From positions 1 to 53,250 of the forward strand of contig JALEHB010000140.1 in assembly GCA_022763285.1 (NCBI GenBank): a DNA stretch of 53,250 bases, read 5' to 3'. The notes beneath the pieces were generated by a model. That model made no database searches and was not told the DNA's origin. It was given only the letters and a program-made list of their open reading frames with translations. Both the position numbers and the translations under genes were made by a program. Positions 1 through 53,250 of the stretch are shown here, one piece after another (position 1 is the first letter of the stretch; each line of letters starts with the position of its first letter). This DNA is from Pseudomonadales bacterium (GTDB lineage: Bacteria; Pseudomonadota; Gammaproteobacteria; Pseudomonadales; Pseudohongiellaceae).

Positions 1-731
1 CGACCCTTGTCCATGATCAGGTCGATGCCACGACTGTGGTCATCCACATACAACCAGTCCCGCACCTGTTTGCCGTCGCCGTAAATGGGCAAAGGCTTGC
101 CGGCGAGAATATTCAGCAGACACAGGGGAATCAGTTTTTCCGGAAACTGATAGGGGCCATAGTTATTGGAGCAATTGCTGGTGGTGACATTCAGGCCATA
201 GGTGTGGTGGTAGGCACGCACCAGATGGTCCGAGGCCGCCTTGCTGGCGGCATAGGGAGAATTGGGTGCATAGGGCGTTGTTTCGGAAAACGCCGGATCA
301 TCCGCCGCCAGGGTGCCATACACCTCATCGGTGGAGACATGATGAAAATGATGACTCTCGAGCTTCTCATCGCCATCGAGCCAGACAGTCTTGGCCGCCT
401 GCAACAGACAATAGGTACCATTGATATTGGTATCGATAAAGGCACCCGGGCCGGTAATGGAACGATCCACATGACTCTCGGCAGCAAAGTGCACAATGGT
501 ATCGATGCTGTTTTCCACCAGCAGGCGAGTCACCAAATCAATTTCGGTGATAGAGCCTCTGACGAATTCGATGTTGTCGGCGTCCAGCAGCCCGGCAAGA
601 TTCTGCTTGTTACCGGCATAGGTCAGTGCGTCCAGAATCAACAATTTGTCCTGAGGATATTTCTTGTGCCAGTAGTGGATGAAATTGGCGCCGATGAATC
701 CGGCGGCACCGGTAACAAGCATGGATCTCAT
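1..731 (-). CDS. rfbB: dTDP-glucose 4,6-dehydratase, 3'-truncated by window edge
   Basis: This enzyme converts dTDP-glucose to dTDP-4-keto-6-deoxyglucose, the second step of dTDP-L-rhamnose synthesis in the cytoplasm. About 243 N-terminal residues of a family of roughly 355 are in the window; the rest lies beyond base 1. The start ATG at 731 is preceded by a good GGGAG ribosome site about 7 bases upstream and gives MRSMLVTGAAGFIG, with the Rossmann GxxGxxG motif. HFAAESHVDRS, STDEVYG and the catalytic YAASK tetrad segment follow, all typical of RmlB. It is the last visible gene of the rfbA-C-D-B run. Because it overruns the edge, the C-terminal part cannot be checked. Confidence 0.93.
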   Translation of the reverse strand, partial: MRSMLVTGAAGFIGANFIHYWHKKYPQDKLLILDALTYAGNKQNLAGLLDADNIEFVRGSITEIDLVTRLLVENSIDTIVHFAAESHVDRSITGPGAFIDTNINGTYCLLQAAKTVWLDGDEKLESHHFHHVSTDEVYGTLAADDPAFSETTPYAPNSPYAASKAASDHLVRAYHHTYGLNVTTSNCSNNYGPYQFPEKLIPLCLLNILAGKPLPIYGDGKQVRDWLYVDDHSRGIDLIMDKG

Positions 732-757
732 AAACTCTCCCTTGAACCTCCGGCTTC

Positions 758-1651
758 TTATTGTGCCAGGTGTTCCAATACTCTTTGCAAATTCTGTTGC
801 CAGTCAGGCTCTGGCAGATCCAGATCCGCCAGCGTGGCAGAAATATCCAGCACGCTATAGGCCGGGCGACGAGCTGGCGTCGGATAATCGCTGGCGGGTA
901 TGGCAGCGATGGGTATTTCTCTTTCCAGCAAATCCAGCGTCAGCGCCCGGACCTGAATCTCACGGGCAAAATCACACCAGCTTATTTCTGCTCCGTCACA
1001 GCAATGATAAACACCATTCAGATCCGTCCGGCCTGTAAAGGCCAGAATACAGTCTGCCAGACTGAAGGTGGAAGTGGGAGAACCGATCTGGTCATCCACT
1101 ACAGCAAGCTGCTCCTTCTCCCGCATCAGGCGCAGCATGGTCAGCACGAAATTGCTGTTAAACGGTGAGTAAAGCCAGGAGGTACGTAGCACCACCGCCT
1201 GCTCCCCCAGACAGTTCAATACCGCCTGCTCACCGGCCAGTTTGCTGGCGCCATAGACACCGAGGGGCCCGGTATTGGCATCGGTCTTGTAGGGCGAGTT
1301 CGCCTGGCCGTCGAAGACAAAGTCGGTGGAGACCTGAATCATCCTGGCCCCATTGGCCTGGCAGCACTGTGCCAGATTGGCCGCGCCTGTTTCATTAACA
1401 GCATAGGCCCGCTCCACTTCCTGCTCAGCCTTGTCGACAGCGGTATAGGCGGCGGCATTGATCACCACGGCGACATCATGGGGAGCCAGGGCGCTGGCTA
1501 TGGCATCGGAATTACAGATATCAAGCTCGGCAGAACCCAGAGCCAGCAACTGATAGATCTGTGACAGGGCAGATTGCGGCCAGAGCTGCGCCAGGGTCTT
1601 GCCGAGCTGGCCTCCCGCGCCAGTGACCACGATTACAGGTTGGCTTGCCAT
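758..1651 (-). CDS. rfbD: dTDP-4-dehydrorhamnose reductase
   Basis: This is the last enzyme of dTDP-L-rhamnose synthesis, reducing dTDP-4-keto-L-rhamnose with NAD(P)H. The 297-aa product opens with VTGAGGQLGK (nucleotide-binding motif), has the NAAAYTAVDKAE segment typical of RmlD, and the catalytic Y-x3-K as YGASKLAGE. The length is normal for the family. The ATG at 1651 starts three bases after the rfbC stop, so the two are surely co-transcribed. Nothing is unusual. Confidence 0.95.
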   Translation of the reverse strand: MASQPVIVVTGAGGQLGKTLAQLWPQSALSQIYQLLALGSAELDICNSDAIASALAPHDVAVVINAAAYTAVDKAEQEVERAYAVNETGAANLAQCCQANGARMIQVSTDFVFDGQANSPYKTDANTGPLGVYGASKLAGEQAVLNCLGEQAVVLRTSWLYSPFNSNFVLTMLRLMREKEQLAVVDDQIGSPTSTFSLADCILAFTGRTDLNGVYHCCDGAEISWCDFAREIQVRALTLDLLEREIPIAAIPASDYPTPARRPAYSVLDISATLADLDLPEPDWQQNLQRVLEHLAQ

Positions 1652-1654
1652 GGT

Positions 1655-2200
1655 TCAGGGAAACAGGGCCGAGTCGGCCAGGCTTTTGCCGGCCCGGTCT
1701 TTGTCAGAAAGCACCACATCGGTACCGGCATCGGGCCAGTCTATCCCCACCGCAGGATCGTTCCAGAGCAGGCTGTGCTCATCGGCGGGATTATAGTAGT
1801 CAGTGCATTTGTAGGTGATCTCGGCGCTGTCTGACAGCACCAGAAAGCCGTGAGCAAAACCCGGAGGTACCCAGAGCTGTTTGCCATTTTCCGCTGACAG
1901 CGTTTCCCCCACCCACTGGCCAAAGCTCGCGGAACTCTGGCGCAGGTCTACCGCCACATCGAAGATCTCACCGGAGACTACCCGCAACAGCTTGCCCTGG
2001 GGCTGGTTTAACTGGTAATGCAGTCCGCGCAGAATGCCACGGCGGGATTTACTCTGGTTATCCTGGACAAACTGGTAATCCAGGCCCCTTTCCTGAAAAT
2101 GGGACAGACGGAAAGTCTCCATAAAATAACCGCGCTCATCCCCGTGGCGGGTGGGCTCGAACAGCAGCACATCGGCAATGGCAGTGGCGGTAATTTGCAT
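1655..2200 (-). CDS. rfbC: dTDP-4-dehydrorhamnose 3,5-epimerase
   Basis: This cupin-fold enzyme epimerises C3 and C5 of dTDP-4-keto-6-deoxyglucose. The 181-aa product has the RmlC landmarks: DERGYFMETFR near residue 22, QDNQSKSRRGILRGLHYQ (catalytic His in GLHYQ), AVDLRQSS, and WVPPGFAHGFLVLSD. Its start codon overlaps the rfbA stop (ATGA type), indicating translational coupling. It is a complete member of normal length. Confidence 0.96.
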   Translation of the reverse strand: MQITATAIADVLLFEPTRHGDERGYFMETFRLSHFQERGLDYQFVQDNQSKSRRGILRGLHYQLNQPQGKLLRVVSGEIFDVAVDLRQSSASFGQWVGETLSAENGKQLWVPPGFAHGFLVLSDSAEITYKCTDYYNPADEHSLLWNDPAVGIDWPDAGTDVVLSDKDRAGKSLADSALFP

Positions 2201-3072
2201 CAGGGATTTTCCAACAGTTGCAGCAGGTACTGGCCATAGCCGCTCTTCTTCAAAGGCTCGGCCAGGGCACAGAGTTGCTCGGCATCGATAAAGCCCTGAC
2301 GGTAGGCGATCTCTTCCGGGCAGGCAATCTTCAGGCCCTGGCGCTCTTCCAGTACACGGATAAAATTGGCGGCATCCAGCAGTGACTGAATGGTACCGGT
2401 ATCCAGCCAGGCGGTGCCCCGGTCAAACAGCTCCACCCGCAGTTGCTGGCGGGCCAGATAGGTCTTGTTGACGTCGGTAATTTCCAACTCGCCGCGGGCC
2501 GAGGGCTTGATGGACTTGGCCACCTCCACCACGTCGTTGTCATACATATAAAGACCGGTCACCGCATAATGGGATTTGGGCTTGGCAGGTTTTTCTTCAA
2601 GATCCACGGCCTTGTTGTTTTCATCCAGTACCACCACCCCGTAGCGTTCCGGATCATTCACATAGTAGGCAAAGACGCTGGCACCCTGGTCCTGCTCAAC
2701 AGCACTCTTCAGAGTATCTTCAATACGATTACCATAGAAAATATTATCACCCAGAATCAGGCAGACCCGGCTGTTGCCAATAAACTGCTCACCGATCAAG
2801 AACGCCTGGGCCAGGCCATCGGGGCTGGGCTGCTGGGCATAACTGATGGCCATGCCCCACTGACTGCCGTCCCCCAGCAGGGTCTGATAAACCTCGGCAT
2901 CTTCCGGCGTGGTAATGATCAACACTTCCCGAATGCCAGACTGCATCAGCGTGGCCAGGGGGTAGTAGATCATGGGCTTGTCATAGACCGGCATGAGCTG
3001 CTTGCTCACGGCCAAAGTCAGGGGATGCAGGCGGCTACCGGTACCGCCCGCGAGTATGATTCCTTTGGTCAT
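2200..3072 (-). CDS. rfbA: Glucose-1-phosphate thymidylyltransferase
   Basis: This enzyme makes dTDP-glucose from glucose-1-phosphate and dTTP, the committing step of the rhamnose pathway. The 290-aa product begins [17 protein letters not shown], the nucleotidyltransferase signature, followed by [28 protein letters not shown] and [19 protein letters not shown]. Length and motifs are those of RmlA. It follows the epimerase gene after about 90 bases; an AGAG ribosome site precedes the ATG. The enzyme family is usually feedback-inhibited by dTDP-rhamnose. Confidence 0.96.
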
Positions 3073-3163
3073 TGAATTCTCTTCGTTGTCTTGTTGGCCG
3101 GCTTGGGCAGTTGGTTTCGCTTATTGCTTATTCTGGTTGTGATTCTTGTTTTGACTCTGATAT

Positions 3164-4141
3164 TTAACCCAGGGAGTCGATGATGTCCGGCAATTGCTGA
3201 TAAAACGTTGTGCTGGGAAAAAATCCCAGTTCTTCCCGGATTTGCTGGGCCGAATGCAGATTGTCGGTAACCAGATTGTGATAAGTCCGCAGGCTGATTC
3301 CACCCTTTTTGCCGCGCAGACGGTTTAACAAGCCGGCCGTCGCAGCCGCGCCGTATAATAACACACGCGGCATGGCCAGGGCCGGTAAATTACGGCCCAG
3401 GGCCTGATAGATGGCGGCCTCAATAGCAGAAATACTGTACTCCTGCTCGTCCGTGAGCAGATAGCGTCTGACTCCCGGTTCGGGCTTTTCCAGAGCCAGA
3501 CAGACAGCTCTGGCGACGTCCTCGGCGGCCACCAACGACAGGCGGGTATCCAGCCTGGGCAAGCGCAGGAGCATGCCCCGGCCTATCAGTCTGATCATGG
3601 CGGCGATATTGCCGGCCATGCCGGGCCCGTAAATATTGACTGGCCGCAGAATCACCGCCGCTATTTCCTTCTGGGCCACTGCTTCCCGAATTTTTCCCTC
3701 GGCGGCCAATTTGGAACGGGCATAGGCTGTCGCCTGCTGCGGCCCGGATTCCGCCTCCGCCGCCAGCGAACTGCTGATATAGATAAACTGCTTCACGCCC
3801 TGGCCGATGGCGGCTTGCAGCAGGGTGTCGGTACCCTGGACATTGATCCGCTCCATGGCTCCGGCATCGCCGTTATGGACATGGGCCAGGCCGGCGGCGT
3901 GGACGATGATATCGACGCCTGCAACTGCCTGTTGCAGCGCCGCCAAGTCCTGCAGATTTGCGGTGATCGATTCTGTTTGCTCGTTAGCCTCCTGCCAGGG
4001 CCGGGCGGGCGTCCTGTGGATTAACAGGCGAATCCGGTAACCGGTGTCCAGCAATTGCTGGCAGATGGCCCGGCCAAGAAAGCCGGTGCCTCCGGTTAAA
4101 AGCACAGTTCTGTTATTTCTGTCAGTCTCCGCAATCATCAT
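3164..4141 (-). CDS. NAD-dependent epimerase/dehydratase (extended SDR)
   Basis: The 325-aa product is an extended short-chain dehydrogenase of the kind acting on nucleotide sugars or lipid-linked sugars. It shows LLTGGTGFLGRAICQ at the N-terminus (NAD site), HAAGLAHVHN, and the catalytic Tyr-Lys as YARSKLAAEG, followed by ILRPVNIYGPGM, which is typical of UDP-glucose 4-epimerase-like enzymes found in O-antigen clusters. The substrate cannot be read from the sequence. Its ATG overlaps the stop of the glycosyltransferase gene, so the two are coupled. Its place in the rhamnose operon suggests a role in surface-glycan sugar synthesis. Confidence 0.8.
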   Translation of the reverse strand: MMIAETDRNNRTVLLTGGTGFLGRAICQQLLDTGYRIRLLIHRTPARPWQEANEQTESITANLQDLAALQQAVAGVDIIVHAAGLAHVHNGDAGAMERINVQGTDTLLQAAIGQGVKQFIYISSSLAAEAESGPQQATAYARSKLAAEGKIREAVAQKEIAAVILRPVNIYGPGMAGNIAAMIRLIGRGMLLRLPRLDTRLSLVAAEDVARAVCLALEKPEPGVRRYLLTDEQEYSISAIEAAIYQALGRNLPALAMPRVLLYGAAATAGLLNRLRGKKGGISLRTYHNLVTDNLHSAQQIREELGFFPSTTFYQQLPDIIDSLG

Positions 4142-5043
4142 GGCTGTGAAAATATCCGCCAGCCGTGGCTGTTAAAAAAGGTGATGGCAGAGCGCATGAA
4201 CAGGCGAATATGATTCAGCCCCTTGCCCGCCGCATTACCGCCGTGGTGGATAATTTTCATGCTGGGTAGAAACACCAGCCTGCCCCGATGCCCCAGTCTC
4301 AGGCACAGATCAAAATCTTCAAAGTACAGAAAATAGTCAGGATTGAAGCCACGAACCGCTTGCAGATCCCTGCGGCGACAAAGCATAAAACAGCCACTGG
4401 CTATGGCAACAGTCTGAGGCTGATCGCTGTCCTGCAATTCCCGCATCTCATAGCGCGCCAGCCGACTTCTGAAGAAAGCCTTGATAAAATCCGGGAAAAA
4501 GCCCCGTAACAGCAGGGTCAGCAAGGCCGGATAGCGCTTGCACAGATGCAGACGGGTTCCCTGCTCATCATCCCCCAGCGGGCTGGCCAGGACTACATCG
4601 GAATTATTGAAAAGATATCTGACCCCTTCCACAAGAGCGGACTCTTCCAGCTCCACATCCGGGTTCATCAATAAATGAAAGTCACTGTCCAGGCTGTCAA
4701 GCAGCAGATTATGAGCCCGGCCATAACCAATATTGCCATGGCCGGCCATCACATCCACGGTAATCTGTTCCCGCACCAGAGACTCGGACAGGGCAGCCAC
4801 CAGGGCGGCACTGCTCTCACTGGAGTCGGAATTGTCGATCAGGGACAGGCGCAGGCTGCTAACATCAAATTCCTGACGCAGACGCCGAATGGCAGGCAGC
4901 AGAGATGCCAGCATGGCCTCCAACTCGGCAGCCGGCGTATTGAAGCAGACCGTGGCTATGGAGAGCGAGACGCCGGGCTTTTCCGCGTTGGTTTCTGCGT
5001 TGCTTTCTGTGTTGCTTTCTGTGTTGCTGGAACTGGTTTCCAC
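4138..5043 (-). CDS. Family 2 glycosyltransferase (rhamnosyltransferase-like)
   Basis: This is a 301-aa GT2 (GT-A fold) enzyme that probably transfers rhamnose to a lipid-linked glycan at the inner face of the membrane. Visible motifs are the N-terminal strand VSLSIATVCFNTP, the metal-binding region LLMNPDVELEE, ASGCFMLCRR, and FDEDFDLCLR-like FYFEDFDLCLRLG, followed by IIHHGG. The pattern fits WbbL/RfbF-type rhamnosyltransferases, and the dTDP-rhamnose genes next door supply a matching donor; the acceptor is unknown. The start is a GTG at 5043. The first 20 residues contain a four-residue repeat (SNTE, SNTE, SNAE, TNAE) encoded by a 12-base tandem repeat. Confidence 0.82.
   Translation of the reverse strand: METSSSNTESNTESNAETNAEKPGVSLSIATVCFNTPAAELEAMLASLLPAIRRLRQEFDVSSLRLSLIDNSDSSESSAALVAALSESLVREQITVDVMAGHGNIGYGRAHNLLLDSLDSDFHLLMNPDVELEESALVEGVRYLFNNSDVVLASPLGDDEQGTRLHLCKRYPALLTLLLRGFFPDFIKAFFRSRLARYEMRELQDSDQPQTVAIASGCFMLCRRRDLQAVRGFNPDYFLYFEDFDLCLRLGHRGRLVFLPSMKIIHHGGNAAGKGLNHIRLFMRSAITFFNSHGWRIFSQP
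4985..5030. repeat. 12-base tandem repeat in the glycosyltransferase N-terminus
   Basis: A unit close to gttgctttctgt recurs about 3.5 times and encodes the peptide series SNTE-SNTE-SNAE-TNAE. Because the unit is a multiple of three, gain or loss of copies would change the length of the N-terminal tail without breaking the frame. Confidence 0.75.
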
Positions 5044-5070
5044 CCGACTGGCCTTGCCTGAATTGCTGGT

Positions 5071-5775
5071 TTATTCCTGTACCAGTCTATCACCAAAGGG
5101 GGTGGAAACGACCCGCATTCCCTCCGGTACATCCTCCGGGGCGATGCGGCGCGGCTCAAAGCGGCGTGGCTCTCCGGAGGCCGGATTGGCACCATTGCGG
5201 GCGGCGGCACGGATGGCCTCGAAGGGGTTACGGGAAGCCTGGTCCCCGGCTTCACCAGCAACTTCCCCGTCAGGATTACCAGCATTCTCAATTTCGTCTT
5301 CCAGCCGGATCGCTTCCTGACGCAGCACCGGCTCGGCGGTCACCAGACCGAGAATGGCGATATTGTCAGCACTGCTGCAGCGCACGCCACGTTCTTCATT
5401 GGCCTGACAGGGCTGGTTGTCGGGATAACGCACTGACACCGAGCCGGATTCCACCTGCACCACGGTATAGTCGCTGTAACCCGGTATGCGGGTATTGTCA
5501 TCGGCAGCCAGCTTGACTGACAGTGCTTCGCCGTCACGGTGGCGCAGCATGGCGCTATAGTTGTCACCGATGCGGGAGGTGCCCAGCAGAGTGAATTCCG
5601 GGGTGGAGGAACTGGACTGGGCGCGGCGAACGGCGCGGGATTGGGTGTTGTTATTGCTGGTGGTTTCGGGCTGCTCTATCTCTTCGAAGAGGGTGAGTTC
5701 TTGGGCATTTAGAGAGGTTAGATTGAGATAGGAGCCCAGAATAACAATAATGCCTATTAAGTGGTTACGGATCAT
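5071..5775 (-). CDS. Secreted protein with a GspC/PilP-like region
   Basis: The 234-aa product has an N-terminal hydrophobic signal (HLIGIIVILGSYL, likely cut after LNA), a low-complexity Ser/Asn linker, then a small beta-rich stretch at about residues 60-130 with the rhythm FTLLGTSRIG...AMLRH...GYSDYTVVQVESGSVSVRY. That rhythm resembles the HR/PilP fold of GspC and PilP, and a Cys pair (QPCQ, VRCSS) follows. The tail is Arg/Pro-rich and ends GDRLVQE. I do not recognise it with certainty. The gene is first in the minus-strand glycan operon, 27 bases before the glycosyltransferase. The T2SS operon of this window lacks gspC, so this is a conceivable but unproven stand-in. Confidence 0.45.
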   Translation of the reverse strand: MIRNHLIGIIVILGSYLNLTSLNAQELTLFEEIEQPETTSNNNTQSRAVRRAQSSSSTPEFTLLGTSRIGDNYSAMLRHRDGEALSVKLAADDNTRIPGYSDYTVVQVESGSVSVRYPDNQPCQANEERGVRCSSADNIAILGLVTAEPVLRQEAIRLEDEIENAGNPDGEVAGEAGDQASRNPFEAIRAAARNGANPASGEPRRFEPRRIAPEDVPEGMRVVSTPFGDRLVQE

Positions 5776-5934
5776 CTCCGGCCTCCAACTGCTAGAAAGT
5801 TTCTACTATAAGTCGAGCGAATAGATAAAATAGTTTCTTCTCATTCAAGAGTGCATTCTGGACGAATGAAGCTTGCTAACCTATCATGGTGTCCATACGA
5901 AATTGCCGATAGGACTTCTTTTCCATTATAAACA

Positions 5935-6708
5935 ATGACTGACTTTCATGCTGTAACAGCGGACCGACACGGCAACCTGGCTTGCCGTAGAATCGAAAAC
6001 TTTCTGTTCGCTGCCTCTGACGCGTTGTGCCCACTGGGATCTGCTGAAATACCGCAAGCTGCATTGGCTGCGCCTATCGCTTTTGTAGAATCTGAAACTC
6101 GGTTCCTACCAGTATTTATCCAAGGACTGGAACCCGGACGTAATCTGTTTGTGAACGAGCGTGGGCAATGGTCCAACCGATATGTGCCCAGAAAATACAG
6201 AAATTATCCTTACGCACTTCTCAAGAATCAGGATGGGGACCTGGTGCTCTGTATTGATGAATCATCTGATTTTCTGTGTGAGCCCGGCACAAAAGATTCT
6301 TACCCATTGTTTGATTCAGATGGTAACCCAAGTGAAACAGTTAAAATAATCCTGAATGAACTTCAACAAACTAGCTCTCTGTGTGAAAGCGCCGAAAGGA
6401 TTGCAAATGAATTGCAACAACACTCCCTGATCAAGCCCTGGGAACTATCCATTAGTTCCAACGGGCATTCAATTGAAGTGAACGGCCTCCATTGCATCGA
6501 CGAAAAACAGTTAAATGAACTTGACTCACTAGCACTGGAATCTTTGAGAGACAGCAGAGCATTATTAGTTGCGTACAGCCAAATTTTATCAATGCCTCAT
6601 GCACTAGGATTATCCAAGCTGACGAGACAATATGCTGATTCAAAGCCGTTTGCTGATATCATGCTTGATGCGCCTGATTCTGGCAGTATCAATTTTGACA
6701 ATCTCTAG
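5935..6708 (+). CDS. SapC family protein
   Basis: The 257-aa product matches the SapC family by its characteristic run: an APIAFVESETRFLPVFIQGL segment, then NLFVNERGQW, YVPRKYRNYPYALLK, and LCIDESSDF. SapC is named for an S-layer-associated locus in Campylobacter, but its biochemical role is unknown. No signal peptide or membrane segment is visible, so it should be cytoplasmic. The gene is convergent with the methyltransferase gene (9-base gap) and lies near the coat-protein gene, which fits the family's usual surroundings. The DNA here looks more AT-rich than the rhamnose operon, hinting at separate acquisition. Confidence 0.82.
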   Translation: MTDFHAVTADRHGNLACRRIENFLFAASDALCPLGSAEIPQAALAAPIAFVESETRFLPVFIQGLEPGRNLFVNERGQWSNRYVPRKYRNYPYALLKNQDGDLVLCIDESSDFLCEPGTKDSYPLFDSDGNPSETVKIILNELQQTSSLCESAERIANELQQHSLIKPWELSISSNGHSIEVNGLHCIDEKQLNELDSLALESLRDSRALLVAYSQILSMPHALGLSKLTRQYADSKPFADIMLDAPDSGSINFDNL

Positions 6709-6717
6709 TACTGGGCA

Positions 6718-8262
6718 CTACATGATCTTGAGCCCTTTCAAGACCTTAATTTGCTTTTCCAGGAACTCTATAGCTCTCGCTTCCAACTCGGCAATATTGT
6801 CTTCGTCCTTTTCGATAACCTGGCCATCTTTTAGCAATTTCTGATTCTGACTCTTAAGATATTTCCAGGCAACCTCGGCGAGTTCACTTGAACTCTTGAT
6901 ACCCTTTCGATACGCATTTAGATAGATTTGAGAGAAGCGAGATACCGGAATCCCGCCTCCAGTTACAGGACTTGCAAGGGTCTCAACGTCGTTATTATAT
7001 CTTGCCTTGCTGACAAGGTGATCATTGAGTGCTTTACATTGTCTTGACACAGATTTCTGTTGCTTCTCGGATTGAGCAGGGAATACATAACCTGCGCTGG
7101 TCAAAAGCATAATAGCCTGACTTATTTGCGCCAGGCTGATGCCAGTTTCTTTCAAAGCTACTGCAATCTCGCCAATAACATGCGCCTCGTTATCTGAAAG
7201 CACATCAAGGATGGGATTGTAGACCGCCTCAGCCATATCTGCTTCACCGAGTGGTGTTTTAACCTTCAATGCGACCTCATCTCTTGGAGTTCGAAGAACT
7301 ATCCGTTCCTGTAAGAACAATTCCGCTTGCTCGTCGCTACTAAGCCGTCTTAATCCTTTAACCCAATAATCCTTTCGAAATTGAGTATTGATCATAAAGT
7401 CCCTGGTGCTTTCCCGCAGCATGCGATCAGGAATTTGATTCAGAAATTCCTGCTGTTCTTTGGAAAGGTTTATCGAATCAATGAAGTTAAGAAAATGTGC
7501 AGAGCAGGCAAAATCAAGTTTTGCACTCGACAAGCTGTCCGCCATTTTGGAGAAATATTCTGGATGCCAGTCACGATTAAAGTATTCGTGAGCAAGGTAG
7601 TGGCGGCTCATATCCTGCATCTTTTTTACACGCTCATTTACCAGCGGGTTTGCTCTCAGAAAAATGGGATTCGTCTTCAATAGTTCATCGGCAAACTTGA
7701 TAGCACCGTCGATACCGCTAACCAGACCCCGCCCCTCTGAACCGATTATTTCTGCGTGCTGAGACATGAGCTGGCGCATTGGTGCAAAGGCAGCCCACCC
7801 AGGATAGGCGTTATAGGATATATACAGAACACCTCCAACGCGAAGTTTGCGGCGTACAAAATCAACTATTACGTCCTGGTTTTCTTTATTGATCCAACTC
7901 CAAATTCCATGAAGCCCAATAAAATCAAATTCTGGCAGATCATCACGATTACAAAACTCTCTGAATGCCTCATCAGATAGGCCTGCTGATGCGCCCGAGG
8001 CAGCAGATAGTTCCTGGGCAAATCCAGCTTGAGCCGGATTAAAATCGGTACCAAACCACGAGTTGCTGGAAGCAGCTGCATGCATATTCACGCTCAAGCC
8101 CTGGCCAAATCCTAACTCACAGGCTGTATTGAATTCAGGACAGACAATACCGTTGTATAACAATCCCAGCCTCGCTCTCATGGGATTCAATTCGTGGTAA
8201 TAACCATAGGTGTAGCCAATATCAGCCACGTAGCCTGATGTCCAATCTTCGCTAGTATTCAT
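6718..8262 (-). CDS. SAM-dependent methyltransferase with methyltransferase regulatory domain
   Basis: The 514-aa product has a class I SAM-binding domain in its first 200 residues (ACELGFGQGLSVNMHA as motif I, FDFIGLHGIWSWI as the acidic/post-I region) followed by a domain of the methyltransferase-regulatory type at about residues 210-300 (EYFNRDWHPEYFSKM) and a winged-helix-like tail. Similar two-domain proteins occur in bacterial surface-layer and glycan loci. The target is unknown; a surface glycan or the coat protein are guesses from context. It has its own promoter region (8263-8320) and is visibly AT-richer than flanking core genes. Confidence 0.78.
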   Translation of the reverse strand: MNTSEDWTSGYVADIGYTYGYYHELNPMRARLGLLYNGIVCPEFNTACELGFGQGLSVNMHAAASSNSWFGTDFNPAQAGFAQELSAASGASAGLSDEAFREFCNRDDLPEFDFIGLHGIWSWINKENQDVIVDFVRRKLRVGGVLYISYNAYPGWAAFAPMRQLMSQHAEIIGSEGRGLVSGIDGAIKFADELLKTNPIFLRANPLVNERVKKMQDMSRHYLAHEYFNRDWHPEYFSKMADSLSSAKLDFACSAHFLNFIDSINLSKEQQEFLNQIPDRMLRESTRDFMINTQFRKDYWVKGLRRLSSDEQAELFLQERIVLRTPRDEVALKVKTPLGEADMAEAVYNPILDVLSDNEAHVIGEIAVALKETGISLAQISQAIMLLTSAGYVFPAQSEKQQKSVSRQCKALNDHLVSKARYNNDVETLASPVTGGGIPVSRFSQIYLNAYRKGIKSSSELAEVAWKYLKSQNQKLLKDGQVIEKDEDNIAELEARAIEFLEKQIKVLKGLKIM

Positions 8263-8423
8263 ACTTACTGCCCAAATGTCTGTGGAAGGTGTTTGTGAAT
8301 TATAAAATCTTTTTTAGTTGCTTTGCGCAAAGTATCAAAAACGAATTTACGATACTGTGAAAAGATTTTTGGGAAGAATAACCTAAATTTGGATTTAGGC
8401 TATCGAAATTGCCAGGACTGTCC

Positions 8424-8460
8424 AATAAAAAAGCCCCGATTCATCTCTGAATCGGGGCTT
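8424..8460 (-). terminator. Rho-independent terminator of the coat-protein gene
   Basis: A perfect 13-bp stem (AAGCCCCGATTCA, loop TCTC, then its complement) at 8431-8460 is followed on the minus strand by a T-rich run. It lies 80 bases past the stop of the coat-protein gene and separates it from the methyltransferase gene. This is one of the strongest terminators in the window, as expected for a highly expressed gene. Confidence 0.93.
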
Positions 8461-8540
8461 TCGATACCTGGTTTCAGATATCAGGGCTACTCTTACAGTG
8501 TAATTTCACCTCTTTGTCATATTCCATATTGAAATATGTA

Positions 8541-11330
8541 TTACAGGGTAAGGATCTCAGTGGCAATATCTGCACCGCTAAGATCAATAGCACCTGTAAG
8601 CTTCAGCACGTGGTCGCCAGCATTCTGGAAGGTAGCAGCAGCTTCATTGTCAACAACAATGTAAGTGTCACCACCGAACTGGAACCAGTTAACAAGGCCC
8701 GCTGCTGATCCATCACCGGCGGCTGCGGCATCCAGGTAATCTTGGAATACTGCGGTGCCAGCCAAAGTAATGGCCGCGCCGATGTTGGTTACGTCAGCGA
8801 TAGCTGCATCAGAAATACCCACGAAGTCCAGCTTGTCGCCAGTAGCGAAATCCTGAATCTCGGCATAGGTATTACCATTTGTAGCAATGCCATTGAAATC
8901 AAAAGTGTCCTTGCCGTCACCACCAGTGATCATATCAAGGCCTGTACCGATGATGATTGTATCGTCACCTGCACCTGCGTTGATCGTATCAGCACCAGCA
9001 CCTGTAGTGATGCTATCAGCCGCAGCACCGGTAGTAATGGTCATCTTCTTGCTGGAGGCAGAAGTGTCGAAGGTATTGATTTCGGTAGAACTACCAGTGA
9101 TGGTGGCATCTTTAGCCAGGGCACCAGTTGTCCATGTCACATCACCATCAGTTACACCGCTGGCATCGAATGACGTCACAGTGGTATTGGTGTTGGTCAG
9201 CGTCAGACCCGCATCGCCAGAGACAACAATAGAAGCAACTTTATCGGCTACCAGAGTCAGAGTGTGCTCAATGGAAGTTGTGGTAGTTGCTGTGTCGTCA
9301 GTGCTGATGTTGACTGTTTCAGTGTTATTCACTGTTACAGAGTTGGCAGCTACAGCTGCTGAACCAGCGATGGCGATGTTAAAGGTGTCTGCAGTATTGG
9401 TTGCAGCGTCCTTGATAGTGACAGTAGTCGCACCAGTCTGATTGTTGGTAACAGTCAGGCTGCCACCAGTAGTCATATTGGTGATACCAACTGCCTGAGC
9501 AACGTCAGCAGAGAATTTCACTGCAGACAGATCATCCAGGTTGTCGAGGTCAACTGTCACACCTGCGCCAGCAGCACCCGCCAATTCAACCACTTCAAAG
9601 CCGGCAATCTTGGCCTGGAAAGTCGCTCCAGCGGAAGCAGTACCAGCATCGTCGGCATCGGCGAAAGCCAGGGTGTCGGCACTGCCGTCGCCTGCATCAA
9701 TTGAACCGCCAGTACCCAGAGCAGTAACACCGGCACTCAGAGTAACCTTGTCGTCACCACCGCCGGTAGTGATGGTTTTGGTGGTTGCACCCAGAGTAAT
9801 CGCATCAGCAGCATCGGAACCAGTGTAAGTGACATCGGTATCCAGAGCTGATGTAATTGTAACGCCACCAGTGCTGGTGGAAGTAATAGTCAAGCCAGTA
9901 GCTTGCGTGCCCAGAGCAGCGCTCAGAGACTGGTCACCGCTGATGTTCAGAGCAGTAGCCAGTGTATTGGACAGAGTCACACCAGTTGACTTCTTGCCAG
10001 TGGTTTCAACATTTACCGTAGTAGCAACCACATCAGCGATAGTACCGCCGGTAACATTGTTCAGGGACAGGTCCAGGCTGTGCTTGGCAGTGTCGTTATC
10101 AATAGTGATACCTTTGCTGCTGTTAGCTACAGTCAATTCAGTCAACGCATCAGAGTTGATCGCTGCAGTACCACCGTGCAGGCCATTGATGGTTGCACTG
10201 GCAAGAGTACCAAGCTTGGTATCAGTTGCAGCATCTTTGTCGTCAATCTTAACCGCGGCCATGAAAGCTTCACTGCCAGTTGCAGTAGTCTGAGTTACAG
10301 AAGCAGAGCCTGTACCAGAGCCACCGGTTACAGTGATGGTTTTGCCTGAGTTATCAACAACGTCTTTGATGCTGATATCAACAGCGTGACCACCGCTAAC
10401 AGTAATGTCAGCAGCTGTGTCGACATTACCAGAGAGTGTTACGTCAGTTGTAGCACCGGCGGTAATTGTTTGGGCAGCATCAATGCTTTGCAGAGCTACT
10501 GTCGCAGATTCCAGACCGGTCCATGCAGACACATCCAGAGCACCACCACGAAGTTCTTCAACAGATGTAAGAACCAGAGACTCTACGTTCTTGACGCTGC
10601 TTACAGCACCAAAATTGGCGCCTGCGGCTGCAGTACCAGTTACGTCATTGACGACCAGCGTGTCTTCTCCGGCACCACCGTCGATCTTGTCGAGGCCGGT
10701 TACAGTGTCTTCGGCACCATTGATGGTGTCATCGCCAGTAGTACCAACGATATTGTCGACACTCTTGGTGAGGGTAAAAGTTTCACCAGCAGTCTTGGTG
10801 CCATCGGCAACAGCTTTGGCAGATGTTACAGAAGCGTCAGTTTCATCAACATTTTCGATGACTGCTTCAAGATCATCCAGTGTGCTGGCGCTCAGATTCA
10901 GGGTAACTGAATAGTATTCAGCCACTTCAACTTTGTTGTTGAACGCAGTTGCCGCGGTGCCCAGGTTGGCATCATCTTCGGCAATGGTATCCATGAAGTC
11001 GATAACCAGCCAAACGAGGTCGCCGCGAGACATGCCGCCGTTCAGCTCGGTTACTGCAATGGCAACGGCCTCATCCATGACTTCCTGGGACACATTGCTG
11101 CCCAGAATGCTGGTAAGGAAGTTGGTTGCAAATTCTTCATTGGTAAGAAAGTTAGGATAAGCTGCCTTAAACACTGTTGAATTGGCCAGTGTAATTGTCA
11201 GGTCGCGCAAGCTTGTGCCGGCTTCGATTGAAGTGGTCAGCTCTGCAAGCACACTAGCGCCAGGTGCGGCGCCGAACATACCCACAACTATTTCAATTAG
11301 ATCCGTACGGGTTTCAGCTGTAATAGCCAT
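8541..11330 (-). CDS. S-layer-like RTX surface protein secreted by type I system
   Basis: The 929-aa product has no cysteine, few basic residues and a very high Thr/Ala/Val/Asp content, as in bacterial surface-layer proteins. Residues 1-145 form a helical head (EIVVGMFGAAPG, NFLTSILGSNVS) like the N-terminal anchor of RsaA-type coat proteins. RTX-type glycine/aspartate motifs occur near residue 195 (GTTGDDTINGA, IDGGAGEDTL), in the middle (TTGGGDDKV) and most clearly at about 767-813 (GAGADTINAGAGDDTI, GGDGKDTF); these bind calcium in other family members. There is no N-terminal signal peptide; the tail (FQFGGDTYIVVDN...) is the likely type I export signal. The exporter is encoded at 17.8-22.2 kb. 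AAGGAG lies 11 bases before the ATG. S-layer is an inference; a large adhesin is the alternative. Confidence 0.82.
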   Translation of the reverse strand: MAITAETRTDLIEIVVGMFGAAPGASVLAELTTSIEAGTSLRDLTITLANSTVFKAAYPNFLTNEEFATNFLTSILGSNVSQEVMDEAVAIAVTELNGGMSRGDLVWLVIDFMDTIAEDDANLGTAATAFNNKVEVAEYYSVTLNLSASTLDDLEAVIENVDETDASVTSAKAVADGTKTAGETFTLTKSVDNIVGTTGDDTINGAEDTVTGLDKIDGGAGEDTLVVNDVTGTAAAGANFGAVSSVKNVESLVLTSVEELRGGALDVSAWTGLESATVALQSIDAAQTITAGATTDVTLSGNVDTAADITVSGGHAVDISIKDVVDNSGKTITVTGGSGTGSASVTQTTATGSEAFMAAVKIDDKDAATDTKLGTLASATINGLHGGTAAINSDALTELTVANSSKGITIDNDTAKHSLDLSLNNVTGGTIADVVATTVNVETTGKKSTGVTLSNTLATALNISGDQSLSAALGTQATGLTITSTSTGGVTITSALDTDVTYTGSDAADAITLGATTKTITTGGGDDKVTLSAGVTALGTGGSIDAGDGSADTLAFADADDAGTASAGATFQAKIAGFEVVELAGAAGAGVTVDLDNLDDLSAVKFSADVAQAVGITNMTTGGSLTVTNNQTGATTVTIKDAATNTADTFNIAIAGSAAVAANSVTVNNTETVNISTDDTATTTTSIEHTLTLVADKVASIVVSGDAGLTLTNTNTTVTSFDASGVTDGDVTWTTGALAKDATITGSSTEINTFDTSASSKKMTITTGAAADSITTGAGADTINAGAGDDTIIIGTGLDMITGGDGKDTFDFNGIATNGNTYAEIQDFATGDKLDFVGISDAAIADVTNIGAAITLAGTAVFQDYLDAAAAGDGSAAGLVNWFQFGGDTYIVVDNEAAATFQNAGDHVLKLTGAIDLSGADIATEILTL

Positions 11331-11456
11331 TATATTTTTAACTCCTTGAAATCGATTTCGTCTATTTGTTTCTGGTCAAACTTGTTTATGGCCGATCGTG
11401 AAGCCGGTTTAACTAGTTCCCCGGTCAGTCTCAAACCCGATTGTGGCCACTGATTT

Positions 11457-11502
11457 GCGTTTCAGGGTGGTTCAGCCTGGAAGGCTGAATCGCATAAAAC
11501 GC
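11457..11502 (-). other. Stem-loop in the coat-protein mRNA leader
   Basis: TTCAGCCT (11471-11478), a GGA loop and AGGCTGAA (11482-11489) form a perfect 8-bp hairpin. Outer arms GCGTTT (11457-11462) and AAACGC (11497-11502) could extend it. No T-run follows, so a terminator is unlikely; an mRNA-stabilising or regulatory structure is more plausible. Confidence 0.5.
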
Positions 11503-11520
11503 ATTTGACCCCACCATCGT

Positions 11521-11570
11521 ATCAATAAGCATAAACAAGGCCGTTCCGGCTGCTTGTGACCGTAATCACA
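11521..11570 (-). promoter_or_regulatory. Predicted class II CRP-type promoter of the coat-protein gene
   Basis: The 16-base palindrome TGTGA-CCGTAA-TCACA (11555-11570) is a perfect match to the CRP half-sites. On the minus strand it reads TGTGATTACGGTCACA, and a -10 hexamer TATGCT (11533-11528) is centred 32 bp downstream. That is the spacing of class II promoters, where the activator sits at -41.5. No good -35 box is needed at such promoters. The likely start is near 11521. Confidence 0.72.
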
Positions 11571-11764
11571 TGGACCGGAAATGGCTTTGAATCCTGCTTA
11601 ATTTACATCCGGCTTGGGTCAAGTTCTAAAACCGCAAGCAGACTTGTGCCGGATACTACCGTTTAGCGGCAGATCAAGCAACAAATTGCAGGCTTTTTTT
11701 ACCTTAAGAACTTTCTGTAAGTCGCTCATATCTGCAAAGTTTTTAGCGCTGAGGGACTTCCAGG

Positions 11765-11780
11765 TGTGATCCGGGTCACA
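11765..11780. promoter_or_regulatory. CRP-type palindrome next to the TPR/barrel gene stop
   Basis: TGTGA-TCCGGG-TCACA carries perfect CRP half-sites and abuts the stop codon of the TPR/barrel gene. It is centred about 250 bp upstream of the predicted coat-protein transcript start, so it could be an auxiliary site for that promoter. No -10 box at class II spacing was sought successfully here. Confidence 0.55.
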
Positions 11781-13229
11781 TTAACGGAATCTGAAGCTGA
11801 GGCCCACCTCGAAGGTGGTGTCGCGATTCTCGAAAAGTTCGATATTGCTGGCCTGGTACTGGTGGAAGAAATTGGCCAAGAATACAGCATTAATCCCTGA
11901 AATATCAATGGGTTGCCTATACTGTGCCAAGACATAGCTGCGCTCCACCCGGCGCAGGCCGCCACTGATGAGCAGCTCGCTGTAGCTTTCGCGGTCGCGC
12001 ATGCGGGTATGGTTGAACACGGTCCGCACCGAGCCCGGACCGGCATCAAACTGAAAATCTGCATTCAACTGCCAGCCCTGCCGGTCGCCGCCGGGCCGCT
12101 CGGAACGCAGCGCCTGGCTGTTGAGAACACCCGCGCTGAAATTAATACGGGCATTTTCCAGGAATGTCAGCAGCGCTGGCTGCTCTGCGCCACCCAGCGG
12201 GCAACTCAGGCCGGCGGAAAGGCGTGAATCCGCCGCATTCAAGGTACTCTGGTCATGATAGAGCTGGTATTGCAGCGCCAGATCGTAGAAGGGCCGGCAG
12301 GCACCCAGGGACCCGGCGCTGTATCTGGCTCTACCTTCGGCGGCACTGAAGAGCGGCGACCCACCGAACATCAAATTGCTGAAGGCCGTGTCAAATTGCC
12401 AGCTGTGGCTTCTTGAAGGTCGGATGTAGTTATAGCGCAGGTCTGCCTGGAGCAGATCGGAGTCGGAATCTTCACTGAGCCTGCCCCGAATATCGGCAGA
12501 AAAATTCTGCTGGAAGCCGGGAGAAAGACGTCGATGACGACCACCCAGGCGGATATTGCCATAGGGACCACTGATGGGCCGGAATTCAGGATTCAGGGGC
12601 AATAACACTGATTCCCCGGAAAGCGTCAGGGTCACCAGGTCTGGCGCCGGAGCGCCATTGAGATTGTCATCGTAACCAAGCAACAGGTCGGCATAAATTT
12701 CGTTCTGGCGGGTCAAGGCGCGCCAGCGTTCGTCTCGTTCTCTCAACACCGGTAGCAAGCTGGCTGGTAGATCAGTGCGGGCCAACAAGCGCTCATTCAA
12801 CTCCAGGGCATTGAAAATCTGGCCTTCCTGAAACAGGGCCTGGGAGTAATCTACCTGGGCAGCACCATTGTCCGGATCCAGCAGTAAAGCTCGCTCCAGG
12901 GATTCAAAGGCATCGGCCAGTAATCCGCTGTTTAACTGGGCAGCGCCCAGCAAGGCAAAGTACTGCGAAGAATCCAGACAGCGACCAAGCAGCGGCTCCA
13001 GCCTGGTCACCTGAGCCTGCCAATCCGGCCCGGAAAAGGCCATATAGCCGGTCAGGTCCGGGCATCCGGCAGACTGCGCCAGAACTGGCTGATTACAGCC
13101 AAAACTGAGCACAATAGACAGCAGTAAAAATATACCTGAACGCCGACTGGCGGCAGATCTGGAGATATTTTTACGACTGGTGGTTAGCGCCATGGCATTG
13201 CTGGTTCGCGGCATGGCGCTGATTATCAT
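11781..13229 (-). CDS. TPR-containing outer-membrane beta-barrel protein
   Basis: The product (482 aa from the ATG at 13229) has an N-terminal signal (IFLLLSIVLSFGC...LAQ), a periplasmic TPR-like region at about residues 55-150 (AFESLERALLLDPDNGAAQVDYSQALFQ), and a C-terminal part of about 300 residues with alternating strands ending in GLSFRFR, the aromatic end typical of outer-membrane barrels. The layout resembles Slam/PgaA-like TPR-barrel proteins, but I cannot assign one. A Cys lies near the signal end (FGCNQ), but the cut after LAQ looks better. It is the last gene of the FecR-cyclase operon. An upstream TTG at 13250 and ATGs at 13214 and 13193 are other possible starts. Confidence 0.7.
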   Translation of the reverse strand: MIISAMPRTSNAMALTTSRKNISRSAASRRSGIFLLLSIVLSFGCNQPVLAQSAGCPDLTGYMAFSGPDWQAQVTRLEPLLGRCLDSSQYFALLGAAQLNSGLLADAFESLERALLLDPDNGAAQVDYSQALFQEGQIFNALELNERLLARTDLPASLLPVLRERDERWRALTRQNEIYADLLLGYDDNLNGAPAPDLVTLTLSGESVLLPLNPEFRPISGPYGNIRLGGRHRRLSPGFQQNFSADIRGRLSEDSDSDLLQADLRYNYIRPSRSHSWQFDTAFSNLMFGGSPLFSAAEGRARYSAGSLGACRPFYDLALQYQLYHDQSTLNAADSRLSAGLSCPLGGAEQPALLTFLENARINFSAGVLNSQALRSERPGGDRQGWQLNADFQFDAGPGSVRTVFNHTRMRDRESYSELLISGGLRRVERSYVLAQYRQPIDISGINAVFLANFFHQYQASNIELFENRDTTFEVGLSFRFR

Positions 13230-13321
13230 GAATCGCGGGGGAGGGCGCAATCGATAGCGATTAGCCTGTGAAAAGTGCCAGGAGTCCTATTCATTGCGGA
13301 GGTCAGTAAGGAAAAAGCTAA

Positions 13322-15322
13322 CTATTCCCGGGCAGCAGTCTTGCCACCGGAAAGAACCTTGAGCTCGGGCCGAGCTGTTGTAGCAGAAATTCCGCCCAAA
13401 TCCTGGCCGGCTGCTTCCGGAGCGAACAGCGTGTGAGGTGTAGTGAGTCCTGCCAGCAGATAACTGCCCTGCGATTCGAGCGCTTGCTCATTGAGCTGTC
13501 GAGCCACGCAGGGGCCCAACAATATTGGCTGCGCCAGTTCAGCCGTCATATCCTGAATACGCAATGCAATAGTCACGGTATCTCCCAACAGGGCATGGCT
13601 GCGGCGATGTGCCGGGCCAAGCGAACCTGCCAGTACCGGGCCTTGTTCAATACCGATGCCCACGGCAAGAGGTTCCAGACCCTGAGGCGCATGTTCGGCC
13701 AGGGCATCGCGGCGAATTTCAGCTTGCAAATCCCGCGCTGCTCTCAATGCCGCATCTGCCGCTGCGCAGTCTGCATCTTTCCAGACCGCCAACAAGCCAT
13801 CACCGGTAAATTCATTCACACGCCCACCATGTTTCTCAATGATCTGGGTTGCCCTTGTGAAAAAGAAATGCAGCACTGCCGCAGATTCCTCGGGCGGACG
13901 GTTTTCACCAAAAGCCGAAAAGTTGCGCAAGTCGGCACTGAGGATAGTCGCCTGAATGCGGCGGGCGTTAATATTAGAGCTGGGCAATGCGTAAGCAATT
14001 TCACGCGCCAGTTCACCCGGTAAATAGCTGCTGAGGTTGCCAAACACCCGGGCTCGCTCCAGGCGTACAGTGGCAAGCTCCAAAAGCAGCAGGCCTGCTG
14101 CAGTAATTACACTGAAAAGAGCCGGGGCTAACCAACCGAGCCAGATATTGGCAGTGGAGAGTAGAGTAATATGCAAAAGCAGCGCTGCAGTGGGTAAGAC
14201 TATGGCGGCCACAGGCAAGCCTAGTTCTGTCCACCTGCCTTCCCGACTGGCCAGCAGAAGCAGCAAGGCTCCGGCCATGACTGCCAGAAGCAACTGGAAG
14301 AAACCGGCTGCTACTGGTGTGTAGGGAATGTTTACATCAAGCAGGCTCCCCAGCATACGGGCTAATAGTTCTACTCCCGGTGTGGCACCGTTGAAAGGGG
14401 TGGGGACAACATCACCCATCCCGAACGCAGTAGCGCCAACCAGCACCCAGTTATTGGCAAACATCTGTGGCTCATAATCACCACGCAACAGATCCACCGC
14501 CGAGACTGCGCGATAGCTGGCCGGATCCCGCTCGTAGGAAATGCGCAGACTGCCGTCTTCAGAAAGAGGTAGTTTAAGGCCCGGGTATGCCGGCAAGGTC
14601 AGCGTCAGTGCCGGATCGAACGGACTTTGCGCAGGACTGATTTCTGCTTGCCAGCGACCGGCATCAATTGCCTGTAACAAGGCTGATATGGCAAGGGCTG
14701 GATAGGCCTGGTTATTCACACAGACGATTGCCGGGGCGTGACGAATGGCACCGTCCCGATCTATCACAGGCGTAATATGGCCTTTGGCGACGCCGGAAAA
14801 CGTCCCTGCCGGGGCAATAAAGTCAGTGCTGGCAGGTATTCCGGTATTACAATCAATACCAGTGACGGGATGTGAAATCTGGCCTGCCTGAATGGATTGA
14901 GATGATCCCACTACAGGGTATTGAGCCAGAACAACGGCATTGGCATCCTGTAATGCAGACAGCAACTGATCATCACCAGGACGAGGTTCACTGTAAATAA
15001 TGTCATGCAATTGAAGCTGCGCACCGGCTTCATCGATTGCCCGGGTCAGCTCTGCCATTATCTCGCGGGACCAGGGCCAGGGACCAATGGCATCCAGGCT
15101 CGCTTCATCAATACTTACAATAGTGATTCGTTGCTCGACAACGGTTTCCGGAGACAGGGTCCAGCCCAGATCGCCGAGCCTTTCTTCCAGTGTGTGGAGT
15201 GCAGCAGGAAAGATTTGCAGAATCAACAGGCTCAATAATCCACCAGCCAACAACACAGCCATTCGCCGGGTCAGCTGCGACCAGGCGAAAGGATTGATGT
15301 ATTGTTTTACTAGCTTGCTCAT
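13322..15322 (-). CDS. CHASE2-domain class III nucleotide cyclase
   Basis: The protein (666 aa) has a TM segment near residue 25, a periplasmic CHASE2 sensor domain to about 330 (ITIVSIDEASLDAIGPWPWSR is the hallmark), three more TM segments at about 345-415, and a C-terminal class III cyclase domain. The metal-binding Asp residues are kept (ADLRNF near 464, GDGLLAVW near 506). However, the adenine-specifying Lys before the second Asp is Glu (NEFTGD), and the Asn of the usual VNxAxR motif is Thr (VTIALR, near 586). Product identity (cAMP, cGMP or none) is therefore uncertain. It starts ten bases after the FecR stop; a GTG two codons upstream is an alternative start. Confidence 0.85.
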   Translation of the reverse strand: MSKLVKQYINPFAWSQLTRRMAVLLAGGLLSLLILQIFPAALHTLEERLGDLGWTLSPETVVEQRITIVSIDEASLDAIGPWPWSREIMAELTRAIDEAGAQLQLHDIIYSEPRPGDDQLLSALQDANAVVLAQYPVVGSSQSIQAGQISHPVTGIDCNTGIPASTDFIAPAGTFSGVAKGHITPVIDRDGAIRHAPAIVCVNNQAYPALAISALLQAIDAGRWQAEISPAQSPFDPALTLTLPAYPGLKLPLSEDGSLRISYERDPASYRAVSAVDLLRGDYEPQMFANNWVLVGATAFGMGDVVPTPFNGATPGVELLARMLGSLLDVNIPYTPVAAGFFQLLLAVMAGALLLLLASREGRWTELGLPVAAIVLPTAALLLHITLLSTANIWLGWLAPALFSVITAAGLLLLELATVRLERARVFGNLSSYLPGELAREIAYALPSSNINARRIQATILSADLRNFSAFGENRPPEESAAVLHFFFTRATQIIEKHGGRVNEFTGDGLLAVWKDADCAAADAALRAARDLQAEIRRDALAEHAPQGLEPLAVGIGIEQGPVLAGSLGPAHRRSHALLGDTVTIALRIQDMTAELAQPILLGPCVARQLNEQALESQGSYLLAGLTTPHTLFAPEAAGQDLGGISATTARPELKVLSGGKTAARE

Positions 15323-15332
15323 TGTCACCGGC

Positions 15333-16748
15333 TCAGGGGCTGCCCCACAAAGTCAGTCCGTGTATGCCACCGTCCTCAAGCTGCTTTTCGAAGAAATAAC
15401 CAGCTTCGCTGCCATCGAGTGTAACCGCGCCGGCGATACGCTGATCATCTGTGCGGCTGTGGAAATAGCCGCCATCAAAAACACTTCCCGATGCACTGAA
15501 GGTAAGCGGGCCAGTGAACTCGGCATTGAGATCAAGAGAGGTGGCAAAGCGGTTGAAATCAAAATCCAGTTCCAGATTGCCATTATTGACCTGCATGGCA
15601 AAAACACCACTATCTGATTCGTAAAAGGCCTGGGCGCTCTCCAGCCCGAAGCTCACTACACCCAGACCCGCATCAACAGGCCGACTCTCAAGATCCGGAC
15701 GCAACAGAAAATATTCACGCCTGCCATTGATGGTTACTTCCCGGCCGGAAATTACCTCATCATAAGCCAGGCTTATTCGCTCATTTTCGCCCTGGCCATC
15801 ACCCCAGCGACCCCAGACAAGTTGGCTGTCAGTCAGGGACGTTGCCGAGACTGGTGCATCGGGAGTGAAGTCCGGTAAAGGCACAGGAGTTTCAGCAGCA
15901 CTATCCGAATTGATATTCTGAGCTACTGCATTGACCCGTGATGAAGTGACTCCCTCAAGATAGACTTCATTGCTGGTGGAATTGTCATCTGCCTGATTGC
16001 TGCTCTCGCTGGAATTGTTTACCGCGACTTGTACGTCTCCCTGCAGGCTGGCCGGATCACGCTCATGAGCGGCCGGCAGCAGACGCGGCATACTGTTGCT
16101 ACTGTTAAACTCCACCAGTTGCATGCTGCTGTCGGAAACTTCTACCGCATTGACAAGACAGGGCCCCAGCGCATCAATGGCACAATCTGCCGAATAGGGG
16201 GCCATCACAATTGCCCCCTCATTCACCAGCGCCCGCACTGTAGTCTCCGTGGCGCTGACAACAAAATCAGTTCCACGCACCCCGATCGCCGCTACCGGTG
16301 TATTTAGTCGAAAGCGGTCCCGTGCCGAATGGGCGGCGTCTCCGGATATGGCGCGCGTGACACCTTCCTGCAAATTGAACTTCACCGAGGACTGTTCCGG
16401 GCGCGCCTGATTGTAGTCATAGCGCAATATTTCCAAACGGCTGTCCGGCCTGACACTGACCAGGGCCTGGTCCACGAAGCGAATATGTACATGCCCATTC
16501 AAGGCGGTAACAATGCGCTGATTGACAGTGACCGGGTCGCCGACCCTGATTGCCTGCCGCCCGCCGTCGACATCTTCAATAAATGCCTTACCCAGTAGCA
16601 GAATAACCTCGCCTGCGGCCGGTGCTGATGCGCTCTGAGTCTGGGCACTGCTCACCGCCGACAAAGCAATCAGCAGCAAAGCTGTAAAACTTTTACGCAT
16701 TGAGTCGAAAGAGTAGATTGTCATAATAGATTTCAGAGTCCTGGCCAT
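15333..16748 (-). CDS. FecR-domain secreted protein
   Basis: The 471-aa product has a signal sequence (MRKSFTALLLIALSAVSSA after a 16-residue extension) and a FecR domain at about residues 45-170: LLLGKAFIEDV..., HIRFVDQALVSVRPDSRLEI, and TPVAAIGVRGTDFVV, the family's best-kept motif. The C-terminal part (about 330-471) looks beta-rich and ends LTLWGSP. There is no FecI-type sigma factor beside it; FecR-CHASE2 cyclase-TPR groupings occur in other proteobacteria. It should be periplasmic or surface-facing and may feed a signal to the cyclase that follows. Starts at 16724 and 16700 are possible, but only 16748 has a fair ribosome site (AAGGCAG). Confidence 0.82.
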   Translation of the reverse strand: MARTLKSIMTIYSFDSMRKSFTALLLIALSAVSSAQTQSASAPAAGEVILLLGKAFIEDVDGGRQAIRVGDPVTVNQRIVTALNGHVHIRFVDQALVSVRPDSRLEILRYDYNQARPEQSSVKFNLQEGVTRAISGDAAHSARDRFRLNTPVAAIGVRGTDFVVSATETTVRALVNEGAIVMAPYSADCAIDALGPCLVNAVEVSDSSMQLVEFNSSNSMPRLLPAAHERDPASLQGDVQVAVNNSSESSNQADDNSTSNEVYLEGVTSSRVNAVAQNINSDSAAETPVPLPDFTPDAPVSATSLTDSQLVWGRWGDGQGENERISLAYDEVISGREVTINGRREYFLLRPDLESRPVDAGLGVVSFGLESAQAFYESDSGVFAMQVNNGNLELDFDFNRFATSLDLNAEFTGPLTFSASGSVFDGGYFHSRTDDQRIAGAVTLDGSEAGYFFEKQLEDGGIHGLTLWGSP

Positions 16749-16765
16749 AGCTCTGCCTTACTATA

Positions 16766-16815
16766 CCCGAGAAAGATAGCCCGAATTGACTCCTGCCGGG
16801 GTGACTGTAATCACA
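16766..16815 (-). promoter_or_regulatory. Predicted class II CRP-type promoter of the FecR-cyclase operon
   Basis: On the minus strand TGTGATTACAGTCACC (16815-16800) is followed 32 bp later, centre to centre, by TATCTT (16778-16773), a -10 box. This is the same geometry as in front of the coat-protein gene, and 14 of 16 bases of the two sites are identical. The start would be near 16766, only about 18 bases before the fecR-like ATG. The site also lies upstream of the divergent crp-like gene and could serve both. Confidence 0.68.
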
Positions 16816-16980
16816 CGAAGTGTGATAACTGAATTTATTATTTCTATTCAACTACTTATACTGGGCGGCCTGGCTCGGCAGAGGGGCTGCAACGGGCTCA
16901 AGTCCACCTGGTTCCCCCTGGCCGCAATAAGGTCCCGAACGGAAATTCAAGGGCAGCACTGGTGAGAACACACTGATTTC

Positions 16981-17685
16981 ATGAATATCACCCCAGCCAT
17001 GCTCCGCACCTTCCCGGTATTGAAAGCCTTGCCGGAGGAAGTCCTGCTCCAGCTGGCGCAGCAAAGTAGTGCCAGGAAGTACAGCAGACGCGGCATTGTA
17101 CTCAATGCAGGAGAGCAGGAAGATGCCGTCTGCTTTCTTTTTGAAGGGCGATTGCAGGGAGTGGATTTTACAATAGATGGTCGCGAAGTTGGGCTCTATT
17201 TCGTCGAACCTGGCGACTTCTGCGGCGAACTTGCTCTTTTTGATGGCTCGCCCCAGCCAGAGTACGTGATCGCTCTGACGGCAGTTGTGGTGGTGGCCAT
17301 ACCCCGGAAGTTACTGCAGGAAGTGATATTCGCCACCCCCCGGGCCATGCAACTCATCGCCGCCCGAGTGGCCAGCCGGGTGAGGCAATTGAGCAAACAA
17401 CGGGCCCTGCTGGGGCTGCCCAATATCGCCCAACGGGTTTGTTGCCAGCTTTGGCTGCTGGTGGCCGATAAAGTGAAGGAAGACCAGCCGTCGGCGATTA
17501 TTAGCAACCCTCCGACCCATATGGAAATCGCCATCATGCTCAATTTGAGCCGGGAAACGGTCACCAGGGTCTTCCAGACACTGCAACAAGGCCAGATTGT
17601 GAAGCGGGATGGTCCGGCTCGCCTGGTTATCAAAAACCTTGCCATGTTGAGACAACTGGCTGATGGCAGCCAGGAGCTCCGGTAG
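16981..17685 (+). CDS. Crp/Fnr-family transcription regulator
   Basis: The 234-aa product has an N-terminal cyclic-nucleotide-binding barrel (residues 15-125, with GELALFDG near 81), a dimer helix, and a C-terminal winged helix (HMEIAIMLNLSRETVTRVFQTL, near 180-200). The recognition helix keeps R-E-T-V-x-R, the residues CRP uses to read TGTGA. The phosphate-binding Arg-Ser pair of CRP (RS after the GELGLF loop) is absent: here the loop reads SPQPEY. No Fnr-type N-terminal cysteines are present. The protein may thus bind CRP-type DNA sites but respond to something other than cAMP, or to none. It is divergent from the FecR-cyclase operon and upstream of the secretion genes. Confidence 0.88.
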   Translation: MNITPAMLRTFPVLKALPEEVLLQLAQQSSARKYSRRGIVLNAGEQEDAVCFLFEGRLQGVDFTIDGREVGLYFVEPGDFCGELALFDGSPQPEYVIALTAVVVVAIPRKLLQEVIFATPRAMQLIAARVASRVRQLSKQRALLGLPNIAQRVCCQLWLLVADKVKEDQPSAIISNPPTHMEIAIMLNLSRETVTRVFQTLQQGQIVKRDGPARLVIKNLAMLRQLADGSQELR

Positions 17686-17822
17686 CAGTATGCGATGCCA
17701 TCCGGAAACAAGGAAAATCCAAAAAGTAACTGATTTCACTGGTTGAAAAGCGTAAAGTCGCCCTCACCTTTGGAGACTCCGCTCGATGCCGGTGAAACCA
17801 AAAACCTGCCCCAGGACAAGCA

Positions 17823-19559
17823 GTGGCTACCAGACCCACACAAACAATGAATAACAAAGATCAGAAATTTCCAGAACTGGCTAACGCCCTGAGCGATGTC
17901 AGAAACTATTTTGCCTACGCAGGTTTGTTCAGCGCCGCGATCAATCTGCTGATGCTGGTGCCAATTATTTATATGCTGCAGGTCTATGACCGTGTTCTTG
18001 CCAGCAGCAGCTACTCCACTCTGGGCATGCTTACTCTCTTGATGGTAGGCCTGCTGCTGGCGCTGGGAGGCTTTGAGTGGGTTCGATCGATGATCATGGT
18101 AAGCGCCAGCAACCGGATAGAAAAAAAGCTCAGGGACCGTATCTCCGATGCCACCTTCAAACGTTCTTTAATGAGCGGCGGTATGGTCACAAATTCCCAG
18201 CCACTGGCTGACCTGTCACAGCTCAGACAGTTTTTGACTGGTAATGGCGTCTTTGCGTTTTTTGATGCCCCCTGGGTACCAATTTATATCGCCGTTATGT
18301 TCATGTTTCATCCTTGGTTCGGGGTTGCTGCCATCTTTGCCGCCATTGTCATGGTTGCGCTGACATTTGCGACGGAAATGATAACCCATGACAAATTGAC
18401 CGAAGCAAATACCCTGTCTTCAAGCGTTGCCAATCAATTGAACGGCAGCCTGCGTAATTCCGAAGTCATCGAAGCCATGGGCATGGCAGACGATATTCGA
18501 TTGCGCCAGCATCAGAAATCCGATCAAGTTCTGCGCCTGCAAACCGACGCCAGTCAGCAAGCTGGCGCCCTGACCAGTGTCTCGAAAACTTTCCGTATGG
18601 TGATGCAATCCCTGATGTTGGGGCTCGGCGCCCTGCTCGCATTGCAACAGGAAATATCCCCGGGAATGATGATTGCCGGTTCCCTGTTACTGGGCCGTGC
18701 CCTGGCTCCGATTGATTTACTGGTTGGCTCCTGGCGCGGATTTACTGAAGCCAGGGCACGCTATAACCGTCTGGGGGAATTACTGGAGCGGATTCCTGCG
18801 AATCAGGAAACCATGAAGCTGCCAGCACCTGAGGGCAATCTCAGCATTGAACAACTGGTGGTTGTACCACCTGGCGCGAAAGTTCCGGTCGTTCGCGGCG
18901 TGAGTCTTAAACTCAATGCCGGTGAAGCACTGGGTATTGTCGGTCCCAGCGCTTCAGGGAAATCAAGTCTGGCCCGAGCGATACTAGGCATCTGGCCTGC
19001 TCAGGCCGGCAAGGTTCGCCTTGACGGTGCCGACATCTGGAACTGGGATCGCACAGAACTTGGCCCCTATATAGGTTATCTGCCACAGGATATTGAATTG
19101 TTTGATGGTTCTATTTCCGAGAATATTTGTCGCTTTGGAGAGGCTGATCCGGAGAAAATCGTTGACGCAGCCAAGCTGGCTGGTGTTCACGAACTTATTC
19201 TGCACCTCCCAGAGGGTTACGACACAGTCATTGGTGGTAATGGCGGCGCGCTTTCCGGTGGTCAACGACAGCGCATTGGCCTGGCCCGTGCCGTTTATAA
19301 CAGCCCCAAACTTCTGCTGCTCGATGAACCCAATTCCAATCTGGATGATCAGGGAGAGCGGGAACTGGTAGATGCAATCAGACGCATCAAACAACAGGGT
19401 TGCACAGTCATTGTCATTTCCCACCGCACCATGGTTTTGCACAGCATGGATAAGCTACTGGTAATGAAGGAAGGTACCCCAATTCATTTCGGAGCCAAAG
19501 ATGAAGTCTTGAAAAATCTGATGGGTCCACAAATTCAGAACAAATCAGCTACCGCATAA
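17823..19559 (+). CDS. Type I secretion ABC transporter, PrtD type
   Basis: This inner-membrane ATPase/permease drives type I export, here most likely of the RTX coat protein. The 578-aa product has a membrane domain (about residues 20-320, several TM segments including AAINLLMLVPIIYMLQVYDRV) and an ATPase domain with Walker A GPSASGKSS, signature LSGGQRQRIGLARA, Walker B LLLLDEPNSNLD and the switch His in VISHR. The length fits the PrtD/RsaD branch; there is no C39 peptidase domain. The start is GTG at 17823 with AGGA six bases upstream; the ATG at 17847 has no ribosome site. It is followed 12 bases later by the adaptor gene. Confidence 0.93.
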   Translation: MATRPTQTMNNKDQKFPELANALSDVRNYFAYAGLFSAAINLLMLVPIIYMLQVYDRVLASSSYSTLGMLTLLMVGLLLALGGFEWVRSMIMVSASNRIEKKLRDRISDATFKRSLMSGGMVTNSQPLADLSQLRQFLTGNGVFAFFDAPWVPIYIAVMFMFHPWFGVAAIFAAIVMVALTFATEMITHDKLTEANTLSSSVANQLNGSLRNSEVIEAMGMADDIRLRQHQKSDQVLRLQTDASQQAGALTSVSKTFRMVMQSLMLGLGALLALQQEISPGMMIAGSLLLGRALAPIDLLVGSWRGFTEARARYNRLGELLERIPANQETMKLPAPEGNLSIEQLVVVPPGAKVPVVRGVSLKLNAGEALGIVGPSASGKSSLARAILGIWPAQAGKVRLDGADIWNWDRTELGPYIGYLPQDIELFDGSISENICRFGEADPEKIVDAAKLAGVHELILHLPEGYDTVIGGNGGALSGGQRQRIGLARAVYNSPKLLLLDEPNSNLDDQGERELVDAIRRIKQQGCTVIVISHRTMVLHSMDKLLVMKEGTPIHFGAKDEVLKNLMGPQIQNKSATA

Positions 19560-19571
19560 GTTGTAAGCACA

Positions 19572-20900
19572 ATGAACCAGACACTATTAACAGCCCGTGA
19601 AGACCAGTCAGCAGATGATGGCATTACCACTAGCATGGATCGACCGCGCCGCATTGGGCTTGGAATCTTCCTGCTGATATTCGGAGTCTTCGGTGTCTGG
19701 GCGGCGACGGCCCCAATTGACAGCGCCGCCGTGGCACCTGGTGTGGTCACTGTTGAATCCTATAGCAAGGTGGTGCAACACCTGGAAGGAGGAATCATCA
19801 GTGAAATCCTGGTGCGCAATGGTGACAGGGTCGAGGCTGGTCGCCCATTGCTCAGACTGGATTCCACACAATCTCTGGCTCAATTGGAAATGGCCAATGC
19901 CCAGTTTGTCGCCCTTAAAGCCCGGGAAGCGCGCCTGCAAGCTGAACGTGAATCGCTTGAAGAAATTGATTTCCCGGATAGCCTTGATAACAGTGCCTCT
20001 CTGGTAATCGCTGAAACCACGGCACAAACTGAAATTTTCCAGGCACGTAAAGCCGCCCATGAAGGCAGTATCGAAGTGCTTGAACAGCGCATTGGCCAGT
20101 TGCAATCCACTATCGAAGGCCTGCGGGCACTGCGTTCCAGCAAACAAACCCTCGCAGATTCTTATTCTGAAGAAATTGCTGATGTAGAAGCCTTGCTTGC
20201 ACAGGGGTTTTCGGAGCGCACAAGGCTTCGAGAACTGGAACGCAATCAGGCACGTCTTGAGGGTGAAGTGGCAGACCTTGCCGCGACTATCGCAACGACC
20301 GAGGTCCAAATTGGCGAAACCCGGTTGCAGATCCTGCAGCAGGACCGAGAATTTCAGAATGAAGTGGTTGCTGAGCTCAGCGAAGTACAATCCAGCCTTG
20401 TGGATCTCACTGAACGTATGCGCGCCTTGCGCGATGTTGTAACACGCACAACAATCAGGGCGCCCGATGACGGCATTGTGAACGGCATGCAATTCCATAC
20501 AATTGGTGGAGTGATTGCGCCAGGCACCAAGATCGTTGATATCGTACCTCAGGGCGAAGATCTGATTGTTGAAGCACAGGTTGCCACAACAGACATTGAC
20601 CGAGTGGCGCTGGATCAGGATGCGAGAATTCGATTCCCGACCTTTTCCAGAAACGTTCCTGATATTAGCGGCAGGGTGATTAATCTTTCTGCCGACAGAC
20701 TGGTAGATGAAGCCACAAACGTTCCTTACTATCTTGCCCGCATCGAAGTCACACCCGAAGGGATGGGAAACCTCGGCGAGCTAGTCTTATTGCCGGGAAT
20801 GCCTGCAGAAGTTTTTATCAATACTGGCTCCCGAACCTTGCTCCAGTACCTCTTCAAGCCTTTTTCCAATGCCATGGCCCGAAGCTTCACCGAAGATTAA
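19572..20900 (+). CDS. Type I secretion membrane-fusion protein (HlyD/PrtE family)
   Basis: The 442-aa periplasmic adaptor has one TM segment near residues 28-48 (IGLGIFLLIFGVFGVWAA), a biotinyl-lipoyl-like strand (VEVVQHLEGGII-type: SKVVQHLEGGIISEILVRNGD), long helical hairpins (about 95-290), and the second lipoyl half RAPDDGIVNGMQFHTIGGVI. These are standard for PrtE/HlyD adaptors linking the ABC transporter to the TolC-type channel. It lies in the same operon as both partners. Confidence 0.93.
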   Translation: MNQTLLTAREDQSADDGITTSMDRPRRIGLGIFLLIFGVFGVWAATAPIDSAAVAPGVVTVESYSKVVQHLEGGIISEILVRNGDRVEAGRPLLRLDSTQSLAQLEMANAQFVALKAREARLQAERESLEEIDFPDSLDNSASLVIAETTAQTEIFQARKAAHEGSIEVLEQRIGQLQSTIEGLRALRSSKQTLADSYSEEIADVEALLAQGFSERTRLRELERNQARLEGEVADLAATIATTEVQIGETRLQILQQDREFQNEVVAELSEVQSSLVDLTERMRALRDVVTRTTIRAPDDGIVNGMQFHTIGGVIAPGTKIVDIVPQGEDLIVEAQVATTDIDRVALDQDARIRFPTFSRNVPDISGRVINLSADRLVDEATNVPYYLARIEVTPEGMGNLGELVLLPGMPAEVFINTGSRTLLQYLFKPFSNAMARSFTED

Positions 20901-20901
20901 A

Positions 20902-22248
20902 ATGTTGATTGTGCGCCGCAAATTGTCTGCGCTGTTGGCGATTATTATTGCTACAGCGTTCAGTCCTCACAGCCAGGCAGCTGAAACTCGCCTGGTCGAA
21001 GGACAAACACTGGATGATTTCATGACTGCTGCTTTGGTCAATAATCCGCAGTTACAGATTGCAGAGGAACAGTTAAATATTTTTTCCGCGCGCAAGCGAG
21101 CAGCCACCGGGCAACTCTTGCCACAGGTGAACGCTAACGCCAATTTGACTGATAACCGCCGCAGTGTTTCCAATCAGATTCAAAACTTTGATGGTGAACG
21201 CTTCTCTGTTCAGCTGACTCAAACGCTTTTCAATTGGCAAGCATTTGCATCAAGGCGTCGGGCGAATGCTTCCGTCAACCAGGCCGAATCCGAGTATTTC
21301 AACGAACTGGCGACGCTCATGACTGAAGTCGCAGAAAGCTATTTTGATGTACTGCAGGCAGAAGATGCACTGGAATCCATTGCCTCCGAGCAGGATGCAG
21401 TCAGAAACCAGTTAGAGCAGGTGCAGAGCCTGTATGATCGACAATTGGCGCAGGTTACGGATCTCTATCAGGCACAGGCAAGCGTCGCTTCGGTACAGGC
21501 AGAACAACTGAAGCTGGAGGCGGAACTGGCGCTGGCGAGAGACGCACTTCAATCCGTTTCCGGTATCCAGGTAGGGGATATATTCAGTTTGCAGCCCGAG
21601 GTCGATGTAACTCCGCTGGATGGTAGTATTCAATATTGGGTTCAACTGGCAAAGGAGAATAACCCGCTTATTCAATCCAGGCGCTATGCTGTTGAGGCTG
21701 CAGAAGAAAATATTTCGGAAAAACAGGGCGCCTATATGCCACGCGTGACTTTTATTGCGCAAAGGCAGGATTCCAATGTCGGTTTTGACAACGCCCCTCA
21801 AAGCCGCACAGACAACACCTATATTGGCGTAGATGTATCGATTCCCCTCTATGCGGGCGGGAGCAACAAGGCAGCGGTGAGCGAAGCCCGAAGCCAGCGC
21901 AATATCGCTGAAAGCGAACTCCGTCAGGTTCAACTGGAGGCCAGCGAAAGAGTCAGGGGAGCTTATTTGCAAGCACAGGCCAGTTCTTCACTGGTCGAAG
22001 CTGCCGAAGTACTTGTGGATTCCACTGCAGTAAGTGCAGAGGCCATGCAACGAGGTTTTTCGCTTGGCACAGTCACCAGTGTTGATGTACTCAATGCCAT
22101 TCGCGATCAGTACCGCGCCGAGCGCGATCTGCAGAGGGCTCGCTACGAGCAGATAAAGTATATGCTCATCCTGAAGCGGGAAGCAGGCACTCTGGATGCC
22201 GAAGATATCGTGGAAGTGGGTAATTGGCTGGAAGAGACTGAGGATTAA
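20902..22248 (+). CDS. TolC-family outer-membrane channel
   Basis: This is the outer-membrane component of the type I system. The product (448 aa) has a signal peptide (LLAIIIATAFSPHSQA), then two repeats of the TolC fold, with NPQLQIAEEQLN and NPLIQSRRYAVEAAEE as the corresponding repeat starts, plus VDVLNAIRDQYRAERDLQRARY near the end. The size is typical of PrtF/TolC. An ATG at 20902, one base after the adaptor's stop, gives a clean signal peptide; a longer reading from 20869 would overlap the adaptor gene. Confidence 0.92.
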   Translation: MLIVRRKLSALLAIIIATAFSPHSQAAETRLVEGQTLDDFMTAALVNNPQLQIAEEQLNIFSARKRAATGQLLPQVNANANLTDNRRSVSNQIQNFDGERFSVQLTQTLFNWQAFASRRRANASVNQAESEYFNELATLMTEVAESYFDVLQAEDALESIASEQDAVRNQLEQVQSLYDRQLAQVTDLYQAQASVASVQAEQLKLEAELALARDALQSVSGIQVGDIFSLQPEVDVTPLDGSIQYWVQLAKENNPLIQSRRYAVEAAEENISEKQGAYMPRVTFIAQRQDSNVGFDNAPQSRTDNTYIGVDVSIPLYAGGSNKAAVSEARSQRNIAESELRQVQLEASERVRGAYLQAQASSSLVEAAEVLVDSTAVSAEAMQRGFSLGTVTSVDVLNAIRDQYRAERDLQRARYEQIKYMLILKREAGTLDAEDIVEVGNWLEETED

Positions 22249-22264
22249 TTTTTTCTGCTGAGCT

Positions 22265-22789
22265 ATGACCATTCTTTCTCGTGTAAGCTGCCACTACGAC
22301 CCAAACGAAGACCGAATCAGGCTGACTGGTGAAGCCGAGGACGGAAATACGAGGGTATTGTGGTCAAGCCATCGCTTGCTGAAACGACTCCTTCCCCACC
22401 TTGTACAACGTCTTGAAAGCAACCCTGTTCCTGATCAGGGCGGAACGCAGACAACTGCATCAGATATCTCTAACAGCAGACAAGGTTTTGCCCAGGAAAC
22501 AGCCGCCGCAAAAATCAAACTACAAAATCCCGTACAAGCCGACGATAGCCAGCTTAGCTATTTGATAAAGGAAGTGGATATCAAGGCCAACGATGAAGGT
22601 GTTGCTCTGATTTTCAAGCACGAAGCTGGAGATGACACTCTGGTTCTGGGAAATGAGCAACTACGACAGTGGCTGTTGATCTTGCATCGAATCTGGCAAG
22701 GAACTGAATGGCCGCAGGATTTTTGGCCAACCTGGATAACAGGGCTTGGGAATAAACCACCAGCGGGAGAAGACCAGGGATTGCATTGA
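22265..22789 (+). CDS. Uncharacterised small protein of the type I secretion operon
   Basis: The 174-aa product is not one I recognise. It is soluble by appearance, with no signal or TM segment. The N-terminus is strand-rich (RIRLTGEAEDGNTRVLW), followed by an amphipathic helix rich in Leu (RLLKRLLPHLVQRLE), a Gln/Ser linker and a C-terminal segment with several Trp (LRQWLLILHRIW, WPQDFWPTWITG). It starts 16 bases after the TolC-family gene and has no later gene on the same strand until 23.7 kb, so it likely belongs to the secretion operon and may act as an accessory of export. Confidence 0.65.
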   Translation: MTILSRVSCHYDPNEDRIRLTGEAEDGNTRVLWSSHRLLKRLLPHLVQRLESNPVPDQGGTQTTASDISNSRQGFAQETAAAKIKLQNPVQADDSQLSYLIKEVDIKANDEGVALIFKHEAGDDTLVLGNEQLRQWLLILHRIWQGTEWPQDFWPTWITGLGNKPPAGEDQGLH

Positions 22790-22823
22790 TTGCCTGTATT
22801 TGCTGCTTCAGTAACTTGCCCGG

Positions 22824-23555
22824 CTACAGATACAACTCCACAATCGCCCGCAGCACATCCTGCAAACTCGCCCCCACCTCTTCCTCACTGAAGCGATAAA
22901 AACCCTCAGCGTATTCCACCTCCGGTGGCAGGGAAAAGGTTCTGCCCTTGTTCAGGGCCAGCACCAGTTCGGGATAGTTGTTTTCGCTGTTCTGGCTGGC
23001 ATAGATGTCCATGACCTTTTCCTTGGCGGCTTTCTGGGCGGTCATGTCGATGAAATAGTTTACCGGGTTTTGTACGCCGATCTCATAGCCGAAGGCTGCC
23101 GGAGCGATGCCTTGCTGGCGTAGCTGTTGCAGCGCGCCCCACACCACATAGGCGGTGGCGCGATGGTCCGGGTGCAGTTCCATGGGGGCGGGGAAAAAGA
23201 CACTGGCCGGGGCGCTTGCCCTGATCTGTTCGGCGGCCTTGTCGATCAGCCGTTGGCATACCTGCACACCGCGGTCAGGCTCATCCCAGTTGTGCAGTTG
23301 CTTTATGCCTAATAATTCGGCGACCTGCTCCACTTCAGTCTTGCGCACTGCCACCAGGTCATCACGATCACCGCCCAGGGCGCCGTCGGTGACTACCACC
23401 AGATGAGTTTCCACGTTTTCTTCACGGGCCCGTACCATGGCACCACCCATACCAAAGGTTTCATCATCGGCATGGGGCGCAAACACCAGCCAGGGGCCGG
23501 CCGGCAAGGGTGAAACACCAAAGGGAATCAGTCTGTGTTCGGGATTGAGATTCAT
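22824..23555 (-). CDS. PIG-L family deacetylase
   Basis: The 243-aa product has the zinc-binding HADDE motif (FAPHADDETFGMGG) and HPDHRAT downstream, which mark the LmbE/PIG-L family of N-acetyl-sugar deacetylases. VVTDGALGGDRDD lies between. It is cytoplasmic by appearance. The gene lies divergently from the Wzm/Wzt exporter, so deacetylation of an amino sugar in the surface glycan is a reasonable but unproven role. Confidence 0.88.
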   Translation of the reverse strand: MNLNPEHRLIPFGVSPLPAGPWLVFAPHADDETFGMGGAMVRAREENVETHLVVVTDGALGGDRDDLVAVRKTEVEQVAELLGIKQLHNWDEPDRGVQVCQRLIDKAAEQIRASAPASVFFPAPMELHPDHRATAYVVWGALQQLRQQGIAPAAFGYEIGVQNPVNYFIDMTAQKAAKEKVMDIYASQNSENNYPELVLALNKGRTFSLPPEVEYAEGFYRFSEEEVGASLQDVLRAIVELYL

Positions 23556-23716
23556 GCTGCTGGCTATTATTCAGGACTTCAGGAATTGTCGAAGTATATA
23601 GGCTGGCGGGAGTGGTTTTTAGTTTTTTTGGCCGATTCATGATTAAATGCGCGCCTTGCATGGCAATTCATCGCCATCAGATTAGCAATAGCACAACACC
23701 GGATCACGACACTGGC

Positions 23717-24523
23717 ATGTTTATCACCCTGCTCAGGCAATGGGTCACCACCCCCTTCGCCAACCAGAGACTGTTCCTGAACTTCACCAGGCAGGATTTT
23801 TTCGCCCAGTTCACCGGTTCCATCGGCGGCTTTCTGTGGCTGTTTATCACACCCCTGGCCCACATCCTGATTTATTCCTTTGTATTTGCCTATATCTTTC
23901 AGGTACGGGCACCAGAAGAGTTCGGTGAGACCCGGTTTGTGATCTTCATGATGATGGGTTATCTGCCCTGGTTTGCCTTTGCCGAGGCCATCAGCAAATC
24001 CCCGAGCCTGCTACTGGACAAGGCGCCCCTGATTACCAAGGTGATGTTCCCGGTGCAGATTATTCCGGTGGCCGGCACCGTGGTGCCCTATCTGACCCAT
24101 GTGATCGGCTTTGTATTGCTGCTTGTGTATCTGGCCTTGCAGGGCTATTTCAATCTGTTGTGGTTGTGGTTGCCGCTGATCTTCCTGCTGCAGTTCCTGT
24201 TTACCATGGGCCTGGTGGCGATTCTGTCGGCACTCTGCGTGTTTCTGCGCGACCTGCAGCAGCTGGTGGCCCTGATGGTGACTATCTGGTTCTTCCTGAC
24301 CCCTATTATCTATCCTATCAGCCTGGTGCAGAGTCCGTCGGTGCAACAGTTGTTTCTGCTCAATCCCATGCACAGCTTTGTTAATCTTTACCGGGAAATT
24401 GTATTGGCCGGGCAGATGCCTTCCGTTCATCTGCTGATTATTGTGCCGGTGGCGCTGCTGACCTATTTGCTGGGTGGCTGGTTGTTTATGCGTATCAGGC
24501 TTGCTTTTGGGGATGTTCTTTAA
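23717..24523 (+). CDS. wzm: Polysaccharide ABC exporter, permease subunit
   Basis: The product (268 aa from the ATG at 23717) is an ABC-2 type permease with about six TM segments; it shows FTRQDFFAQFTGSIGGFLW near the start, a typical TagG/Wzm entry helix, and FLTPIIYPISLV near the end. With the next gene it would export a lipid-linked O-polysaccharide across the inner membrane. A longer reading begins with GTG at 23612 and ATGs at 23639 and 23660, but the extra residues are unlike the family and lack a ribosome site. Its stop overlaps the next start. Confidence 0.88.
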   Translation: MFITLLRQWVTTPFANQRLFLNFTRQDFFAQFTGSIGGFLWLFITPLAHILIYSFVFAYIFQVRAPEEFGETRFVIFMMMGYLPWFAFAEAISKSPSLLLDKAPLITKVMFPVQIIPVAGTVVPYLTHVIGFVLLLVYLALQGYFNLLWLWLPLIFLLQFLFTMGLVAILSALCVFLRDLQQLVALMVTIWFFLTPIIYPISLVQSPSVQQLFLLNPMHSFVNLYREIVLAGQMPSVHLLIIVPVALLTYLLGGWLFMRIRLAFGDVL

Positions 24524-25782
24524 TGAGTGAACATCGCGTTGTAGTCAACAATCTCTGCAAGGACTTCAAGATCTACGAACGTCCCCAGGATCGCCTGCGG
24601 GAGATCATTCTGCGGCGGCCCTGCCACCGGGTTTATCACGTGCTGGATGACATTTCCTTCGCCGTGCCTGAAGGCAAGAGCCTGGGTATTATCGGCGATA
24701 ACGGCGCCGGCAAGTCCACCCTGCTGAAGCTACTGGTGGGCACTCTGCAACCCAGTGCCGGTAACATCGAAATCAATGGTCAGGTGGCGGCGCTGTTGGA
24801 GCTGGGTGCCGGTTTTCATCCCGAGTTCACCGGCCGCAAGAATATCTACCTCAATGCCTCCCTGCTGGGGGTGCCGGATGAGAATATCCACGAGCTGGAA
24901 AATGACATCATTGCCTTTTCCGAGCTGGACTATTTCATCGACCGGCCGGTAAAAACCTATTCCTCCGGCATGTATGTGCGCCTGGCCTTTTCCATTGCCA
25001 CCATGGTGCGGCCCGATATCCTGGTCATCGACGAGGCCCTGTCGGTGGGCGATATGGCCTTTCAGAAAAAATGTGTTCAGCGCATGAATGAGTTTCGCCA
25101 GCAGCGTAAAACCATGGTGTTCTGCAGCCATTCCATGTTCCATGTGCAGGAACTCTGTGACATGGCGCTGTGGATTGACCAGGGCAAGATCCGCGAGCTC
25201 GGTGACAGCGAACAGGTGGTGGGCCATTACGAGCATTTCTGCAACAGCAAGAAGGTTTATCACAACATCCAGGAAGACATTCCGGACAAGGCCTTTAATG
25301 ATGAGGAAGACTCGGAGAAAGCCGAGACGGCTGCTGAACAGGCCGATGCCGGTGACCATAGCCAGGACTGCCGGATCCTGTCACTGGCGGTGAAATCCCT
25401 GGAGGGAGAAGAGCTGGATAGCCTGACGCCGCTGTCTGATATTCGCCTGGAGATGGAAGTGGAAGTGCTGCGGGATAATATCCAGGGACATTTCGGTTTT
25501 GCCTTTATGAAGTCGGCCGAGGAGCCGGTGGCTTCGTTTCTCACCACGCAACGCCCTGAAGTGGAGAAAGGCCCGTTTAACAAGGGCGACAAGGTGAAAG
25601 TACAGTTGGTAATCAGGAAGCTGGCCATGCGGGTAGGCGATTTCTATATCATAGGTGGCTTGGCCGATGCCAGCGGCCTGCTCTGGTATGAAACCAAATA
25701 CAGCAAGCTGATGCATATTGCTCCCAATAAAGGGGTCGGACCTCTTATTATGGAGTCAAACTGGTCAATCGACTACGACTGA
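24523..25782 (+). CDS. wzt: Polysaccharide ABC exporter, ATPase with C-terminal glycan-binding domain
   Basis: The 419-aa product has an ATPase domain (about 1-240: Walker A GDNGAGKSTLLKLL, signature YSSGMYVRLAFS, Walker B ILVIDEALSVGD), an acidic linker rich in Glu/Asp near 255-285, and a C-terminal Wzt_C-like beta-sandwich (IRLEMEVEVL...FGFAFMKS). The last domain recognises the modified end of the O-polysaccharide in Wzt of E. coli O8/O9a. Its presence suggests that the glycan exported here is terminated and recognised before export. The ATG overlaps the wzm stop. Confidence 0.92.
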   Translation: MSEHRVVVNNLCKDFKIYERPQDRLREIILRRPCHRVYHVLDDISFAVPEGKSLGIIGDNGAGKSTLLKLLVGTLQPSAGNIEINGQVAALLELGAGFHPEFTGRKNIYLNASLLGVPDENIHELENDIIAFSELDYFIDRPVKTYSSGMYVRLAFSIATMVRPDILVIDEALSVGDMAFQKKCVQRMNEFRQQRKTMVFCSHSMFHVQELCDMALWIDQGKIRELGDSEQVVGHYEHFCNSKKVYHNIQEDIPDKAFNDEEDSEKAETAAEQADAGDHSQDCRILSLAVKSLEGEELDSLTPLSDIRLEMEVEVLRDNIQGHFGFAFMKSAEEPVASFLTTQRPEVEKGPFNKGDKVKVQLVIRKLAMRVGDFYIIGGLADASGLLWYETKYSKLMHIAPNKGVGPLIMESNWSIDYD

Positions 25783-25850
25783 ACCTCTTCCCGCTGTCAC
25801 AAGCTGGCATAGCATCGGCCGGATTCTCTCAATTCGTCAGTACTTGCGCC

Positions 25851-25868
25851 TATGTCAGATATGACATA
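25851..25868. promoter_or_regulatory. Operator-like palindrome of the toxin-antitoxin operon
   Basis: TATGTCA-GATA-TGACATA is a perfect inverted repeat with 7-bp arms, ending 11 bases before the toxin ATG. It overlaps a possible promoter (TTGCGC at 25844, TATTCT at 25867, 17 bases apart). The position fits autorepression by the HTH antitoxin, as in other HigBA pairs. Confidence 0.7.
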
Positions 25869-25879
25869 TTCTGTTAGTC

Positions 25880-26218
25880 ATGAGCCCAAAGGACAAGCCA
25901 CTGGTTTGGCTCCATGGAGAGGTCAAAACACCGGCTCTGTCAGCGCAGGCCCGGCTGGAAGCCGGATATCTGCTGCGGGTCCTGCAGAGCGGGGTATCGC
26001 TTTCCATGCCGCATTCCAGGCCTATGCCTGGCATTGGCAGAAACTGCCATGAGTTGCGGATAAATGATGAATCCAAAACCTGGAGAATCTTCTACCGGAT
26101 TGACCCCGACGCAATAATCATAGCGGAGGTTGTTAGCAAAAAGACCGGCAAGACTCCTGCTAAAGTGATGGATAATTGTAAATCGAGATTCAGGCAGTAT
26201 GACAATGAAAGCAGCTAA
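25880..26218 (+). CDS. HigB/RelE-type toxin (phage Gp49-like)
   Basis: The 112-aa product resembles the Gp49/HigB toxin family: MPGIGRNCHELRINDESKTWRIFYRID is the typical core, with a Lys/Arg-rich C-terminus (KKTGKTPAKVMDNCKSR). Such toxins cleave mRNA at the ribosome. The gene order, toxin first, with the antitoxin start inside the toxin's last codons, is that of HigBA. The middle part (SGVSLSMPHSRPM) is slightly unusual but in frame. Confidence 0.82.
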   Translation: MSPKDKPLVWLHGEVKTPALSAQARLEAGYLLRVLQSGVSLSMPHSRPMPGIGRNCHELRINDESKTWRIFYRIDPDAIIIAEVVSKKTGKTPAKVMDNCKSRFRQYDNESS

Positions 26219-26513
26219 GCGTACTAAACTTGAAAGCAAGGGTTGGAAACTTGGTTCCACGGCAGATTTTCTGGAGCTCACGCCAGAGGAAACTGCCTAT
26301 ATCGAATTGAAATTTGCATTGAGTAAATCCTTGAAAGAGCGCCGCACCAGGGAAAAGCTTAGTCAGAATGACCTGGCGAAAATGGTGAAAACCAGCCAGT
26401 CCCGCGTTGCAAAAATGGAATCAGGAGACCCTTCTGTTTCGGTCGATTTACTTGTTAAGTCTCTGATCGCTCTTGGCGCATCCCCGAAAGATCTGGCCAA
26501 AGCTATTGCCTAG
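26199..26513 (+). CDS. XRE-family antitoxin (HigA-like)
   Basis: The 104-aa product has a helix-turn-helix of the Cro/C1 type at about residues 50-85 (LSQNDLAKMVKTSQSRVAKMESG). It overlaps the toxin gene by 20 bases and would neutralise the toxin and repress the operon through the palindrome at 25851. It lies just eight bases from the end of the convergent gspK gene, with no visible terminator between. Confidence 0.86.
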   Translation: MTMKAAKRTKLESKGWKLGSTADFLELTPEETAYIELKFALSKSLKERRTREKLSQNDLAKMVKTSQSRVAKMESGDPSVSVDLLVKSLIALGASPKDLAKAIA

Positions 26514-26521
26514 GCAGAAAG

Positions 26522-27634
26522 TTACGAGCCAGGCACATCAATCGGTCGATCTTGCTCCAGCAAACGGGCCGGGCTGGTATCCGGCAGCCGACCATAGGGA
26601 TCTATCTTCAATACCCGTGGCAGGTTTCTGAAGCCCCTCACCTCAACGATTTCAGACCAGGCCTGGCGCACCGGGTCGGGATTGATGAATTCTCCGTCCT
26701 CGAAAATGATACGACTGCTGTCCTGCAGGCCTTCAGGACGTGGATACACAAAGATGGAAAAATACGGTGTAGTGGTGGAGTAGCCCACCAGTTGCTGCAT
26801 CAGTTGCAGATTCTCGAAGGGAATCAGCTCGGCAATCTCCAGTTGGGAATCGATATCCTCCACTTCCCGGTAGGCAATGATGTCTTCGATGATGGCATCG
26901 GTCATACCCGGAATCAGTTGCAGGGCGTCCCGGGTGGCCAGATTCAGGTTGATGGCTGAGTGATTGCCGTAGATGGTGAACGCAGCATCCACATTCACCC
27001 CCTCCAGCAATTCGGCGAAGCCGCGAATATGCAGAATCTCCTCCACGGTATCCAGTTCGCGGTAATTGCGCGGCACGAATCCGGGCTCAAGGGATTCATA
27101 GTAGTCCCGCTCGGCGCCACTGGCGAAGGAGGGCTGATCATTGAGGTCAGTCCAGTCCACCCAGGTCCAGATCAGCTCCTCCACCTGATCCGGATCGGCC
27201 TCTTCCGGCCCGCCCAGCCAGTGTTCGATATAACTCTGCAGGACTCGCCGGTCAATGCCGTTGAGGTTGATCTTGCCGCCATGATCGAAGATGCGCACCA
27301 TAAAGTCTTCTGATCCCGGGTAATACAGTTGCAGCGCCTGGCCATTGAACCGGTAACGCGGCTCGCGATAGCGATCCTGTTCCTCATCGCGCTCTTCGGT
27401 CACCGGCCTTGGCATCAGCTCCAGCATCAACTCCGCCTCGGCCTTGCTGAGGCTGCCCATCAGCCCGGCCCATTCGGCACTGGCCTCATAATTGTGAATC
27501 ACTGTACTGGCCGACAGGCGTACCTTGCCGGCCATGGCGGTCACCAGCACCGTCAGCAACACTGCCGTCCACAACACAATAATGATGACGGCGCCGCGCT
27601 GCTGATTCGTGGAGACTCGGTTCATGGTCTTCAT
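26522..27634 (-). CDS. gspK: T2SS minor pseudopilin GspK
   Basis: The product (370 aa) is the large minor pseudopilin that caps the T2SS pseudopilus. The prepilin cleavage site reads QRG-AVIIIVLWTAVLL; as in all GspK proteins the Glu at position 5 is missing. DHGGKINLNGIDRR and later helical segments of the globular domain match the family. The ATG at 27634 overlaps the gspJ stop. It is the last gene of the operon. Confidence 0.93.
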   Translation of the reverse strand: MKTMNRVSTNQQRGAVIIIVLWTAVLLTVLVTAMAGKVRLSASTVIHNYEASAEWAGLMGSLSKAEAELMLELMPRPVTEERDEEQDRYREPRYRFNGQALQLYYPGSEDFMVRIFDHGGKINLNGIDRRVLQSYIEHWLGGPEEADPDQVEELIWTWVDWTDLNDQPSFASGAERDYYESLEPGFVPRNYRELDTVEEILHIRGFAELLEGVNVDAAFTIYGNHSAINLNLATRDALQLIPGMTDAIIEDIIAYREVEDIDSQLEIAELIPFENLQLMQQLVGYSTTTPYFSIFVYPRPEGLQDSSRIIFEDGEFINPDPVRQAWSEIVEVRGFRNLPRVLKIDPYGRLPDTSPARLLEQDRPIDVPGS

Positions 27635-28290
27635 CACAGGTTCTGCAATCCGGTCTGATTGGGTCGGATGGAACGGTGTTCGGTATTGCGGAGCCGGGCC
27701 AGTACTTCCAGAGGCTCCTGATCATCCTCCAGCGGCTCGAAAAAGATATAGACGGCACGAGGTAGCTGCAGTAATTCCTCACCAATCCATTCGTCAGTCC
27801 ACACCAGATTGTCGTTCAGTTCTTCGTAGAGGTAGCTGAATTGAGCGCGGTAACCCGGCAACAAGAGGCGTGGTTCGGCGGTCTGCAGGCGTTGGTAGGG
27901 ATTGTCGGTAAAGGCCGGCGCCAGGCTGACATAAACACCTTCGTCATCGACATTGAACAGCTCCCAGGCGGTGAGCCCCGGATTGCGCTGCGGGGAGACA
28001 GTGCTGACGAAACTGAGGTAGTCATCTTCGCCGGCGAAATAGATTTGCCGGGACAGTGTTTCTTCATTGGTGAAACTGTGGGGAAAGGCGCCATGCAGGG
28101 CGCGGTCCAGTTGCAAAACGGTCAATGCCCGGTCCAGTTCCTGATCCAGCACACTGGCATTACGGTTCCAGTCGTCGGCCACTATATACATGCCGGTGCT
28201 GAGCAGACCCAGGAGCAAGGCAGTGAGGCTCAGTGCCAGCATGATCTCGATGAGCGTGAAGCCCCGCTGCCTGTTTGGTGTCCGGGACAT
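27634..28290 (-). CDS. gspJ: T2SS minor pseudopilin GspJ
   Basis: The 218-aa product has the cleavage site RQRG-FTLIEIMLALSLTALLLG with Glu at position 5 and a globular domain of the usual GspJ size. It forms the tip complex of the pseudopilus with GspI and GspK. It starts two bases after gspI. Confidence 0.92.
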   Translation of the reverse strand: MSRTPNRQRGFTLIEIMLALSLTALLLGLLSTGMYIVADDWNRNASVLDQELDRALTVLQLDRALHGAFPHSFTNEETLSRQIYFAGEDDYLSFVSTVSPQRNPGLTAWELFNVDDEGVYVSLAPAFTDNPYQRLQTAEPRLLLPGYRAQFSYLYEELNDNLVWTDEWIGEELLQLPRAVYIFFEPLEDDQEPLEVLARLRNTEHRSIRPNQTGLQNL

Positions 28291-28292
28291 CT

Positions 28293-28688
28293 CTACCGCA
28301 CCGTGTCCAGATCAACCCAGCGATAGCCAATGAAGCTTTCCTCCCGCTCATCAAAGACGATCTGAAATTCCTGAATGGCATTGGTGGTGGCCTGGGTCTT
28401 GCGTTCCGGCACATCCAGCAAATCCATGGCGCGGATGCGATAGTTGTCATTGCGGAGAATTTCTTCCACTTCGTCGTAGTCGTTTTCCAGCAGGGCAAAA
28501 TTGCTGGCGGCGCGTATTTGTGTGGCGCGCAGCAGATTGTCTTCGGAACGCCAGGTGAGCTGTTTGCTGCCGGCTACCAAAGAAAACAAGCCCCCCAGCA
28601 CAAAGCCGGTAATGGCCAGGGCGACTATGACCTCCAGCAGGGTAAAGCCCCGCTGGTTTTTTTTGGCAGCTTTATCAAGCACCGTCAT
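28293..28688 (-). CDS. gspI: T2SS minor pseudopilin GspI
   Basis: The 131-aa product has the cleavage site NQRG-FTLLEVIVALAITGFVLG and the small globular domain of GspI (MDLLDVPERKTQ, FIGYRWVDLDTVR). The ATG at 28688 is used here; a GTG two codons upstream is possible. Its 5' end overlaps gspH by 14 bases. Confidence 0.92.
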   Translation of the reverse strand: MTVLDKAAKKNQRGFTLLEVIVALAITGFVLGGLFSLVAGSKQLTWRSEDNLLRATQIRAASNFALLENDYDEVEEILRNDNYRIRAMDLLDVPERKTQATTNAIQEFQIVFDEREESFIGYRWVDLDTVR

Positions 28689-29169
28689 CACCACTGTTGA
28701 TCCGGCCGGTAAAGGGGTCGATGTGAATCACCGCCTGTTGCCCATCCAACTCGAACTGCAGACTGCCACCACTGCTGCCGCCTTCCGGATAGAAAGTCAC
28801 TTCGAAGCGCTCGTCGATGTCTCGCTCTTGATCCGTGCTGTCGATCACGCGCAACTGAATGCGCTCACTGCGCCATTCATTGTCACTGGCCGCGCTGGAA
28901 GCCGGGTTCTCACGGGCCCCATCCTCGAGGATAAAATGTACCGATTGGGGCTGGCCCTCTACCACGGCCATGCGCCGGGCATGGTTCAAAAGAGAATTGG
29001 CCTGGCGAACCTGAACGGCAAAGCTGCGGGAGTCGAGATTGCCCACATTGGGCACCACCAGAATGCTGGCCATACCGATAATGGTCAGCACCAGCAGCAA
29101 TTCCAGCAGAGTAAATCCTCGCTGGGTCCGGGCTGCTTGAGGCTTGTTACAGACCGATATCGGCATCAT
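28675..29169 (-). CDS. gspH: T2SS minor pseudopilin GspH
   Basis: The product (164 aa) has TQRG-FTLLELLLVLTIIGMAS as its cleavage site and TM helix, and the GspH-type VPNVGNLDSR and RRMAVVEGQPQSVHFI segments. The start at 29169 (or 29166) overlaps the end of gspG by about 20 bases; a more upstream ATG at 29202 would overlap further and gives a less likely leader. Confidence 0.88.
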   Translation of the reverse strand: MMPISVCNKPQAARTQRGFTLLELLLVLTIIGMASILVVPNVGNLDSRSFAVQVRQANSLLNHARRMAVVEGQPQSVHFILEDGARENPASSAASDNEWRSERIQLRVIDSTDQERDIDERFEVTFYPEGGSSGGSLQFELDGQQAVIHIDPFTGRINSGDDGA

Positions 29170-29569
29170 CTCCGCTGCCGCCCTGTTGCCCATCGGGGCC
29201 ATAGGAGATCAGGGTGAATTCCCGGCCGCTGGATTCATAGATGTAAGCATTGCCCCAGGGATCCAGGGGCAGGTCCCGGCGCAGATAGGGGCCATTCCAG
29301 GAAGCCCGGCCTGACTCATTGTCCACCAGTCCGGTCAGTGAATCCGGGTATTCCCCCACGTCGATGAAATGGGAGTCCAGTGCCGTTTCCAGGGCAGAGA
29401 TCTGGGCCATGGCGGCATCACGCTGGGCGCCTGCCTGCTGACGAAACAGATTGGGGGCAACCATCACCGCCAGCATGGCAACGATGGCCATCACCACCAG
29501 AATTTCGATCAGGGTGAATCCCTGTTGCCGTGGAGTTCGAACGGTTTTACTTGCTGTCACAGTTTTCAT
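29147..29569 (-). CDS. gspG: T2SS major pseudopilin GspG
   Basis: The 140-aa product is the main pseudopilus subunit. The cleavage site is RQQG-FTLIEILVVMAIVAML; RDLPLDPWGNAYIY is the family's best-kept motif, and the Asp-rich C-terminal loop (YGPDGQQGGSGDDADIG) binds calcium in relatives. The ATG at 29569 has GAGGAAG just upstream; the earlier TTG at 29581 is less likely. Confidence 0.95.
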   Translation of the reverse strand: MKTVTASKTVRTPRQQGFTLIEILVVMAIVAMLAVMVAPNLFRQQAGAQRDAAMAQISALETALDSHFIDVGEYPDSLTGLVDNESGRASWNGPYLRRDLPLDPWGNAYIYESSGREFTLISYGPDGQQGGSGDDADIGL

Positions 29570-29623
29570 CTTCTTCCTCAAATGTCTGTCGAGTCGATCA
29601 TTGGCGACTTCGGTATCCCTGGC

Positions 29624-31804
29624 TTACTGAATGGTTTGCTCTTCGAACAATTCTGCCACCATTTCGAAACGGTCGAGAATCTCCGGATACTGCACCGCGT
29701 TTTCTTCATTGAGATTGATGATCTCCGGGCGCAGCACAATAAACAATTCCCGACGTTCTTCACTGATCTGCTGGTAAGAGAACAGACCCCCCACCACCGG
29801 CACCCGGTTGAGGCCGGGCACGCCGGTATTGAGACGCTCCTCGTCGGTCTGGATCAGACCACCAAGCACCACGTTTTCGCCATTGCGCACCACCACTGTA
29901 GTGCTGATTTCCTGATTATTGAAGACCGGATTATCGCCGACCCCGGGGGCACTGGAGTCCACCGAGGACAGGATCTGGCGAATCACCAGATTCACCACGC
30001 CATCGACATTGATCTGGGGCGTGATATAGAGCTCGATACCGGTATCCCGATACTGGATATTCACGGTTTCATTACCCCCGGTGGTGATGGTGGAACCGGC
30101 ATTGACTGGCACTTCCGAACCGATCTGGATTTCTCCTTCCTGGTTATTGCTCACCGTCAGCGAGGGCCGGGCCAGCAACCTCACCTGATTATTGGAGGCG
30201 ATGGCCTGCAAGGTGGCCTCCACTCGGGCAGCACCATCCAGAAAGCCCTTGGTGAACATCAGTCCATTGAGGTTGGGGGTGAATTCGGTACTGGTATTGG
30301 TAGAAATGGGGCTGGCGTCGGCATCGGCTGCGATGCGGCTCCAGTCCACGCCGAAGCGGGTATCATCATTGAGAGTTATCTGGGCAATCACCGCATTCAC
30401 CATGACCTGCAGGGGCACCACATCCAGCTGATTGATGGTGGTCAGCAACTGGCGGTAGTCTCTGGCGGTTGAGCGAATCAACAGGCTGTTGGTGGCCTCA
30501 TCGGCCACAATACGCACCGACAGGTCGGCCGAGACCGCAGCAGTACCGGCCTGCTGGCTGGCAGTGCTGCTTGCCGTGGTATCCGGGGCGGCTTGCAGAG
30601 TTGCCGACTGGCCATCGTCGGCAACATTGCCGATGAGATTGCGCGGCGTTGGCTCTTCGGTGTTCTGAATCACCAGCTCATTGTCATCTTCTCTTTCGAA
30701 GATTGTCGACAGGGTGTCCGCCAGTTCGGTGGCCACCAGGTTCTTCACCCGGTACATGAACAGCTGCTCCACCTGCTCCTGACTATCAGAATCGAGAATA
30801 CGCACCCAGCGACTCACTTCATCAAAGCCCCGTGCCGCCGGTGCCGTCACCAACAGGGCATTGATACGTTCAATGGCCTGTACCTGATAGGACGGGTTTT
30901 CGCCTTCGATCAGAAACAGAATATCGCTGAGTTCGGTGGCCACTTCGGCGGCGCTGGCATTATTCAACTCATACAGGTGAATGCCCTGGTTCTCGAAAGG
31001 GTCGGCATCGATCAGAGTCAAAAGCTGATTGATGCGCTGCAGTTGATACTCACTGCCGGAGATTATCAGCAGATTGCGATTGCCCAACTGGCTGACCTCG
31101 CCATCGGGGGCCAGCAGCGGCTCCAGCGCCTGAATGACCGCATCGCTGGAAACATAGGTCAGGGGCGTCACCTGCATGATCTCGGCGGCCACCGTGTCCG
31201 CGAGACCATCGGGCGTGGTGATCTCAGCCGGCAGTCCTCCCTGAATCTGGCGCGCGTTATACACATCACCCACCTGCTCAATCAGCACACCGGCATCCCG
31301 ACTCAATAGCCGAATAAGGGGCCAGATGTCATCTCTCTGCAGGGGCCGGTCGGCGGAGGTGCGAATGCTGATCTGGCGATTGATGGAAGGGTCGATGACC
31401 ATGCTGATATCCAGGGCATCGGCCAATTCTTCCAGAATCAGTCGCAGGTCTGCCTGCTCATAGTTCAGCTCAACAATGTCCTCTCCCTCAGGATTTACCG
31501 CCTGTGGCACAACATCGTTCTGACCCTGAAACTGCAGGGCCTGACCTTCGCGATTGATCTGGTCAATCAGGGCCTGGCGCTCGGCGTTGTTACTGTTGGC
31601 CAATACCGGAATTGCCGCCTGGGCAGCCTGGTTACCGGAGCTTGCACTGCGGCTGTTACTGCTGGCCGGGCCTTCCACATTGGCGGGGGTCTGCTTGTCC
31701 AGCACCGTGCAGGCCGGCAACAAGGCCAGCAGGGCGCTGCCCAGCAATAGTCTGCGGCTGTTTGCAGTCAGCATGGACTGCCTGTTTGATCTGTTATTAC
31801 TCAC
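29624..31804 (-). CDS. gspD: T2SS outer-membrane secretin GspD
   Basis: The 726-aa product forms the outer-membrane pore. It begins with a lipoprotein-like signal (LLGSALLALLPAC), then the N0 domain (VELNYEQADLRLILEELADAL), N1-N3 repeats, and the secretin domain ending with VVVRNGENVVLGGLIQTD and VPVVGGLF. The lipobox Cys suggests a self-piloting secretin with no separate pilotin need. The start is GTG at 31804 with GGAG seven bases upstream. Confidence 0.95.
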   Translation of the reverse strand: MSNNRSNRQSMLTANSRRLLLGSALLALLPACTVLDKQTPANVEGPASSNSRSASSGNQAAQAAIPVLANSNNAERQALIDQINREGQALQFQGQNDVVPQAVNPEGEDIVELNYEQADLRLILEELADALDISMVIDPSINRQISIRTSADRPLQRDDIWPLIRLLSRDAGVLIEQVGDVYNARQIQGGLPAEITTPDGLADTVAAEIMQVTPLTYVSSDAVIQALEPLLAPDGEVSQLGNRNLLIISGSEYQLQRINQLLTLIDADPFENQGIHLYELNNASAAEVATELSDILFLIEGENPSYQVQAIERINALLVTAPAARGFDEVSRWVRILDSDSQEQVEQLFMYRVKNLVATELADTLSTIFEREDDNELVIQNTEEPTPRNLIGNVADDGQSATLQAAPDTTASSTASQQAGTAAVSADLSVRIVADEATNSLLIRSTARDYRQLLTTINQLDVVPLQVMVNAVIAQITLNDDTRFGVDWSRIAADADASPISTNTSTEFTPNLNGLMFTKGFLDGAARVEATLQAIASNNQVRLLARPSLTVSNNQEGEIQIGSEVPVNAGSTITTGGNETVNIQYRDTGIELYITPQINVDGVVNLVIRQILSSVDSSAPGVGDNPVFNNQEISTTVVVRNGENVVLGGLIQTDEERLNTGVPGLNRVPVVGGLFSYQQISEERRELFIVLRPEIINLNEENAVQYPEILDRFEMVAELFEEQTIQ

Positions 31805-31820
31805 AGCTGTCTCCAGGACA

Positions 31821-33026
31821 TTAGAACTCCACCGTATTCATACTGAACACGGCTGAAAGCATGGTAATGGTGATGCCACCGACGGCGATGGCCAAAAATA
31901 GTATTAGTGCCGGCTGCAAGGCAGCCACCAGAGAAGACATCTGGTTGCGCACGGTATTGTCGAACTGCACGGCGGTGCGCAGCAGAATATCGGAGGTGCG
32001 ACCGGATTCTTCCCCTACGGTAACAAGCTGATGCAGAAGCACCGGGAAACTGTTGGTTTTCTGCAGGGACAGGCCAAGGCCGGCACCGCCGCGCACATCT
32101 TCTTCCACCTGTTTCAGATGACTGGTAAGCAGGGAGTTGCCGATCACTTCCCTGGACACCCTCAGGGCACGGATAAGGGGGATACCTGCCCCCAGCAGGG
32201 CGCCCAGAGTACGGGCGAACACGGCACAGTCACGATACAGGATCAGATTGCCCAGCATGGGCAGGCGCAAAAGAAAGGCATCTTTCTGCAGCTTGCTGGC
32301 TGGCTCTGTATCCAACCGTTTCCACAGCAGGACCGCAGCTACAATCAAGACGATGAACAACCAGCCCCAGGCCTGGATAAATTCGCTCACGGTCAGCAGA
32401 AAGGCAGCCGACCTGGGAATTTCGGTTCCGGCGTCTTCAAACATGATGGTGAACTGGGGCACCACAAATACCAGCAGCAGGACCACCGAGACAATGCCTG
32501 TCACCAGCAGCACTGCCGGATAGATCATGGACTTGATCACTTCCTGGCGGGTGCGCATGCTGGTTTCCAGAAACTCCGCCAGGTCCGGCAGCAGTTCATG
32601 GAGAATGCCTCCTTCCTCGCCCGCCCTGACGATATTGATATACATTTTCGAGAACACCCGCGGATGCGCTTCCATGGCTTCGGCCAGGCCCTTGCCCTCT
32701 TTCACTTCCCGCAGCAGGCTCAGCACCAACTCGCGCATGGCGGCGGATTCGGTGATGCCATCCAGCAGACGCAGGGCCTTGTCGATGGGCACTCTGGCTT
32801 CCACCAGGGTGCACAGACCATTGGTGAAATCCAGCACATCCGCCTGACTGATCTTGCCCTTGCGGGCGCTACTGTCGCCGCCTTTGGCGGGCTGGATTTT
32901 TACCGGAGTCAGGTTGCGACCCTGCAAAACCCGCAGCGCTTCCCGCTCCGATTCGGCCGTCAGTTGACCCTGCTGAATCTTGCCACTGGCATCGAAAGCC
33001 TGGTATTTGAAAATGAGGCTGCTCAT
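31821..33026 (-). CDS. gspF: T2SS inner-membrane platform protein GspF
   Basis: The 401-aa product has two GspF/PilC repeats (KEGKGLAEAMEAHPRVFSKMY and GLGLSLQKTNSFPVLLHQL) and three TM segments (about 170-195, 220-240, 370-395). It is the platform that couples the ATPase to pseudopilus growth. Its ATG overlaps the gspE stop. Confidence 0.95.
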   Translation of the reverse strand: MSSLIFKYQAFDASGKIQQGQLTAESEREALRVLQGRNLTPVKIQPAKGGDSSARKGKISQADVLDFTNGLCTLVEARVPIDKALRLLDGITESAAMRELVLSLLREVKEGKGLAEAMEAHPRVFSKMYINIVRAGEEGGILHELLPDLAEFLETSMRTRQEVIKSMIYPAVLLVTGIVSVVLLLVFVVPQFTIMFEDAGTEIPRSAAFLLTVSEFIQAWGWLFIVLIVAAVLLWKRLDTEPASKLQKDAFLLRLPMLGNLILYRDCAVFARTLGALLGAGIPLIRALRVSREVIGNSLLTSHLKQVEEDVRGGAGLGLSLQKTNSFPVLLHQLVTVGEESGRTSDILLRTAVQFDNTVRNQMSSLVAALQPALILFLAIAVGGITITMLSAVFSMNTVEF

Positions 33027-34501
33027 AGTGAACGGGTTACCCTGACAACTTCCTCAGGAGTAGTGAGACCGCTGCGCAGTTTCTCCATGGCATCCTCGCG
33101 CAGGGTACGCATGCCTTCTTCCCGCGCCTTGGCACGGATGACATTGGAATCTGCACCGGAAGCGATGAGGTGTCGTATCGCCTCACTCATGAGCAATAAT
33201 TCATAAAGACCAACACGGCCGCGATAGCCGGTTTGTCCACAGCCTTCACAGCCCTTGCCACGTTTGATTTGCGGGCAGTCACTGACAGCGATTTCCAGTA
33301 CTCGCGCCTCATCCTCATTGAGGGCCACGGTCTCACTGCAGTCAGTACAGATGCGCCGCACCAGTCGTTGGGCCTGAATGGCCAGCAAGGACGAACTGAT
33401 CAGATAACTCTCCACGCCCATATCCTGCAGGCGGGTCACGGCACCGGCGGCGTCATTGGTATGCAGGGTGGAAAACACCAGATGGCCGGTGAGGGCCGAC
33501 TCAATAGCGATCTCGGCGGTCTCATGGTCACGGATCTCGCCCACCATCAAGATATCCGGGTCCTGGCGCACGATGGAGCGCAGCCCGGAGGCAAAGCTGA
33601 GTCCGATGCTGGCATTGGCCTGGATCTGGGTAATGCCCTCCAGTTGATACTCCACCGGGTCTTCCACGGTGATGATCTTTTGCTTCTCGCTGTTGATCTT
33701 TTCCAGGGTGGCATAGAGGGTGGTGGTTTTACCGCTACCGGTGGGGCCGGTGATGAGAATCATGCCATGGGGCTGATTGATCACACCCTGGTAACGCTGC
33801 AGCACATCGGCCGGCATACCCAGGGCCTGCAAATCCACCGCCGTATCACTGCGATCAAGAATACGCAGTACCACCGACTCCCCGTGAACCCCTGGCAGGG
33901 TGGACACCCGCATATCCAGTTGCTTGCTGCCAATCTGGTAATCGATGCGGCCGTCCTGGGGCAGGCGCTTTTCGCCGATGTCCAGTTTCGCCATCAGTTT
34001 CAGGCGGGAAGCCACGGCGGTGTGTATCTTCACCGGCAGGCGTTCGATGCGGGTCATGATGCCATCCACCCGGCAACGCACATCCAGATGGTTTTCATTG
34101 GGCTCAAAATGGATGTCGCTGGCATTGAGATCCATGGCCCGGGCAAACAGGTGATTAACAAGCCGGATGATGGGTGCCTCGGAAGCCAGGTCCATCAACT
34201 CCTCGTCATCTTCAAAGCCGGAAACAAAGATTTCTTCTTCCGAGCTGTCAATGGATGGCGACAATTCCGCGCGCCAGTGTTTGATGAGACGCCGGACTTC
34301 GTCTTCGCTACCCAGTTCAAAACGCAGACGCTGGCCAGTGATGAAGCGGATACGGGCCCGTTGTTCGATGTCCGGTAACTGGCTGCAGATCAACACCTGG
34401 CTGTCGCCAAAGTCCTGGGCCGGTGCCAGTCCCTGGGGCTCCAGTAGCTGGGAGAAAACCGGCATGGTCATCAGCTTGCTGTGACTATCCTGCTCTGCCA
34501 T
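33023..34501 (-). CDS. gspE: T2SS assembly ATPase GspE
   Basis: The 492-aa product powers the system from the cytoplasm. It shows Walker A GPTGSGKTTTLYA, the Asp box ILMVGEIRDHETAEIA, the His box STLHTNDAAGA, and the zinc-binding four-Cys element with CTDC and CEGC about 30 residues apart. The N-terminal part is shorter in motif content than PilB. The start overlaps the gspM stop. Confidence 0.95.
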   Translation of the reverse strand: MAEQDSHSKLMTMPVFSQLLEPQGLAPAQDFGDSQVLICSQLPDIEQRARIRFITGQRLRFELGSEDEVRRLIKHWRAELSPSIDSSEEEIFVSGFEDDEELMDLASEAPIIRLVNHLFARAMDLNASDIHFEPNENHLDVRCRVDGIMTRIERLPVKIHTAVASRLKLMAKLDIGEKRLPQDGRIDYQIGSKQLDMRVSTLPGVHGESVVLRILDRSDTAVDLQALGMPADVLQRYQGVINQPHGMILITGPTGSGKTTTLYATLEKINSEKQKIITVEDPVEYQLEGITQIQANASIGLSFASGLRSIVRQDPDILMVGEIRDHETAEIAIESALTGHLVFSTLHTNDAAGAVTRLQDMGVESYLISSSLLAIQAQRLVRRICTDCSETVALNEDEARVLEIAVSDCPQIKRGKGCEGCGQTGYRGRVGLYELLLMSEAIRHLIASGADSNVIRAKAREEGMRTLREDAMEKLRSGLTTPEEVVRVTRSL

Positions 34502-35082
34502 CAGAGTCTGTCTCCACTGTCTGATTCACTGGCATCATCCAGCCGGGCAAAGCCCACGGCGGTGATGGAGCCGGTGTACTGGTTACGGGTGCGATTGAGG
34601 CTGAATTCAGTGACAAACAAACGTGGCCGGGACTGTTCCAGTTGTTCCAGAAAGGAGACGGTATTGGCCGCGTCGTCGGTTCGAAAGGCCATTTCCTGGC
34701 TAACCAGATGCCAACCCCCGGTTTCGATTTGTTCAGCAAGGCGGGTAGAAGTGACACCGATCCCGGCATCCCTGGCATAGTCGGTGAGATCACGCTGAAT
34801 GGCAGCTTCCACCAATGGCACCGTGGCGGCATTGAAAACCTGTTGTTCCAAATCGGTTTCCCGCTCCGCTACTCTCTGGCTGCGTTGCTGCCACAGCTCG
34901 CTGTTCTCGATCAGTCTTTGCTCCCGCTGCACCTCCAGCATAACGCGATCGATGGATTCCTGGCGCTGCTGGTAGAGTCCGGTAATCAGGGGAAACACCT
35001 GGGTAAACAGAAAAACCACTGCCACCAGGCCAGCCAATAGCAAACTGCGCTTTTCCCGGTCACTGATCTGAATTGCATTCAT
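34501..35082 (-). CDS. gspM: T2SS inner-membrane protein GspM
   Basis: The 193-aa product has one N-terminal TM segment (LLLAGLVAVVFLFTQVFPLI), a coiled-coil region, and a ferredoxin-like periplasmic domain. Sequence similarity in this family is low; the call rests mostly on size, topology and its place between gspL and gspE. Confidence 0.85.
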   Translation of the reverse strand: MNAIQISDREKRSLLLAGLVAVVFLFTQVFPLITGLYQQRQESIDRVMLEVQREQRLIENSELWQQRSQRVAERETDLEQQVFNAATVPLVEAAIQRDLTDYARDAGIGVTSTRLAEQIETGGWHLVSQEMAFRTDDAANTVSFLEQLEQSRPRLFVTEFSLNRTRNQYTGSITAVGFARLDDASESDSGDRL

Positions 35083-35101
35083 TCTTTGTGGCCTCTGTCG
35101 C

Positions 35102-36376
35102 CTATTCGTCCGGGAAATAACGCAGCATATAGCTGTCGAAATTGACTGTGCTCAAGCGCAGGTCGATGTAGTAGCGGGCATTGCTGGTGGCACGGGCAAA
35201 ACCCACTTCGGTAAACAGGGGGTCCTGTTCCAGGCTTTGCAAAATTGCCTGGGGTGCCTCGCTGCTGCCCTGGATGCTGATCAGACCTTCACTGATTTCC
35301 AGCGAGGACAAACGCTCAGGTGCCAGCGCTTCCTGCAGGGTAAACAGTGCCTGGCGCACATTCTGGTCGGGAAAATCATTGAGCGGACCCCAGCGGTTTT
35401 CGAAGGCCACTACCCGGGCCTGGTTGGCCCTGGCGCTGGCCGCCATCTCCCGCTGCTGCTCCAGTTCTGCTGCCACCTGGCGAAACTGCAGGGACTGATA
35501 AAGAAAAGGAACCGCCGACAGCAAACCGGCAACAAGCAGCACCGCAGCGGCAGCAACAAGACGCTGCTTGCGCTCTTCCTGCTTGCGTGCCGCCAGGGCG
35601 CCGCGGGGGAAAAAGCTGTAGTGGATATTGGCCAGGGGATCGATTCGGCCCTGATAATCGGCGGCGCTGGCAAATTCTTCCCGCTTGCTGCTGGGCCGGC
35701 TCTGCAGTTCCTGTTGCCACTGCTCGACAAAAGCTTCCTGTTGCAGATCTATCTGGTCAAGCTGCAAGCACTGGGTAATAACTCCTTCCAGCAGGGACAG
35801 GGCTGTCGGGCCCTGTGGATCCTGATCAATCAGCCTGATCTCGCCCTTGTCACTATTGCTGTCCACCGCCAGCAGTCTCGGTTTGACCGCGGCAAGAAAC
35901 AGACCCTGATCTGCAAAAGCCTGATACAGGCTGTCCAGACGGGACTGCTCTATCCAGAGCCCGTAGTGACTATCCCCCAACTCGGTGGAATGACCATTAA
36001 TGGCAAGCTGCAGGGGTGCCTCGCAGGTGGGGAGCAGGTTTTCCTGCTGCAATTCCATGGCCGAGGCCAGGGTGTCAGGGCCGACACCGGGCAGAGCCTG
36101 ACTGGTGGCAAGGAACTCCCTGGGCGGCAACAGCAACAGCACGGCCTCATCTTCGGCCAGTTGTCCCAGCAGTTGCCGCGCTGCTGCGGCGATGGCTGTG
36201 GCGTCCTTGCTGTCCTGAAGCTGGCAGCTGTCGCCCGCAGGTGTGTGCAGGCTGCCGTCAAACAACAGCAGGCAGTGCTGAACCCGGGCCATGAGCTCCT
36301 GGCGGGCATTGCCGGCCAGCAATTTCTGCAGCCCGGGAGGGATGAGCCGGAGGATTTTCTGTGGAATCTGGGCCAT
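35102..36376 (-). CDS. gspL: T2SS inner-membrane protein GspL
   Basis: The 424-aa product has an actin-like cytoplasmic domain (about 1-240), one TM segment (AAAAVLLVAGLLSAVPFLYQSL, near 275) and a small periplasmic domain. It links GspE to GspM. It is the first gene of this operon, so the order L-M-E-F-D-G-H-I-J-K differs from the common C-D-E-F-G-H-I-J-K-L-M layout, and gspC is absent. Confidence 0.87.
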   Translation of the reverse strand: MAQIPQKILRLIPPGLQKLLAGNARQELMARVQHCLLLFDGSLHTPAGDSCQLQDSKDATAIAAAARQLLGQLAEDEAVLLLLPPREFLATSQALPGVGPDTLASAMELQQENLLPTCEAPLQLAINGHSTELGDSHYGLWIEQSRLDSLYQAFADQGLFLAAVKPRLLAVDSNSDKGEIRLIDQDPQGPTALSLLEGVITQCLQLDQIDLQQEAFVEQWQQELQSRPSSKREEFASAADYQGRIDPLANIHYSFFPRGALAARKQEERKQRLVAAAAVLLVAGLLSAVPFLYQSLQFRQVAAELEQQREMAASARANQARVVAFENRWGPLNDFPDQNVRQALFTLQEALAPERLSSLEISEGLISIQGSSEAPQAILQSLEQDPLFTEVGFARATSNARYYIDLRLSTVNFDSYMLRYFPDE

Positions 36377-36578
36377 GGTTGTTGAGCCCTGAATTTTCCG
36401 GGCGCGTTGTTATTCCTGTGATTCGCTCTTGTTGCTTGCCTGCAGGCCTGCCTGGCCAGCTGCAAGGAGGGTTTTCCCCAATACCGCGATTACTGTGCTG
36501 TTAAGACTGATTCAGGGGCAAAATAGTTCTAGCATCGGCAAAGCTTCTGCCTTCATGAATTTTTACGCAGGGGCAACG

Positions 36579-36614
36579 AAAAACCCCCGCCAGGGCTGTC
36601 CGGGCGGGGGTTTT
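36579..36614 (-). terminator. Rho-independent terminator of dsbA
   Basis: AAAACCCCCGCC (36580-36591) pairs with GGCGGGGGTTTT (36603-36614) around an 11-base loop; on the minus strand five T's follow the GC stem. It lies 36 bases past the dsbA stop. T's on the other strand mean it may also work in the plus direction, though no plus gene ends here. Confidence 0.88.
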
Positions 36615-36649
36615 GGGTTTTCTTGCCTGGCGGGGCTAAAGCAGGCTAA

Positions 36650-37306
36650 TCAGTCACCGGAGGCAGCCAGTGTGCTGCGCTCTTTCTCCACCAGAAACTT
36701 CACCACTTCCATCATTTCCTGCTGGGTGCGGACGTTTTCACCGGTAGTGATGAGGTATTTGCCATTCACCACCATATTCGGGGTGCTGCGAATCTGGTAG
36801 TCCTGCATGCGACGCTCGGCCTGATTGACCTTGGTGCGCACAGAAAAGGAGTTAAAAGTGGACTCAAAGTCCTCTTCGCTGATGCCATGTTCGGCAAACA
36901 GGGCGCCAATCTGACGCTCATTGGCCAGGCGATTGCCTTCCAGGTTGATGGCATTGAAGACCGGCTCATGCAGCTCATGCAGGGCATCCAGCGCCTCGGC
37001 AGTGTAATAGACCTGGGCATGAATCTTCATCAGTGCATTCCACATGGCGGGAAAACGCTGGAAATCCACGTATTCCGGGGCATTGGCCTCATAGTCGTTA
37101 ACCAGGGGCTCAAACCGGAAACAGTGGGAGCAGCCGTACCAGAAGACTTCCAGGACTTCGACCTTGGAGGGGTCATTGGTATTAACCGGGTTGTCCAGCA
37201 CGGTGTAGTGAGTGTCCGGCAGAAAGCGGTCAATTTGCCCATAACTGGACAAGGCCAGTGGCAGCAGGGCCAGTAAAAGCAGGGTTTGCAGGCTTCGTTT
37301 GATCAT
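36650..37306 (-). CDS. dsbA: Thiol:disulfide interchange protein DsbA
   Basis: This periplasmic oxidase inserts disulfides into exported proteins. The 218-aa product has a signal peptide (LLLLALLPLALSSYG), the active site FWYGCSHCFRFEP and the cis-Pro loop STPNMVV. The dipeptide between the cysteines is Ser-His where E. coli has Pro-His; the His that gives oxidising power is kept. It precedes no other gene on its strand. Position next to cytochrome c4 matches Pseudomonas. Confidence 0.93.
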   Translation of the reverse strand: MIKRSLQTLLLLALLPLALSSYGQIDRFLPDTHYTVLDNPVNTNDPSKVEVLEVFWYGCSHCFRFEPLVNDYEANAPEYVDFQRFPAMWNALMKIHAQVYYTAEALDALHELHEPVFNAINLEGNRLANERQIGALFAEHGISEEDFESTFNSFSVRTKVNQAERRMQDYQIRSTPNMVVNGKYLITTGENVRTQQEMMEVVKFLVEKERSTLAASGD

Positions 37307-37460
37307 TTTGCTACTCCATCGGGAATTCTGTGCGATTCTGGTAAAAAATTAGCATAGCCAAAATGAACGGGCTATGACCGGCGTTTCAGGAATAGACCCG
37401 TTGAGCGTGAAATTGTTTCCGATCAACGGGCCAGTACCAGACCGGCAGGCCGTTCGCGCC

Positions 37461-38072
37461 TTAATTCAGGCCCGAAACGTAGCTTGCCAGGGCCTCCAGT
37501 TCAGCATCGGTGAGGCGCTCAACCACGCCGCGCATCATGCTGTTGGTGTCGTTGGCGCGCTCGCCGGCCCGAAAGGCTTGCAGTTGCAGCAGGGTATACT
37601 CCGGATGCTGACCGCTCAGGGACGGAAAACCGGCCGGTCCATTGCCGGAACCATCGGGTGCATGGCAGGCAGAGCAGGCGGCAGCGCCGATTTCGGCATT
37701 ACCGGCTCGGTAGATTTGCTCACCCAGCTCCAGCACGGCCGGATCCGCACCTTCCAGAGTCACTTCCTGGGAAGCGTACCAGGCGGCGATATCGGCGATA
37801 TCCTGATCAGACAGGCTTGCTACCATGGCAGTCATGGTGGCGTTCTGACGGGCGCCGGACTTGTAGTCCTGTAATTGCTTGATCAGATAGCTGGCATTCT
37901 GACCGGCCAGTTTCGGGTTCATGGCCAGATCGCTGTTGCCGTCGGCACCGTGACAGGTGGCGCACAGGGCTGATTTGGCCTGGCCTGCAGCGGCATCGCC
38001 CTGAGCCAGCAGAATTTGCGGAGCAACGAGGCTGCAAGCAGCCAGAATTACAATACTTGCTAATTTGTTCAT
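37461..38072 (-). CDS. Dihaem cytochrome c4
   Basis: The product (203 aa from ATG 38072, with CCAGGAAAC upstream) has a signal peptide (IVILAACSLVAPQILLAQ) and two similar domains with CATCH and CSACH haem sites and methionine ligand regions (ATMTAMVASL and TNSMMRGV). It is a periplasmic electron carrier that in related bacteria feeds terminal oxidases; the oxidase at 46.5 kb is a plausible partner. Its own two domains resemble those fused to CoxB. Confidence 0.93.
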   Translation of the reverse strand: MNKLASIVILAACSLVAPQILLAQGDAAAGQAKSALCATCHGADGNSDLAMNPKLAGQNASYLIKQLQDYKSGARQNATMTAMVASLSDQDIADIAAWYASQEVTLEGADPAVLELGEQIYRAGNAEIGAAACSACHAPDGSGNGPAGFPSLSGQHPEYTLLQLQAFRAGERANDTNSMMRGVVERLTDAELEALASYVSGLN

Positions 38073-38268
38073 GGAGTTTCCTGGATACACTTCAGTTTCA
38101 CGACTACCGGCCGCTTAAGGCTTGATCGCCAGGCTATATCGGGTATTTGCCCCCACAGCCTGAATGCGGTCGCGGATTATAGCGTAAAACCCGGTACGAC
38201 TTCACGCGTCAAATCTGTAAAAATTAACCCCAAATCATGTCTTTAACAGGCTTTTCAGGCTTTCGAGT

Positions 38269-38925
38269 ATGAGTGATCACAGTCCCGAAACCCCGCCAGC
38301 GACAATCAACTTCCAGATTGCCCGCTTTGAGACCAGTGCTGCGCGCCTGCAGGAGTGCCCGACGGACAGCGCGGTGGAGGTGGCTTTCGCGGGGCGCTCC
38401 AATGCCGGCAAGTCCAGTGCCATCAACGCTATTACCGGCCAGAACCGCCTGGCCCGCATCAGTAAAACCCCCGGCCGTACCCAGCTGATCAACTTCTTTG
38501 CCCTCAATCCCGGTAGCTACCTGGTGGATCTGCCGGGCTATGGCTATGCCAAGGTTCCGCTGTCGGTGAAAGAGAAGTGGCAAAAAGAGCTGGAGGCTTA
38601 TCTGCGCCGACGCCAGCAACTGGCCGGGCTGGTGCTGCTGTCCGATATTCGCCATCCCCTGAAAGACTTTGACCGGATGATGATTGAGTGGGCCAGCCAG
38701 TCTGAATTGCCCTTGCTGCTGTTGCTTACCAAGGCCGACAAACTGAAACGGGGCGCCGCCAGTAATGCCCTGCTGAAGGTCAGGAAGGAGTTACAGGCCT
38801 ATCGGGACCTGAACGTAATCCTGTTCTCATCGGTGAATCATCAGGGCCTGGACGCGGCCCGCAAGCATCTCAGTGGCTGGCTGGCGGTGCCACCGGAGAC
38901 TGGCCTGGAGGAACCGGATGAGTAG
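38269..38925 (+). CDS. engB: Ribosome-biogenesis GTPase EngB/YihA
   Basis: The 218-aa product is an essential GTPase that helps assemble the large ribosomal subunit. GTPase motifs are visible: G1 [10 protein letters not shown]2 region SKTPGRTQ, G3 DLPGYGYA, G4 TKAD, and G5 FSSV. Length and order are standard for the family. Its place beside polA matches other gammaproteobacteria. Confidence 0.95.
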
Positions 38926-38977
38926 CTGCCACCGGCGTAATCGGAGATCAAACAGGCTGCATCAGGGTGGTAAAACC

Positions 38978-41719
38978 CTAATGTGCCTCTTCCCAGTTGT
39001 CACCACTGCCCACATCCACTACTAACGGTACATCCAGTGCAGCGGCAGTCACCATACGGAACTTCACGCCATCGGCCAGTAGCGGCAGATCCTGTTCACT
39101 GACTTCGAAAATCAGTTCGTCGTGCACCTGCAATACCATGCGGGCATCCAGATCGGTCTGTTCCAGCCAGTGGTGGATATCGATCATGGCGTGCTTGATG
39201 ATGTCCGCAGCCGAGCCCTGCATGGGCGCATTGATGGCGGTGCGCTGTGCCGCCCGCCGCAGCATGGCATTGCCGGCATGGATGTCGGGCAGATAAAGCC
39301 GTCGCCCGAAGATGGTTTCCACATAGCCTTTCTCATCCGCCAGGGCCCGGGTTTCGTCCATGAAGCTGCGCACGCCAGGGTATTTTTCAAAATAGCGGTC
39401 CACATATTCCTGGGCCTCACCGCGGGAGACTTTCAATTGATTGGCCAGTCCAAACGCTGACATGCCGTAAATCAATCCAAAATTGATGGCTTTGGCACTG
39501 CGGCGCTGATCGCGGCTGACCTTGTCCAGCGGGACATTGAACACATCGGCCGCGGTGGCCTTGTGCACATCCTCGTCACTGCGAAACGATTTTAACAGGC
39601 CCTCGTCCCTGGACAGATGCGCCATGATGCGCAGCTCCACCTGGGAGTAGTCTGCGGCCAGCAGCTTGTAACCGGGGGCCGGTACAAAGGCAGTGCGCAC
39701 CCGACGCCCTGCCTCGGAACGAATGGGAATATTCTGCAGGTTGGGATCGGTGGAAGAGAGCCTGCCGGTGGCGGCCACTGCCTGCTGAAAGGTGGAATGG
39801 ATACGGCCGGTGCGCTCGTTAACCTGCAGCGGCAACTTGTCGGTATAGGTGGATTTGAGTTTACTCAGACCACGGTATTCCAGAATCAGATGGGGCAGAT
39901 CATATTGTTCTGCCAGTTCCTGCAGCACCGGCTCAGCGGTTGAGGGCTGGCCGGTTTTGGTTTTTTTCAGTACCGGCAGTTCCAGTTTTTCATAGAGAAT
40001 GGCCTGTAGCTGCTTGGGTGAACCCAGATTGAACTCTTCCCCGGCCTCTGAAAAAACCTGTTCCTGCAGTTTGTCCAGTTGCTTTTCGATTGCCTTGCTC
40101 TGCTCGGCCAGGGTTTTCTTGTCTAGGCCAATACCATTGCGTTCGACGGTCTGCAGCACTTCTATCAGGGGCAGCTCATAGTATTGATACAGACCCAGTA
40201 GCTCGCCTTCCCCGGTAAGGGCTTTTTCCAGATAAAGACCCAGCCGCGAAATCGCATCGGCTTTTTTGGCGGCATAGTCTGCATAGTCAGCGATAGCCAC
40301 CTGGGCCGGGGTTTTCTTGTTGCGGCCCTTGCCCAGCATGGCATCGAGATCCGGCAGATCCAGTTCCAGATAGTAGCGGGAGATGTCCGGCAAGTGATGT
40401 TTGATGGCCACCGAATTGAGCACATAGGATGCCAGCAGCACATCTGATTTGAGTGGCTGCAGATCGATATCATGATTGGCCAACAGATGCCGGTCCAGCT
40501 TCAGGTCGTGGCCGACCTTGGTGATATTAGGGTCCTCAAAGATCGGCTTCAATGCCTCAAGCACCTGCTGTACACCGAGTTGTTCAGAATCGTCTTCCAC
40601 ATGGGCGAGGGGAATATAACTGGCCTTGCCGGGCTGGATACTGACCGAAAGGCCAAATATCTGGGCTTCCATAAAATGCCCTGGGTCTGACTCCAGGCAA
40701 AAAGCAAACCGCTTCGCCGCAGACAGCTCCTCACACAGGGTTTTGAAGGCTTTTTCATCGCTGACGGTGCTGTATTCCACGTCCTCAGGCGCCACCACAT
40801 GCTCATCTTCAGCCTCGCTGGCAATACTGGCAATAGGCTCGGCATCAGCACTTGCCGTGATGCCTTTTTCCTCAAGCTCCTTGATCCAGGTCTTGAATTC
40901 CATAGTGGAAAACAGATCATGCAGCGCCTGCTCGTCTTCTTCATCCCGGGTCAACTCCGAGATTTTGAATTCCAGTTCAACATCACATTTGATAGTGGCC
41001 AGCTCATAGGAAAGCTCCAGCAGTTCGATATTGTCACGCAAGCGCTCGCCTATCTTGCCACCGATGGAATCGGCGTTGTCGATAATGCCTTGCATGGAGC
41101 CATATTCATTCAGCCATTTCACCGCGGTCTTGGGGCCGACTCCGGGAACCCCGGGAATATTGTCTGACTTGTCCCCCATTAGCGCCAGGTAGTCCACTAT
41201 TCGCTCTGGCGGGACACCAAATTTGTTGACCACACCGTCTTCATCCAACACCTCATTGCTCATGGTGTTGACCAAAGTGACATGCTCATTCACCAGTTGC
41301 GCGAGGTCCTTGTCACCGGTGGAAATCAGTGATGGCACCCCCTGCTGACTGGCCTGGCGTGCCAGGGTACCAATAACATCGTCGGCTTCCACTCCCTCGA
41401 CTATCAACAGTGGCAAACCCATGGCCCGGATAATCTGGTGAATGGGCTCTATCTGGCTGCGCAGTTCATCCGGCATGGGCGGGCGATGGGCCTTGTATTC
41501 GGCATAGATATCACTGCGAAAGGTTTTGCCCTTGGCGTCAAACACCACCGCGATATTGCTGTCGCCATGGGACTTGATGAGAGCGCGGATCATATTGATT
41601 ACGCCCTTTACCGCGCCGGTCGGCTGACCGCGGCTGGACACCAGTGGTGGCAGGGCATGGAAGGCTCTGAACAGATAGGAGGAACCATCCACCAGAACCA
41701 GTTCTTTCATTTTGGCCAT
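38978..41719 (-). CDS. polA: DNA polymerase I, proofreading site apparently lost
   Basis: The 913-aa product has the 5'-nuclease domain (VDGSSYLFRAFHAL, GDKDLAQLV, GDKSDNIPGVPGVGPKTA), a 3'-5' exonuclease-like domain (about 310-500) and the polymerase domain (LLAADYSQVELRIMAHLS, RRSAKAINFGLIYGMS, LQVHDELIFEV). In the exonuclease-like domain the motif I Asp-x-Glu is Cys-Leu-Glu (FAFCLESD, near 341) and the motif III Tyr-x3-Asp is YAAKK (near 485); only the motif II Asp remains (GHDLKLD). Proofreading is therefore probably absent, while polymerase and 5'-nuclease look intact. znuA is upstream on the same strand. Confidence 0.95.
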   Translation of the reverse strand: MAKMKELVLVDGSSYLFRAFHALPPLVSSRGQPTGAVKGVINMIRALIKSHGDSNIAVVFDAKGKTFRSDIYAEYKAHRPPMPDELRSQIEPIHQIIRAMGLPLLIVEGVEADDVIGTLARQASQQGVPSLISTGDKDLAQLVNEHVTLVNTMSNEVLDEDGVVNKFGVPPERIVDYLALMGDKSDNIPGVPGVGPKTAVKWLNEYGSMQGIIDNADSIGGKIGERLRDNIELLELSYELATIKCDVELEFKISELTRDEEDEQALHDLFSTMEFKTWIKELEEKGITASADAEPIASIASEAEDEHVVAPEDVEYSTVSDEKAFKTLCEELSAAKRFAFCLESDPGHFMEAQIFGLSVSIQPGKASYIPLAHVEDDSEQLGVQQVLEALKPIFEDPNITKVGHDLKLDRHLLANHDIDLQPLKSDVLLASYVLNSVAIKHHLPDISRYYLELDLPDLDAMLGKGRNKKTPAQVAIADYADYAAKKADAISRLGLYLEKALTGEGELLGLYQYYELPLIEVLQTVERNGIGLDKKTLAEQSKAIEKQLDKLQEQVFSEAGEEFNLGSPKQLQAILYEKLELPVLKKTKTGQPSTAEPVLQELAEQYDLPHLILEYRGLSKLKSTYTDKLPLQVNERTGRIHSTFQQAVAATGRLSSTDPNLQNIPIRSEAGRRVRTAFVPAPGYKLLAADYSQVELRIMAHLSRDEGLLKSFRSDEDVHKATAADVFNVPLDKVSRDQRRSAKAINFGLIYGMSAFGLANQLKVSRGEAQEYVDRYFEKYPGVRSFMDETRALADEKGYVETIFGRRLYLPDIHAGNAMLRRAAQRTAINAPMQGSAADIIKHAMIDIHHWLEQTDLDARMVLQVHDELIFEVSEQDLPLLADGVKFRMVTAAALDVPLVVDVGSGDNWEEAH

Positions 41720-41731
41720 GAAAATTCCGTC

Positions 41732-42607
41732 TTAGTTGATTGATTGGCAACTTGCGTACGCGCGGGCTATGGATTCCAGCAAACGGGTATAGGCCTGTGC
41801 GCTATCTGCAATACCATAGCCCAGAGGATCGATCTCCACGGTTGGCAATGGATTGTCCTGCAACAGGGTTTGCAGCAAAGCCTCGTTGTGATCACTCTCC
41901 AGCAGCAGACAATCCGGCTCTGTGCTTTGCAGTGCATTACGGACCGCCAGAGTCTCGCGCATGCCGGGCGAGAGTTCCGGGTTGTGAACCAGATCCAGCA
42001 CATGACTGGCATCAAAATGTGATTCAAAATACTGATAGGCATTGTGATAAACCGCAATGGACGGTCTGTTTTCCAGGGCCAGTTGTTGGCGAATCTCTGC
42101 CTTGCTGGTTTCAATGCCGCGGTTAAAGCTGTCCAGGTTTTGCCGATATCTTCCTCCATTGTCCGGATCGAGAGATTCCAGCAATTCAGCGACGGCGGCG
42201 GCCACCAGCAGGGCATTATCGGGTTCCAGCCAATAGTGGGGGTCTGTTTCACCGTCTTCATGCTGCAGAATAATCACTGAGTCCAGTGCCAGGGCTGTTA
42301 CGCTTTTTGCGGCGATATTCTCCCGTGAGAAATAATCGGCCAGTTCTGGCTCTGTCTCCGGGCCGGACCAGATCAACAGATCGGCCGCTTCCAGGTTCAG
42401 GCGGTCACTGGGGGTCAGAGTGAAATGATGGGGTGAATCATTAATGTCGATGACACTTTCGATAGTGGCTTCATCACCAGCGATGGCCCGGGCAATGAAT
42501 TGCAGCGGTCGAATCGTGGTAACGATATCCGGCTGGGCCATGGCCTGGGCCGGGAACATAGAAGTAAGAGACAGTAAAATAGCGAGGAAAGGCGTGGTGG
42601 CCCGCAT
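41732..42607 (-). CDS. znuA: Zinc ABC transporter substrate-binding protein ZnuA
   Basis: The product (291 aa from ATG 42607) has a signal peptide (RATTPFLAILLSLTSMFPAQAMA) and zinc ligands in SPHHF, DPHYWL and AVYHNAYQYF. The His-rich loop of longer ZnuA proteins is very short here (LQHEDGETDPHYW). It delivers zinc to ZnuBC, encoded divergently. A longer start at 42646 is possible. Confidence 0.88.
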   Translation of the reverse strand: MRATTPFLAILLSLTSMFPAQAMAQPDIVTTIRPLQFIARAIAGDEATIESVIDINDSPHHFTLTPSDRLNLEAADLLIWSGPETEPELADYFSRENIAAKSVTALALDSVIILQHEDGETDPHYWLEPDNALLVAAAVAELLESLDPDNGGRYRQNLDSFNRGIETSKAEIRQQLALENRPSIAVYHNAYQYFESHFDASHVLDLVHNPELSPGMRETLAVRNALQSTEPDCLLLESDHNEALLQTLLQDNPLPTVEIDPLGYGIADSAQAYTRLLESIARAYASCQSIN

Positions 42608-42707
42608 AGAGGAAGTCCGGGTTTCAGTGTTTAACGGCTGTGACATGATATACCATTGTCAGCCCTGCTCCTAAACCGGGCAAAGCTAACACAGCGAGAT
42701 TTTTCAC

Positions 42708-43469
42708 TTGATCGACAGCCAACAATCCCAGGTTCTTATCGCCGCCCGGGACATCAGTAAAGACTTTGCCGAGCGCAAGGTGCTGCAGAACGTCAGCCTG
42801 GAATTAACCCCCGGCAAGGCAGTAACGCTGATAGGTCCCAATGGTGCCGGCAAGACCACACTGGTGCGAATCCTGCTGGGATTGCTGCAGCCCGACGCTG
42901 GCCGTATCGAGCGTCGTAGCGATTTGCGTATTGGCTATATGCCCCAGCGCCTGGCATTGCAGGCAACCCTGCCCCTGACCGTCGATCGCTTTCTGAAACT
43001 GGCCAACAAGCGGCAGGGCAGCAGTATTGCCGCCACCCTGCAACTGCTCAACATCGAACATCTCGCCGCCCAGCAAATGATTTCCATTTCCGGGGGCGAA
43101 CTACAACGGGTACTACTGGCTCGGGCCCTGTTGCAGGAACCGCAGTTACTGGTCCTTGATGAGCCCGCCCAGGGTGTTGACCTGAACGGTCAGGCTGAAC
43201 TCTATCAACTCATTGGCCGCATTCGTGCCGAACGCGGTTGCGCGGTGCTGATGATTTCCCATGACCTTCAACTGGTGATGTCCACCACCGACGAAGTCAT
43301 TTGTCTTAATCACCATGTCTGCTGTCATGGCGAGCCGGAGCAGGTGAGTACAGACCCTGCGTTTCTCGATCTTTTTGGCCCCAACCTGTCACCGGGGCTG
43401 GCTCTCTATACCCATCATCACAATCACGAACACGATATTGCCGGCGAAGTGAAACCCCCAGAATCATGA
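42708..43469 (+). CDS. znuC: Zinc ABC transporter ATPase ZnuC
   Basis: The 253-aa product has Walker A GPNGAGKTTLVR, signature SISGGELQRVLLARAL, Walker B LLVLDEPAQGVD and the switch His region MISHDLQLV. The C-terminus holds a His-rich tail (HHHNHEHD), usual for zinc transport. The start is TTG at 42708, because no in-frame ATG gives the normal N-terminus. Confidence 0.92.
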   Translation: MIDSQQSQVLIAARDISKDFAERKVLQNVSLELTPGKAVTLIGPNGAGKTTLVRILLGLLQPDAGRIERRSDLRIGYMPQRLALQATLPLTVDRFLKLANKRQGSSIAATLQLLNIEHLAAQQMISISGGELQRVLLARALLQEPQLLVLDEPAQGVDLNGQAELYQLIGRIRAERGCAVLMISHDLQLVMSTTDEVICLNHHVCCHGEPEQVSTDPAFLDLFGPNLSPGLALYTHHHNHEHDIAGEVKPPES

Positions 43470-44287
43470 ATATCTCGTTTTTTGATTTGCTGGCCGCCGA
43501 TTTTTTCCAGTACGCCGTTTTGGCCGGTGTATCTCTGGCGCTTATCGCCGGGCCACTGGGCTCCTTTGTGGTATGGCGCCGGATGTCCTATTTTGGTGAC
43601 ACACTGGCCCACTCTGCATTACTGGGCATCGCCATTGGCCTGATCTCCGGCGCCAATCCCCAACTCAGCATTATCATCAGTTGCCTGTTGCTGGGCCTGT
43701 TGTTAACGGTTCTCGAGCGCCGACCTTCGCTGTCTTCCGATACCCTGCTTGGCATTCTGGCCCATAGCTCCCTGGCCCTGGGGGTTCTGGTGCTGTCTCT
43801 GACCCGCTCCCAGCGAGTGAATCTCGAGTCCTATCTGTTTGGTGAATTGCTCACTGTCGCCGCTGGCGACCTGATCTGGATACTGCTGGTGGTGCTGATT
43901 GTGGTTTTGCTGCTGTGGCGCTTCTGGAATCAGCTTCTCTCTCTTACCGTGCACGCTGAACTGGCGGAAATAGAAGGAGTGGCGGTTCAGCGCCTGAAAC
44001 TGATGCTGGTGATCATGCTGGCCATGACAGTGGCGGTGTCCATGAAGATCGTCGGCGTATTGTTGATTACCTCTCTGCTGATAATTCCCGCCGCTGCCGC
44101 CCGAAGCCTGGCCCGCACTCCTGAGCAAATGGCGGTTTACGCCAGCCTGCTGGGTGTGTTTTCAGTCTGCTGTGGAGTGATTGGCGCTTTTTATCTGGAC
44201 ACGCCGGTGGGGCCAAGTATTGTGGTGGTGGCGGCGCTACTGTTTTTCCTGCTTAATTTTACGCCTTTGGGGCGGCGTGGCATCTAG
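43466..44287 (+). CDS. znuB: Zinc ABC transporter permease ZnuB
   Basis: The 273-aa inner-membrane protein belongs to the ABC-3 family, with about eight TM segments and FGDTLAHSALLGIAIG near residue 50 as the typical motif. Its ATG overlaps the znuC stop. With ZnuA and ZnuC it forms the high-affinity zinc uptake system. Confidence 0.93.
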   Translation: MNISFFDLLAADFFQYAVLAGVSLALIAGPLGSFVVWRRMSYFGDTLAHSALLGIAIGLISGANPQLSIIISCLLLGLLLTVLERRPSLSSDTLLGILAHSSLALGVLVLSLTRSQRVNLESYLFGELLTVAAGDLIWILLVVLIVVLLLWRFWNQLLSLTVHAELAEIEGVAVQRLKLMLVIMLAMTVAVSMKIVGVLLITSLLIIPAAAARSLARTPEQMAVYASLLGVFSVCCGVIGAFYLDTPVGPSIVVVAALLFFLLNFTPLGRRGI

Positions 44288-44967
44288 TCCCAGTCGCTGC
44301 TGAGCAACTCATAGGCTTCCAGCAAATACTGGTCCCGGTGGGGAAGACGCATTACTGCGTAGAGCTCGCCATCGGGATTGATGATCGAGATATGACCAGA
44401 ATGGTCGAATAATTGCGCTCCGTCGCTGGCCTGAGGCATTGCCATATGGCCTTCGTGCTCACTGCGCTCTGCGGCAGTATTACTCACCACATAAAGCTGT
44501 TCAGCAAGATTGGCAAGCTGGCGCTCACTGCCGGTGAGACCGATGAAATCTTCGTTGTAGTCATCCAGATAGGCACGCAACTCGGCAGCACTGTCCCTTT
44601 GTGGGTCAACTGTCGCCATTACTATCTGCGGGAGTGGCAAATCGCTGTTTTCAGCCTGTAATTGTCGATAAAACTTGCCCAACTCGGCCATGGTGAGTGG
44701 ACAGACATCCGGGCAATTGGTGAAACCATAGAACACCATCGACCAGCGGCCGGCAAATCGCTGCTGATCAAAAATCTGTCCCTCGGTATCTTCCAGTTGA
44801 AACACCCTTATTGGCTGAGCCTGGGGCAGCAGATTGGTGCCCAATTCGTCCAGGCGCTCGAGATCGTTGGCGGCGTCACGCACCAGAAACAGAAAAATCA
44901 GGGATACTGCCAGCGCCAGGTCGATCGCGATGAAGGCAGCCCATTTGAGTTTGCTTGCCCGGGTCAT
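44284..44967 (-). CDS. SCO1/SenC-family copper chaperone
   Basis: The 227-aa product has an N-terminal TM anchor (AAFIAIDLALAVSLIFLFL) and a thioredoxin-like domain with the copper-binding FTNCPDVCPLT and the later His (FDHSGHISIINPDG). It would load CuA of the oxidase subunit II. It lies downstream of the haem O synthase gene and near the coxB-A-C-D operon. Confidence 0.9.
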   Translation of the reverse strand: MTRASKLKWAAFIAIDLALAVSLIFLFLVRDAANDLERLDELGTNLLPQAQPIRVFQLEDTEGQIFDQQRFAGRWSMVFYGFTNCPDVCPLTMAELGKFYRQLQAENSDLPLPQIVMATVDPQRDSAAELRAYLDDYNEDFIGLTGSERQLANLAEQLYVVSNTAAERSEHEGHMAMPQASDGAQLFDHSGHISIINPDGELYAVMRLPHRDQYLLEAYELLSSDWD

Positions 44968-45007
44968 AGATGCTTGCGGTTCAATCCCGCCTCGCTATTG
45001 AACTGGC

Positions 45008-45892
45008 TCAGAACAGATAGTGATCAACCACCAAAGCCACAAATAACAGGGCCAGGTAGACGATGGAGTACTTGAAGGTATCCATGGCTGTGCTGGGCTT
45101 CTGTCGATACATCAGCTTCAGGGACCAGACCATGAAGCCGGCACCCAGCGCCAGGGCGGACAGCAGATACAGCCAACCGCTCATGCCGGAGAAGAAAGGA
45201 AAGATACTGGCCAGCACCAGCATGACGGTATAAACCACGATATGAATCTTGGTAACGTGCTCGCCATGGGTTACCGGCAACATGGGCACCCCGGATTTGG
45301 CATATTCTTCCTTGCGGTGAATGGCCAGAGCCCAGAAGTGAGGCGGGGTCCAGGCAAAGATAATCAACACCAGAATCAACGCATCCGGCTCAATGGTGCC
45401 AGTCACAGCAGACCAGCCCAGCAGCGGCGGCATGGCGCCGGAAAGCCCGCCAATGACGATGTTTTGCGGTGTGGCATGCTTGAGATAGCCGGTGTAGATG
45501 AAGGCATAGCCTACGAAGGAGCCAAGAGTCAGCCAGGCACAAAGCGGATTGACCCAGAACAGCAGTATCGCCATGCCTGCCACGCCAATGGCGATGGCAA
45601 ACAGGCTGGCCTGCAGCACATCGACGCGACCCTGGGCCATGGGCCGGTTATGGGTGCGCTTCATGAGGATGTCTATCTTGCGATCAATCAGGTGATTGAC
45701 CACGGCGCCTGAGGCCGCCACCAGGGCAATACCCAGATTGCCCAGAATCAGCACATCCAGCGGCACCATGCCAGGTACAGCCAGCATCATGCCCACCACC
45801 GAGGTAAGAATCATCAGCATGACCACCCGGGGCTTGCACATCTCGTAGTAATCGCGCCAGGTGGTGGCCGGATTTGAAGTAATGTCTGTCAT
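45008..45892 (-). CDS. cyoE: Protohaem IX farnesyltransferase (haem O synthase)
   Basis: The 294-aa inner-membrane prenyltransferase converts haem B to haem O. It has about eight TM segments and the aspartate-rich motif NHLIDRKIDILMKRTHNRPMAQG. It is divergent from the oxidase operon, which would use haem O or, if haem A synthase exists elsewhere, haem A. No haem A synthase gene lies in this window. Confidence 0.93.
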   Translation of the reverse strand: MTDITSNPATTWRDYYEMCKPRVVMLMILTSVVGMMLAVPGMVPLDVLILGNLGIALVAASGAVVNHLIDRKIDILMKRTHNRPMAQGRVDVLQASLFAIAIGVAGMAILLFWVNPLCAWLTLGSFVGYAFIYTGYLKHATPQNIVIGGLSGAMPPLLGWSAVTGTIEPDALILVLIIFAWTPPHFWALAIHRKEEYAKSGVPMLPVTHGEHVTKIHIVVYTVMLVLASIFPFFSGMSGWLYLLSALALGAGFMVWSLKLMYRQKPSTAMDTFKYSIVYLALLFVALVVDHYLF

Positions 45893-46519
45893 TGCGCTGC
45901 CGTGGCTTAGGGAATCGGGGAAACTGCTTTGTTCGGACCCTGTGGTTCATCCTGAACCGGGTTTTCACCCCTGGTCGGAACCTTGCTTGAGCACTTCGCT
46001 CAGAGCGCGGCATTCAACCACGTTTAACTGCCAATCTCAAGATAATCAGCGGCGAAACAAGCAACATCCTGCTGTATTTTATGACCGATAATTTGGGAAT
46101 AATTGCCACCTCTGCCGAGAGTGACACCTTCCTGTCAAAAATGCTTGATTTGGCTCAGGTTTATGGCCCTTTAAGGCCCCGTTTAACTTGCCCTTGGAGG
46201 CAATTTTCTATAGGATTCGCCAACGCGTGAGGTGTGCGTTTGGCCTAGAAAACAGGCGGTTTTTGAAACTTATTAATTGCTGCGTTTACACGGCCGTAAA
46301 ACCCCGTCCAGAACATAATAATACTAAAGGGAATTCATCAGGACAGAGCCACTGAGGGCGATTGTTGTTGGTGACGCTCAACCCGTTTGCGCGTTATCTC
46401 TCAATCCTCCCTGTGTTCACCCGGTGAACAATGAACAAGAAATAACGGCTATTTAACGGCGCTGGCACCGATCAAGGCGTCCTGAATAGCTGGCTTACTT
46501 TTAGAAGGAATACTGGTTT
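45893..46519. promoter_or_regulatory. 627-base divergent control region between cyoE and coxB
   Basis: No convincing gene is present; a 49-codon frame at about 46081-46230 has no ribosome site and no family look. The notable element is a perfect palindrome at 46414-46430. The coxB ATG is preceded by AGAAGGAAT. The region must hold promoters for both directions, but I cannot place them firmly. Confidence 0.55.
46414..46430. promoter_or_regulatory. Perfect 17-base palindrome upstream of coxB
   Basis: TGTTCACC-C-GGTGAACA is a perfect inverted repeat with 8-bp arms around one base, 90 bases before the coxB start. It has the size of a dimeric repressor or activator operator. I cannot name the protein; an RNA hairpin with such a short loop is unlikely. 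Confidence 0.5.
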
Positions 46520-47875
46520 ATGGCTTTAGCGGTCGTTATCTTTCTACTGGTCATTGGATCTATCATTTTCCATTTTGCCAGCCCATGGTGGTTTACGGAC
46601 ATTGCTGCTGACTGGGGCTCCATTGATTTCACAATCAATGTGACGTTCTGGGTCACCGGCATCGTCTTCATTGCCACGAACCTTTTTCTCGCCTACTGCG
46701 TTTGGAAGTTCCGTCAGAAAGACGGTCACAAGGCAGTTTACGAGCCGGAAAACACCAAACTGGAAGTGGGCCTGTCGGCTTTCACTACAGTGGGTGTCAT
46801 CGCCATGCTGGCGCCCGGCCTGTTTGTCTGGGCCAGTTTCGTGAATGTGCCGGAAGAAGCCGGCCAGATCGAAGTCCTGGCATCCCAGTGGCAGTGGCAA
46901 TATCGCTATCCCGGTGCGGATGGCCAACTGGGTACTGCCGATGTGCAGCTGGTATCCATTGACAATCCCTTTGGTGTGAATCCCGAAGACCCCAATGGTC
47001 AGGACGATGTGGTCGTTAACGATCCGGTCCTGCATCTGCCCATGGGTCAGCCTGTTCAGGCCCTGCTGCGTTCCCACGACGTACTGCATAACTTCACCGT
47101 GGCCCAGTTCCGCGTGAAGATGGACCTGGTTCCGGGGCTGGTTTCCTATCTCTGGTTCGAGCCGACTCGCGAAGGGACTTTCGATGTACTGTGTGAAGAA
47201 CTCTGCGGCATCGGTCACTTCATCATGCGTGGCGCTGTTGTTGTTGAGCCCCAGGAAGAATTCGATGCCTGGCTTGCCACTCAACCCACGTTCGCAGAAA
47301 CCCAGGCCCAGAGTGCTCCCAATGTTGCCGCCGGTCAGGCTGCCTATGCCGCCTGTGCCAGCTGCCACGGTCAGAACGGCGAGGGTAACCAGGCTCTCAA
47401 TGCCCCGAAACTGGCCGGCCAACAAGCCTGGTATGTAGAGCGTCAGCTCAACTACTTCAAGCAAGGTGTTCGCGGCGGTGAAGGCGATGCCGAAGGTGCA
47501 CAGATGGTGGCTTTCGCCAATATGCTGGCCGACGACCAGGCGGTTCGCAATGTAGCTGCCTATATCGAGACCCTGACCGATACTCCAGCCGAGCCCACCA
47601 TCATGGGTGATGTCGACAACGGTTATGACATCTATGACCGTAACTGTGCGGCCTGTCACCTCGATGACGGTGCTGGTACCTGGTACACCGATGCCCCGAA
47701 ACTGGCTGGCATGAGTGACTGGTATTTCGTAACCCAAATTCAGAAGTTCCGCGACGGTATTCGTGGTCTACATCCTGAAGATGACTACGGTGAACAAATG
47801 GTGTCTATGGCGACTGCCATGTCCGGATTGGAAGAAATCCAGGACGTTGCCGCCTACATCAACACCATGCGGTAA
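46520..47875 (+). CDS. coxB: Cytochrome c oxidase subunit II fused to two cytochrome c domains
   Basis: The 451-aa product has up to three N-terminal TM segments, the CuA domain with LLRSHDVLHNF and the ligand run CEELCGIGHFIM, and then two cytochrome c domains with CASCH (near 278) and CAACH (near 375). It accepts electrons and passes them to subunit I. One fused c domain is usual for caa3-type oxidases; two c4-like domains are uncommon. Both retain candidate Met ligands (AQMVAFANML and GEQMVSMATAM). Confidence 0.93.
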   Translation: MALAVVIFLLVIGSIIFHFASPWWFTDIAADWGSIDFTINVTFWVTGIVFIATNLFLAYCVWKFRQKDGHKAVYEPENTKLEVGLSAFTTVGVIAMLAPGLFVWASFVNVPEEAGQIEVLASQWQWQYRYPGADGQLGTADVQLVSIDNPFGVNPEDPNGQDDVVVNDPVLHLPMGQPVQALLRSHDVLHNFTVAQFRVKMDLVPGLVSYLWFEPTREGTFDVLCEELCGIGHFIMRGAVVVEPQEEFDAWLATQPTFAETQAQSAPNVAAGQAAYAACASCHGQNGEGNQALNAPKLAGQQAWYVERQLNYFKQGVRGGEGDAEGAQMVAFANMLADDQAVRNVAAYIETLTDTPAEPTIMGDVDNGYDIYDRNCAACHLDDGAGTWYTDAPKLAGMSDWYFVTQIQKFRDGIRGLHPEDDYGEQMVSMATAMSGLEEIQDVAAYINTMR

Positions 47876-47943
47876 CGAAACAGAAGAATTTTGAATTTGG
47901 ATTTACGGTAGCCAAGGGCTATTGATTTTATTAGGAGGTTTTA

Positions 47944-49734
47944 ATGGCTTACGTCCCATTAGCTGACCAAGACAAAGAGATGGAGATGCATCATCCCCAT
48001 AGCTGGGTCGAGAAATATGTTTTCAGTCAGGATCACAAAGTTATTGCGATTCAGTATGGCAGCATCGCAGTGTTCACCGGCATCGTCGGACTGGCACTTT
48101 CCATCCTGTTCCGCCTGCAGCTGGGTTTTCCCGAGTCTGTAGACTTTATCGATCCGAACTTTTACTACCAGGCCGTTACCATGCACGGCATGATCATGGT
48201 GGTTTATTTTCTGACCGCCCTGTTCCTCGGGGGATTCGGTAATTACATGATTCCGCTCATGTGCGGCGCCCGGGATATGGTGTTTCCATTCCTGAACATG
48301 CTGTCGGTGTGGACCTTTCTGATCTCCATCATCATCCTGATGGCGAGCTTCTTCGTCGGCGGTGGTCCCACCGGTGCGGGCTGGACTCTGTATCCGCCGC
48401 AAACGGCAATGGAAGGTACACCTGGTCATGACATGGGTATCATCCTGATGCTGATTTCCCTTGCAGTGTTCATCGTCGCCACCACCATGGGTGGTCTGAA
48501 CTATGCCGTGACCGTACTGCAGTATCGCTGCCGTGGCCTCACCATGATGCGTCTGCCGCTGACTGTCTGGGGCATTTTTGTGGCTACTATCCTGGCCCTG
48601 TTTGCTTTCCCGGCCCTGCTGGTTGCTGCCATCATGATGCTGTTCGATACGCTTCTGGGCACCAGCTTTTTCATGCCGGCCGTGATTGAAGCGGGTACTC
48701 CGCTGGATCACAATGGCGGTAGCCCGATTCTTTATCAGCATCTGTTCTGGTTCTTCGGTCACCCCGAGGTATACATCGTTGCCCTGCCGGCTTTCGGTCT
48801 GGTTTCTGATGTACTGAGCACCCACGCCCGCAAGAACATCTTCGGTTACCGTATGATGGTCTGGGCGATTGTTGCCATTGGTGGCCTGAGCTTCATCGTC
48901 TGGGCTCACCACATGTATGTGTCTGGCATGCATCCCTACTTCGGTTTCTTCTTCGCCACCACCACATTGATTATTGCGGTACCAACGGCGATGAAGGTGT
49001 ACAACTGGGTGCTGACCCTCTGGGAAGGCGATATCCGCCTCAACGCCCCCATGTATTTCGCCATTGGTTTCGTCTTTACCTTTATCCACGGCGGCCTGAC
49101 CGGCCTGTTCCTGGGTAACGTGGTAATCGACCTGCCGCTGTCTGATACCTACTTCGTGATTGCCCACTTCCATATGGTAATGGGTGTTTCTCCGATCCTG
49201 GTACTGTTCGCGGCCATCTACCACTGGTTCCCGCTGATGAGCGGCAAGATGTACAACGAAACCCTGGCCAAGTGGCACTTCTGGCTGACCTTCCTGGGCG
49301 CCTATGCCATCTATCTGCCGATGCACTACCTCGGCTTCCTGGGTGTTCCGCGTCGTTACTATGTTCTGGGTGAGACAGATTTCATTCCTGCCTCCGCTCA
49401 GGATCTCAATGCCTCGATTACCATCGCTGCCATCTTTGTTGCCGCAGCCCAGATCCTGTTCTTTATCAACATCATCTGGACTCTCAAGAACGGCAAGAAG
49501 GCAGAGAAGAACCCCTGGGGTTCCGCCTCTCTGGAATGGCAGGCGCCTGATCTGCCTCCCAAGCACGGTAACTGGGGCGAAGACTTGCCGACTGTGTACC
49601 GCTGGGCCTACGACTACAGCGTACCCGGTGCACATCAGGACTTTATTCCGCAGAACACTCCTGAAAGTGAGGAGCCCACTGTGGATGAAGAACATTTTGA
49701 TCCCGATACTGATGAGTCAAAGGCTGACGTATGA
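47944..49734 (+). CDS. coxA: Cytochrome c oxidase subunit I
   Basis: The 596-aa product is the catalytic subunit of a haem-copper oxidase with about 12 TM segments. Low-spin haem and CuB ligands are visible: MHGMIMVV, FFGHPEVYI (CuB His, D-channel Glu, and the cross-linked Tyr), WAHHMYVSG, and AHFHMVMG. The K-channel Lys is present (VPTAMKVYNW), as is the D-channel Asp (ARDMVFP). This is the A1 type of proton pump. AGGAGG lies just before the ATG. Confidence 0.96.
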   Translation: MAYVPLADQDKEMEMHHPHSWVEKYVFSQDHKVIAIQYGSIAVFTGIVGLALSILFRLQLGFPESVDFIDPNFYYQAVTMHGMIMVVYFLTALFLGGFGNYMIPLMCGARDMVFPFLNMLSVWTFLISIIILMASFFVGGGPTGAGWTLYPPQTAMEGTPGHDMGIILMLISLAVFIVATTMGGLNYAVTVLQYRCRGLTMMRLPLTVWGIFVATILALFAFPALLVAAIMMLFDTLLGTSFFMPAVIEAGTPLDHNGGSPILYQHLFWFFGHPEVYIVALPAFGLVSDVLSTHARKNIFGYRMMVWAIVAIGGLSFIVWAHHMYVSGMHPYFGFFFATTTLIIAVPTAMKVYNWVLTLWEGDIRLNAPMYFAIGFVFTFIHGGLTGLFLGNVVIDLPLSDTYFVIAHFHMVMGVSPILVLFAAIYHWFPLMSGKMYNETLAKWHFWLTFLGAYAIYLPMHYLGFLGVPRRYYVLGETDFIPASAQDLNASITIAAIFVAAAQILFFINIIWTLKNGKKAEKNPWGSASLEWQAPDLPPKHGNWGEDLPTVYRWAYDYSVPGAHQDFIPQNTPESEEPTVDEEHFDPDTDESKADV

Positions 49735-50345
49735 GTCTGTTTAAAACACTTGCAGAAAAGCCCTGGGAAACCAAGGGGGTAGTCGGGGGCCTTCGGCCCG
49801 AGGGTGTGTTTGATTCACCCAATGAAAAAGTCACTTTGAACTTTTTCCTGGTGATTGCCTCGGTGGTCTTTTCCCTGTTCACCGTGAGTTATTTCATCCG
49901 CATGGAGCTGCCGGACTGGCAGCCCCTGTCGGAGCCCGGCCAGTTATGGCTGAACACGGGGTTATTGGTCTTGAGCAGTGTTTTCTTCCAATGGGCACGC
50001 AATATTGTCAGCAGTGGCAAGCAGAAAAACCTGACCACTGCCTTTGTCGGGGGTGGCGTCTTTGCCATCCTCTTCATCGCCGGACAATTGATGACCTGGG
50101 AGAGCCTGCAGGGGCAGGGGTACTACCTGACCTCCAATCCTGCCAATGCCTTTTATTACTTGCTGACCGGTTTGCATGCAGTTCACCTGTTGGGTGGCCT
50201 GTGGGTATGGAGCAAGAGCTCCATGCGCCTGTTTGCAGGAGCAGAAGCCAAAGACCTGAAGCTCAGTATCGAGCTTTGCACTCTGTACTGGCATTTTCTG
50301 CTGATAGTCTGGTTGGCACTGTTCGCAGTATTGGCCAACACATAA
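49731..50345 (+). CDS. Cytochrome c oxidase subunit III (first copy)
   Basis: The 204-aa product has five TM segments and the COX3 motif GLHAVHLLGGLWVW with final helices SIELCTLYWHFLLIVWLALF. It overlaps the coxA stop by four bases. It is shorter than seven-helix subunit III proteins and like CyoC-type ones. A second, different subunit III gene follows directly. Confidence 0.85.
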   Translation: MSLFKTLAEKPWETKGVVGGLRPEGVFDSPNEKVTLNFFLVIASVVFSLFTVSYFIRMELPDWQPLSEPGQLWLNTGLLVLSSVFFQWARNIVSSGKQKNLTTAFVGGGVFAILFIAGQLMTWESLQGQGYYLTSNPANAFYYLLTGLHAVHLLGGLWVWSKSSMRLFAGAEAKDLKLSIELCTLYWHFLLIVWLALFAVLANT

Positions 50346-50383
50346 TTCGAAAGATTAGTTTTATTGAATGGGAATAAATAAGG

Positions 50384-51061
50384 ATGAGTGAAGCAGCCGT
50401 AGCAGATAAAGCAGCCCACGGTATGAAAGGCATGGTCGACGACTGGAGCGCCGACAAGCAGGCCTATCATGTACCCTGGGGCAAAGCCATGATGTGGCTA
50501 TTCCTGGTGAGTGATACTTTTATCTTCACCTGTTTTCTGGTGGGTTACCTGAATGTCAGGATGACAACCACTGACCCCTGGCCGTTGCAGAGTGAGATTT
50601 TCGCTCTGTCTTTCGGCGGTGATCCGATTCCGTTGATTCTGATTGCCATCATGACCTTCGTGCTGATTACCAGCTCGGGTACCATGGCCATGGCGGTGAA
50701 TTACGGATATCGCAAAGACAAGAACACAACCTTCTGGCTGATATGTGCCACCGCTCTGTTCGGTGCCATGTTTGTTGGCATGCAGGTGTTTGAGTGGTCC
50801 AAGCTGATTTTCGATGAGGGCGTACGCCCCTGGGGTAACCCCTTTGGAGCAGCACAGTTTGGCTCGATATTCTTTATGGTGACCGGCTTCCACGGATTAC
50901 ACGTTTCCATCGGTGTAATTTATCTATTGTGGGTCGCCTTGCGGGTCAAAAGAGGTTATTACGATGACAAGGGCTATGAGATCGTCGAGATCGCCGGCCT
51001 TTACTGGCACTTTGTTGACCTTGTCTGGGTATTCATTTTCGCGTTTTTCTACTTATTGTAA
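50384..51061 (+). CDS. Cytochrome c oxidase subunit III (second copy)
   Basis: The 225-aa product also belongs to the COX3 family: KAMMWLFLVSDTFIFTCFLVGY, FFMVTGFHGLHVSIGVIYLLW and IVEIAGLYWHFVDLVWVFIF. It is only distantly related to the preceding copy, and keeps more of the classic motifs (GFHGLH, YWHFVDLVW). Either both form part of the oxidase or one is an assembly factor. Confidence 0.9.
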   Translation: MSEAAVADKAAHGMKGMVDDWSADKQAYHVPWGKAMMWLFLVSDTFIFTCFLVGYLNVRMTTTDPWPLQSEIFALSFGGDPIPLILIAIMTFVLITSSGTMAMAVNYGYRKDKNTTFWLICATALFGAMFVGMQVFEWSKLIFDEGVRPWGNPFGAAQFGSIFFMVTGFHGLHVSIGVIYLLWVALRVKRGYYDDKGYEIVEIAGLYWHFVDLVWVFIFAFFYLL

Positions 51062-51076
51062 GAGGGGTCACTAGCA

Positions 51077-51463
51077 ATGGCATCAGATGCAGGACAACAA
51101 CACCCACTGGGAATTTACTACAAGGTATGGGGGCTGCTCTTCGTAGTCAGTCTGTTCTCCTACCTGGTAGATTATTTCCAGGTAGAAGGCGCGATGCGTT
51201 GGACCCTGGTACTCATTTTCATGGTTATCAAGGCCGGCTTCATTATCGCCATCTTCATGCACGTGGTTTGGGAACGCATGGCTCTGGTTTTCACCATCCT
51301 TGGCCCACCCGTAGTATTGCTACTGCTGATTGGTTTTATGGCAGTGGAAGGCAATTACACTGAAGAAGCTCGCTTCACCTATATGGGTCATGACCGTGAT
51401 GCGGTCGCCCTGACACCTTCCGACCTCCACGGTGGTGGACACGGAGAAGAAGAAGCGCACTGA
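51077..51463 (+). CDS. Cytochrome c oxidase subunit IV-type protein
   Basis: The 128-aa product has three TM segments (WGLLFVVSLFSYLV, LVLIFMVIKAGFIIAIFMHVVW, ILGPPVVLLLLIGFMAV), and the KAGFIIAIFMHVVWER motif typical of bacterial COX4/CyoD-like proteins. The tail is His/Gly-rich (HGGGHGEEEAH). GAGGGG precedes its ATG. It ends the cox operon. Confidence 0.9.
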   Translation: MASDAGQQHPLGIYYKVWGLLFVVSLFSYLVDYFQVEGAMRWTLVLIFMVIKAGFIIAIFMHVVWERMALVFTILGPPVVLLLLIGFMAVEGNYTEEARFTYMGHDRDAVALTPSDLHGGGHGEEEAH

Positions 51464-51487
51464 TTTATCAGTAAGCCGAAACAAGGA

Positions 51488-51513
51488 AGGGCCAGCATGC
51501 TGGCCCTTTTTTT
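51488..51513 (+). terminator. Rho-independent terminator of the cox operon
   Basis: AGGGCCAGCA and TGCTGGCCCT form a 20-base perfect palindrome (51488-51507), followed by T7 on the plus strand. It lies 24 bases past the subunit IV stop. The minus strand has no T-run, so it ends cox transcription only. Confidence 0.94.
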
Positions 51514-51582
51514 ATGTCTGCTTTTTACAGGGCGGGGGAGTTGAGAAGGATTCAGGGACAGGGTTGTTGAATTGAAGCGAGC

Positions 51583-52401
51583 TCAGCCCTGCCGCAAGGC
51601 CGCAATCACGGCTCCGGTTTCGGGTCGCAGTCCGCGCCAGATCTGAAATGATTCGGCTGCCTGTTCCACCAGCATGCCAAGACCATCCAAGGACAGAGCG
51701 GCGCCCTGCTCAGTGGCCCAGTTCTGAAATACCGTGGCTGTGTCCGCATACATCATGTCATAGCAGCAGGTTTCGCTATGCACCCAATGATCCTGCACCG
51801 GCGGCAGGTTCCCTTCCAGGGACAGGGAAGTGGCATTGATAATCACGTCGAAACTGCCACTGAGATTTGCTGAATCAAAGCCAGCCGCATCAATTTCCAG
51901 CACTTCTGCCAGGGCATCACGTATTGCCTCTGCCTTGTGGACACTGCGATTGAGCAGACGAACTGATCCGGGCTTCACTTCCGGCAGAGCGGCCAGCACG
52001 CCTCGGGCGGCACCACCGGCCCCCAGCATCAGAATGCTTTTACCCGCCAGAGAGAAACCGTGGTTAACACTGATATCCCGAATCAGGCCGGGCCCATCCG
52101 TATTGTCGCCCAGCAGTTTGCCGTTCCTGATGCTGAGGGTATTGACGGCACCGGCAAGCTCGGCGCGAGCAGATAGCTCATCACAGAGTGCCCGGGCGGC
52201 TTCTTTATGGGGAAGGGTGACATTCAGACCGCTTCCGCCCTGGGCGAAAAACTCCCTGACAAAGGCGGCAAAATCGGCGGCAGTCACTTCCTGTTTGCCG
52301 TACTCCAGTGACTGGCCTGTCTGTTCGGCAAACAGCTGGTGAATTCTTGGTGATTTGGAGTGGGCAACAGGCTGGCCCACTACGGCATATCGGGACGGCA
52401 A
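51583..52401 (-). CDS. aroE: Shikimate dehydrogenase
   Basis: This NADPH enzyme reduces 3-dehydroshikimate in aromatic amino acid synthesis. The 272-aa product has VVGQPVAHSKSPRIH, the catalytic Lys in NVTLPHKE, the Asp in GDNTDGPG, and the nucleotide site LMLGAGGAARGV. The start is TTG at 52401 with GGGAGA six bases upstream; no in-frame ATG precedes the family's start. Confidence 0.95.
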   Translation of the reverse strand: MPSRYAVVGQPVAHSKSPRIHQLFAEQTGQSLEYGKQEVTAADFAAFVREFFAQGGSGLNVTLPHKEAARALCDELSARAELAGAVNTLSIRNGKLLGDNTDGPGLIRDISVNHGFSLAGKSILMLGAGGAARGVLAALPEVKPGSVRLLNRSVHKAEAIRDALAEVLEIDAAGFDSANLSGSFDVIINATSLSLEGNLPPVQDHWVHSETCCYDMMYADTATVFQNWATEQGAALSLDGLGMLVEQAAESFQIWRGLRPETGAVIAALRQG

Positions 52402-52465
52402 TTCTGTCTCCCTTTTATTGTGCTGCCCAAACGGGCTTCGGGCAATGCAATGGAGAGCTCCGGGT

Positions 52466-53250
<785 letters not shown>

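Follow-up and report, generated by a model that had tools for sequence, protein, structure and literature searches.

A probable CRP-type switch for an RsaA-type S-layer gene and the neighbouring FecR-cyclase operon in a Pseudohongiellaceae bacterium and its relatives

Introduction

We report here that in a bacterium of the Pseudohongiellaceae, as well as in its relatives, matching DNA sites probably allow a CRP-like regulator to switch on an S-layer (coat) gene and a set of signalling genes beside it. The system resembles the known Clr and CAP circuits, but its regulator and its cyclase both lack residues of the textbook cAMP signal. To our knowledge little is understood of how Gram-negative cells adjust the supply of S-layer protein to demand, and the locus provides a concrete, testable candidate switch for an RsaA-type coat. 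The window, i.e., the whole stretch of DNA analyzed, comprises 53,250 nucleotides of contig JALEHB010000140.1 and includes the following features.

8541..11330, minus strand: coat gene for a 929-aa S-layer protein of the RsaA type that includes a stretch of RTX repeats (RsaA match E 3e-66; PF00353)
11528..11533, minus strand: coat promoter -10 element TATGCT (predicted start near 11521; leader of 191 bases)
11555..11570, minus strand: predicted CRP-type site in the class II position of the coat promoter, centred at about -41.5 (minus-strand sequence TGTGATTACGGTCACA)
11765..11780, no strand assigned: third perfect palindrome, lineage-specific, 210 bp upstream of the coat site
11781..13250, minus strand: TPR protein, probable outer-membrane barrel (barrel inferred; weak TPR matches; between coat and cyclase in relatives)
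13322..15328, minus strand: class III cyclase of the CHASE2 type, in which Glu takes the place of the ATP-specifying Lys (PF05226 and PF00211)
15333..16748, minus strand: protein with a FecR domain (PF04773), probably exported, as its N-terminus looks signal-like by eye
16773..16778, minus strand: fecR promoter -10 element TATCTT (predicted start near 16766)
16800..16815, minus strand: predicted CRP-type site in the class II position of the fecR-cyclase operon, minus-strand sequence TGTGATTACAGTCACC (52 bp from the opposite-strand crpL -10)
16834..16839, plus strand: crpL -35-like element TTTATT, 17 bp before the -10 (TTTGCT-like in many relatives)
16857..16862, plus strand: crpL -10 element TATACT (52.0 bp from the fecR-side site, corresponding to class I at -61.5)
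16981..17685, plus strand: CrpL, a regulator of the Crp family whose nucleotide pocket is non-canonical (PF00027 and PF13545)
17823..22248, plus strand: type I secretion genes for a PrtD-type ABC transporter, HlyD and a TolC-like OEP (domain matches)

By homology the coat protein belongs to the RsaA type of S-layer proteins: residues 304-928 match RsaA, with the N-terminal part outside the best match, and type I secretion genes lie nearby; it may form a surface lattice. The Crp-family regulator, the CHASE2 cyclase and the FecR gene stand together, as in modules of the Clr-CyaD1-FecR type.

Results

Two sites with the same promoter geometry

Scanning of the window for the motif TGTGAN6TCACA identified palindromes with no mismatch at 11555-11570 and 11765-11780 and with one mismatch at 16800-16815. 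The sites upstream of the coat gene and of fecR are identical at 14/16 bases, a figure which held on recount, and measurement confirmed the report in the initial annotation that each lies 32.0 bp, centre to centre, from a minus-strand -10 box (TATGCT and TATCTT, respectively). In class II promoters of E. coli CAP the site is located at -41.5 (PMC7192510, in excerpt), and therefore 32 bp from the -10. As both -10 boxes match TATAAT at only four of six bases, it is conservation across relatives which is decisive. Loose matches to the motif carry no meaning, since with up to two mismatches the window contains 14 where 24 are expected.

Conservation of the sites across relatives

The sites, their spacing and their conservation were read directly from 82 non-redundant loci, the window included, which were collected through CrpL (the best 80 of 112 were kept), so that presence of CrpL is a precondition of the fecR-side count. 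Sites were picked at no more than one mismatch, and their core identity of 99-100% is thus by construction. A broken copy of CrpL in G013 (L056) was omitted from the CrpL alignment and included among the 82 loci for site and residue counts. A coat N-terminus was found in 52 of the 82 loci; several of the others end at contig edges. The site between crpL and fecR was present in 82/82 loci and the site upstream of the coat gene in 51/52, 50 of which were perfect; the sole miss is the linked coat of G022 (L134), a genome in which a coat gene on another contig (L176) carries the site. A TAnnnT sequence is located at exactly 32 bp from 75/82 fecR sites and 47/54 coat-upstream sites, and at 31-33 bp from 82/82 and 52/54, against means of 1.95 (fecR sites) and 0.62 (coat sites) at the other offsets tested. 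Flanking DNA shows a mean identity of just 34% across loci. In the position logos T-12, A-11, and T-7 are conserved, no conserved TTGACA-like -35 is seen at the coat and fecR promoters, and the innermost half-site flanks are Y and R in all 82 fecR sites. The comparison across relatives thus supports both the class II geometry proposed previously and the proposal that the coat gene belongs with the FecR-cyclase operon in one local regulon.

The third palindrome listed in the initial annotation is real, with no mismatch, but it has no TAnnnT at 31-33 bp and two coat-upstream sites occur in only three of the 51 non-redundant loci with such a site (window included), on which grounds we rejected it as a component that the system has in general. 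Elsewhere in the 1.42 Mb of locus DNA there are 24 other sites with up to one mismatch, about as many as the density in the window's own genome (57 in 3.40 Mb) predicts. These 24 include an extra palindrome at the stop codon of crpL (+697) in the subgroup L082, L089, L090, and L094, which was rejected as a promoter site, being without a plus-strand TAnnnT at 32 bp and overlapping the stop codon.

When the coat gene is relocated the site mostly travels along. In two Marinomonas loci (L144 and L146) the coat gene is downstream in the other orientation, and 32 bp from its site there is a TAnnnT on the plus strand. Two coat genes located on separate contigs (L175 and L176) have a perfect site together with TATGCT. 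In a set of 25 coat matches, 17 have the site. Of the eight without, two have no upstream DNA and six are testable (L182, L191, L192, L195, L196, and L197); the siteless coats include all testable matches of G033, a genome with CrpL.

The fecR-side site is also 52 bp from a good divergent crpL -10, and crpL may therefore belong to the same circuit. A TATAAT-like hexamer is located 51-53 bp from the site on the crpL side in 48/82 loci and at 29 to 119 bp in 21, with none found in 13; in this count the window was entered with TATTAT at 31 bp, while direct reading gives TATACT at 52. A class I role of the shared site at crpL is thus only partly supported.

CrpL as the likeliest activator

The initial annotation had suggested a genome scan for clustering of the motif, and this was run on the 3.40 Mb genome. 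Perfect palindromes number nine, against one for the reversed pattern, and those with up to one mismatch 57 against 45. A class II composite (the palindrome with Y/R inner bases, plus 22 and TAnnnT), searched for on both strands, gave eight matches with up to one mismatch compared to two for the reversed control. Strict composites, with no mismatch, number only two, about 0.1 being expected at equal base frequencies; these are the coat and fecR sites themselves, neither of them farther than 5.5 kb from crpL.

Co-occurrence was analyzed in 37 genomes of the same genus from hand-made lists, using strong matches only (CrpL E <1e-70; cyclase E 2.8e-45 or better with at least 46% identity; coat E 0.001 or better). 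CrpL and the coat were both present in 16 genomes, CrpL only in six, the coat only in two and neither in 13 (p 6e-4, uncorrected for kinship), while for CrpL and the cyclase the respective numbers were 20, two, one, and 14 (p 3e-7, likewise uncorrected). No CrpL was found in G021 (92% complete, 420 contigs), though a coat gene with a perfect class II site is present, nor in G026 (66% complete) despite its coat and cyclase, the contig stopping before the expected crpL start. The predicted switch is also present in strains with non-MAG records, e.g., Pseudohongiella nitratireducens (L093), Pseudohongiella sp. O18 (L131), and Marinomonas fungiae (L146).

CrpL retains CAP residues R180, E181, and R185 of the recognition helix in 82/82 loci, and from its sequence and location it is the likeliest activator at both sites. 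Besides CrpL the genome encodes a Crp/Vfr of the ordinary kind, in which R82/S83 as well as R180/E181/R185 are present; having the residues that read TGTGA, it could bind the coat and fecR sites too. Both regulators might then act there in competition or cooperation, cAMP being the signal for Vfr and CrpL having one of its own; their identical reading residues and common core motif are consistent with this, but we consider it unlikely given that the CrpL-linked sites have Y/R innermost flanks (all fecR sites), whereas six of the seven further perfect palindromes in the genome do not. Somewhat less likely still is use of the sites by the global cAMP-Crp/Vfr instead of CrpL, which would act elsewhere, with cAMP tying S-layer synthesis to general physiology. 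The full cAMP signature of Vfr, two one-mismatch sites within about 90 bp upstream of its gene, the seven further palindromes and the coat site of G021 all fit such control; against it are the proximity of both strict composites to crpL, the tracking of coat and cyclase by CrpL, the presence of the fecR-side site in every one of the loci (chosen by CrpL), and the weak Crp-family matches (22-25% identity), which we take to be Crp/Vfr, in coatless genomes of the genus (e.g., G008, G014, G023, G025, and G032).

Regulator and cyclase lack residues of cAMP signaling

Outside its recognition helix CrpL departs from a cAMP receptor protein at the phosphate-contact Arg/Ser and at T127. The position of Clr R95 (CAP R82) is Q in 79/82 loci, that of S96 (CAP S83) is P in 77/82, and the base-contact T127 position is M or L in 82/82, while G71 is retained in 81/82 and E72 in 79/82. 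Against the NCBIfam CRP equivalog NF008732 CrpL scores 69.8 bits, short of the cut-off of 266. The change of T127 to M/L resembles CRP* mutants with a lowered need for cAMP.

Residues of the cyclase were counted in 67 loci with an open frame of more than 500 aa. Both metal-binding Asp residues of class III adenylyl cyclases are present in 67/67 and the catalytic (transition-state) Arg in 64/67, but Glu replaces the ATP-specifying Lys in 67/67, as in Cya2-type guanylyl cyclases, and the transition-state Asn position is T/S/A/G in 64/67 (N in one, a gap in two). There are six other cyclase matches in the window's own genome, and the three which were read (L150, L151, and L152) all have Lys and Asn.

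Because CrpL lacks cAMP-contact residues and the cyclase has Glu for Lys throughout, the effector of the circuit is probably not cAMP, and the term CRP-type should not be taken here to mean cAMP-dependent. It is improbable, to our mind, that we have here an ordinary adenylyl cyclase and a CrpL that still binds cAMP through other contacts: retention of G71, E72, the metal Asp pair and the catalytic Arg would allow for it, and the CyaD1-FecR-Clr locus of S. meliloti, of the same composition, is cAMP-responsive (PMC5498481, in excerpt), but the replacements at R95, S96, and T127 of the regulator and at Lys and Asn of the cyclase all argue against it. There may be a little less than an even chance that the two proteins were re-specified jointly, the cyclase towards GTP (or a different, slow or non-catalytic output) and the CrpL pocket through a new conserved Q-P-E motif together with T127M/L, giving a private S-layer channel apart from ordinary cAMP-Crp in Pseudohongiella-like bacteria, Terasakiispira, and Marinomonas. 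If cyclase and regulator did leave cAMP together, they would represent a natural second-messenger pair shifting its specificity with DNA recognition fixed, and this joint departure would bear on how cells keep such circuits apart.

Discussion

We consider it likely that CrpL drives class II activation of the S-layer gene and of the fecR-cyclase(-TPR) operon, with feedback from an envelope sensor. A CRP-family dimer, most likely CrpL, would bind both sites and, being in the class II position, activate sigma-70 polymerase at these two promoters, both of which have weak -10 boxes and no conserved -35. The sigma-70 promoter predicted for crpL itself is better, and the shared site often lies about 52 bp from its -10, so that a basal level of CrpL would be made, which the shared site may tune. 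The FecR protein, the TPR protein and the CHASE2 cyclase would together act as a sensor facing the envelope, and the output of this sensor would control CrpL in a feedback loop which sets S-layer supply. The architecture would resemble that of cAMP-CRP with an effector probably other than cAMP. That the palindromes are instead due to chance or serve in another role, as terminator or repeat, is extremely improbable and was rejected: the loose motif is not enriched in the window, but the sites are present in 82/82 and 51/52 loci at a fixed -10 spacing in otherwise dissimilar DNA, and by eye no T run directly follows them.

Among the open-licence papers listed in our searches we found nothing pertinent on Crp-type control of S-layers and no published account of this locus. 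The coat resembles Caulobacter RsaA in its residues 304-928 and in having a PrtD-type ABC transporter close by, and differs from it in the N-terminal part, which the best match does not cover, and in the local Crp-type control proposed here. For the cyclase profile the best PDB match is 2w01, deposited as "adenylate cyclase", which has an aligned Glu; partly on account of this Glu we take it to be Synechocystis Cya2, a CHASE2 guanylyl cyclase. Unlike 64 of the 67 cyclases counted here, 2w01 retains the transition-state Asn. In Cya2 the Glu sets the use of GTP, and the E488K change leads to adenylyl cyclase activity (PMC5995499, in excerpt).

With E. coli CAP class II promoters the locus shares the 32 bp from site to -10, the R180/E181/R185 residues and the TGTGA core, whereas its effector residues are changed and its regulon would be small and dedicated, and may include the regulator's own gene. 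The nearest known arrangement is clr - cyaD1 - smc02177 (FecR) - smc02178 of Sinorhizobium meliloti, where the genes for a CHASE2 cyclase and a FecR protein likewise lie close to that of a Crp-family regulator, and Clr (7pza) is the best PDB sequence match of CrpL and among its best structural matches. According to the available parts of the respective reports, the targets that Clr activates are smc02178 and, ex planta, smc02177 (FecR), with TGTTN8AACA as its reported box (PMC5498481); Clr contacts cAMP and cGMP via R95, S96, and T140/T141, and is without CAP E181 (PMC10127613), which CrpL has. CrpL differs in turn by Q, P, and M/L at R95, S96, and T140, and the locus described here differs from that of S. 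meliloti in its TGTGAN6TCACA core and in having an S-layer gene as one predicted target.

Locus and promoter sites

Comparisons with Pfam, NCBIfam and the PDB identified the genes of the locus as follows.

8541-11330: RsaA-type S-layer protein (coat), matching RsaA at E 3e-66
11781-13250, minus strand: TPR protein
13322-15328, minus strand: CHASE2 class III cyclase
15333-16748, minus strand: FecR protein
16981-17685, divergent from fecR: CrpL, a Crp-family regulator
17823-22248: type I secretion genes, a PrtD-type ABC transporter among them

Near the S-layer gene lies a SapC-family gene (5935-6708, plus strand; PF07277, E 1.3e-52), a family name known from an S-layer system. An ABC-2 membrane protein and a Wzt-like ABC protein (23612-25782, plus strand), together with a PIG-L deacetylase (22824-23555, minus strand), also near the S-layer genes, suggest polysaccharide export, the exported polysaccharide possibly being the S-layer anchor. 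A 174-aa ORF (22265-22789, plus strand) has no match in either Pfam or NCBIfam; of the 21 same-genus loci, 13 have it next to the secretion genes.

Re-reading of the sequence placed three TGTGAN6TCACA palindromes (11555-11570, 11765-11780 and 16800-16815) and two minus-strand -10 boxes (TATGCT for coat, TATCTT for fecR) where the initial annotation had put them, and bore out the identical geometry it had described: the sites at 11555-11570 and 16800-16815 share 14 of 16 bases, and each has a minus-strand TAnnnT hexamer 32.0 bp away. In the 3.40 Mb genome the class II composite (palindrome with Y/R inner bases, 22 bp, TAnnnT) is found free of mismatches solely at these two places, with about 0.1 expected on equal base frequencies; at up to one mismatch there are 8, against 2 in the reversed control. 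Perfect palindromes are enriched in the genome, with 9 against 1 for the reversed pattern; those at one mismatch number 57 (45 reversed), which is a small excess, and a loose-threshold scan of the window showed no enrichment (14 matches, 24 expected). The Crp/Vfr gene of this genome has two one-mismatch sites immediately upstream (L057; G000:C2:8400-8415 and 8464-8479), neither of them with a TAnnnT 32 bp away on either strand.

Conservation across relatives

Loci were gathered through CrpL (n = 102: 80 kept as the best of 112, 21 same-genus loci and the window) and reduced to 82 non-redundant loci at 97% crpL identity. Most named relatives among the best 80 of 112 are MAGs of Pseudohongiella type, of OM182 or of other Gammaproteobacteria, and more distant ones fall in Oceanospirillum, Terasakiispira and Marinomonas. 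At one locus (L056, genome G013) several genes including crpL are interrupted, through either decay or assembly errors.

The gap between crpL and fecR contains a site at up to one mismatch in all 82 of these loci, which were chosen by CrpL, and a site was present upstream of coat in 51 of the 52 loci where the coat N-terminus was found, perfect in 50 of the 51. Outside these positions the 1.42 Mb of locus DNA holds 24 other sites at up to one mismatch, about what the density in the own genome (57 in 3.40 Mb) predicts. While the 99-100% identity of the cores follows by construction from selection at up to one mismatch, the flanking bases are on average only 34% identical, so that conservation of the sites is not mere recent ancestry. 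Clustering of the flanks at 60% identity gave 37 fecR and 27 coat clusters, of which 30 and 21 representatives, respectively, have TAnnnT at 32 bp.

Exact 32 bp spacing to TAnnnT was observed in 75 of 82 fecR promoters and at 47 of 54 coat-upstream sites, and spacing of 31-33 bp in 82 and 52; the two coat-side exceptions belong to the window and L133, both of which have an extra upstream site. At other tested offsets the mean was 1.95 for fecR and 0.62 for coat. Bases -12, -11 and -7 are conserved in both promoters and position logos lack a TTGACA-like -35, a make-up such as would be expected of an activator-dependent class II promoter. The fecR-side site nearly always departs from a perfect match at its promoter-proximal end base (plus strand, n = 82: A 32, G 28, C 20, T 2), where, unlike in coat sites, the palindromic T is avoided. 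We infer that the signalling operon's site would be weaker than that of coat.

In many relatives crpL is preceded by a TATAAT-like -10 and a TTTGCT-like -35. The distance from the shared site to this -10 (51-53 bp in 48 of 82 loci; 52.0 bp in the window) matches the class I CRP spacing, given as -61.5 in PMC7192510; the role of the site at crpL is less certain, since the distance takes another value in 21 loci and such a hexamer was not found in 13. In one subgroup (L082, L089, L090 and L094) a perfect palindrome at +697 from crpL overlaps the crpL stop and precedes the secretion ABC gene.

The site and the coat gene

The site mostly follows the coat gene. In Marinomonas (L144 and L146) a coat-like gene downstream of crpL, in opposite orientation, has the site and, 32 bp from it, a TAnnnT on the plus strand; the coat-like gene of Terasakiispira (L138), upstream and farther away, has the site too. 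Among same-genus genomes 17 of 25 coat matches have an upstream site, with TAnnnT at 32 bp in 15 and TATGC one base farther in 2; coats off the contig of crpL also carry it (L175 in G030, L176 in G022). No site was found upstream of six coat matches with upstream DNA (L182, L191, L192, L195, L196, L197), and two further site-less matches (L193, L194) have no upstream sequence to inspect. Since one of three coats in G022 and one of two in the own genome carry the site, there seems usually to be one coat gene per genome in the regulon; G033 does not fit, with a site in none of its three testable coats (L182, L196, L197; the fourth match is L194) although CrpL is present. The second coat-like gene of the own genome (L192, G000:C135:7040-7555), which is without an upstream site, has an open frame of 1948 aa.

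Regulator and signal

CAP residues R180, E181 and R185 are kept in all 82 CrpL proteins and also in the own Crp/Vfr, so the motif alone cannot decide the regulator. Vfr could bind the same core at these sites, genome G021 has a coat with site on a 3.9 kb contig (L180) yet no CrpL was found in it, and the choice of loci depended on CrpL. Against this, neither of the genome's two strict composites is more than 5.5 kb from the CrpL gene, and among 37 same-genus genomes CrpL co-occurs with coat (both 16, CrpL only 6, coat only 2, neither 13; p 6e-4, kinship ignored) and with the cyclase (20, 2, 1 and 14 in the same order; p 3e-7, kinship ignored). For these two reasons CrpL is favoured over Crp/Vfr as the putative regulator at these sites.

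CrpL scores 69.8 bits against the NCBIfam CRP equivalog, below the cut-off of 266, and its predicted fold (mean pLDDT 90.7) has structural matches in GlxR, Clr and mycobacterial CRP. Clr contacts its cyclic nucleotide through G85, E86, R95, S96, T140 and T141, according to PMC10127613. Across the 82 CrpL proteins (broken copy L056 included) the equivalent G and E are kept in 81 and 79, Q stands at the R95 position in 79, and P at the S96 position in 77 with E following in 80; the T127/T140 position is occupied by M or L in all 82. The replacement residues are themselves conserved, which suggests that the pocket is changed and not decayed. T127L/I is frequent in CRP* alleles, presumably reducing the need for cAMP, though the same paper describes its own CRP* as not simply cAMP-independent (PMC2743635), and non-canonical cassettes of the superfamily sense other ligands (PMC2246266).

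All 67 cyclases have both metal Asp residues and Glu at the ATP-specifying Lys position; the transition-state Asn position holds T/S/A/G in 64 and the Arg is retained in 64. The own genome has six other cyclase matches, and the three that were read retain Lys and Asn. The best PDB match of the cyclase profile is 2w01, presumed to be the CHASE2 guanylyl cyclase Cya2. In Cya2, Glu at this position sets GTP use (PMC5995499), so the output here could be cGMP or something different, or else a signal that is slow or needs no catalysis.

Comparison with a known module

Judged by its effector residues, the circuit is probably not an ordinary cAMP circuit. In composition the module is the same as the S. 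meliloti clr-cyaD1-smc02177(FecR)-smc02178 locus (PMC5498481), from which it is set apart by its effector residues, its DNA core and its target. Because defining effector features of cAMP-CRP were looked for and not found, we would file the present module as a variant of the S. meliloti Clr type and would not count it as cAMP-CRP.
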